Counted from the first letter of the stretch, positions 1-39,226 are shown. The stretch: 39,226 nucleotides of DNA from Candidatus Latescibacterota bacterium (GCA_019038625.1 JAHOYU010000042.1:1-39226); one strand, 5' to 3'. Program-made: numbers and translations. The notes: generated by a model from the sequence alone, not told the origin.

Positions 1-32
1 GAGCAGCACTGGTAGAGAATCGGAGGTGTGTT

Positions 33-410
33 ATGCCACGAGGAGACAGGACAGGACCAGAGGGTGGAGGTCCCAGAACGGGACGGGCGGCCGGATTTTG
101 TGCCGGATTCGATAGTCCGGGATATATCAACCAGGCAGAGACTTTGCGTGGCGGCGCCGGATTTGGAGGACGTATGGGTATGGGCAATCGCCGGGGAATG
201 GGCGCTTATGGGGGACCTGGTTTTAGAGGCGCTGGTTTCCAGGGTGGTGGTCGTGGATCCGGGATGAGACTGCGCGGACGCTATTATGATGGGGGCGGAT
301 CTGCCCCGAACCAGGCGAGTGAACTCGATATTCTTCGAGGCGATGCCGATAGGCTCGAGATCGAACTTGCGGCGGTGAAGGACAGGATGAAGAAACTGGA
401 ATCTGAGTAG
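33..410 (+). CDS. DUF5320 family small Gly/Arg-rich protein
   Basis: The 125-aa protein has the N-terminal signature of DUF5320 (MPRGDRTGPEGGGPRTGRAA, then a Cys-containing GFCAGF segment). A low-complexity Gly/Arg/Met-rich middle (about residues 40-85) follows, and then a C-terminal predicted coiled coil of about 30 residues (ELDILRGDADRLEIELAAVK). An SD site GGAGG at 22-26 lies 6 nt before the ATG. DUF5320 has no known biochemical function. In anaerobes it commonly sits beside NifX-like proteins and MinD-type ATPases with ferredoxin inserts, and the same genes follow here 49 nt downstream. A role in metallocofactor handling is inferred from context only. Family assignment is confident; function is unknown. 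Confidence 0.85.
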   Translation: MPRGDRTGPEGGGPRTGRAAGFCAGFDSPGYINQAETLRGGAGFGGRMGMGNRRGMGAYGGPGFRGAGFQGGGRGSGMRLRGRYYDGGGSAPNQASELDILRGDADRLEIELAAVKDRMKKLESE

Positions 411-459
411 AAGTATCTGAATAGGGATATCTGGGTATAGATATCAAACGGAGAGACGG

Positions 460-1452
460 ATGAGGATTGCTTTTGCAAGTGGTAAGGGTGGTGCAGGGAA
501 GACCACACTTGCTGTAAATCTGGCGGCGGTCGCAGCCGTCAGAGGGATAAAGACTACGTATTCTGATTGTGACGTTGAGGAACCGGATGGACATATTTTT
601 CTTCATCCCGAGAACCTCGAAAGGACCGATGTCACTGTTCCCGTTCCCGTTGTAGACGATGATCTCTGCGACGGGTGCGGGAAATGCGGGGAAATCTGCA
701 ATTTCAACGCAATCAAGGTCCTGGCCGGCCGGGTCGTGTCATTTCCCGAACTGTGCCATTCCTGCGGCGGCTGTACGCTCGTATGCCCTCTGGGCGCGAT
801 ATCGGAGATAGAACGAAAGACAGGCCATATCGCTACGGGAGTATCAGTCGTTAAATCCGGGAAAGATGCACCTGGCCGGCTTTATTATGAAGTAGATGAG
901 TGTGGGGGGGAGAAAAACACAAAAGAGACAGTCGGGTTGGAGAGACCCGGGCTGGCAAAACTCCGTTTCACGATGGGAACACTTGATGTCGGTGAACCGA
1001 GATCGGTCCCGATCATCCAGGACCTGCTCACAATGCCCGACGAATCCAACCTTTTCATTATCGACTCTCCTCCTGGCACTTCCTGTCAGATGGTGGAATC
1101 GGTGCGGGGAGCGGACTATGTCGTTCTCGTAGCAGAGGCGACACCATTCGGTCTGAATGATTTTAAGCTGGCAGGAGAAGTAGTGAAGATGTTCGGGATA
1201 AGCTGTGGTGTCGTGCTGAACAGAGTGATGGAGAGCGAGGCATCTGCCACGGAGAGTTCTTCCAGGCCTGCACAGGACGGCATAAAAGAGTTCTGTCGAG
1301 AAAATGGATTCGAGGTCCTGGCCGAGATTCCCGCGATACGGAAAATAGCCGAGATCTCCTCGACCGGAGGCCTCGTTGCTTTTGAAATACCTGTGATGGA
1401 ACAGGCGATAGATGCCATCCTGGACAGGCTGGCTGAGATAATTGCTGGTTAG
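460..1452 (+). CDS. MinD-superfamily P-loop ATPase with inserted 2x[4Fe-4S] ferredoxin domain (first copy)
   Basis: The 330-aa protein begins with a deviant Walker A motif, GKGGAGKTT at residues 8-16, as in MinD/ParA/Mrp ATPases. Two ferredoxin-type motifs are inserted: CDGCGKCGEIC (Cys 70, 73, 76, 80) and CHSCGGCTLVC (Cys 99, 102, 105, 109), enough for two [4Fe-4S] clusters. The switch region IDSPPGTSC follows near residue 200. The protein is longer than the usual 280-290 aa of this family because of an extra segment of about 25 residues after the ferredoxin domain. It is cytosolic, and its role is probably ATP-dependent handling of a metal cluster or cofactor; no substrate is proven for this family. 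The SD is ACGGAGAG at 448-455. A paralogue follows directly, so the two may form a heterodimer (inference). Confidence 0.9.
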   Translation: MRIAFASGKGGAGKTTLAVNLAAVAAVRGIKTTYSDCDVEEPDGHIFLHPENLERTDVTVPVPVVDDDLCDGCGKCGEICNFNAIKVLAGRVVSFPELCHSCGGCTLVCPLGAISEIERKTGHIATGVSVVKSGKDAPGRLYYEVDECGGEKNTKETVGLERPGLAKLRFTMGTLDVGEPRSVPIIQDLLTMPDESNLFIIDSPPGTSCQMVESVRGADYVVLVAEATPFGLNDFKLAGEVVKMFGISCGVVLNRVMESEASATESSSRPAQDGIKEFCRENGFEVLAEIPAIRKIAEISSTGGLVAFEIPVMEQAIDAILDRLAEIIAG

Positions 1453-1453
1453 C

Positions 1454-1513
1454 ATGAAAGAGCCGGTCGCTGTGAAAGAACCGGCATCTATGAAAGAAAC
1501 TATAGTAATATGA
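1454..1513 (+). CDS. Possible 19-codon leader ORF made of repeats of the next gene's start
   Basis: After the preceding TAG and one base, an ATG at 1454 opens a 19-codon frame. It encodes MKEPVAVKEPASMKETIVI and ends in TGA at 1511-1513, overlapping the next gene's ATG at 1510 as ATGA. The segment contains four copies of TGAAAGA (at 1455, 1472, 1491 and 1511). The peptide's end, MKETIVI, mimics the downstream N-terminus MKEIVVI. It could be a leader that couples translation, or a remnant of local duplications around the start codon. There is no strong SD for either ATG. Whether it is translated is uncertain. Confidence 0.35.
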   Translation: MKEPVAVKEPASMKETIVI

Positions 1514-2388
1514 AAGAAATCGTAGTCATAAGCGGCAAGGGGGGCACTGGAAAGACCAGTATGGTCGCGTCGTTCGCGAGGCTGGCCGGACGCGTGGTAT
1601 GCGCGGATTGCGATGTGGACGCGGCAAATCTGCATATAGTGACAAAGCCTGTAATCCGCGAGAAGATCGAATTCATCGGGGGAAAGGTTGCTGTGATCGA
1701 CCAGGCATCCTGCACAGGGTGTGGCAGGTGTCATGAAGTGTGTCGTTTTTCAGCTGTCCTTGAGGACGGAAGTGTATATGATATCGATAGCATGGCATGC
1801 GAGGGATGCGGAGTATGCGCCGAGTTCTGTCCTGAGAAAGTGATCACGATGGAACCTGAGACCAATGGGGAATGGTACGTGTCCGATACTGATAACGGGC
1901 CGTTGATCCATGCAAGACTGCTGCCCGGAAGCGAGAATTCCGGAAAACTCGTCACCGAGGTCCGCAGGGCGGCCAGACGCGTGGCTGAAGAAGAGGGAAT
2001 AAATACGATAATCGTAGACGGGTCCCCGGGGATCGGTTGTCCTGTGATAGCATCGGTTACAGGATCGGACGCTGTACTCGCCGTTACCGAGCCATCGCTG
2101 TCGGCGATGCATGATGTGAAAAGGGTCATCGACCTTGCCCGGCATTTTGAAATAAAGACCTTGATTTGTGTGAACAAATCAGACATTAACGAAGATATTA
2201 CCGGTCAGATAAGGGAGATGGCCGAAAAGTCCGGGATACCATTCGCCGGGACCGTCAGATTCGATGAGGACTTCACAAAAGCCCAGATCTGCGGAAAAAG
2301 TATTTCGGAATTCAGTGATGGGACGGCCGCGTCGGATGTATCCGGCGTCTGGGAGTTCGTCCGCAGAGAACTTGGACTGGAGGATTGA
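1510..2388 (+). CDS. MinD-superfamily P-loop ATPase with inserted 2x[4Fe-4S] ferredoxin domain (second copy)
   Basis: This 292-aa paralogue of the preceding gene has Walker A GKGGTGKTS at residues 9-17. Its two ferredoxin motifs are CTGCGRCHEVC (Cys 68, 71, 74, 78) and CEGCGVCAEFC (Cys 97, 100, 103, 107). The switch motif VDGSPGIGCP lies near residue 175. The length is normal for the family. The ATG start is weakly supported by SD but overlaps the short upstream frame (ATGA), which suggests translational coupling. Its stop overlaps the next gene's start as TGATG, so the ATPases are probably made in fixed proportion. The pair likely acts as an ATP-gated Fe-S or electron-carrier device linked to the Mrp/NifX protein; this is inferred from context. 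Confidence 0.9.
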   Translation: MKEIVVISGKGGTGKTSMVASFARLAGRVVCADCDVDAANLHIVTKPVIREKIEFIGGKVAVIDQASCTGCGRCHEVCRFSAVLEDGSVYDIDSMACEGCGVCAEFCPEKVITMEPETNGEWYVSDTDNGPLIHARLLPGSENSGKLVTEVRRAARRVAEEEGINTIIVDGSPGIGCPVIASVTGSDAVLAVTEPSLSAMHDVKRVIDLARHFEIKTLICVNKSDINEDITGQIREMAEKSGIPFAGTVRFDEDFTKAQICGKSISEFSDGTAASDVSGVWEFVRRELGLED

Positions 2389-3614
2389 TGGCAGAACAGA
2401 ATAATGATGAAGCGAGACTGGCCCTGAATCTCTCAAAGATAAAACACAAGGTGCTGGTTCTATCAGGTAAAGGCGGAGTAGGGAAAAGCACCGTAGCGGT
2501 GAATCTTGCCGTCGCGCTCGCCACGGCCGGAAAGAAGGTCGGACTGATCGATATCGACCTGCACGGGCCGAGTGTGCCGAAGATGCTTGGAATAGAGAAT
2601 ATGCCGCTGGATGGTTCGCAGAACTCGATCAAACCTTTCGTGGTCGGGGATAATCTCCTGGTCATGTCGATCGGTTTTCTCCTGAAAAACCAGGATGACG
2701 CGGTGATATGGCGCGGGCCACTGAAGATGGGTGTGATCAAACAGTTCCTCTCCGACGTGGATTGGGGCGAACTTGATTATATAGTAGTCGACTCACCTCC
2801 GGGCACAGGCGACGAGCCGCTGTCGATAGCGCAGCTTATCCCTGATGCTGATGGAGCCGTCATTGTGACGACACCACAGAATGTGGCCATCCAGGATGTC
2901 AGAAAATGTATCACTTTCTGCAGCCAGGTAAATCTTCCTGTTATCGGGGTCGTCGAGAATATGAGCGGATATGTCTGCCCTCATTGCGGAGAACATGACG
3001 ATTTCTTCGGTAAGGGTGGAGGAGAGGAAATGGCCGCGGATATGAGTGTCCCGTTTATGGGAAGGGTGCCGTTCGAGTCCGGAGTAGTAGAGGCCGGGGA
3101 CAGCGGAAGACCTTTCGTCATATCCAATCCCGAGTCCGAAGCGGGCAAGGTGTTCGCCTCTATGGCGGCGTCGCTTCTCACTCTGAAAGGAAGGAAGGCT
3201 CCCGTGATCACAGGAACCGGTAATTTAAAGATAGCTGTGCCGGTCGACGGTGGAAAGGTAAGCGAGCATTTCGGACATGCCGAGAAGTTTCTTGCTTTCG
3301 AGGTCGACAGGACAAAGAATACGGTTTCCGGACCGGAAGAACTTCAGCCTCCCGAACATGGTGTCGGAGTCATCCCCGAATGGCTGGCCGGAGAAAAAGT
3401 AGGTGTGGTCCTTGCCGGTGGTATCGGCCAGAAGGCAAAAGATATTTTCACCGAGCATGGTATAGAAGTAGTTACCGGTGTAGCGGAGAAGGATCCCGCT
3501 GAAGCCGTGAAGTCGTTTCTCGGAGGAGCTCTCGCTTCTAAGGGAGAAGCCTGTTCGGGACACGATCATGGCGGCGGATGCGGTGGACCTGGCGGCTGTG
3601 GAGGCAATAGTTAG
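2388..3614 (+). CDS. Mrp/NBP35-type Fe-S carrier ATPase fused to a NifX-like domain
   Basis: The 408-aa protein has three parts. Residues 1-270 are an Mrp/ApbC/NBP35 ATPase with P-loop GKGGVGKST (27-35), VDSPPGTGDEP, and the bridging-cluster motif CPHC (197-200) in a VENMSGYVCPHCGEHDDFFG context. Residues 281 to about 388 match the NifX/NifB dinitrogenase iron-molybdenum cofactor domain (AVPVDGGKVSEHFGHA). The last 18 residues are a Cys/His/Gly-rich tail (GHDHGGGCGGPGGCGG) that could bind metal. Mrp proteins assemble and transfer [4Fe-4S] clusters; NifX-like domains bind cofactor precursors. ATG 2388 is chosen because it overlaps the previous stop (TGATG) and follows GGAGG at 2379-2383; a TTG at 2385 is the alternative. 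No nif structural genes are present, so a nitrogenase role is not implied. Confidence 0.92.
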   Translation: MAEQNNDEARLALNLSKIKHKVLVLSGKGGVGKSTVAVNLAVALATAGKKVGLIDIDLHGPSVPKMLGIENMPLDGSQNSIKPFVVGDNLLVMSIGFLLKNQDDAVIWRGPLKMGVIKQFLSDVDWGELDYIVVDSPPGTGDEPLSIAQLIPDADGAVIVTTPQNVAIQDVRKCITFCSQVNLPVIGVVENMSGYVCPHCGEHDDFFGKGGGEEMAADMSVPFMGRVPFESGVVEAGDSGRPFVISNPESEAGKVFASMAASLLTLKGRKAPVITGTGNLKIAVPVDGGKVSEHFGHAEKFLAFEVDRTKNTVSGPEELQPPEHGVGVIPEWLAGEKVGVVLAGGIGQKAKDIFTEHGIEVVTGVAEKDPAEAVKSFLGGALASKGEACSGHDHGGGCGGPGGCGGNS

Positions 3615-3624
3615 AGTCTGACAG

Positions 3625-3640
3625 GTCCGTGTACGCGGAC
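3625..3640 (+). other. Short hairpin between mrp-nifX and the trans-sulfuration gene
   Basis: GTCCG (3625-3629) pairs with CGGAC (3636-3640), extendable by one T-G wobble, with a small loop. There is no T run after it, so it is a poor terminator. It lies in the 50-nt gap before the next SD and may only be a processing or mRNA-stability element. Confidence 0.3.
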
Positions 3641-3664
3641 TACTGAAGAGAACGGAGAGCAGGA

Positions 3665-4852
3665 ATGCACGACATCGAGAAAAAATCAAAACTTACGCAA
3701 TGTGTACATGGCAGCCTCATCCCGGACGGGTCGGGCGCAGTGATTACACCGATATACCAGACCTCGACATTCAGTTTCAGAGATGTCGATCACGGGGCGG
3801 GACTGTTCGCCGGTAAAGAAGAGGGCTATATCTATTCACGTCTGGGTAATCCCACGGTCAGGTCAGTGGAGAAGGCAGTGGCCCTTCTGGAGGACGGATA
3901 TGACGGGGTAGGCTGTGGTTCGGGTATGGCGGCGCTTCATCTTGCCTTCGCCTCGATCCTGAAGGCAGGCGATCATGCTATATGCAGTGAATCCGTATAC
4001 GGACCGGTAGTAGGCCTGTTCACCCAGCAGTTCGGGAACTGGAACGTCGATGTATCGTTCGTAGATACGACCGATCTGGAGAAAATCAAGGCGGCCCTGA
4101 GGCCCGAGACCACGCTGATTCATATTGAGACTCCGGCCAATCCTACAATGGCGGTGACCGATCTCGCCGCGGTCGCGGAGCTGGCTCACTCGCACGGTGC
4201 CAAAATAACCGTGGACAATACATTCATGAGCCCGATCCTTCAGAGGCCCTTTGAGTTTGGCGCCGACGTGGTGATCCATTCGATGACGAAGTTCATCAAT
4301 GGTCATGCCGATGTCGTTGCCGGAATGGTCATAGCGAAGAACGAGGAAGACTACAGGCATCTCAGGAAGATGTCGAACGCCTACGGCGGTACTATAGATC
4401 CATTCAACTCGTTCCTCGTGGCCAGAGGCATCAAGACTCTGGCGATCAGGATGGAAAAACACAACGCGAGCGGTATGAAGGTCGCCGAGTTCCTCGACAG
4501 TCACCCGAAGATAGCGAAGGTGATGTATCCCGGATTGAAGTCGCATCCGCAGTACGAGACGCACAAAAAGCAGGCTTCGGGCCCTGGTGGCCTTATCAGT
4601 TTCGAGCTCAAGGGAGGGCTGGAAGCCGGTAAGGTACTGATGGATTCGCTGGAATTATGTGTCCTGGCAGTCAGTCTCGGTGGTGTTGAGACATTGATCC
4701 AGCAGCCGGCCGCGATGACGCACGCGAGCATGGATCCAGCGATCAGGCAGCAGGCGGGAATCACCGACGGTCTGGTCAGGATCTCTGTAGGAATTGAAGA
4801 ATTAGACGATATTCTGTCCGATCTGAGCCAGGGGCTCGACAGGATCGAATAA
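3665..4852 (+). CDS. PLP-dependent trans-sulfuration enzyme (methionine gamma-lyase / cystathionine gamma-lyase-like)
   Basis: This 395-aa Cys/Met metabolism PLP enzyme has YSRLGNPT (PLP phosphate binding from the neighbouring subunit), GCGSGMAA, DNTFMSP with the ring-binding Asp, and SMTKFINGH with the Schiff-base Lys209. The C-terminal SLGGVETLIQQPA is typical of the family. It cleaves or exchanges C-S bonds of methionine, homocysteine or cystathionine; methionine gamma-lyase would yield methanethiol, ammonia and 2-oxobutyrate. The residue after Tyr112-Gly113 is Pro114, where classical methionine gamma-lyases have Cys116, so substrate preference cannot be settled. GGAG at 3654-3657 precedes the start. 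It lies 50 nt after the Fe-S operon and may be co-transcribed with it. Confidence 0.85.
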   Translation: MHDIEKKSKLTQCVHGSLIPDGSGAVITPIYQTSTFSFRDVDHGAGLFAGKEEGYIYSRLGNPTVRSVEKAVALLEDGYDGVGCGSGMAALHLAFASILKAGDHAICSESVYGPVVGLFTQQFGNWNVDVSFVDTTDLEKIKAALRPETTLIHIETPANPTMAVTDLAAVAELAHSHGAKITVDNTFMSPILQRPFEFGADVVIHSMTKFINGHADVVAGMVIAKNEEDYRHLRKMSNAYGGTIDPFNSFLVARGIKTLAIRMEKHNASGMKVAEFLDSHPKIAKVMYPGLKSHPQYETHKKQASGPGGLISFELKGGLEAGKVLMDSLELCVLAVSLGGVETLIQQPAAMTHASMDPAIRQQAGITDGLVRISVGIEELDDILSDLSQGLDRIE

Positions 4853-4914
4853 GGTCCTGAATGATTATTGACAGGGTTGCAGTTTTGGAACAACGGGGGA
4901 GTCTGGAGGAGGAG

Positions 4915-5595
4915 ATGTCTGATGCGACCGGCCTTGCGAGATGGACAGACAAGGCAATGGTGTGGGAACCTTTCGCGCCAACGAGAAGCGTGATAGATGA
5001 ATCAAAGGAAAAAAGTTCGGAGAAGGATAGATTATTTCTGGAACATGGGTTCGACCGGCACGCAGTAACGGATTTTGTCCTCGATTCGGCAAAACCGATA
5101 CGGGGCCCTGTTCTGGATATAGGGACGGGTAAGGGGCTCGCCGCGATCGGCATCGCGAAACGCGGGCACAAAGTGGTCACACTGGATCCCGATGAAGATC
5201 AGATCAAGGCAGCCATAACGAATGCCGTTGGTGAGAAACTCGAATCGATGATCGAGTTTCACGTTGCCGATGTGAATGATATTCCGTTCAAGGATGAGAG
5301 TTTCAACCTTGCTGTCATGGTCGACGTCATCCATCACCTGAAAAATGCGGACAATTTACTTCCTGAAGTGTCCAGGATCCTGGCTCACGGAGGAAGGTTT
5401 GTGTTCTGCGATTTCACAGATGAAGGCTTCGCGATCATGGACAGGATCCATGGAGACGACGGGCATTCTCACGCGACCGGGGAGGGTGAGACTGTCGACA
5501 GCCTGGTGCGCGGATTTAATGATAACGGATTCAGATGTGTCAGCAGGGATACACGGTTTCACCAGTATCTTGTCATCGCCGAGAAGGTGGTTTAG
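4915..5595 (+). CDS. Class I SAM-dependent methyltransferase
   Basis: The predicted product is 226 aa from ATG 4915. That start is chosen because GGAGGAGG (4905-4912) sits just upstream; an in-frame ATG at 4861 would add 18 residues but has a weak SD. The Rossmann methyltransferase motif I is VLDIGTGKGLAAIG. An acidic motif II, VTLDPDEDQI, follows, then a motif like ADVNDIPFKDESFNLAVMVD and the VIHHL stretch typical of Methyltransf_11/25 enzymes. Substrate is unknown. Being next to a methionine/cysteine C-S lyase hints at sulfur or SAM metabolism, but this is only context. It is the last gene of the + strand group and converges on apbE. Confidence 0.8.
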   Translation: MSDATGLARWTDKAMVWEPFAPTRSVIDESKEKSSEKDRLFLEHGFDRHAVTDFVLDSAKPIRGPVLDIGTGKGLAAIGIAKRGHKVVTLDPDEDQIKAAITNAVGEKLESMIEFHVADVNDIPFKDESFNLAVMVDVIHHLKNADNLLPEVSRILAHGGRFVFCDFTDEGFAIMDRIHGDDGHSHATGEGETVDSLVRGFNDNGFRCVSRDTRFHQYLVIAEKVV

Positions 5596-5602
5596 GGTCA
5601 AG

Positions 5603-5639
5603 AGGTCTCGATCATCTCAGAGATAGAGGGGCGAGATCT
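5603..5639. terminator. Candidate bidirectional hairpin between convergent genes
   Basis: AGGTCTCG (5603-5610) can pair with CGAGATCT (5632-5639) in an 8-bp stem with one G-T wobble and a purine-rich loop. It lies between the convergent ends of the methyltransferase and apbE genes and overlaps the apbE stop codon. There is no clear T tract on either side, so termination is a positional inference. Confidence 0.35.
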
Positions 5640-6669
5640 AATCTGTCTCGATCTTCCAGCCAGAGCTTCCCATAAATTCAAAGGAGTCGTCGATAAGCGC
5701 GAATGCGACCCTGACGCCGGGAAGGGTCTCGGAGAGCTTCCGGCTCGCAACGGGTCCGAGGACGAAGAGTCCGGTCGAAAGAGCATCTGATTCTATCGCC
5801 GAAGGAGCAACGACTGTGACACTGAGTAGATGATCAACTGTCATCCCTGTCCTCGGGTCGATTATGTGGCCGTACTTCCTGCCGCCCAGAATAACGAAAT
5901 TCTCGTAATTACCCGATGTCGCGATCGCTTCGTCGGTCATCAGGATCTTCCCGACTATCCCGCTTTCACCATGAGGTTCACGTATGCCGATCAACCAGCC
6001 CTCGCGTCCGGGAGGAGTGCCGATAGCGTACATGTTGCCGCTGAGGTTGACCAGAGCACTGTTCACTCCGGCACCTCGGAGTATCTTGACGCATCTGTCC
6101 ACGCCATAACCTTTTCCGATACCTGCCAGATCGATCTGCATCCCGGCGGGGAGAGTGACGGTCAGAGAGTCGCGGTCCAGTATCACTCTGTCCGATCCTA
6201 CATATGGTAGTGTCCGGGATATCGATTCTTCCGAGGGAATCTTCTCAAGAAGGAGTTCGCCGTCTTTCCGCTGAAATCCCCAGAGCCTGATCAGTGGACG
6301 CGCCGTCACATCGAAGGCGCCTTCGGTCAGGCCTGAATAATAGATGGACCTCTCGATGATCTCGAACAGTTCTTCCGAGATCTCGATCGGGATATTTTTC
6401 GGCCCATTGTTCAGAAGGGACAATTCGCTGTCGTCTCGCCAGTTGCTCATCAGTCCATCTATCCTGGCCAGTTCGTGAAAGGCCGTGCCGGCGATAGCCG
6501 CCGCCTCGTCCTCTTTCATCCCATAAATAGAGATGACACATTTCGAGCCCATGACGAAGGTCTCACGCGTGACCGGCATCTCTTTTCTCGAGCAGGACAT
6601 GACCAGGGTCATGGTGAAGGCCAGAAGGGCCAGAGAGAATAGAAAAGATTTTCGCTGGAAACGGATCAT
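5638..6669 (-). CDS. apbE: ApbE-family FAD:protein FMN transferase lipoprotein
   Basis: The 343-aa protein has a lipoprotein signal peptide ending in the lipobox LVMSC (Cys26), so it acts on the periplasmic side. ApbE/Ftp features are visible: the FVMGS start of the mature domain, AGIGKGYGVD, LVNLSGNMYAIG, SGNYENF, HIIDPRTG, and the Mg-binding C-terminal motif ESDALSTGLFVLG. ApbE attaches FMN to Thr/Ser of proteins such as RnfG/RnfD and NqrB/NqrC. No Rnf or Nqr genes are in this window. SD AGGAG lies 9 nt before the ATG. It is the last gene of a - strand run ftcD-pgi-apbE, 58 nt after pgi. Confidence 0.93.
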   Translation of the reverse strand: MIRFQRKSFLFSLALLAFTMTLVMSCSRKEMPVTRETFVMGSKCVISIYGMKEDEAAAIAGTAFHELARIDGLMSNWRDDSELSLLNNGPKNIPIEISEELFEIIERSIYYSGLTEGAFDVTARPLIRLWGFQRKDGELLLEKIPSEESISRTLPYVGSDRVILDRDSLTVTLPAGMQIDLAGIGKGYGVDRCVKILRGAGVNSALVNLSGNMYAIGTPPGREGWLIGIREPHGESGIVGKILMTDEAIATSGNYENFVILGGRKYGHIIDPRTGMTVDHLLSVTVVAPSAIESDALSTGLFVLGPVASRKLSETLPGVRVAFALIDDSFEFMGSSGWKIETD

Positions 6670-6727
6670 AATAGTTTACTCCTGCCGACTGAATCCTGAT
6701 TCACCCGGGATGATCGATGTGGACAGC

Positions 6728-7999
6728 TTATGAGCCCGGTTTGCCGAGCAGCTTGAACATCCTGGCCTTATATTCCTCGACGCCGGGCTGGTCAAACGGG
6801 TTGATACCGAGAAGCCGGCCTGTGACAGATACGACGATCTCGAAAAAGACGAAAAGCGCGCCGATAGTATCGGGTGTGATCGACGGCACTTCGATCGTTA
6901 TCACGGGAAGGCCTCCAGCTTCGTGCGCTGATCTTGTTCCCTCGAAAGCCTTCGCGTTCACTTCGCTGACCGATCTTCCCGCCAGGTAGTTCAGGTTGTC
7001 GAGATCCTGCTGCTCGGATGGGATCGTCAGGTCCCGGAGAGGATGTCTTGCCACTAGAAATGTCTCCAGGATGTCACGGGCGCCTTCCTGCAGGAATTGT
7101 CCCAGTGAGTGCAGGTCGGTCGTCATGATAGTCGAGGCGGGGAAAAGACCCTTGCCCTCTTTTCCCTCCGATTCGCCTGCCAGCTGTTTCCACCATTCGC
7201 AGATCATGGCCAGCTCGGGATGGAATGTAGATAACACTTCTATCTTTGTTCCCCTGTCATGAAGAAGACTCCGCACAACCGCGTATCTCAACGCGTCATT
7301 GGTTCCCGAAGCCCTGGTGAACGTCTCAAGCGATCCGAGAGCCCCTGCCAGCATTCCCTTGACGGGTATGCCTGCTGCCGCGCAGGGGAGGAGTCCCACG
7401 GGGGAGAGGATGCTGAACCTGCCTCCGACATCGGACGGAATCGAAAATGTCTTCCATCCTTCTTTGGTCGCCATCTCCCTCAGCGCGCCCTTTGCCGGGT
7501 CGGTGATAGCTATGATCCTGTCTTTTATCGAGTCGGGGCCGAAAGTCTCTATCAGTTTACGTTTGAGAAGCCGGAAGGCGATGGCCGGTTCGGTCGTCGT
7601 GCCCGATTTCGAGATCATGCAGATAGAGAATCTCTTTCCATCGAGGCGGGACAGGAGAGCGTCCAGGTAGACTGGAGAGAGGTTGTTGCCCGCGAAGTAG
7701 ACGGGAAATCCGGCTTCGAAGGGCAGGGCTTCTATGGCGGCCCTTGCTCCGATATACGATCCGCCTATCCCCACTACGACCAGGCAGTCATTTTCTTTCC
7801 GGATAGACTTTCCTGTATCGGCTAACTCATCGATCTTAATTTTTTCCATACGAGGAAGGTCAAGCCATCCCAGCATCCCCGCGCCCGGCCCTTTTTTTTC
7901 AAGCAGGGAATCGAGGGCATCTATGGCCGCGGGCATCCTGCCTGCGATGTCCTTTTCCTGGAGATGAGGGGACACTTTTTCGGTATCGATCGTGATCAC
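6728..7999 (-). CDS. pgi: Glucose-6-phosphate isomerase
   Basis: The 423-aa protein belongs to the short bacterial PGI group. It contains VVVGIGGSYIGARA (phosphate-binding Gly-rich loop near residue 75), ISKSGTTTEPA, the DVGGRFSILSPVG signature with Arg, and a late NPFDQPGVEEYK motif matching the second PGI signature and catalytic Lys region. It interconverts glucose-6-phosphate and fructose-6-phosphate in the cytosol. The start is GTG at 7999, supported by AGGAGG with a 5-nt spacer. It lies 41 nt downstream of ftcD in the same orientation, an unusual pairing with no obvious metabolic link. Confidence 0.95.
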   Translation of the reverse strand: MITIDTEKVSPHLQEKDIAGRMPAAIDALDSLLEKKGPGAGMLGWLDLPRMEKIKIDELADTGKSIRKENDCLVVVGIGGSYIGARAAIEALPFEAGFPVYFAGNNLSPVYLDALLSRLDGKRFSICMISKSGTTTEPAIAFRLLKRKLIETFGPDSIKDRIIAITDPAKGALREMATKEGWKTFSIPSDVGGRFSILSPVGLLPCAAAGIPVKGMLAGALGSLETFTRASGTNDALRYAVVRSLLHDRGTKIEVLSTFHPELAMICEWWKQLAGESEGKEGKGLFPASTIMTTDLHSLGQFLQEGARDILETFLVARHPLRDLTIPSEQQDLDNLNYLAGRSVSEVNAKAFEGTRSAHEAGGLPVITIEVPSITPDTIGALFVFFEIVVSVTGRLLGINPFDQPGVEEYKARMFKLLGKPGS

Positions 8000-8040
8000 A
8001 GCTGCCTCCTTGCGGCATACGACATTTCCCGTGCTGAAGG

Positions 8041-9711
8041 CTATTGTTCAAGTATCTTCTCGGTAAGGGCTATGGTCTCTTCGGTATGAGAGACTACTTC
8101 GGCCCTGATCCTGTCTGCCTCGGTCTTCGTGACGGTCCTGAATTCTTTATCCTCTATGCCGGGAAGATTTATGACGACGTTGAGCCAGGCCCCTTCGGCT
8201 GCGGTCCTCGCTGTCAGGGCCGCGACGGCGGAGTCGCTCGCCGAGTTTTTGTTACCCTTTTCACAGACCGCTCTGGCCAGCTTTGCCGCATCGAGTGAAC
8301 GTTTCAACACACCCAACGGGATGAGGGTGGCTTCCTTCGTACATTCCTCTATTGCCGCGGCTCTTGCAGCCTTTTCCTCGTCGGTCTTTTTCTTCATCCT
8401 CATAGCATCCATCACACGGTTGAACGCGTCGGTGTCTTTGTCGACGTCGGTCAGGAATTCTTCCTTGAGACGCTGTGCCTCGATGCTGACCTCTTCCATG
8501 ATATCGAAGGAGTCTTCGTATCCCTTCTTGCCATGAGTGAGAGCGGCGACCATCGCCGAGAGAGCTCCGCTCAGCGCGCCGCACAGGGCGGCCACGCTTC
8601 CCCCGCCAGGAGCGGGTGAATCGGTGGAGAGGACGTCGGCGAACTCAGAGGCCTTCATCGCGACCAGGCTGTCAGCCCTGTGAAACTGATATTCTATGAT
8701 CTTTTTGTCCGCTTCGAATGGATAGAGGTCGCTGAGCCCCATGGAGAGATCGGCGATATGGACCAGTTCGGATTCAGGCACTCCTGTGAGCTTGCCCATC
8801 TTTGCCAGATAATGTTTTCCCGCCTGGACAAGAGCCTCCAGGGGGATAAGGCCTACAAGTTCGCTTCCTGTGACTCTGGCGCCCAGTTCCTGCGCTATCC
8901 GGGAGCATTCGTCGAATACGAGATGAGGGGGCGTTACATTGTAGTTCGTGAGATTGATAGAGACCTGGGCCCTTCCAAAATCGTCCATGTACCACCCGAC
9001 CGCCTTGCATTCCTTAAATATGCCGGGAGCTCTCACAGATTTGCCATTTTCATCTTTTACGACCTTGCCTGCCTCGTCGCGTGCCAGTTTGCCCTTTTCC
9101 CGGATCGTGAAGGCGATATCCCTCGCGACCTTCGTGTCGCGGGTATTGAGATTGACATTATATGCAATGAGGAATTCTCTGGCGCTGATCGCCGTTGCGC
9201 CAGCGCCCGGGTTGAACTCGGCAGGGCCGCAGTCAGGTTTCCACTCGGGATCCTTCAACTTTTCTGAAAGGGCCTCGTATTCACCGGATCGGACTGTGGC
9301 GAGGTTTTTCCATTCGGGCTTCGATGCGGCGTATTCGTAGAAGTAAACGGGTATTCCCAGTTCGCTTCCTACCCTCTCACCAAGCCTGTGTGCAAGCTCG
9401 ATACATTCGTCCATCGTTATTCCGCTTACCGGGACGAAGGGGCATACGTCGGTCGCCCCCATACGGGCGTGCGTGCCGGTATGAGTACGCATATCGATGA
9501 CCTCAGCGGCTTTTTTTATTGCCCTGAACGCCGCTTCGACGACTTCGTCGGGCGTGCCGATCATAGTGACGACTGTCCTGTTAGTGTCTTTCCCGGGGTC
9601 GACATCGAGAAGTTTTACTCCCTCGACTCCACTTATCTCGTTAGTGATTGCATCGATCTTGGCCATATCAAGGCCTTCACTGAAGTTGGGTACGCATTCG
9701 ACCAGTTTCAT
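8041..9711 (-). CDS. ftcD: Bifunctional glutamate formimidoyltransferase / formimidoyltetrahydrofolate cyclodeaminase
   Basis: The N-terminal half (residues 1 to about 300) is the formiminotransferase: it opens with KLVECVPNFSEG and carries THTGTHARMGATD, with His81 at the place of the catalytic His82 of mammalian FTCD. The C-terminal part (about 355-556) is cyclodeaminase, with SPAPGGGSVAALCGALS. The fused enzyme moves the formimino group from formiminoglutamate to tetrahydrofolate and deaminates it to 5,10-methenyl-THF, the end of one histidine degradation route. ATG 9711 is preferred because it gives the family's normal N-terminus. A GTG at 9723 would add four residues but would have the AAGGAG only 1 nt away. 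No hut genes are nearby. Confidence 0.93.
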   Translation of the reverse strand: MKLVECVPNFSEGLDMAKIDAITNEISGVEGVKLLDVDPGKDTNRTVVTMIGTPDEVVEAAFRAIKKAAEVIDMRTHTGTHARMGATDVCPFVPVSGITMDECIELAHRLGERVGSELGIPVYFYEYAASKPEWKNLATVRSGEYEALSEKLKDPEWKPDCGPAEFNPGAGATAISAREFLIAYNVNLNTRDTKVARDIAFTIREKGKLARDEAGKVVKDENGKSVRAPGIFKECKAVGWYMDDFGRAQVSINLTNYNVTPPHLVFDECSRIAQELGARVTGSELVGLIPLEALVQAGKHYLAKMGKLTGVPESELVHIADLSMGLSDLYPFEADKKIIEYQFHRADSLVAMKASEFADVLSTDSPAPGGGSVAALCGALSGALSAMVAALTHGKKGYEDSFDIMEEVSIEAQRLKEEFLTDVDKDTDAFNRVMDAMRMKKKTDEEKAARAAAIEECTKEATLIPLGVLKRSLDAAKLARAVCEKGNKNSASDSAVAALTARTAAEGAWLNVVINLPGIEDKEFRTVTKTEADRIRAEVVSHTEETIALTEKILEQ

Positions 9712-9723
9712 ATTCTCGATCAC

Positions 9724-9888
9724 GCTCCTTGTCTTATCTTCAAAAATCTTTTACTTCGGGAAGAATAATCAGAGAGGCAGGAGAGGTCAAGACACTTTGC
9801 TTTCGAGAAAAGGTTATCAGGCCCAAAGAGTAGTCAGGATTCACCAACATTCTTGTAATATACTTCCGAATCTGGCAGTATAGCTCTC
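9724..9888. promoter_or_regulatory. Divergent intergenic region between ftcD and the isomerase-like gene
   Basis: About 165 bp separate two divergent genes, so promoters for both directions are expected here. A TAATAT (-10-like) at about 9856-9861 lies roughly 30 nt before the + strand ATG at 9889, which lacks an SD. That combination would fit a short-leader or leaderless transcript. No convincing -35 box or operator is visible. Confidence 0.3.
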
Positions 9889-10656
9889 ATGGAGTATCAC
9901 CTGAGCATACCATTGAGCAGGATCGAGGAAAATATCGATTTCGTCACGGAGAACGGTTTTCAGCCGGAAGTCCGGATGACAGATGTCGATTATATGATGG
10001 GCCTCAAGACAGATGACCTGAAACGTCTTGGTGAGGTCTTCGAGCAGAACAGATTCAGGCCTTTTACTCATGGCCCGTTTTTCGGACTCGACGTGGCCGG
10101 TATAGACAGAAACATAGCGGAATATTCCATCCGCGCACTTCTTCACGGGCTTGAGATCACCAGTGGACTCGGTGGAAAAGTGATGGTCATGCATACGGGC
10201 TACCTTCCCCAGTTTTCGAGGGGTGGGCGGAGGCACTGGTTCAGGAACTGGGCGGAGAGGATGCCAGCCGTCATGGAACGTGCGAACAGCCTCGGTGTGA
10301 CTCTTGCGCTGGAAAACACATGGGACGACCGGCCGGAGGTGTTGATCCATCTGGCAGACCTTCTGCCAGGCCACTCGGTGCGGTTCTGCATCGACACGGG
10401 GCATGTGAACGCATTCTCGAGGCTTCATATATCCAGGTGGTGGAACGCGCTCGAAGGCAGGATAGCGGCCCTGCACCTGCATGACAACGACGGGATCTCC
10501 GACGATCATCTGGTGCCGGGTAGGGGGACATTCGATTTTTCCGAACTGGCGAAGTTGATGAAAGAGTCGAAGGACAGACCTCTTCTTGACCTGGAAGTGG
10601 ATATTCCGAACGCGGTTCTGGCGAGAGAGGTGCTCGATGGCATATTCAACCGGTGA
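9889..10656 (+). CDS. Sugar phosphate isomerase/epimerase-like TIM-barrel protein
   Basis: The 255-aa protein has the AP endonuclease family 2 / xylose isomerase-like TIM-barrel pattern. Visible elements are the strands MVMHTGYL and LALENTWDD with the metal-ligand Glu, FCIDTGHVNAF with Asp-x-Gly-His, LHLHDNDGISDDHLVPGRG, and a final LDLEVDI with a Glu ligand. Divalent-metal isomerase or epimerase activity on a sugar or related compound is expected; the substrate is unknown. No SD is visible before ATG 9889. The gene stands between the divergent ftcD and rmuC with no functional link. Confidence 0.8.
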   Translation: MEYHLSIPLSRIEENIDFVTENGFQPEVRMTDVDYMMGLKTDDLKRLGEVFEQNRFRPFTHGPFFGLDVAGIDRNIAEYSIRALLHGLEITSGLGGKVMVMHTGYLPQFSRGGRRHWFRNWAERMPAVMERANSLGVTLALENTWDDRPEVLIHLADLLPGHSVRFCIDTGHVNAFSRLHISRWWNALEGRIAALHLHDNDGISDDHLVPGRGTFDFSELAKLMKESKDRPLLDLEVDIPNAVLAREVLDGIFNR

Positions 10657-10718
10657 TGGCGAATGATCGTCGACAGTGATAGATCATCTCGATAAAGTCG
10701 TATTACTGAACGACAGGT

Positions 10719-10736
10719 CGCCGGCTGATGCCGGCG
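10719..10736 (+). other. Perfect 7-bp GC hairpin just before the rmuC ribosome-binding site
   Basis: CGCCGGC (10719-10725) pairs perfectly with GCCGGCG (10730-10736) around the tetraloop TGAT. It ends 4 nt before the SD GGAGG (10741-10745) of rmuC. No T tract follows, so it is unlikely to be a simple terminator. It could limit access to the TTG start or protect an mRNA end. Confidence 0.45.
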
Positions 10737-10752
10737 GGACGGAGGGATTGAC

Positions 10753-12060
10753 TTGTTTCTAACTGGCGTTTCGATAATGGTCCTGCTCATAGCGATCATC
10801 ATACTTATTGTCCATATGATTCGAAGGCTTTCCGCCGGTGGACCAGACCTGGAGAAGGGTGTCAGGGATGAATTCCGCCAGGCCCGGGAGGAAGCTCAGA
10901 GAGCGGCTAAGGACCTGCGCGAGGAAGTGTCGGGAACACAGAAAAACACTACGGAGACGATGGTCAGATCCATAGAGGCGATCGGCAAGGGCCAGAAGGA
11001 CAATCTGGAAAATATATCGAAACGGATCGAGGAGCTCACCAGATCAAACGAGGATATTCTCGGTAAGCTGCGCGGGACGATCGACGACAAGTTAAGGGAG
11101 CTGCAGGAGAGTAATGAGAAGAAACTGGAGCAGATGAGGGAGACTGTAGACGAAAAACTCCAGAAAACGCTGGAAAAAAGACTTGGTGAATCTTTCAAGC
11201 TGGTCAGTGAACGGCTGGAAGCGGTCCAGAAAGGCCTCGGTGAGATGAAGAGCCTCGCCACAGGAGTCGGAGACCTGAAAAAAGTCCTGACAAATGTCAA
11301 GGCGAGAGGGATATGGGGCGAGGTACAACTGGGCGCTCTTCTCGAACAGGTGTTGACGCCGGAGCAGTACGGAACGAATATAGCGACGAAGAAAGACTCG
11401 GCGGACAGGGTGGAGTTCGCCATCAGGCTGCCCGGACCGGATGAGGATCCTGATGAATGTGTCTGGCTGCCGATTGATGCAAAATTTCCCCAGGAAGATT
11501 ATCTGCGGCTTGTCGACGCGTCGGAGGCGGCCGATCCCGCCGCGGTGCAGCAGGCATCAGCGGCACTGGTCAGGGCAGTACACACCTCGGCGAAAGATAT
11601 CAGGGATAAATATCTGGACCCTCCGAATACGACCGACTTTGCGATCATGTTCCTTCCGACCGAGGGACTTTATGCCGAGATCCTCCGTCAGCCTGGAGAA
11701 GTCGAACGCCTTCAGAATGAATTCCGTATCGTGGTGACAGGGCCGACCACCCTGGCCGCGACTCTCAGCAGCCTCAGGATGGGGTTCCGGACCCTTGCGA
11801 TCGAGAAACGTTCCAGCGAGGTGTGGAAAGTGCTTTCGGCGGTCAAAACGGAGTTCGGTAAATTCGGGACTATACTCGATAAAGTCCAGAAACAGCTCAA
11901 TGCAGCATCGAATACTATCGAAAGCACCGGAGCCAGGACGAGGGCCATGGAGAGGAAGTTAAGAGAAGTCGAGACTCTTCCAGAAAGTGAATCGGGCGCA
12001 CTCCTTGAACTCTCTGACGGCAAACTGGATGAAGCTGAGGAGACAGCTCCCGAAGAATAG
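10753..12060 (+). CDS. rmuC: RmuC-family DNA recombination protein
   Basis: The 435-aa protein has an N-terminal membrane anchor (about residues 5-22) and a long predicted coiled coil rich in Glu/Lys/Gln (about 35-185). The RmuC domain follows, with the signatures ARGIWGEVQLGALLEQVL and LPIDAKFPQEDYLRL, then FAIMFLPTEGLYAEILRQPG. RmuC is a predicted nuclease-fold protein that limits inversions or rearrangements at short repeats. The start is TTG 10753, supported by GGAGG at 10741-10745 with a 7-nt spacer; no ATG fits. The acidic C-terminal tail carries no recognised motif. Confidence 0.93.
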   Translation: MFLTGVSIMVLLIAIIILIVHMIRRLSAGGPDLEKGVRDEFRQAREEAQRAAKDLREEVSGTQKNTTETMVRSIEAIGKGQKDNLENISKRIEELTRSNEDILGKLRGTIDDKLRELQESNEKKLEQMRETVDEKLQKTLEKRLGESFKLVSERLEAVQKGLGEMKSLATGVGDLKKVLTNVKARGIWGEVQLGALLEQVLTPEQYGTNIATKKDSADRVEFAIRLPGPDEDPDECVWLPIDAKFPQEDYLRLVDASEAADPAAVQQASAALVRAVHTSAKDIRDKYLDPPNTTDFAIMFLPTEGLYAEILRQPGEVERLQNEFRIVVTGPTTLAATLSSLRMGFRTLAIEKRSSEVWKVLSAVKTEFGKFGTILDKVQKQLNAASNTIESTGARTRAMERKLREVETLPESESGALLELSDGKLDEAEETAPEE

Positions 12061-12168
12061 GGATAGCAATAGTCGAGGATACCGACTCGATCGGTAGAAT
12101 GGACAATCCTGTCATCATCGATCAATTGGACCTGCCAGGTGAATACTCTCTCACTCTGAATATAATTA

Positions 12169-12196
12169 TTTGAATTTCACGAAAATTCTGTACAAT
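12169..12196 (+). promoter_or_regulatory. Candidate sigma-70-like promoter upstream of the STAS-like gene
   Basis: In an AT-rich patch of the 234-nt gap after rmuC, TTTGAA (12169-12174) and TACAAT (12191-12196) are separated by 16 nt. The gene starts at 12295, leaving a leader of about 90 nt that includes G-rich stretches. The call rests on box similarity only. Confidence 0.35.
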
Positions 12197-12294
12197 AGGA
12201 ACTTGCTGATAAATCAATGAACAGTTGGTGGGTCGAACCGGAGGGGGGAGTGTGTCCAGGCCGAACGGTCAGGGGATAAAAGGGGGCGCGACCT

Positions 12295-12675
12295 ATGGGA
12301 ATCAGTACGGAGATCGACAGGGAGTCCGGTCTCAGGATACATGTCGTCACAGGACGTCTGACGATGGAAGACCTCATCGGCAGTCTCGAAAAGGTCTATT
12401 CCAGGCCTGATTATGATCCGGCCATGAATGTACTATGGGATCTGAGGGATGCTGATTTCAGCGCATTCGTATCCCCTCAGATACAACAGGTGAGGGATTT
12501 CGTGACTTCGAACTGGGGTACCGAAGGAACGAGCCACGCCGCAATGGTCGTTTCCAGTGACGAGGCTTTCGGACTTATGAGGATGTACGAATTCTACCTG
12601 AAACAGAAATCGAGAAACGAAGTCCAGGTCTTTCGGGATTATGATGAGGCCCTCGACTGGATAACGAAAAAGTAG
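12295..12675 (+). CDS. Small SpoIIAA/STAS-like protein
   Basis: The 126-aa soluble protein resembles the small SpoIIAA-like or STAS-like proteins of unknown role seen in diverse bacteria. It has an N-terminal beta strand pair (LRIHVVTGRLT), a helix, the central VLWDLRDADFSAF strand, HAAMVVSSDEAFGLMRMYEF, and a C-terminal VQVFRDYDEALDWI typical of these folds. It has no DSxG phospho-acceptor motif like RsbV, so classical partner switching is unlikely. A G-rich SD-like run (AGGGGG) lies about 10 nt before the ATG. The DUF885 lipoprotein gene follows after 23 nt, so the two may be co-transcribed. Fold assignment is moderate; function is unknown. Confidence 0.6.
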   Translation: MGISTEIDRESGLRIHVVTGRLTMEDLIGSLEKVYSRPDYDPAMNVLWDLRDADFSAFVSPQIQQVRDFVTSNWGTEGTSHAAMVVSSDEAFGLMRMYEFYLKQKSRNEVQVFRDYDEALDWITKK

Positions 12676-12698
12676 CCAGCCTGAAGGAAAGGAATAAT

Positions 12699-14045
12699 AT
12701 GCTGCATTCGAGGTCGTCGGCGACTTTGGTTGGGCTGGTGATTTTGTCAATGGTTCTCGCGCTGTTAGTGTTGCCGGGATGCGCCTCGCGGGAAGGCGGG
12801 AACGAAAAAGGAAATGAGGCATCGATGAACCGGATCGCCGAAAGATATGTCAGACTGACTCTGGCGCTGGGTCAGCATGACAAGATGTATGTTGACGCGT
12901 ATTACGGCCCGGACGAATGGCAGAAAGAAGCTGAATCGGACAGCATGGGCCTCGCGGCGATCGGTTCCGAGACCGGAGAACTTCTCGCTGCCCTGAAAAA
13001 CCTGAAAGTGGATGGAGATGACGAACTGCTCAGGCTGAGACACTCATTTCTCGCAAGGCACATCGAGGCGCTTGCCACATGGGTGAAAGTAAGGGACGGG
13101 GAACGGTTCTCGTTCGATCAGGAAGCCGAAGCCCTTTACGATTCGAAGATACCGACATACGATGAAAGCTATTTTGCGGAGACCCTTGCCGAAATCGACC
13201 GGCTTCTCCCACCGGGCGAGGGAAATGTCCAGGAGAGGCTGGAGAAGTACCGTGAGGATTTCATCATTCCGAAAGACAAGGTCGCTGAAATCTTTACGAT
13301 AGTCCTCGAAGAGGCCAGGACCAGGACAAAGAAGTATATAGAGCTTCCCGAAGGAGAATCTTTCGAAGTGGAATATGTCACGGGCACTTCCTGGGGAGCT
13401 TATAACTGGTACAAGGGAAATGCCCGCAGCCTGATCCAGGTGAATACGGACCTCCCCACGTATATTGACAGCCCACTGGGCCTCGCTGCGCATGAGGGAT
13501 ATCCGGGGCATCATGTATATAACGCCCTTCTCGAGAAGAATCTTGCCAGGGAAAGGGGCTGGGTCGAGTACTCTGTCTATCCACTGTTCAGCCCTCTTTC
13601 TTTTCTTGCCGAAGGCACAGCCAATTATGGGATAGAGGTAGCTTTTCCCAGCGGTGAACGATTGGCTTATGAGCGCGATGTATTATACCCGTTAGCGGGA
13701 ATCGACCCGGAGAGAGCTGATGAGTATGCGAGGATTCAGAAGCTGGCGAAGAAGCTGTCGAGGGCAAGGATCCAATCGGCGAGGATGTATCTCGATCAGA
13801 AGTGGACGAGAGAAGAGACGATAGACTATCTCTCGAAATACTCTCTTCTTTCAAGGGCCCGAGCCGGGAAGGTGATCGACTTTTTCGATGAGTTCAGGAG
13901 TTATATCATAAATTACTATGTCGGTTATGACGTAGTTAAGGAGTATATAGAGGGGATCGAAGGAACAATGGAAGACCCGGCCCTTCAATGGAAAGAGTTT
14001 GAAAAGCTTCTCTCAACACCCCGTGTTCCATCGGGCCTGAGCTGA
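12699..14045 (+). CDS. DUF885 family lipoprotein, putative metallopeptidase
   Basis: The 448-aa protein has a signal peptide ending in the lipobox VLPGC (Cys28) and is probably attached to the membrane facing the periplasm or outside. The DUF885 zinc-type motif is HEGYPGHH (265-272), followed by FLAEGTANYGIE about 40 residues later, which would supply the third ligand Glu. DUF885 proteins are related to M32-like gluzincins and are thought to be peptidases; activity is inferred. It is shorter than many DUF885 members (about 550-600 aa) but appears complete. SD AGGAAAGGA lies 5 nt before the ATG. Confidence 0.85.
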   Translation: MLHSRSSATLVGLVILSMVLALLVLPGCASREGGNEKGNEASMNRIAERYVRLTLALGQHDKMYVDAYYGPDEWQKEAESDSMGLAAIGSETGELLAALKNLKVDGDDELLRLRHSFLARHIEALATWVKVRDGERFSFDQEAEALYDSKIPTYDESYFAETLAEIDRLLPPGEGNVQERLEKYREDFIIPKDKVAEIFTIVLEEARTRTKKYIELPEGESFEVEYVTGTSWGAYNWYKGNARSLIQVNTDLPTYIDSPLGLAAHEGYPGHHVYNALLEKNLARERGWVEYSVYPLFSPLSFLAEGTANYGIEVAFPSGERLAYERDVLYPLAGIDPERADEYARIQKLAKKLSRARIQSARMYLDQKWTREETIDYLSKYSLLSRARAGKVIDFFDEFRSYIINYYVGYDVVKEYIEGIEGTMEDPALQWKEFEKLLSTPRVPSGLS

Positions 14046-14096
14046 TTTACGGGAGTTTTTACTCATAAAATAATCCCGAAATAGTTAAAAAAGCTT

Positions 14097-14125
14097 TTAG
14101 AAATAATCATAAAAGGTGATATTAT
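14097..14125 (+). promoter_or_regulatory. Candidate promoter upstream of the MFS gene
   Basis: In a strongly AT-rich stretch, TTAGAA (14097-14102) and TATTAT (14120-14125) are 17 nt apart. Transcription would begin about 70 nt before the TTG start at 14204. The -35 match is poor, so confidence is low. Confidence 0.3.
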
Positions 14126-14153
14126 CCTCTATCTTCGGGTTTAACCGACGGAT

Positions 14154-14165
14154 ATTGTCGACAAT
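14154..14165. promoter_or_regulatory. 12-bp perfect palindrome, operator-like
   Basis: ATTGTCGACAAT is a perfect 12-bp palindrome lying between the candidate promoter and the TTG start of the MFS gene, about 28 nt downstream of the -10 box. It is the kind of site a dimeric helix-turn-helix repressor binds. The regulator is not visible in this window. Confidence 0.4.
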
Positions 14166-14203
14166 CAGTTTTTATTGTTTACGCCAACTCGGGAGGTCGC
14201 GCC

Positions 14204-15679
14204 TTGGTAGAAGCTGCCAGAAGAAAACTCAATGAGTCAGCCGGAATGCGATGGTTCGCTCTGATCCTGATCAGTACGCTCCTGTTCAGTACTTACTGGT
14301 TCCAGGACTGTCTCGGTCCACTCAAGGGCCTGATGGAGTCTGAGCTGGGACTGAACAGTGATCAGTTCGGGCGTATCGCGTCTTCGACGACCTGGGCAAA
14401 TCTTGCCCTGATGATCATCGTCGGTGGTATCGCTCTCGACAAATGGGGGATACGAAAGACCGGTACGTTATTCGGCATTCTGGCCGTGGCCGGAGCCGCT
14501 ATCGTCGCCCTGGCAGCGAAAGGTGTGTTCGGGTCCGATGAAAGATCGACTATGATCTGGATGATAGTCGGGAGGATCCTGTTTGGCACTGGACTTGAGA
14601 CCGTCTGCGTCATGGTCTCGCGGACGGTGGTGAAGTGGTTCAAGGGCTACGAACTGGCTCTCGCGATGGGTATCAACGTGGGGTTCGGCCGTCTCGGTTC
14701 TGCCGGCACGAACTTCTTCGGTGTCGAGATAGCGAACAACAGCGTGTTTACAGGTGTATCGTTCGCGGCGACGCTGATCGGCGTTTCGCTCATCTGCTTC
14801 CTTGTCTACCTGATCCTGGACGTCAAGTTCGACAAGGCGGCCGGTATCCAGGCGGGAGAAGGGGACGGAGACAAGTTCAAGTTCAAGGATCTCACCGATT
14901 TGATCACCAATCATTCGTTTATTTTTATCGCTCTTCTCTGCGTGGCGTTCTACTCGGCGGTATTTCCCTTCGTGCAGTACGCGCCTGACCTTTTAATCAA
15001 TAAGTTCGGGTTTACATCGACACTGCCTGATATGGCGGGGTGGTCGTTTGTGGAGAAGTTCAAGGCCTTCTTCCAGAACGGGCCGAAGGTGACGAGCCTC
15101 ATTCCTCTCGGGACGATACTCTTCACCCCGATCTTCGGTCGTCTGGTCGACAAGAAGGGCAAGGCCGCGACACTGATGATCATCGGTTCGCTTCTGCTCA
15201 TTTTTGCCCATCTTTCGCTTTCGGTCTTCAACAATATAATTCTTGGTTACTTTGGTCTGTTAGCTCTGGGCGTCGCTTTTTCGCTGGTACCAGCCGCGAT
15301 GTGGCCTTCGGTCGCGAAGATCGTGCCCGAGAACAGGCTGGGAACAGCCTACGCGACCATGTTTACCATTCAGAACTACGGCCTTGCCGCATTCTTCTGG
15401 GGGATCGGAAAGGTCCTGAACATGGTCAACCCCGCGATCGTCAATCAGATCAGAGATACAAGGGAAAGTCTGATAGCAAGTGGAATGAGCGGGAGTGATG
15501 TAGCTATGAGGATCGAGGAACTCAAGATTGCAGGGGAGATTCCTCCCTACAATTACACGATGCCTATTCTCATGCTCGTGGTCCTCGGCGTCATATCGAT
15601 ATTCCTTGCCTTCCAGCTCAAAAAGGCTGACAGGAGACAGGGATACGGACTGGAAATGCCTACGGGGCATGAAGGTTGA
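14204..15679 (+). CDS. Major facilitator superfamily transporter
   Basis: The 491-aa protein has about 12 predicted hydrophobic segments. Between the second and third is the MFS motif-A like sequence GGIALDKWGIRKTG, and an equivalent GRLVDKKGKAATL lies in the second half. A central cytosolic loop (about 210-235) is charged (GEGDGDKFKFKDLTD). The family is certain, but the substrate cannot be deduced; the second half has an extra segment near GWSFVEKFKAFFQNGPK. The start is TTG 14204, supported by GGGAGG at 14191-14196 with a 7-nt spacer. The gene appears monocistronic, with its own promoter region and a hairpin pair downstream. Confidence 0.9.
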   Translation: MVEAARRKLNESAGMRWFALILISTLLFSTYWFQDCLGPLKGLMESELGLNSDQFGRIASSTTWANLALMIIVGGIALDKWGIRKTGTLFGILAVAGAAIVALAAKGVFGSDERSTMIWMIVGRILFGTGLETVCVMVSRTVVKWFKGYELALAMGINVGFGRLGSAGTNFFGVEIANNSVFTGVSFAATLIGVSLICFLVYLILDVKFDKAAGIQAGEGDGDKFKFKDLTDLITNHSFIFIALLCVAFYSAVFPFVQYAPDLLINKFGFTSTLPDMAGWSFVEKFKAFFQNGPKVTSLIPLGTILFTPIFGRLVDKKGKAATLMIIGSLLLIFAHLSLSVFNNIILGYFGLLALGVAFSLVPAAMWPSVAKIVPENRLGTAYATMFTIQNYGLAAFFWGIGKVLNMVNPAIVNQIRDTRESLIASGMSGSDVAMRIEELKIAGEIPPYNYTMPILMLVVLGVISIFLAFQLKKADRRQGYGLEMPTGHEG

Positions 15680-15699
15680 TCGAGTAAATCGGATTGCTG

Positions 15700-15760
15700 C
15701 CTGTGTCTGTGTGGACACAGGATGAGATAACGGCCCGGAGAGCTTGCGCTCTTCGGGCCG
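15700..15760 (+). terminator. Two consecutive hairpins after the MFS gene
   Basis: Stem 1: CCTGTGTC (15700-15707) pairs with GACACAGG (15714-15721). Stem 2: 13 bp, 15731-15743 with 15748-15760, with CGGCCCG at its base, one G-T wobble and the tetraloop TTGC. No pure T run follows (TGGACTTTCAT), so it is an imperfect intrinsic terminator. Its position directly after the transporter and before the next gene supports a 3'-end role. Confidence 0.6.
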
Positions 15761-15837
15761 TGGACTTTCATAGTCTGTGATGCTCCAGGGGCAGAGACAA
15801 TGAGATTCGGGGAATTGTCGATCAGTGGAAAGTGGGC

Positions 15838-16815
15838 ATGAAGACTTCCGGTAAAAGAGATCTTTCTCTCGATATCCTGAGGTCCGGCGCTATCCTGTAT
15901 ATCGTCGGGGTCTGGCATCTTCAGGAATATTCACCATCGTTCTCTTTCTCTAATGATATTACCTGTCTTATCACGGATGTAGTGCTTGCCCTGGTTTTCT
16001 ATATTTCCGGATACGTGCTGTCCAGTCGTTATGATATTACCGGGTTGCCTGATCTCTTTTCCTTTTTCAGGAAGAGGATACTGAGGATATATCCCATGTA
16101 TCTCGGGACGCTGGCCATCTTTGCAGTCATCCACCTGATAAGTCCCGGCGCTTTTCTGAGAGCATCGCTTCTCACAAATATGGTCACCGGCGAGAATCTC
16201 AAAACACTCTGGTTCGTCTGCCTCCTGTTACACTTATATCTGATGACACCTTTTTTTCTGTACAGGTTCAGCCCTGTCAGGATAATCGCATCATCGGCTG
16301 GATTATTCACACTTCTTGTCGTCATCAATTACGGAACCGGATATATTGATCTCAGGTTTGCCCAGTATCTTCCTGCTTTTGTCGCGGGAATACTGGTGGC
16401 GAGGGCCAGTGTTGTCGAGAATCTTCTGAAAAACAGGATTTTTCTGGTTCTTTCTCTGGTGCCCCTTACCTGTGGGTTTATCGCCTACTCCAGGTTTGAC
16501 GGTCAATATTTCCGTCTCTTTATCTCAATCGGCTCTTTCCTGGCCTCTCTGGGTCTTCTTCTGTACCTCGGGCGATTGTTCAGCCACTTTTGCAACAGGA
16601 GGTTTGTCGGCTTTCTGGGTTATTCGAGTTATGCGCTATATCTTCTTCACAGGATCAGCTTTTCGACAGGGAAAAGGTTTTTCGCGCCGCAAGGTGTCGT
16701 CCCCTCGATCCTGTATTTTGTCGTGTTCATCCTGCCGGTGACTGTCATCATGGCCTATTATATTCAGAAGGCTTACGATCGTCTGATCGTAGATCGGTTT
16801 TCAGGTCGAAATTGA
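15838..16815 (+). CDS. Acyltransferase-3 family membrane protein
   Basis: The protein is about 325 aa with roughly ten hydrophobic segments. The N-terminal LDILRSGAILYIVGVWHLQEY carries the Arg and the putative catalytic His in the first membrane segment, as in the OafA/acyltransferase-3 family. The RILRIYPMYLGTL and SYALYLLHR motifs are also typical. Members transfer acyl groups to sugars of exopolysaccharide, lipopolysaccharide or peptidoglycan; the acceptor here is unknown. ATG 15838 is preferred over GTG 15832 because GGAAAG is then well spaced. The stop lies 2 nt from the end of the convergent barrel gene. Confidence 0.85.
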   Translation: MKTSGKRDLSLDILRSGAILYIVGVWHLQEYSPSFSFSNDITCLITDVVLALVFYISGYVLSSRYDITGLPDLFSFFRKRILRIYPMYLGTLAIFAVIHLISPGAFLRASLLTNMVTGENLKTLWFVCLLLHLYLMTPFFLYRFSPVRIIASSAGLFTLLVVINYGTGYIDLRFAQYLPAFVAGILVARASVVENLLKNRIFLVLSLVPLTCGFIAYSRFDGQYFRLFISIGSFLASLGLLLYLGRLFSHFCNRRFVGFLGYSSYALYLLHRISFSTGKRFFAPQGVVPSILYFVVFILPVTVIMAYYIQKAYDRLIVDRFSGRN

Positions 16816-16817
16816 AT

Positions 16818-18155
16818 TCAGATCCCCCTGGGACCCCAGGATTCTTTCCGTCGATCCGTGTCGGGGACTCTTTGATCCTCATCTTCCTTATTACCACTGA
16901 AATCAAGATACGATGAGACGGCCAGGATAAATCCGTTTCCCATCGAAGGGAGCATCGTGCCAGATGAGGCCCAGGCGAGATCGAGATTGAACGAGGAGAA
17001 TCTAAACCCCAGACCCAGTCCGAGTGACATCCCATGAAATCCACCGATCGAGATCCCTGCTCTGAGAGGCATGAAACTGATTCTGCTGTATTCGCATCCG
17101 GTCGACAGTTCCGGGTCGTAGTCGGCTCCGGGAGTCGCGCGGAGCCGGAACTTGAGATCCGCTGCAAGAAGAAAGTCTCCTGCCTGGCGGGCAGCCCCGA
17201 GATTTAACTCCGGGACCAGAGTGGATACGAACGATTTCACGTCTCGATCTATTTCACTGGACTGAATGGTAGTCGAGTCGTCGGCCGTTTCGGCACTGAA
17301 CGAGTCGACTGTGAAGATGTACTCGGAGAATTCCGTATCGACATTCCAGTTTATGAAGGACACCAGGTTTCTTACGCCCGCCGAGAATGTCCACTTTTCG
17401 CCGAAGAGTGAGGCGATCCCCACATCGAGTCCCAGTCCGGACCCGCCCCGTGCGGTCCGTATGAGGATCGATCCGTCAGCGTCTATGCCTGACATCGATG
17501 TAGTTGCCGTTGCTTCCGCCCTGCTCACGTTCATATAGGTTATCCCCCGGATATATTTGCAGTTCACTCCGACAGCAAGCTCACCCCAGTCGTATTTTCC
17601 AATATTGTATCCGTATGCGAGATTGAAATCGGCGTGGACGAATGCCTCGCCGTCGGCAAGGTCAGTATCGATCGTCTCGCCCATGCCGTTTCCAAAGAAG
17701 GCAAGGTCGACTACATCTCTGGACAGGCTGCCGGCAGCCGAGGCTTCCACCGTTGTCGCCAGGACCAGCGGACCTCTGGATAACGACAGGGTCGAGGCTG
17801 TGACGTTTCCTCTGAACTGAAGCCCTTCGTCCGGTATCATCGACAGGATATACTGCCGGTCTGATTCGCTGAGATTGGCTCCGTTATACTTTTCATAATC
17901 CGAGATGGAAAAGGTGTTGTTATCGAGAGCAGACCCGATCGCGAAGAGTTGGACTCGCAGCCAGGGCCGGTCCGAAAGGCCGAGGTTTCCAGGGCAGAGA
18001 CCGATCGCGTCGTATCCCCTGGCGACAGCCGTATAGCTGCCGGCCATAGCTATCGACCTTGCGTCACACCATACTCCTGCCTTTATCGAAGGTCCCGGGA
18101 GGCTGGCCATCAACATGGTTGTTATCAGGAACAGTATCGATCCGTTACGTGACAC
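16818..18155 (-). CDS. PorV/DUF5723-like outer-membrane beta-barrel protein
   Basis: The 445-aa protein has a Sec signal peptide (hydrophobic residues about 7-25, cleavage near SIKA-GVW). The mature start, ARSIAMAGSYTAVARGYDAI, is followed by PGNLGL, the typical N-terminus of the PorV/FadL-like or DUF5723 barrels of FCB bacteria. The rest is alternating amphipathic strands with aromatic girdles and Gly turns, as in a 14-stranded barrel. The last 25 residues are charged and non-strand-like. The start is GTG 18155, with GGAAGG 7 nt upstream. It follows the lipoprotein gene by 24 nt on the same strand, so the two are probably co-expressed. Role inferred: outer-membrane transport or secretion accessory. 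Confidence 0.75.
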   Translation of the reverse strand: MSRNGSILFLITTMLMASLPGPSIKAGVWCDARSIAMAGSYTAVARGYDAIGLCPGNLGLSDRPWLRVQLFAIGSALDNNTFSISDYEKYNGANLSESDRQYILSMIPDEGLQFRGNVTASTLSLSRGPLVLATTVEASAAGSLSRDVVDLAFFGNGMGETIDTDLADGEAFVHADFNLAYGYNIGKYDWGELAVGVNCKYIRGITYMNVSRAEATATTSMSGIDADGSILIRTARGGSGLGLDVGIASLFGEKWTFSAGVRNLVSFINWNVDTEFSEYIFTVDSFSAETADDSTTIQSSEIDRDVKSFVSTLVPELNLGAARQAGDFLLAADLKFRLRATPGADYDPELSTGCEYSRISFMPLRAGISIGGFHGMSLGLGLGFRFSSFNLDLAWASSGTMLPSMGNGFILAVSSYLDFSGNKEDEDQRVPDTDRRKESWGPRGI

Positions 18156-18179
18156 AGCGCCGCCTTCCAGTGATCGTCA

Positions 18180-20141
18180 TCATTCTTCTCCTATGGTCAG
18201 GATGACGTCCATATATGCTCTGACCGTGATCCAGTCGGTCTGGATCATTCTTACCGTCTCCCCGGCAGTGCCAGGGAACCATATCGACTGACCGATATAG
18301 ATTCTTTCGTTTTCGAGGATCTGCAGATCGTCATGAGTCAGGTGAAACACATTTTCGCTGGTTCGCGCAGCCGAGACCAGTCCTTCGATCCCGATCTCAC
18401 CGATGGATACCTCAATCGGCCCTATCGTAAGTTCGGGGTCATCAAACAGTGTCAGAGAATCGCTCGACATGAATATCGTCACATACACTTCCAGTGGGAG
18501 ATGATTGATGATCGTTGTCGTGAGAGTGGCTTCTTTCATACGGTCCGTGAGATCGGAGAGGTCTTCAGCTTCGATGTCGGTATGGTTGATCTCCGATTCG
18601 AATTCTGTCTCACCTATGGCAAGTTCAAGAGGCGAGATGATCGATACAGACCCGGATACATAGCTGCCGGACGACACCGTCCCGCTTGAGATCCCGTCAC
18701 CGACCATGGCGTGGCCGGTTATCGTTATATGCCCGGGAATCGGATCGAGCAATGCCTGGATATTACTGTCTGTGATCAATGTCTTTACCGGCGACTCGGG
18801 TGTTCCCGGCCGGACAGTGCCGAAGATGGTCAGTTCGGCCCCGTTATCCGCGCTGAGAAGGAGTTCGATCGTCGCGGGGAACCCGACAGCGCTTACTATA
18901 TCCATCTCAAGAATGGCTCCTGTAAGACTGAAGTTCTCGAATCCATCGGGGATATCTACGACGACATCGGTCTGGCCGATCTCTACTCGTTCAGGTCCAG
19001 TAACACCGGCCATCGAGGAAAGCAGGAGTTCAGAGATGTTGATGTCCACGAGGAAGTTGTCCGTGGAGTCAAAATCGATCTGGCCCTCTCCGCTGGATGG
19101 TATATCGATAGTCAGGGATGCGGTGATCTGTTGCCCCTCTACACCGGCTGAGGGATATAGGACATACTCAGCCAGGCTCCGGGTGATCATCTGCGATTGC
19201 CCGGGGCTCAGCCCTGCAGATATGGACATCGGTGAGCCATCCAGTATCAGCCCGGGCACGGTGACATTAGCGAGGACCACCGTTCCTGTGCCGTTGAATA
19301 TCCCGATCCGAAGTTCTCCCGAGATGATCGATGCGGAGACGATAGCGTCGTCCCCTCCGATATTGATTTCTTCAGAGAAGACCTTTGTCTGACCGGGGAC
19401 AGCCGCTCTGGCCGAGGATACGCTCAAAGTCCCGGGAAAGTACGCTTCCACGAGGAGGCTTTTCCCATTGAGACTTTCAATAGAATCACCTGGTGTATGC
19501 ATGTGAGCATCGAAAGAAAGATCGTTTGTGACAGTCATTCCCGAAAGGTCTATCATTCTCGTTCCAGTTTCGCCTTTGTCGAGTCCACCGGTGAATTCGA
19601 TCGATGCTATCCTGAACCCCGACCCATCGTCGTCAATGTCGAGTATCAGTGTGTCGAGTGGGAGATCCAGTCTGTTGGTCACGCTGATCTCCATCATGCC
19701 GGATTCTATCACCGCTCTTTCTATATCCTGAAATAATGGAAAATCTTTGCCGGCATCCAGCGAAAGGGGGGGTATCAATCCTCCCATACCTATATAGTCA
19801 GCAAGCAGGATCTCCGACGATACTCCATCCGGAACAGAGATCTCGATGGTTCCCAGGACTTCGCTGAAGCTTTCGGAGAATCCCTCCACGGAAAGCCCCG
19901 CGTCTATCGTGACAGGAGAGATCTCCTCGCTGATGGTGAAGGAAATAGCACCCGTAGAATCATAAGCCAGAGCCTCTTCCGATATCCGGTCTATTATCTC
20001 GAGCATGTCATACTCATGATCGACCAGGGGAAGGGTCAACCCTATATCCCAACTGGGAGCTTCGGGGGTTTCGATCGAGCAGGACAACAGGGATAACTGG
20101 CAGATGAGAATAATAACGAGGGCTGAATCCCGATGGCGCAT
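18180..20141 (-). CDS. Large all-beta lipoprotein of unknown function
   Basis: The 653-aa predicted lipoprotein has a short signal peptide with lipobox LSLLSC (Cys21 from the chosen start). ATG 20141 is chosen because AGGAAAGGA lies 8 nt upstream; an in-frame ATG at 20183 lacks an SD. After the lipobox comes PEAPSWDIGLTLPLVDHEYDM, a start I have seen in uncharacterised lipoproteins of FCB bacteria (recollection, not verified). The rest is rich in Ile/Ser/Gly/Asp with repeating strand patterns, few Cys and Lys, and no catalytic motif. This suggests several beta-sandwich domains on the cell surface or in the periplasm. It is read divergently from the giant secreted protein and directly before the barrel gene. 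Function unknown. Confidence 0.75.
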   Translation of the reverse strand: MRHRDSALVIILICQLSLLSCSIETPEAPSWDIGLTLPLVDHEYDMLEIIDRISEEALAYDSTGAISFTISEEISPVTIDAGLSVEGFSESFSEVLGTIEISVPDGVSSEILLADYIGMGGLIPPLSLDAGKDFPLFQDIERAVIESGMMEISVTNRLDLPLDTLILDIDDDGSGFRIASIEFTGGLDKGETGTRMIDLSGMTVTNDLSFDAHMHTPGDSIESLNGKSLLVEAYFPGTLSVSSARAAVPGQTKVFSEEINIGGDDAIVSASIISGELRIGIFNGTGTVVLANVTVPGLILDGSPMSISAGLSPGQSQMITRSLAEYVLYPSAGVEGQQITASLTIDIPSSGEGQIDFDSTDNFLVDINISELLLSSMAGVTGPERVEIGQTDVVVDIPDGFENFSLTGAILEMDIVSAVGFPATIELLLSADNGAELTIFGTVRPGTPESPVKTLITDSNIQALLDPIPGHITITGHAMVGDGISSGTVSSGSYVSGSVSIISPLELAIGETEFESEINHTDIEAEDLSDLTDRMKEATLTTTIINHLPLEVYVTIFMSSDSLTLFDDPELTIGPIEVSIGEIGIEGLVSAARTSENVFHLTHDDLQILENERIYIGQSIWFPGTAGETVRMIQTDWITVRAYMDVILTIGEE

Positions 20142-20555
20142 TCGGTGTGTCCTTTCCTGTAAAGCCGGGCGTCGATGGATCAACGATCCTGCGGCCGATG
20201 ATTTTCAGCCAGATTTTCAGCAGCATCGAGTCTGGTAGCCAGTAATACTATTCGGCAGAAAGTCGACCTGGTTTACAATTATTTATTCCGTTCTGGGATT
20301 ACGTTTATCTGCAGGACCGCTGATTCTCAGACTTACTTATAATTCTCCATAATTCTTTATGTTTCCTCATGATTGTGAATAGTTCTTGCGAATGTCCTTG
20401 TGAAATAATTTACGAGACAGGATTGGTAAAATCATAACTTGAATAATAACAGATAGATAGCTGGCTTTGCCTCGGGAAGGTGGAATCGTTCCGGAGGCGG
20501 CCGATCTGGTAATTGTGTAAATGACAGTAGGATACCTGATCAAGCAGAGCAGAGC
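20142..20555. promoter_or_regulatory. 414-bp divergent regulatory region of the secretion locus
   Basis: This AT-rich gap separates the lipoprotein/barrel pair from the giant protein gene. A consensus TATAAT lies at 20338-20343 on the + strand, without a good -35. Other AT-rich boxes (TAATAA near 20443) are seen. A strong hairpin (20469-20498) lies in the expected leader of the giant gene. No coding region, RNA gene or repeat array was recognised. Confidence 0.5.
20469..20498 (+). other. 10-bp hairpin in the leader of the giant secreted protein gene
   Basis: GCCTCGGGAA (20469-20478) pairs with TTCCGGAGGC (20489-20498) with one internal mismatch and a 10-nt loop. It ends about 57 nt before the first ATG of the giant gene. 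It could stabilise the mRNA or act as a regulatory leader; there is no T run. Confidence 0.45.
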
Positions 20556-23500
20556 ATGAAATTGTTGAAATGCATGGTCGAGCACGGGTTATGTCGCAAA
20601 ATGAGAGAGAGCGGGAAGATCTTTCATTCTCTTTTCAGGATGACAGGTATATTCATACTGTTTTATGTCGTTGCCGCCCTGCCGGCAGGGGCCGCTACGG
20701 ATGACGGCACTATTCCGATACGTATTGACCAGTCAAGGGACTTTCTCTTCGCCCCGGTCACAGATCTGGCTATCCAGTCGATTCAATGTTCTTTTGATAC
20801 GGTGAGAGTGGGCGATACCGGGATTCCTCTGACCGTTCGTCTCCAGAACCGTAGTGATATTCCTATAATTATGGATTATGTCTCGATTAACTTCTCCCTT
20901 TCGAGCGGGGGCGACCGTAATAGCGATTATTTTGTCACAACCCTACCGATAGCCAACGATACTATCTATCCGACAGATATAGTCTCATTTGATTTTCTCA
21001 TCGATGTCCTTCCAGATGCTCTTATTGGAGAGATCGTCAGGATCAGCGCCTTTGCTGTGGGGGAGAGATCCGACAGCGGAGGGACAATCACAGTCGAGAG
21101 CTCGGATACACACAATATCCTCGACGAATTCGAGGCTGTCGCCTGGGACAACGATGACGGAAGTGAAGGCTGGCTGGATCCATGGACCGAGATCGGAGAA
21201 TCTGATGGTCCCGATACCGGATTCGTCTTTATATCATCCACCGAACTTAGAATAGGCTCTGATCTGGTCTTTGATGTCGTCGGAATCGAGAGGGGAGCTG
21301 ACCTTTCCGATATCGATGTTGCTACACTGAAATTCAAGTGGGCGTCAGATCCTCTCAACAAATTCCAGGGTCTGTTTCTGTCACAGATATCCGATGACGG
21401 AGGCGAAAACTGGGTCGATCTGGTTTCTATCGAGGGTGGCGCTTCGATGATAGCGGGTGAGGAAAGTCTCGATATCACCGAATGGGCAGGGGCAGAAACG
21501 AGGATCCGTTTTGTGACGAGCGACCTGTGCCAGGGCTTCATCTATATTGACGAAGTCGAGATAATCTTTGAGAAAGCTTCGGCAAGTTATGCCTGGGTAG
21601 TCCTGAACGAGGGTGGTCTTCAGGCATCGATAGCATTGCTGGATACCCGTTTTACTCCCGACCGTTCTGACGATTCCCTTATCGTGCTTCTGGAGAAGGA
21701 AACGACTTCTCTCGGCATCGTATACAGAGCCAACCAGGGTGTTCCTGTCGCCAGCATACAGTATGAACATGGCAGGGAGTACCGGCTCGTAATGCAGTAC
21801 AGGAACCTGGAGGAATGGGAGTGGGAAGTGAAAGATTCAGAAAGAGGGTATTTCGCCTTCGAAGATATCTCCAGTGGATTTGGACGTGAATCGGAGCCCC
21901 GGTCCGGGCTGAAGGAATTCCTTCTGACAGAGACAAATATCGGTAACGAGGAGGATGACCCTGTCGATTGTGTAATAGGGGCTACAACCAAATCCGATCC
22001 TCCACCGTCATGGGATATCATGAGCGATCCCTGGTCAGATCCCGAAGTCGATGAAGGTAAGGTCGGAGAATTCGGAAGTATCATAGAGGGACTGACTCCG
22101 CCCAGGTGGATCCTTGATTGCAAGGATGGTGGAAAGGACTGGGAAGTCACGGGAAAAGCGGAGGCTGACAGGTCGTATTTCCATGAAATATGGTTCCGGC
22201 CCGATCAGGAATGGGAGCATGGAGACCTTGCCGATATCTATCTCCATTATGACGGTAATTCGCCGGAAAACTCGCTCAATGAATTTCATATGATATTCAG
22301 GATGGTGGACGACGATACACTGGGGCCGGAGATCTCGGATTATTCTCCGGAGACCATTCCGGAATGGAACGATATTTATATCACTACCCACATCTTCGAT
22401 CCAAGCGGAGTCTATGATGACGATACGGACGAAGGAGGGCAGGGAGTATATATCATCTGGGACGATGATGGCAGTCTCCTGGACGGCTACAATGTGATGC
22501 AGATGTTCGCGATAGGAGGAGGGTATTTTCAGACTATCGGTTCTCTGGGATCCTATTCTGAAGGAATTGAGATACTATACAGGGTATATGCGTATGATGA
22601 TGATAGCGATTCCGGGTCAGCCGACCGGAGCCAGTCCGTCAGCGAAGTGCATTCTGTCCAGGTCATTGGATCGAGTCCCGTCTATGAAACAGATTCTTCG
22701 ATCTCACCTGACGAGATATATCCGGATATGCACGTAGACGGTTTTCAGTTGTTGATATCGAATCCCAATGCGGATGAAATAGTCCTGATGCCTGCCGTGT
22801 CTTATCTCACCCTCACCGACGGAGTCCTGGATGTTAACGTGAATCTGGTCAACGAGACGGTATTGAGGCCGGGAGTGAACGATTACACGATAGTCTTCGA
22901 TCAGGCAGACATCCCGGAAGCTTTCAACGCTCCTGATACTGTAGAAGTCGATCTTCATCTTGAGGGGACCATCCAGGGATCATTGTTCTGGAGCCAGGAT
23001 TGGACATTGTCCGAATCGAACCGGATAATTGTCGACGCGCAGACAGTCTTTGTCGAGGCCTATCCGCTTCCTTCTCCCGCTGTTAATCCGGGAGATCGTA
23101 ATGCCGAGATGCTTCGTCTTAAAATAACGAACAAGGGGCTGGCAGATGTCCTGGTCGACAGTCTTGTCGTCGATAACCTTACTACGGGGACATTTACTGT
23201 GCCCGGAAACGATGTAAACTTTGAGACTCTTTATCTTTACAGACAGAACGAATCTATTGTTGCGGATCAGAGTCCTGCTGAAGGCGGAGTAGAAGATCTT
23301 TTGAAAAGCAGGCCTTTTGACGAGGACGATTCGCTGGCCGCGACTGCGGTCTTCTCCGATGGAAAGGCCGTATTCAGGTTGTCACAAGGGAACTATGTGT
23401 CGATCGGAGAAGAAGTCTATTACTATGTCACGGCGGATATCGATTCGTTTCTAGCCTGTGATGGAGATCTTCTCGATATTGCGGTGATGTCGACAGATTC

Positions 23501-26500
23501 GATCTTTCTTGCCGGTAACGGTATTGTCGAATCCGACCAGTCCATACTGAACTCCGAGGGAATTTCTGTCGTAGATGGTTTTGTGAACACACAGGCCGCG
23601 GTACTCGATGTCCTGCCGGACACTCTCTGGTCGGGTGTTTCGGAACAGCTGATCTTTGCTATTGAACTACCTTCCAACGGGTATGCTCCTGACCTGCTGA
23701 CAGAGCTGGCCCTTCACAATTATGGAAGTGAAGCGGCAAACGCTATGATCTCGGATCTAATGCTATGGGTGGATGATGGAGACTATATCTTCTCATCCGA
23801 TGAAGATGAACAGGTTGGGGAACTGGTATTCACGGGAGGCGTCTTCGTGATATCGGGGATCTCGGTGCCGGTTGTAGGGTCCAGATTGTTATTTGTCACA
23901 TCGTCATTCGGTGGGGATTTTTTGAGTGAACTCATGGTCCGGATCGGGTTGCCAGTCAATGGAGCGACCTATGTGTCAGGAAACGAAGGGCCGATCAACA
24001 TGGAGATTCTTTCTCCAGTATCACAGGTCCTGCTGAAAAAAGAGTTTCTGGCCGTGTCGATCATGTCGAGGGCTGGTCCCGAATATTTCTATAATCCCGG
24101 TGACCGCGCGGTCGAACTTACGGGGTTGTCCATGGAAAACAGTACATTGTCGTCACTCATTCTGGAGTCGCTGTCTCTTCGTGGAAACACCGATATGTTC
24201 GAATGTGTGCCGGGACAGGAAATAGACCTCTATCTGGATGATGGAGATATGGTGCTCGACACAAGCGATGATACCTGGTTGATCTCGTCCACGATGTTGT
24301 CGGGTGTCTGTGAATTTTCCGGGTTGGATACCGGGATAGAGCCAGGAGATCAGATCGTTCTTTTCGCTGCAATCGATGTCGATTCGTTTCTTACGCCTGA
24401 TGGGGATACTTTGTCGATTCGCCTCGAATCAGCCGGGGATATAGTAATATCTTCGGTCGCTGAAAGTGATTTCTCGGTCGAGGGTGAATTCCCTCTCGCA
24501 CCGGAAATCAGCCCTGTCTCTGACGGGATGATGTCGTATCAGCTTGGAGTATATTCAGGATCTGACAGCACCATGACCGGACGGTTAAAAGATATTCTGG
24601 CAATGGAGATCGTAGTGCCCGGAAACGGTTGCCGGGACGATATTCTGGAATCAGTCAGAGTCATAAATATTGGTACCGCACGCGAGAACCATATAGAGAC
24701 CTTGTGGTTGTGGAGAGACAACGGCGACGAAAAGTTCTCGGCGATCGACGATATCAAGGCTGGGTCGATGATTACGGATGATTTCAGGGAATTCATCGTG
24801 GACGGGTTATCGGAACCTGTCTCCGGTGATGGGAACAGTACATTCTTTATCACTGTCGATCTGAATGAAGGATTTACCTCCGGGGCAGACATATGGCTGC
24901 AGATACCGGTGAACGGAATCTCGATGTCATCGGGCAATGACGGCCCGATAGATGAGAGCATGACGACCGGGCAGGGAGTAGTCATACCGGTCCCCGACAG
25001 GGTGACGGTATATTCGAGCCTTCTCGGGAACAAACGTGTCCGGTGCGGTGACCGGAACATCCTGAATATGGTTCTCGGAGTCTATAACAGTTATTCGGAT
25101 GACAAGATGCTTAAATCGTTGATACTTCTCAAGGAAGGAACGTCGTTTATTGACGAGATCGAGCTGGTCCAGGCCTGGGCGGACGCCAACGGTAATGGCC
25201 TCTTTGACGTGGAGAACGATCTCCTTCTCGAAACGGTCGATCCTGAAGGAGCAATAATAATATTCGATGGCCTAGACCTGGCTCTTGGTTCGTTCAAGAA
25301 CAGCCTGCTCTTTATTACCTACGATCTTCCCGGACAGGGTGTCCGCGATTCGGTCTCGATCGACTTCAGTATTTCCGACAGGGCTTTCCTCGAATTCAAT
25401 GATGATGCGATAAAGGTGGAGGGTGTGTTTCCTCTCGAATCGGCAGGCACGGATTACACTGATGGAATGAAAGTATCGCAGATATCGATACCCTCTCTGA
25501 CTGAGATAATGGTTTCTCCTGATGATGAGGATGTCTTCGCCTATTCTCTTACAATCCCATGTAACGGGTCGGAGAATGACATATTGAGAAACATTTCGTT
25601 CGAGAACGAAGGTTCCGCTCTTGTCGGAATGGACGTAGGTTATCTGCGGTTATGGAGAGAAACCGGTGGTTCAAGCCCGGGTTTCGACGAGGGCGAGGAG
25701 GAACTGATCACTTACCTGTCCTGGAATGGCAGCAGTTGGAGCTCCTTCTCAGGACTGGATGAATATATAGGCTGCGACGGGCTCTCTCTCCATGTGACGG
25801 TGGATATCACAGCCACCGCTTCAGATGGAAGAATATTGATGCTCGATGTGCCGGCAAATGGAATAGAGGTAGCTTCGGGCAACGATGGACCTATAGACGG
25901 GTCGCTCGGTCAGCCTGTACGGGTCGTCATTACGACCGATCCTCTTGTGGCTGGATTCGAAAGCCTTTTGACTGTGACTTCTGGTCAGGAATTCGATCTG
26001 GGATTGAGAGTGGCCAATGTTGCCGACTCTACCATTGTGGCCATCAGGCCATCGGGGTTCGACTGGTCCGGGACAGGATCGATCATAGTTGAATCAGGTC
26101 CTACCCCTGGATTTATCGATCTTTCCGGACAGGAGGACAGCATGTTCACCTGGTCGATGATTGCCGGAACCCCCGGTTTCATCATCTTCGAGGGGATGGT
26201 GGAAGGGGAGTACGATACCGAAAGTATGATCAGCCGTTCAGACACACTGTTTATCCAGGGTGTACCCGGCGGATTCAATATGACTCTGGACGATCTGGCT
26301 CCGGTCAGTCTTAACAGGGGGACGACGGATGTCGGGATGATCGAGTTTACGATGATATACAGCGGCTCATGCCTGCAATGCGCACCCATCGATCTGGGAT
26401 CGGTCGAACTGATCTTTAAAGACGCGGCAGGTCAGCCACTGGGAGTGAGTGATATAGCTACCGTTGTCTATCTCCGGGATGAAGTAATGCTGATCGCGGA

Positions 26501-28532
26501 TATCAATACGACAGATATCGAGGACTCGGCGGTCACGCTTGTTCCCTTCGATCGGGTGATGATCGAACCGGGAGGGATGAGGACTTTCAGGGTGTATATC
26601 GATGTCGGGCCCGAAACGAGCGGAAATGATTTCAGGATATCCCTTGGCTCGGCTTCGGCATTTGATCTGATCGATCATAATACGGGAATAGCTGTGGAGA
26701 TCGGTGGAATAGAGTTCCCATGGACGACGAACGCGGTGGATATCAGAGAGCCCGCACTGGAATTATCAGTCGGTATGGATGGTATCGCGCCGGAAACGAT
26801 CAACAGGGGCCAGGAGGATGTCCGGGTGTTCAGCCTGGTCCTGACAAACGTGGGGAGCAGTTCGGGAGCGGATATCAGTATCTCCTCGATATGTTTCGAG
26901 GTGGAAGATATATTCGGCAGTTCAACGGAAGCATCCGGGATATTCTCGGAATTCCATCTTCAGGACGGACCGGGTTATCGTTACTGCACGGTGTCTGCCT
27001 TTGGAGCTTCCCAGGATATAGAGTGTGTATTTCAGCCTGAGATCGTCATCTCTCCAGGGATGCCGCTTGTCCTCGATGGATATGTCGATCTTGTGTCTCA
27101 TCCTGCCCCTGAGGGGTTCAGGCTGGTACTCCAGGATTCACTATGTATAGGCGCAAGGGACGCCAATTCCGGCCAGACGGTGACGGTACGAAGTGATCAG
27201 GCTGGAGGATATGATTTTCCGATGGATTCGGGAGGAACAATGATCCTGAACCCGCTGACCGGGCTTTCGGTGTCCGGTACGTCTATGTTGCCGGATGCTG
27301 TCACAGCATCGTCCGTAGATGTAGACGCTCTTAATGTAGTCATTCGACATACAGGCAGCCAGGAAGAGTCGAGTGCCTTGCTGAGATCGCTGTCAATAAG
27401 GCTGCTTGACAGTTCAGGTTCAGGAATCCCATGGAATTCCACGATCGAGGGGTTGAGATCGACGGCGGGAGACAGTGTCGCAGGAGAGGTCTATCCGGCC
27501 GCTGGAGACACTTCTTCATACATGACACTGGTTTTTCCAGGCGATCTGCAAGTATCTCCGGGAGATTCGATCGATATCGATATCTCGGTCGATCTGGAAG
27601 GTGAATCCCTGCCCCCTGACTTTCAGATGCAGGTAGCACAGAGTGGGATCGAGGCATATGACGCTACTTCAATGGAAAGGTTTATTTCCGTTCAGGGCGA
27701 ATTTCCTCTTACAAGCGGAATAGCTGAAATAACGCTGCCAGCAGACGGCATCACGTTCGGGGCGGGATCGATCATGCCGTCAAATGTAGTGCCTGGCGAG
27801 AAGGCCGGGTTGTTCAAACTCAGATTCTCAAGAGACTTGTCTTCGGAAGGTTCTCATGTGATCGTATCAGGATTCGATATCGAGTTCGAAGACAGATACG
27901 GAATACCGATAGATCCTTCAGCAATAATAGAAGACATCATTATAGAGAACGAAGGAACTGATGTCGGATTGACGATGGAGATCGTCTCGGGTACTACCAG
28001 GATCAGTCTTGTCGATCCGGTCATGGTGGAGAAGGGACAGTCCATTGTCCTTGACATATCAGCAGGAATATCAGAATCAACATCGATCGAGGCTCTGCGG
28101 GCCGAGATCCCGTCGGTATCGAGCATCGTATGTGTGGATGGTGTATCGGATGAGTCGGTGGCTGTATCGTTGGAAGAAGGCTTCGCATTACCCTTCATAT
28201 CGGGTATGGCCGCTGTCATCGCCGGGGAGACGGAAGCTTCGTTCTCGAATTATCCGAACCCTTTCATTGCAAGCCAGGAACAGACAAGGATAACGTTTTT
28301 TCTTCCATCAGAATCCGAAGTCTCTCTCGAGGTCTATACGATAACGGGGAAACTGGTTAAAAAGATAATTGACAACGAGAGCATGATGTCCGGGCTCCAT
28401 CAGGATATATGGTGGGATGGCAGGAATGGTCGGGGCGAAAAAGTATTGAACGGTGTCTATTACCTGGTCCTGAAAACCGGAGCGGGTGGGAGTGAGAAAG
28501 TATTCAGGAGAAAGGCAGCACTGGTACGCTGA
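20556..28532 (+). CDS. Giant repetitive secreted surface protein with type IX-style C-terminal sorting domain
   Basis: This 2658-aa protein has a hydrophobic signal segment at about residues 30-48 ending in PAGAATDDG. The N-region is long, so ATG 20601 may be the true start; neither has a clear SD. Residues 65-170 form a CARDB-like strand domain and 190-345 a jelly-roll-like domain (WDNDDGSEGW). Three copies of a 316-336-aa module (about 830-1785) each end in SGN(D/E)GPI (1141, 1459, 1774) and contain Asp-rich loops, one EF-hand or dockerin-like (DANGNGLFD, 1543-1551). Four copies of a roughly 163-aa module follow (about 1908-2555). The end has NYPNPF (2565-2570), then a FlgD-like domain with WDGRNGRGEKVLNGVYY, as in type IX secretion cargo. 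The protein is probably exported to the surface; its ligand or function is unknown. Confidence 0.85.
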   Translation: MKLLKCMVEHGLCRKMRESGKIFHSLFRMTGIFILFYVVAALPAGAATDDGTIPIRIDQSRDFLFAPVTDLAIQSIQCSFDTVRVGDTGIPLTVRLQNRSDIPIIMDYVSINFSLSSGGDRNSDYFVTTLPIANDTIYPTDIVSFDFLIDVLPDALIGEIVRISAFAVGERSDSGGTITVESSDTHNILDEFEAVAWDNDDGSEGWLDPWTEIGESDGPDTGFVFISSTELRIGSDLVFDVVGIERGADLSDIDVATLKFKWASDPLNKFQGLFLSQISDDGGENWVDLVSIEGGASMIAGEESLDITEWAGAETRIRFVTSDLCQGFIYIDEVEIIFEKASASYAWVVLNEGGLQASIALLDTRFTPDRSDDSLIVLLEKETTSLGIVYRANQGVPVASIQYEHGREYRLVMQYRNLEEWEWEVKDSERGYFAFEDISSGFGRESEPRSGLKEFLLTETNIGNEEDDPVDCVIGATTKSDPPPSWDIMSDPWSDPEVDEGKVGEFGSIIEGLTPPRWILDCKDGGKDWEVTGKAEADRSYFHEIWFRPDQEWEHGDLADIYLHYDGNSPENSLNEFHMIFRMVDDDTLGPEISDYSPETIPEWNDIYITTHIFDPSGVYDDDTDEGGQGVYIIWDDDGSLLDGYNVMQMFAIGGGYFQTIGSLGSYSEGIEILYRVYAYDDDSDSGSADRSQSVSEVHSVQVIGSSPVYETDSSISPDEIYPDMHVDGFQLLISNPNADEIVLMPAVSYLTLTDGVLDVNVNLVNETVLRPGVNDYTIVFDQADIPEAFNAPDTVEVDLHLEGTIQGSLFWSQDWTLSESNRIIVDAQTVFVEAYPLPSPAVNPGDRNAEMLRLKITNKGLADVLVDSLVVDNLTTGTFTVPGNDVNFETLYLYRQNESIVADQSPAEGGVEDLLKSRPFDEDDSLAATAVFSDGKAVFRLSQGNYVSIGEEVYYYVTADIDSFLACDGDLLDIAVMSTDSIFLAGNGIVESDQSILNSEGISVVDGFVNTQAAVLDVLPDTLWSGVSEQLIFAIELPSNGYAPDLLTELALHNYGSEAANAMISDLMLWVDDGDYIFSSDEDEQVGELVFTGGVFVISGISVPVVGSRLLFVTSSFGGDFLSELMVRIGLPVNGATYVSGNEGPINMEILSPVSQVLLKKEFLAVSIMSRAGPEYFYNPGDRAVELTGLSMENSTLSSLILESLSLRGNTDMFECVPGQEIDLYLDDGDMVLDTSDDTWLISSTMLSGVCEFSGLDTGIEPGDQIVLFAAIDVDSFLTPDGDTLSIRLESAGDIVISSVAESDFSVEGEFPLAPEISPVSDGMMSYQLGVYSGSDSTMTGRLKDILAMEIVVPGNGCRDDILESVRVINIGTARENHIETLWLWRDNGDEKFSAIDDIKAGSMITDDFREFIVDGLSEPVSGDGNSTFFITVDLNEGFTSGADIWLQIPVNGISMSSGNDGPIDESMTTGQGVVIPVPDRVTVYSSLLGNKRVRCGDRNILNMVLGVYNSYSDDKMLKSLILLKEGTSFIDEIELVQAWADANGNGLFDVENDLLLETVDPEGAIIIFDGLDLALGSFKNSLLFITYDLPGQGVRDSVSIDFSISDRAFLEFNDDAIKVEGVFPLESAGTDYTDGMKVSQISIPSLTEIMVSPDDEDVFAYSLTIPCNGSENDILRNISFENEGSALVGMDVGYLRLWRETGGSSPGFDEGEEELITYLSWNGSSWSSFSGLDEYIGCDGLSLHVTVDITATASDGRILMLDVPANGIEVASGNDGPIDGSLGQPVRVVITTDPLVAGFESLLTVTSGQEFDLGLRVANVADSTIVAIRPSGFDWSGTGSIIVESGPTPGFIDLSGQEDSMFTWSMIAGTPGFIIFEGMVEGEYDTESMISRSDTLFIQGVPGGFNMTLDDLAPVSLNRGTTDVGMIEFTMIYSGSCLQCAPIDLGSVELIFKDAAGQPLGVSDIATVVYLRDEVMLIADINTTDIEDSAVTLVPFDRVMIEPGGMRTFRVYIDVGPETSGNDFRISLGSASAFDLIDHNTGIAVEIGGIEFPWTTNAVDIREPALELSVGMDGIAPETINRGQEDVRVFSLVLTNVGSSSGADISISSICFEVEDIFGSSTEASGIFSEFHLQDGPGYRYCTVSAFGASQDIECVFQPEIVISPGMPLVLDGYVDLVSHPAPEGFRLVLQDSLCIGARDANSGQTVTVRSDQAGGYDFPMDSGGTMILNPLTGLSVSGTSMLPDAVTASSVDVDALNVVIRHTGSQEESSALLRSLSIRLLDSSGSGIPWNSTIEGLRSTAGDSVAGEVYPAAGDTSSYMTLVFPGDLQVSPGDSIDIDISVDLEGESLPPDFQMQVAQSGIEAYDATSMERFISVQGEFPLTSGIAEITLPADGITFGAGSIMPSNVVPGEKAGLFKLRFSRDLSSEGSHVIVSGFDIEFEDRYGIPIDPSAIIEDIIIENEGTDVGLTMEIVSGTTRISLVDPVMVEKGQSIVLDISAGISESTSIEALRAEIPSVSSIVCVDGVSDESVAVSLEEGFALPFISGMAAVIAGETEASFSNYPNPFIASQEQTRITFFLPSESEVSLEVYTITGKLVKKIIDNESMMSGLHQDIWWDGRNGRGEKVLNGVYYLVLKTGAGGSEKVFRRKAALVR
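23040..25910 (+). repeat. Three tandem 316-336-aa protein modules (repeat family 1)
   Basis: Within the giant gene, each unit starts with a GDR motif (residues 846, 1182 and 1498 region) and ends with SGNEGPI or SGNDGPI (1141, 1459, 1774). Spacing is 336 and then 316 for GDR, and 318 and then 315 for the end motif. Each unit is bipartite: both halves have an acidic loop of the form D-D-G-D or R-D-N-G-D followed by a GL/GIS strand. Linkers share VEG(E/V)FPL. Divergence is high at the DNA level, so these are old duplications. Confidence 0.7.
26270..28220 (+). repeat. Four tandem protein modules of about 163 aa (repeat family 2)
   Basis: Equivalent positions APVSLNRGTTDVG, APETINRGQEDV, MLPDAVTASSVDV and MPSNVVPGEKAG fall near residues 1915, 2077, 2243 and 2406, a period of 162-166. 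Each unit continues with a long strand, a segment like I.FEVEDIFG or IEFEDRYGIPI, then a V-I-S-P-G or I-E-P-G turn and a D-(V/L) strand. The pattern suggests one beta-sandwich domain per unit, lying just before the sorting tail. Confidence 0.65.
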
Positions 28533-30538
28533 TGAACCGAATATTCAGAATAATCATCCTTTCTCTGGTAGCGATGGCCGCAATAGCGCTACCGCGTGTA
28601 CTGGTCGCTGAAGATGGGACGGGTGGGACTGTAAGTCCATTTGCCCTTGGAGCAGGAGGAAGGAACACGGCACTCGGCGGAGCCTCAGCTGCCATCTGGG
28701 GAGGGTCGTATTCCCTCGTCTGGAACCCGGCGGGGCTCGTTTCCGTGGAGAGGGGCGAACTGGCTCTGTTCCATACTCCCCTGTTCGACGGCGCATGTTC
28801 ATATTCAACGGCCCTGGTATCATGGCCACTTCTCGATGCTGGTGTGATATCGGCTGGAATAATGCATCTCAAAATAGGTGATATCGAAAGACGTGACTCT
28901 GACAATATGTTGGAAAGCGGTGATCTGTCGAACAGGCAGACCAGGTACATCCTTGGTTTCGGCAGGACCATTCACGGAGGACTTTCGGCAGGGATCAGTC
29001 TTAAGCTGGACAGGTATGCCCAGGGTGAATACAGCGCCAACGGATTCGGGATGGACGTGGGCCTTGGAATACGGAGAGAAATCAAATCGCCACTGGTCGA
29101 TGGTATGGCCGCGGGAATCAATTTTTTCAATATTGTGGAGCCTGTCTATACGATCGTCAGTGAGGAATCGGGCGATCCTTCAGGGGCCCGGGGCGGGATC
29201 GCCATGTGGCGTTCGATGCCGGGAAGTCTGGACGATCGGTTTCTCTTTACCTCCGATCTGGTAAAATCGAGATACAGCGAGACCGGGTTGCATGCGGGAG
29301 TCGAATACAGTATAAGCGGAATGTTTGCGGTACGGGCAGGGTACGACGCGGGGAACGTCACGCTTGGTGCCGGGTTCCGGGTTCATACAATCGAGGTGGA
29401 CTATGCTTTCAGGGATTCCGATCTCGAGAATTACCACCTGTTCTCGATATTGTATGGATACGGCGAGACGAGCAGCCAGAAGCTTGCCAAACGCAGAATA
29501 GCAAGAGATGAGGAAATTCAGAAAAAACTCGTTTTTGAGACGGACAGGTATGAGACAGATCTGATCTCATCTTCAATGGAAAGCGGTAGAAGGGCACTTG
29601 AAAATGGCCATTATAACAAGGCCACGGGATATTTCGAGGCAGTCCTGCTCTGGGACCCCACCAATACCGAGGCAAGGGATTGTAGAACCAGGGCTGATGC
29701 TCTCACCCATATTAAACGTGCGGACTCGCTTTTTGTCGGTCAGATGTACTCGGAAGCATTGTTCGAATACAGACTTGGCAGTCAGCATTTCGATCACGAA
29801 GAGATCGACAGTCGGATCGAAGCCTGCGAAAAATCGATAGGGGAAGCCGAGAACAGCAGGGCTATTCTTGACAGGATGATCTCACATTCACTTGAGCTCT
29901 ATACAAGTCGGCAGTGGGCTGATGCTTCACGGGCGTTCGAAGAGATCCTGGTGATCGACCCCGGTAACAGTATAGCGAATCAGTACCGTGAAAAATCAAT
30001 ACTCAGGAACAGGGAGTATTACGATTCACTTATCAGGAGAGTCGAGCAGGCAGTTTCCCGAATGCATTACGAAGAGGCCGCAGAGCTTGTTCACACGGGG
30101 CTGGAGAATTTCCCCGGGGACAATATCCTGATCTCGCGATTATCCGATATCGAACGATTGAAGAGAAGAGCCGGGGATAAAGTCCCTGCAGGGGCTGAAG
30201 TGGCCACACTGAAGCCCGCATTGTCTTCAGCGATGATCGAAGGCCTGAGGCCGGACTACGAAAAGGGAGTAGCCTCCTTTACCGGCGGGCAGTACGAGAA
30301 GGCTATCGATTCCTGGGAAAAAGTCTGGAAGGTGTGGAAGGGCTTCGAGAAGGTAGAGGAATATCTTGTCAAGGCGTACCAGTTCAGGGGCATGGATCTA
30401 TATACCGATCACAGCTATGAAGAAGCGCTTGAAGTATGGCAGAAGATCCTTGTGATAGATCCCGGGAATGAAAAGGCTGCGAGGTATATCAGGAGGACCA
30501 GGGAAGAGATGGGCCTTCTTGAAAGAACGAGAGGATGA
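28532..30538 (+). CDS. PorV-like outer-membrane barrel fused to C-terminal TPR repeats
   Basis: The 668-aa protein has a signal peptide (cleavage near VLVA-ED). Residues about 33-325 form a PorV/UPF0164-like barrel, with the characteristic N-terminus SPFALGAGGRNTALGGASA and WNPAGL. From about residue 345 to the end are five or six TPR-like helical pairs (NGHYNKATGYFEAVLLWDP, ADASRAFEEILVIDPGN, YEEALEVWQKILVIDPGN). PorV is the outer-membrane shuttle of type IX secretion; a barrel carrying its own TPR region is a less usual arrangement. The ATG overlaps the stop of the giant gene (TGATG), indicating translational coupling and a likely partnership with that protein. Whether the TPRs face the periplasm is inferred. 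Confidence 0.8.
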   Translation: MNRIFRIIILSLVAMAAIALPRVLVAEDGTGGTVSPFALGAGGRNTALGGASAAIWGGSYSLVWNPAGLVSVERGELALFHTPLFDGACSYSTALVSWPLLDAGVISAGIMHLKIGDIERRDSDNMLESGDLSNRQTRYILGFGRTIHGGLSAGISLKLDRYAQGEYSANGFGMDVGLGIRREIKSPLVDGMAAGINFFNIVEPVYTIVSEESGDPSGARGGIAMWRSMPGSLDDRFLFTSDLVKSRYSETGLHAGVEYSISGMFAVRAGYDAGNVTLGAGFRVHTIEVDYAFRDSDLENYHLFSILYGYGETSSQKLAKRRIARDEEIQKKLVFETDRYETDLISSSMESGRRALENGHYNKATGYFEAVLLWDPTNTEARDCRTRADALTHIKRADSLFVGQMYSEALFEYRLGSQHFDHEEIDSRIEACEKSIGEAENSRAILDRMISHSLELYTSRQWADASRAFEEILVIDPGNSIANQYREKSILRNREYYDSLIRRVEQAVSRMHYEEAAELVHTGLENFPGDNILISRLSDIERLKRRAGDKVPAGAEVATLKPALSSAMIEGLRPDYEKGVASFTGGQYEKAIDSWEKVWKVWKGFEKVEEYLVKAYQFRGMDLYTDHSYEEALEVWQKILVIDPGNEKAARYIRRTREEMGLLERTRG

Positions 30539-30554
30539 CAGTCAGCGGTGTGAT

Positions 30555-32129
30555 ATGAAAGCAATAAACCTGAAATTTCAGATCACTCTATTCGTGCTCC
30601 TTCTCATTGCGGGACTTGTCACAGCTTTTTCGCTGACATCCGCTCGTGTTCAGCGGACGATCCTCCTTGAGGAGGTAAGACAGAAAGTGGTACTGCAGGG
30701 AAGGAACCTGGCACTGAACTACTCCAAACCCCTGCTCCATAAAGATCCCGAATTTGAGCTTCATCCACATATCCGGAAAGTCCTCTCGGGCGACAGAAAT
30801 ATCAGGTCGGTCGTGGTCGTGGACAGGGAAGGGAAAATCAAGGGGCATCGTGACATGAAGATGATAGACGTTCAGTTCAGGGATGAGACTGGATTCGCGA
30901 CGGTCGGCGACATGTCAGGACTTGCTCCCGATGAATCTCTGAAGATCCGTGATGATATTCTGCTGGTGTCGACTCCGATAACGGATCAGGAGGAGACTAT
31001 AGGTACGGTGTTTATCGAGTATTCGACTGAAGGGATGATGCAGACTCTGGCAGAAGGAAGAAAACGGATTATGAGAATAGGACTGATTGCGCTGGGGGCT
31101 GGTGCTTTGATGTCCCTGCTTCTGGCAATTCTTATAGCCAGGCCAGTCAATCGCCTGACCAGGGGAGCCGAGTTGATCGGCCAGGGACGTCTGGATACAA
31201 GGATAAGAGTAAAGTCGGTCCGGGAGATGAATGTGCTGGCAGATACGTTCAACAGGATGGCTTCCAGTCTCGAGGAAAACCGTGATGTCATGAGAGAGAA
31301 GGAGCGTCTCGACAAGGAGCTTGAGATCGCGAGATCGATTCAGCAGACTCTTCTTCCCTCTGATATACCCGAGCCCGAAAGATATGATATCGACGCATAT
31401 TACAACTCCGCGGAACTTGTGGGGGGCGATTATTACGATATCATCCCATTGGAAAATAACCGGATCATGTTCGTAGTCGGCGATGTCGCCGGCAAGGGAG
31501 TGCCGGGTCTGGTAGTGATGGCGATGGTAAGGATGATGGTCAGGGACCTTGCCCAGCGGGGTGAAAACCCTGCCAGGCTGCTCAGGCATCTGAATACTCT
31601 TTTGTTGAGAGATGTTCGTAATAATCTTTTCCTGACCATGTTCTGTGGTGTCCTTGATCTCGGATCGAACGGTTTCTTCTGGGCCAGCGCGGCTCATATG
31701 CCGCTGGTCTACTTCAGGGGACGGGACGGGAGTGTGCGGATGCTGGGGACGAAAGCCAAACCTATGGGGATCTTTCCGGATGAAGTATTCAATAAAGGTC
31801 TCAAGGAATATCAATTGACGTTTGAGCCTGGGGACCTGCTCCTGCAGTACACAGACGGATTAAACGAGATGCGCGACCGGAAAGGCGACGAATTCGGCCT
31901 GGAAAAGGTCGAGGAGATAGTAAAAAGTGTGGCGTCCAGGGGGGCAACGGATCTGCTTGCGACCCTGAAAGAGAGCCTTGATGAATTCAGGGGCGAAGTG
32001 CCCCAGAGCGACGACCTGACGCTATTGGCATTGCGGATGCGACAGTCCGTTGAAACAGGTGTCTCGTCGGACAGGAATGAGGATCACGGGAAAGTCAGCA
32101 CCGGAATCCATGACCGGAGTAGTGTATAG
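30555..32129 (+). CDS. Membrane HAMP-SpoIIE (RsbU-like) serine phosphatase
   Basis: The 524-aa protein is counted from ATG 30555, which lies 16 nt after the PorV-TPR gene; a longer frame from 30468 would overlap that gene. TM1 spans about residues 7-27, followed by an extracytoplasmic domain with a VVVDREGKIKGH strand typical of Cache/PAS-like sensors. TM2 spans about 172-195, HAMP about 196-250, then a short coiled linker. The PP2C/SpoIIE domain (258-515) has the metal-binding motifs GGDYYD (290-295), VGDVAGKG, YTDGLNE and SDDLTLL. It should dephosphorylate a STAS-domain serine in response to an external signal; the next gene encodes such a domain. Confidence 0.92.
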   Translation: MKAINLKFQITLFVLLLIAGLVTAFSLTSARVQRTILLEEVRQKVVLQGRNLALNYSKPLLHKDPEFELHPHIRKVLSGDRNIRSVVVVDREGKIKGHRDMKMIDVQFRDETGFATVGDMSGLAPDESLKIRDDILLVSTPITDQEETIGTVFIEYSTEGMMQTLAEGRKRIMRIGLIALGAGALMSLLLAILIARPVNRLTRGAELIGQGRLDTRIRVKSVREMNVLADTFNRMASSLEENRDVMREKERLDKELEIARSIQQTLLPSDIPEPERYDIDAYYNSAELVGGDYYDIIPLENNRIMFVVGDVAGKGVPGLVVMAMVRMMVRDLAQRGENPARLLRHLNTLLLRDVRNNLFLTMFCGVLDLGSNGFFWASAAHMPLVYFRGRDGSVRMLGTKAKPMGIFPDEVFNKGLKEYQLTFEPGDLLLQYTDGLNEMRDRKGDEFGLEKVEEIVKSVASRGATDLLATLKESLDEFRGEVPQSDDLTLLALRMRQSVETGVSSDRNEDHGKVSTGIHDRSSV

Positions 32130-32131
32130 CG

Positions 32132-33214
32132 ATGATACTCGAAAAAATCGATTTAAAATCATCGGAAATAACCGTCAGTTGCGGTGCCGGGTCATACCTC
32201 GATTCCCTGGGGAGGGTCACAGGTGTGATCCTCCTGTCGATCGAATCAGGATTTGATTCGCTCCGCCTTGTCAAATCAGGACGATGCGATGATTCGATCA
32301 AGCCCGTTCTCGATCTGATCCTGTCGAATAATCCATTCGTCAATATAGTTGAGTCCGAAAAGAATGAATCAGACCGGATCGACAGTCTGAAGATATGTGA
32401 TCATCCACAGATCTCGGTCATTGGAGAAGGCTCCGGACATCTGTACAGGATCAGAGCCAGCGTGACGGTCGAAGGGACTAATTTTGCCTCCAGGACCGCC
32501 GGCATCATCACCGGGATCCTCGGTTTTCCCGGATTCATGTCGTTCGGAATGAGATTAGCCTCTTATGAACTTCTCATGAATATATCCGAGCACGGACACG
32601 GTCCCGGGAAAAACAGGTGGGTCGATCTTATACTGGAAAAGAGAGAGGACAGCCTTTTTATGACGATTATCGATGATGGTCCCATGTTCGATCCCACAAT
32701 AGGCATTGATTTCGATCTGAAAAAATATCTCGGAAGCGGAAAGAACAGAGGCCTTGGGTTGATAATGTTAAAGAATATGAATCAGAAGATGACTTATGCG
32801 AGAGAGAACGGGAAGAACATGATTGTCATCAACAGCATGGTGGCAATCGATATTCCAAAGGGAAAGGAGAACGGAATGGCAGCTTTGAAAATTGATGAGG
32901 GAATACCCGGAGCGGACGGAATAAGCGAGATCATGATTAGGGGGGAACTGGATACGAAGGGAGCACTCAGACTCGAGGAATTGATGAACGATCTCATAAG
33001 TAGGAAAATCTACAAGACCGTTCTCAATTTCAGGGATGTCAGCTTCGTTTCAAGTGCGGGTGTCGGTATGCTTCTGGGACTGGTCTCGTCACTGAGGAGA
33101 GAGGGCGGCGAAGTATATCTCTCCGAGCTGACGAACAAGGTAGAATCCGTATTCAAATTACTTAACCTGGACGACTATTTCAAGGTCATCACGGGACAGA
33201 GCGGGAAACTTTAG
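32132..33214 (+). CDS. Anti-sigma-factor kinase (RsbW-like) fused to an anti-sigma antagonist STAS domain (RsbV-like)
   Basis: In this 360-aa protein, residues about 110-245 form an RsbW/SpoIIAB-type HATPase. The N-box is ASYELLMNISEHGHG (143-157), G1 is IIDDGP (179-184), and G2 is RGLGLIMLKNM. Residues 250-355 form a STAS domain with FVSSAGVGMLL, where Ser308 is the expected phospho-acceptor. The first 100 residues match nothing I recognise. RsbW kinases normally phosphorylate a separate RsbV protein; here kinase and substrate are in one chain. It lies 2 nt after the SpoIIE phosphatase, its probable antagonist. No sigma factor is adjacent, so the output target is unknown. Confidence 0.85.
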   Translation: MILEKIDLKSSEITVSCGAGSYLDSLGRVTGVILLSIESGFDSLRLVKSGRCDDSIKPVLDLILSNNPFVNIVESEKNESDRIDSLKICDHPQISVIGEGSGHLYRIRASVTVEGTNFASRTAGIITGILGFPGFMSFGMRLASYELLMNISEHGHGPGKNRWVDLILEKREDSLFMTIIDDGPMFDPTIGIDFDLKKYLGSGKNRGLGLIMLKNMNQKMTYARENGKNMIVINSMVAIDIPKGKENGMAALKIDEGIPGADGISEIMIRGELDTKGALRLEELMNDLISRKIYKTVLNFRDVSFVSSAGVGMLLGLVSSLRREGGEVYLSELTNKVESVFKLLNLDDYFKVITGQSGKL

Positions 33215-33262
33215 GCCGATGATATTGTCATCGAGATATTGATCCCAGCGTCAGGACAGATC

Positions 33263-34729
33263 ATGGAAGTGATGAGTAAATCAACTGAGACAGACAGAGC
33301 CACAGACGTGCCCTCGATGCTCGAACAGGAGCTCGAGAGGAAAAACATGGCTTTCGAGGCTCTTTTCAGGCTGATGGAGAGGATCGGCACGACACTCGAT
33401 CTGGAGACCATAATACGTCTGTTTCTGATGACGCTGGCCGGGCAGCTGAGCCTCGATCAGATCGCTTTTTATCTGGCATCCTCGAAAGAAAATCTTTTCA
33501 GGGTTTATTACTCTCTGGGGATCAGTACGGGAGAGTTGCCTCCTGCAATAGCAAGATCCTCATATATCGTCCGGACTCTTGGGAAAAAGCTCGACCTTGT
33601 AGAGATCGGTGAACCGTCTGATCTGGCGGCGTGCGCCGACCCTTCAGACGATGAGGCATTGTTCTCGATGAACGGATTCAGTTACGCATTTCCACTTATC
33701 GGAAAAACGGGTGTGCAGGGTATAATCCTCATGAGCCGGAAGATCGACGGAAGCGGGTTTACAGAGTTCAACAGAGAGATCCTTCATGTTCTGACGAGAT
33801 CGGCAGCCATGGCTGTCGGCAACGCGATGCTGTATAACGAAGTCCTGGTGTCGAATATGGAAATGGAAGATTTCGCAAGGGTAAAGAAGGAATTTCTCTC
33901 CCACACGTCGCACGAGCTCAGGACCCCCCTGACAATCCTTAAGAGTTCTCTGTGGTCTATCGAAGAGAAAAAAGGTAATGACGGTGTACTGATGGAACTC
34001 GCCTGCAAGGCGGTTACTCGTCTTAGCAGCATGGTAGACCAACTGTTGTCACTGAACGATGTCGGGATTAACGCGTCATCGCTCAACCTTGTCCGCACAA
34101 ATATCCTGCAATTGCTGGAATCGTCTTTTGTGGAAAGGATCTCCGAGATCAGTGAGATGGGGGTCACCTTCAAACTGGACAAGATGAACACTCCTGATGA
34201 CCTGTTTATAGACGCTACGAAGATGAGGATTGTCTTTAAAAGCATCATTGATAACGCGGTCAGTTCAGTAGAGAGTGGTGGTAGTATCTACCTCAGTGTT
34301 TCCACAAGGACTCTCTCCCCTGATGAACTGGAGGGTGTGGAGATCATCTGCAGTGAATACCGCAAGGAATATCCCGTCGATTCTTCTGCGCCAGATTCAC
34401 ATGAATCTGAATATTCAGAAGATATATCGATCGGAGTTGGAAAAAGAAACGGAAATCCTGTCGATGAGTGGGTGGTGATCAGGGTGAGGGATGACGGTGT
34501 GGGTATACCGGAGGAGGAGATAAGGACTCTGAGTGAACCATTCATGAGAGCGTCGAACTCGAAGATGGCCGATGTGAAAGGGTTGGGGCTCGGGCTCTCG
34601 GTCGCATCGAAGATCATCTACTCGCATGGTGGTAGATTCTACTGTAGCAGCGAAAAAGGACGAGGAGCTGAATTCTCGGTCTGGCTTCCGGTCTCCTATA
34701 AAAAAGATAAGAATCAAGACGGAGGTTAA
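33263..34729 (+). CDS. GAF-domain sensor histidine kinase
   Basis: The 488-aa soluble kinase is counted from ATG 33263, with AGGA 6 nt upstream; a TTG at 33239 and an ATG at 33272 are alternatives. The N-terminal coiled stretch leads to a GAF domain (about 30-190). HisKA has SHTSHELRTPL with phospho-His217, and HATPase has IDNAVSSVE (N-box), RDDGVGIP (G1) and GLGLGLSVASKI (G2). An unusual acidic insert of about 40 residues (361-401) lies inside the ATPase domain before G1. No transmembrane segment and no adjacent response regulator are seen. It lies 48 nt after the RsbW-RsbV fusion and 1 nt before the next gene, indicating one operon. Confidence 0.92.
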   Translation: MEVMSKSTETDRATDVPSMLEQELERKNMAFEALFRLMERIGTTLDLETIIRLFLMTLAGQLSLDQIAFYLASSKENLFRVYYSLGISTGELPPAIARSSYIVRTLGKKLDLVEIGEPSDLAACADPSDDEALFSMNGFSYAFPLIGKTGVQGIILMSRKIDGSGFTEFNREILHVLTRSAAMAVGNAMLYNEVLVSNMEMEDFARVKKEFLSHTSHELRTPLTILKSSLWSIEEKKGNDGVLMELACKAVTRLSSMVDQLLSLNDVGINASSLNLVRTNILQLLESSFVERISEISEMGVTFKLDKMNTPDDLFIDATKMRIVFKSIIDNAVSSVESGGSIYLSVSTRTLSPDELEGVEIICSEYRKEYPVDSSAPDSHESEYSEDISIGVGKRNGNPVDEWVVIRVRDDGVGIPEEEIRTLSEPFMRASNSKMADVKGLGLGLSVASKIIYSHGGRFYCSSEKGRGAEFSVWLPVSYKKDKNQDGG

Positions 34730-34730
34730 G

Positions 34731-35288
34731 ATGGAAATAAAAGGTTTGATCTTTCATTCAAGGAAAGAGTTTGTCGTCGAAAATTTCGGTGAGGAAGGAT
34801 GGAATAATGTCGTAGCTTCACTTTCCAGAGAAGATCAGGCACTACTCGATGAAATCATCCTCACGGCGAAATGGTATCCGTTCGAAGTGGGTGAGAGACT
34901 CGATAAGGCTATCGTCGATATACTCGGAGGTGGAGACGGCCGCATATTCAAGAAGATAGGGGTGCAGTCGGCTCAGAGGAGTCTGACCAAGGTCCATAAG
35001 ACTTTTCTGACACCCGGCGATCCACAGGCCTTCATGAAAAAATCAAGTATTATGTACAAGTTCTACTATGACACGGGATATCGTGAATATCAGGAGACTG
35101 GTCCGAATTCCGGCGTCATCACCACCTATGAAGCAGAGACCTTTTCACATCCCGACTGCCTCACTGTCATCGGATGGTATGAGGAAGCTCTGAGGATGTG
35201 TGGGGCCAGAAGAGTGAAAGGAGTAGAAGAAGAATGCAGGGCAAAGGGTGGAGATGTATGCCGTTACAGGTTCGGCTGGGAGATCTAG
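34731..35288 (+). CDS. V4R/DUF2378-like small-molecule sensor protein
   Basis: The 185-aa protein is counted from ATG 34731, which has GGAGG at 34721-34725 and lies 1 nt after the histidine kinase stop; a longer frame starting within the kinase is rejected. The N-terminal half is helical and resembles the DUF2378 (Myxococcus TIGR02265-type) proteins. The C-terminal half, with WYEEALRMCGARRVKG and EECRAKGGDVCRYRFGW, resembles the 4-vinyl reductase (V4R) small-molecule-binding fold, whose tail often has Gly-x-x-x-Cys. Its likely role is ligand or redox sensing for the neighbouring kinase; this is inferred from context. Confidence 0.6.
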   Translation: MEIKGLIFHSRKEFVVENFGEEGWNNVVASLSREDQALLDEIILTAKWYPFEVGERLDKAIVDILGGGDGRIFKKIGVQSAQRSLTKVHKTFLTPGDPQAFMKKSSIMYKFYYDTGYREYQETGPNSGVITTYEAETFSHPDCLTVIGWYEEALRMCGARRVKGVEEECRAKGGDVCRYRFGWEI

Positions 35289-35300
35289 GCGGGGCATGTC

Positions 35301-35348
35301 CTGACCGGGACTGAACTGGGGGCAGTCAGTCTTTCAATTGTTTTTATC
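35301..35348 (+). terminator. Weak candidate terminator after the signalling operon
   Basis: GACTG (35309-35313) pairs with CAGTC (35323-35327); alternatively CTGAC (35301-35305) pairs with GTCAG (35325-35329). A T-rich stretch (CTTTCAATTGTTTTT) follows. The stems are short, so it is a weak call. The rest of the 201-nt gap up to 35489 is AT-rich, then pyrimidine-rich, with no gene. Confidence 0.35.
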
Positions 35349-35440
35349 ACCTCTCATGATTCAGTTTATCATTTGCTTAAAAACCTTGATTTGTGGCAAG
35401 GGATTGGTCTAGACTCTCCGGGCTTGTTCTTTAATCCTCC

Positions 35441-35464
35441 CCCCTTCCTGCCGGAAGCAGGGGG
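35441..35464 (+). other. Bulged hairpin in the leader of the M3 peptidase gene
   Basis: CCTGC (35447-35451) pairs with GCAGG (35457-35461) around CGGAA. Outside a 2-nt bulge, CCC pairs with GGG. It lies about 25 nt before the start codon and could be a leader element or the end of a preceding transcript. No T run follows. Confidence 0.3.
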
Positions 35465-35489
35465 TCAGCCCGAATGATCGGAGTAAGCC

Positions 35490-37592
35490 ATGCGCAGACC
35501 TCTTTTCCTGACTATCCTGGCCGTGATGATAGTGCTTTCCTGTGCTCAACAGGTCGGCACCGGCAATCCCATGTTGTCGGAGTTCGATACGCCATTCGGC
35601 GTCCCTCCTTTTGAGGAGATAAAAGAAGTACATTATATTCCTGCCTTCCAGGAAGGGATAAGATTACAAAATGAAGAAATAGCGGCGATAGTCAATGATC
35701 CTGAATCACCGACTTTCGAGAATACGATTGCGGCGATGGAAGGTTCAGGAACCCTCCTGAACAGGGTCTCCAGTATTTTCTTCAGCCTGAACTCTGCCAA
35801 TACGAATGAGGAGATGCAGGCTATAGCTAAAGAGGTAGCACCACTTCTGGCCGCTCATGGCGACAACATTGCTCTCAACAGTGAGCTTTTTCAGAAGGTC
35901 AAGGCAGTATATCTTCAGAAGGATGATCTGCGATTGACCACAGAACAGAACAAGGTGTTGACCGATTATTACAAGAACTTTGTCCGGGGTGGCGCAGATC
36001 TGAATGAGGAAGACAAGGCGGGGCTTCGCGAAATAAACCAGGAATTGTCAGTCCTTGGCCTTCAATTCGGTGAAAATGTGTTAAAAGAGACCAATAAATT
36101 CGAATTGATCATCGATGACGAAATAGACCTTGCCGGGCTTCCCGAAGCCTCGGTCATCGGAGCCGCCGAGGCGGCCGCCAGCAGAGGCTATGAGGGCAAG
36201 TGGGTTTTTACGACTTCCAAACCCAGCATGATCCCATTCATCCAGTACGCCGATAATCGTGATCTGAGAGAAAAGATCTACAAGGCCTACATAAACAGGG
36301 GTGACAACGACGACGAGCTCGATAACAAGAATATACTGTCTCGTATAGCGGCTCTAAGAGTCAAAAAAGCCAATCTTCTCGGGTATGAGACCCACGCCCA
36401 TTTCATACTCGAGCAGGGAATGGCAAAGGATCCGGCGAATGTCTTTATCTTCCTCGACAAGATATGGTTGCCGGCTCTTGCAAAAGCCAAGGAAGAAAGA
36501 GCGATGCTGCAGAAGATGATCGACGATGAAGGTCATGATTTCAAACTGCAGAGTTGGGACTGGTGGTATTACTCTGAAAAGGTAAAGAAGGCCATGTATG
36601 ATCTCGATGAAGAGATGATCAGGCCCTATTTTCAGCTGGATAATGTAATCAGTGGCGCTTTCACTGTTGCAACCAGACTATGGGGAATCACTTTCGAAGA
36701 GCGGACAGATATTCCCAAGTATCACCCTGACGTCAGGACCTTCGAGGTGAAGGAAGCAGACGGAACACATATAGGTATACTGCTTGCAGATTACTTTCCC
36801 AGAGAGAGCAAGAGGGGTGGAGCCTGGTGTGGCACCTACAGGCAGCAGTGCAGGCTGGGTGGCAAGATGATCACTCCTGTAGTCAACAATGTCGGCAACT
36901 TTCAGAAACCTACGGCCGATAAACCTGCGTTGCTGACCTGGGATGACGTCCTTACTCTTTTCCACGAGTTCGGGCATGGTCTTCACCAGCTTCTGTCGAA
37001 CGGGACATATCCTTCGGTGACGGGAACGAATGTCGCGACAGACTTCGTCGAATTACCTTCACAGATCATGGAGAACTGGGCAGGTGAGCCGGAAGTGCTG
37101 ACGATGTATGCTACACACTACGAGACGGGAGAGGTCATCCCCGACGAACTGGTCGCGAAGATGAAGAAAGCCAGCAAGTTCAACCAGGGATTCGCTGTGA
37201 CAGAGTATCTGGCCGCGTCCTACCTGGATATGGACTGGCACACGTTGAGAGATGAGGTCGAACAGGATGTCGATGATTTCGAGACCGCCTCACTCTCGAG
37301 GATCGGACTTATTCCGGAGATCATCAGTCGTTACAGGAGTACCTACTTCAGGCATATCTTCTCGAGTGGTTATTCCGCCGGGTACTTCAGTTACATGTGG
37401 GCCGAAGTCCTCGATGCCGATGCTTTCCAGGCGTTCAAGGATGTTGGCATATTCGACCAGGAACTGGCGCAGTCGTTCAGAGTGAACATACTTGCCGCCG
37501 GTGGTTCCGACGACCCGATGACCCTTTACATGAAGTTCAGGGGCAAGGAGCCCGGGATAGAGCCTCTTCTGAAGAAGAGAGGCCTGATCTAG
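35490..37592 (+). CDS. dcp: M3-family peptidyl-dipeptidase (Dcp-like) lipoprotein
   Basis: The 700-aa protein has a lipoprotein signal ending in LSC (Cys18). The M3 catalytic motif HEFGHGLHQLL is at 492-502, with HEFGH zinc ligands and Glu493 as general base. The third ligand Glu lies about 25 residues later in FVELPSQIMENW. C-terminal MWAEVLDADAFQAF matches the Dcp/OpdA substrate-binding region. Length fits bacterial dipeptidyl carboxypeptidases, which remove C-terminal dipeptides and degrade oligopeptides. The lipoprotein signal implies a periplasmic site. SD GGAG lies 6 nt before the ATG, and a strong terminator follows. Confidence 0.95.
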   Translation: MRRPLFLTILAVMIVLSCAQQVGTGNPMLSEFDTPFGVPPFEEIKEVHYIPAFQEGIRLQNEEIAAIVNDPESPTFENTIAAMEGSGTLLNRVSSIFFSLNSANTNEEMQAIAKEVAPLLAAHGDNIALNSELFQKVKAVYLQKDDLRLTTEQNKVLTDYYKNFVRGGADLNEEDKAGLREINQELSVLGLQFGENVLKETNKFELIIDDEIDLAGLPEASVIGAAEAAASRGYEGKWVFTTSKPSMIPFIQYADNRDLREKIYKAYINRGDNDDELDNKNILSRIAALRVKKANLLGYETHAHFILEQGMAKDPANVFIFLDKIWLPALAKAKEERAMLQKMIDDEGHDFKLQSWDWWYYSEKVKKAMYDLDEEMIRPYFQLDNVISGAFTVATRLWGITFEERTDIPKYHPDVRTFEVKEADGTHIGILLADYFPRESKRGGAWCGTYRQQCRLGGKMITPVVNNVGNFQKPTADKPALLTWDDVLTLFHEFGHGLHQLLSNGTYPSVTGTNVATDFVELPSQIMENWAGEPEVLTMYATHYETGEVIPDELVAKMKKASKFNQGFAVTEYLAASYLDMDWHTLRDEVEQDVDDFETASLSRIGLIPEIISRYRSTYFRHIFSSGYSAGYFSYMWAEVLDADAFQAFKDVGIFDQELAQSFRVNILAAGGSDDPMTLYMKFRGKEPGIEPLLKKRGLI

Positions 37593-37619
37593 GTTCAGGG
37601 CTTTATGCATCAGAGAACG

Positions 37620-37660
37620 AAGGGGGCTTCCCGGTCAGTCCGGTCGGCCCCCTTTTATTA
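37620..37660 (+). terminator. Rho-independent terminator of the M3 peptidase gene
   Basis: AAGGGGGC (37620-37627) pairs perfectly with GCCCCCTT (37647-37654), with an inner CCGG-TCAGT-CCGG mini-stem. TTTTATTA (37653-37660) follows. It is the best intrinsic terminator in the window, 28 nt after the stop. Confidence 0.85.
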
Positions 37661-37706
37661 CGGGCACGGATGGAGTGGCAGGTGAGCCGGAGAGGACGAT
37701 GGTGGA

Positions 37707-38171
37707 ATGAACGAAGAAGAGATTCAGTTACGGCCCTTTGTAGAAAAAGATAGAAGATCTCTTATAAGACTCTGGGAATCCTGTGATCTCGTCGTTCCGT
37801 GGAATGACCCTTCGAAGGACATCGATAGAAAGCTCCGGGTCGATCCCGATCTTTTGCTCGTGCTGGTCCGGAGATCAGGTGATGACAGGGAAGGAGGGGA
37901 ACTGGTTGCTTCAGTGATGGGAGGATACGAGGGGCACAGGGGGTGGATCAACTATCTCGCTGTCGATCCCCGGCACCGCGGCAGGGGATATGCCCGTACA
38001 ATCATGAAAGAGATCGAGGAAAGGATCAGGGCAAAAGGATGTCCCAAGATCAATCTTCAGGTGAGAGAGAACAACAAAGCGGCAATCGATTTCTACAAAC
38101 ACTTCGGCTATGCTGACGATCATTTAATAAGTCTCGGAAAAAGACTGGTCGATGACGGGAAAAAAGGTTGA
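37707..38171 (+). CDS. YpeA-type GNAT acetyltransferase
   Basis: The 154-aa protein has the YpeA-family signature LWESCDLVVPWNDPSKDI at the N-terminus, then VMGGYEGHRGWINYLAVDP and the acetyl-CoA pyrophosphate loop RHRGRGYARTIM. LQVRENNKAAIDFYKHFGY is the usual GNAT end. It is cytosolic, and its acceptor is unknown. The ATG at 37707 is the only in-frame start before the conserved core; an ATG at 37699 is followed by an early stop. It stands alone after the terminator and converges on the ThiS-like gene with a 14-nt gap. Confidence 0.9.
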   Translation: MNEEEIQLRPFVEKDRRSLIRLWESCDLVVPWNDPSKDIDRKLRVDPDLLLVLVRRSGDDREGGELVASVMGGYEGHRGWINYLAVDPRHRGRGYARTIMKEIEERIRAKGCPKINLQVRENNKAAIDFYKHFGYADDHLISLGKRLVDDGKKG

Positions 38172-38185
38172 TCATGCTGGAGAGA

Positions 38186-38386
38186 TCATCCTCCATGTGC
38201 CAGATGGAAGACAACCACTTTCGAACCGCTTTCCAGTTCGTATGAATCATAATCTTCTTCCGGTATGAGAGTCTCGTTCACAGTTACTGTGATCAACACG
38301 TAGTCGTAGCCCATCTCATCGAGCAGATCCTGGACCGTCATCCCTTCACGCCATTCAAGCTTGTCCCTGTCATTGACGGTTATCAT
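38186..38386 (-). CDS. ThiS/MoaD-like sulfur carrier protein
   Basis: The 66-aa protein with a ubiquitin-like fold starts MITVNDRDKLEWREGMTVQD, has a central TVTVNETLIP strand, and ends VVVFHLAHGG. The free C-terminal Gly-Gly is the site that is adenylated and thiocarboxylated. ThiS serves thiazole synthesis and MoaD serves molybdopterin. Because the AOR gene is upstream in the same group, service in tungstopterin synthesis is a reasonable inference, but ThiS activity is not excluded. It starts 3 nt after the ThiF-like stop, with a GGAAGG SD inside that gene. Confidence 0.85.
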   Translation of the reverse strand: MITVNDRDKLEWREGMTVQDLLDEMGYDYVLITVTVNETLIPEEDYDSYELESGSKVVVFHLAHGG

Positions 38387-38389
38387 TTC

Positions 38390-38992
38390 TCATACCTTCC
38401 CGCCTGTTGTCAGCGCTATTGCTGTGTTGGCCTGAGCGGCAGCAGCAATAGCTACTCGCGCCCCACAGAGGCCGATCTCGGGATCGGATCGTTCGTCCCC
38501 GACGATATAAATATTACCCGAAGTCCTGATCTCTACCGACGCACTTCTGCCGATACCTGCGATGCCGCTTACCCCGATCACCGGCCTGGCAGGGTATGCG
38601 GAACACCATTTTTCCAGAAGCCAGTGCTTATCCTCGGCCCTGTCAAAAGCCTCTATCAGTATCTGGGCATCTCCGAATATTTCGATAAGATTATCGGCTG
38701 TAAGCCTTGTCTGGTGCAGCTTCAGATGGATAGCCGGGTTGATGGCGCGGAGATGGTCGGCGAGTGCTTCTACCTTGACTCTGCCGATATCTTTCTGGAA
38801 AAAATGTTGCCGGTTGAGATTCGATTCTTCAACGACATCATGGTCGGCAAGGATGAGGTTTCCCGCTCCCGATCTTGCCAGGTAAACGGCTGTGTTGGAT
38901 CCTATTCCTCCACATCCGGCTATACCAATAGTCGCGGAAGCGAGCTTCTTCGTAGAGCCGGGAACGTTTCTTTCAAAAATGACGTTTTCCAT
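38390..38992 (-). CDS. ThiF/HesA/MoeB-family adenylyltransferase (short form)
   Basis: The 200-aa E1-like enzyme has the nucleotide-binding motif GIAGCGGIGSN, the acidic LADHDVVEESNLNRQHF with catalytic Arg, and IVGDERSDPEIGLCGARV near the end. It matches the short ThiF family 2 proteins and lacks the usual CxxC zinc site of MoeB/ThiF. It should adenylate the C-terminal Gly of the following carrier. ATG 38992 is preferred: GAGG then sits 8 nt upstream, whereas ATG 38998 would leave only 2 nt. The gap from the AOR end is about 97 nt. Confidence 0.85.
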   Translation of the reverse strand: MENVIFERNVPGSTKKLASATIGIAGCGGIGSNTAVYLARSGAGNLILADHDVVEESNLNRQHFFQKDIGRVKVEALADHLRAINPAIHLKLHQTRLTADNLIEIFGDAQILIEAFDRAEDKHWLLEKWCSAYPARPVIGVSGIAGIGRSASVEIRTSGNIYIVGDERSDPEIGLCGARVAIAAAAQANTAIALTTGGKV

Positions 38993-39089
38993 ATCCATGA
39001 CCTCAGAGTCTTGTGAACATGCTCATCCCTGAACGGCCGCCGGAAATCGAGACGGCTGCCAGAAAACAGGCGGCCAGCTCAAAACCGAT

Positions 39090-39226
39090 TTATTCCTGAT
39101 CGTCTTTAATGATCTCGACGAGTTCGGGAAGGTCGATCCCGAGTTCTTTCAGGCGTTCGATCTTCGGAACACCGTTTCTCGTCCAGCCCCGTCTGTCATA
39201 CGCCGCATCGACTACCTTGTTGTACT
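39090..39226 (-). CDS. Aldehyde ferredoxin oxidoreductase, C-terminal fragment (runs off window)
   Basis: Only the last 44 codons are visible, ending in TAA at 39090-39092. The sequence around AAYDRRGWTRNGVPK, followed by LKELGIDLPEL, matches the conserved C-terminus of the tungsten-containing AOR family (consensus Y-x-x-RGW-x-x-x-G-x-P then LGL). AOR oxidises aldehydes to acids with ferredoxin reduction and carries a tungstopterin and a [4Fe-4S] cluster. The remaining part lies beyond 39226. It is presumably the first gene of the AOR-ThiF-ThiS group. Confidence 0.8.
   Translation of the reverse strand, partial: YNKVVDAAYDRRGWTRNGVPKIERLKELGIDLPELVEIIKDDQE

Follow-up and report, generated by a model that had tools for sequence, protein, structure and literature searches.

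Type IX secretion is familiar as an export route that also underlies gliding, and to our knowledge no sensory system has so far been known to use it as its outer half. PorV/PorP-type carriers, which are 14-stranded barrels of the FadL family, are proposed to collect cargo from SprA (PMC9143113), and specific pairs of cargo and carrier have been established for type B cargo (PMC12618676). The role of the carrier can extend beyond export. SprF and PorP retain their cargo at the cell surface, giving a carrier-anchored adhesin (PMC9143113), and the periplasmic tail of SprF is bonded to the gliding track (PMC12635249). At the inner membrane, the PP2C receptor SiaA controls biofilm through a phosphorylated antagonist and c-di-GMP (PMC7647112).

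The window analyzed here comprises 39,226 nucleotides and corresponds to contig C42 in a draft genome of 3.8 Mb from Candidatus Krumholzibacteriota. The first-pass annotation of this DNA had read four genes between 16818 and 30538 (two barrels, a lipoprotein and a giant cargo protein) as one surface-export set around a single divergent promoter region. All four open reading frames were confirmed at the coordinates that it gave, and the divergent gap of 414 bp is present (20142-20555); the giant may in fact start 45-84 nt further in. The set itself did not survive comparison with relatives, from which it follows that the four genes are two independent, conserved gene sets placed head to head. 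Module A (16818-20183, minus strand) holds the lipoprotein and a DUF5723 barrel, and module B (20556-34729, plus strand) runs from the giant through a histidine kinase. In a genome of the same genus (G001) the locus is collinear, with acyltransferase, giant, carrier, receptor and the genes that follow, but module A is absent and the giant comes directly after the acyltransferase gene. In a genome of the same family (G009) modules A and B are on separate contigs, C20 and C17, respectively. Because module A is absent or elsewhere in relatives, the divergent arrangement in the window is a local juxtaposition. The boundary at 30538 was also drawn too early, given that the conserved operon continues through 30555-34729, and a SpoIIE receptor and partner-switching genes had been overlooked.

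A single dedicated export system built from all four genes could appeal to their adjacency here and to the distant relationship between DUF5723 and PorV barrels. Genes found apart in relatives had been named in advance as the observation that would speak against it, and this is what was seen for the module A half: missing from the same-genus locus, carried by a different contig in G009, and apart from module B in the other loci examined. The four-gene export locus was rejected on this separateness across genome comparisons, and we give it hardly any credence.

The barrel of module A (16818-18155, minus strand) is a DUF5723 outer-membrane barrel and a distant relative of the PorV carriers. It matches PF18990 (65.6 bits, 8.6e-18; cut-off 26.8) and reaches just 17.9 bits against the PorV_fam model NF033709, under the cut-off of 90, so that it is not a PorV or PorQ carrier by that model. 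Of the two PorV/DUF5723-like barrels in the first-pass annotation, one is of PorV type (28532-30538, discussed below) and the other is this DUF5723 barrel. The orphan all-beta lipoprotein next to it (18180-20183, minus strand) was correctly singled out as an unknown lipoprotein of 653 aa: it has that length from the likely start, the ATG at 20141, it has no family in Pfam or NCBIfam, its N-terminus is hydrophobic, and all 36 aligned homologues keep Cys35, as expected of a lipobox Cys. The structure model is an all-beta chain (pLDDT 85.9) with no strong solved relative, the best high-probability match being 4h3w at a TM-score of 0.44 by target length, and the sequence has no match in the PDB. 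Homologues occur in 41 of 118 genomes and, by profile, in 67 of 387.

The DUF5723 gene adjoins the lipoprotein gene in all 36 loci of one set and in 16 of 17 further loci, mostly outside the host's class, for 52 of 53 other loci. The 36 other loci examined for the genes of module B contain neither a carrier-TPR gene nor a receptor gene, and their sole strong barrel match is a plain PorV of 332 aa. In another family, the neighbors of module A are genes for glycine cleavage, lipoate ligase, a dipeptide ABC transporter and a TonB receptor. No functional link to type IX secretion was found among these housekeeping genes, and the reading in which module A assists type IX export was rejected. On this comparative evidence module A is a stand-alone pair of outer-membrane lipoprotein and DUF5723 barrel. 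The pair is also a cross-phylum two-gene unit (16818-20183; L029-L064 and L207-L223), with a lipoprotein that has no curated family.

Module B begins with a giant type IX cargo of 2658 aa (20556-28532, plus strand). The type IX-style tail first claimed for this protein was borne out, given that its C-terminus (residues 2562-2658; 28239-28529) matches the type A sorting domain TIGR04183 at 24.2 bits, barely over the cut-off of 23; the match to Pfam PF18962, at 13.4 bits, is under its cut-off of 27. The type B sorting domain TIGR04131 gave no NCBIfam match on the giant at E up to 1, and a tail of type B or CHU_C is unsupported in the Pfam and NCBIfam searches. Hydropathy alone, without a dedicated predictor, places a hydrophobic signal segment at residues 29-47, followed by AAT. 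Self-comparison and modeling define a region of Ig-like repeats at residues of about 839-2540 (23070-28175), and the internal repeat units by self-comparison are about 155-168 aa long. The last 672 residues were modeled with a pLDDT of 90.8 as beta-sandwich domains in a row, with the sorting domain last. Foldseek places the model closest to solved structures of Ig-like domains from the adhesin PrgB, of integrins and of a biofilm-associated protein. Global TM-scores are low, as they should be for flexible rods, so these matches mean an Ig-like rod rather than homology. The giant is thus predicted from its model to be a long rod of Ig-like domains, and it is probably an adhesin. Pfam finds no enzyme domain in it, and the homologue in the same genus is 79% identical.

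The next gene (28532-30538, plus strand), the start of which overlaps the stop codon of the giant by 1 nt, encodes a barrel of the PorV carrier type (residues about 30-310) with a TPR arm joined to it in the same chain (about 340-664). It scores 98.6 bits against PorV_fam NF033709, over the cut-off of 90, and matches TPRs too; its profile matches PorV in the solved SprA-PorV translocon structure 6h3i. The match to the PorE model NF052230 is below threshold (E 0.088, 11 bits). The nearest named relative, 84% identical in the carrier, is a metagenome-assembled genome of Candidatus Krumholzibacteriia. Of 43 giant homologues for which the contig includes the 3' end, 42 are followed by a carrier-TPR gene 3-144 nt downstream, by match ends, and a stop/start overlap between the two genes, of 4 nt, is common. 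The co-occurrence of four genes that was sought in relatives therefore reduces to giant and carrier, with module A never beside the giant in the other loci. Likewise, the picture of a dedicated cargo with its outer-membrane partners stands for the carrier alone, since lipoprotein and DUF5723 barrel make up a pair of their own. The gene order of giant and carrier supports 28532-30538 as the giant's dedicated carrier.

The carrier is followed by an inner-membrane receptor (30468-32129, plus strand), with a likely start at the ATG at 30555, where homologues also begin. It has two transmembrane segments, a HAMP domain (PF00672) and a SpoIIE PP2C domain (PF07228) with intact PP2C motifs. Homologues carry a periplasmic sensor of the sCache type, the sensor domain of the window receptor itself is under the Pfam sCache threshold, and the receptor profile matches DcuS in the sensor region. 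The best NCBIfam match is SiaA (NF038263) at 75 bits, which is far under the cut-off of 700, so the receptor is not a SiaA equivalog. Profile searches recovered 76 full-length carrier-TPR genes, of which two inside the host's class and two outside are at contig ends. The receptor directly follows the carrier-TPR gene in 55 of 55 testable copies inside the class and in 11 of 17 outside, the split by class being made from the list of loci. The counted loci come from several families of the class and from families outside it, but the counts are not independent events because many of the genomes are related. As a control, the loci of 20 PorV carriers without a TPR arm were taken from the same or related genomes; none has the receptor (0/20), and most of these carriers also come after a tail-bearing gene. 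These controls do not support the notion that linkage to the receptor is a by-product of any PorV neighborhood. Gene comparisons thus show that cargo, carrier and receptor form a conserved unit. Outside the class, carrier-TPR genes have no adjoining receptor at L169, L174, L175, L182, L183 and L186; those at L182 and L183 are preceded by a protein of 373-376 aa with an end unlike that of type IX cargo.

The output domain of the receptor varies. Among the 35 genes that come next in type-1 loci, 34 encode HAMP, 23 SpoIIE (PP2C), 11 HD-GYP and 21 sCache_3_2, and the member without HAMP is most likely L151, a gene truncated at a contig end. In the carrier tree the HD-GYP form falls within a PP2C clade with two changes as the minimum, and a single origin of this form is possible.

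Two further genes complete the module. The first (32132-33214, plus strand) fuses a HATPase of the SpoIIAB type (PF13581) to a STAS domain of the SpoIIAA type (PF01740), and the second (33239-34729, plus strand) encodes a soluble histidine kinase with HisKA and HATPase domains (PF00512 and PF02518). Both are collinear in seven relatives (G001, G009, G011, G007, G010, G036 and G033). The STAS motif FVSSAGVG retains its Ser, the HATPase G1 box is intact, and the N box reads ELLMNISEHG. The partner-switching gene set is therefore complete, with a PP2C phosphatase, a HATPase kinase and a STAS antagonist with a phosphorylatable Ser, and from these motifs 32132-33214 is predicted to encode a partner-switching protein that undergoes a phosphorylation cycle. 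An open reading frame of 220 aa (34626-35288, plus strand), for which NCBIfam gave no match, overlaps the histidine kinase frame at the latter's 3' end; it is kept in the same-genus locus (89% identity), and none was seen after the module in the other families examined.

A second, paralogous type of module is found in the same genome on contig C128 (L098, 3-17629). In this type the gene after the carrier encodes a large HATPase-HAMP-SpoIIE-HTH-STAS fusion in 15 of 15 cases, with a recognized cache domain in 11. The second type is the better conserved (L098, and also L099, L108, L144 and L154-L162). Its giant has 3300-3666 aa, its carrier-TPR protein has a PorP/SprF match (PF11751), and its receptor combines HATPase, cache, HAMP, SpoIIE, HTH and three STAS domains on one polypeptide. 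Kinase, phosphatase and antagonists on a single chain look unusual. The receptor gene is followed by one for a ParA/MinD-type ATPase and then, in L099, by TPR and STAS genes. In a third arrangement (L187, L198, L204 and L205), a tail-bearing protein is accompanied by a PorV carrier of 427-472 aa without the arm and by a separate downstream gene of 653-1055 aa, to which the TPR part of the carrier-TPR profile gives a match in L198, L204 and L205. The receptor is absent from these four loci.

Part of the type IX machinery is encoded in the genome. Type IX tails give 82 matches, PorU scores 572 bits (cut-off 420), and SprA/Sov is over its cut-off, with matches in all 78 genomes searched, including every Krumholzibacteriota genome among them. 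The first-pass annotation had proposed a check for porK/L/M/N and sov, with a genome lacking core type IX components as a point against it. The result is divided: SprA/Sov is present, as is PorU, but GldL, GldM and GldN are undetected in the class. GldM was found in no genome of the host's class, whereas two other genomes in the same search exceeded 360 bits; GldL (0/30 genomes) and GldN (0/78 genomes) were sought in searches without a positive control. With translocon and sortase present and GldL/M/N undetected, the known motor is not recognizable, and the class may export by type IX with a very divergent or unfamiliar motor. For the same reason, export by a complete type IX system is inferred only.

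From the observed gene order, domains, co-conservation and intact motifs, and from the translocon and sortase in the genome, a mechanism can be proposed. SprF and PorP suggest by analogy that the giant is displayed by the carrier encoded next to it and that the TPR arm of this carrier works in the periplasm. With its signal peptide, the giant would cross the outer membrane through the SprA/Sov translocon, be collected by its own PorV-type carrier, and stay on the surface as an Ig-like rod, presumably anchored there. Both ends of PorV-type barrels are periplasmic. The C-terminal TPR arm of the carrier would lie in the periplasm and might touch the periplasmic sensor domain of the receptor; given the strict link between arm and receptor genes, co-conservation suggests the receptor as the partner of the arm. 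Loading of the giant, contact with it or force on it could then alter the receptor, if the signal runs inward. The SpoIIE phosphatase would dephosphorylate the neighboring STAS protein and the HATPase kinase would oppose it, such that the partner switch might adjust gene expression or c-di-GMP to a life on surfaces. In those relatives whose version of the receptor has an HD-GYP c-di-GMP phosphodiesterase, the receptor would act on c-di-GMP directly. In short, module B would be a trans-envelope surface-signaling operon in which an adhesin or sensor acts through the TPR arm of its carrier on a receptor, and through that on a partner switch or c-di-GMP, a reading to which we assign slightly better than an even chance.

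Operon membership alone can reflect co-regulation, and six carrier-TPR genes outside the class lack an adjoining receptor; both points count against this reading, as do the sensor domain of the window receptor under the sCache threshold, the narrow margin of the tail match and the undetected motor proteins. Control might instead run from the inside out. The receptor would then sense a periplasmic solute or envelope stress and regulate synthesis or export of the giant, with the TPR arm as a scaffold to the cell wall or translocon, as PorE is for PorP. The match to DcuS in the sensor region, in a family of the sCache type, fits this alternative, and sCache-type sensors usually bind small molecules. 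An operon is expected from plain co-regulation as well, and there is precedent for the scaffold in PorE, through which PorP and its cargo are attached to the cell wall (PMC9143113). Inside-out control leaves unexplained, however, why the receptor accompanies carriers that bear a TPR arm, while the other pairs of cargo and carrier in the same genomes lack it, and we consider it unlikely, if a serious contender. The receptor could also report carrier occupancy or export load to tune type IX expression, with the giant as ordinary structural or enzymatic cargo. In line with this, the CTD protein PorA of Porphyromonas gingivalis reportedly affects the PorXY-SigP signaling of type IX secretion (PMC7712824). 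However, each giant has its own receptor and genomes hold several paralogous modules, which fits cargo-specific sensing better, and the giant has no enzyme domain in Pfam, such that feedback on secretion status appears distinctly improbable.

If the arm of the carrier does drive the receptor, a single dedicated operon would let bacteria pass a signal from an exported giant protein over both membranes, and its PP2C and HD-GYP forms would be two wirings of the same surface sensor. Sensing by way of a protein exported to the surface may thus occur in phyla that are poorly known. More tentatively, and with less than an even chance in our estimate, several poorly cultured phyla would share an undescribed, widespread class of trans-envelope receptor in which a giant is held by a type IX carrier and the TPR arm of that carrier gates an inner-membrane receptor, with interchangeable PP2C or HD-GYP outputs, for sensing surface contact. 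The module also offers a handle on type IX export in phyla that have SprA and PorU but no recognizable motor. A literature search, with most subscription papers and all bioRxiv preprints outside its scope, returned no paper that pairs SpoIIE with type IX secretion, PorV with partner switching, or Krumholzibacteriota with type IX secretion. Each component, as identified by its matches, is known; the combination of cargo, carrier and receptor is absent from the literature searched, which is no proof of absence.

Among the described systems closest to module B, SprB-SprF of Flavobacterium johnsoniae likewise pairs a giant, repeat-built protein that ends in a type IX domain with a carrier gene directly downstream; the giant is on the surface and the periplasmic end of the carrier has a task beyond export, as is proposed for module B. 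Module B differs in its type A rather than type B sorting domain, in a PorV-type carrier with a long TPR arm, in the receptor gene that comes next, and in that GldL/M/N are undetected. The PorP-PorE-PG1035 complex of Porphyromonas gingivalis unites cargo, barrel and periplasmic TPR module, a combination that module B encodes as well; in module B the TPR is fused to the barrel, the PorE match is below threshold, and the neighbor is a receptor instead of a wall-binding domain. LapA-LapD is a lead rather than a test: a giant adhesin is there controlled, with a link to c-di-GMP, through an inner-membrane receptor that has a periplasmic sensor and HAMP, much as proposed for module B. That system uses type I secretion and the LapG protease, whereas module B has a type IX carrier with a TPR arm and a PP2C or HD-GYP output. 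With SiaABCD and partner switching by SpoIIE/SpoIIAB/SpoIIAA, module B shares an inner-membrane HAMP-PP2C receptor, a kinase and a STAS antagonist, but here kinase and STAS are fused and the whole is tied to a type IX cargo and its carrier.
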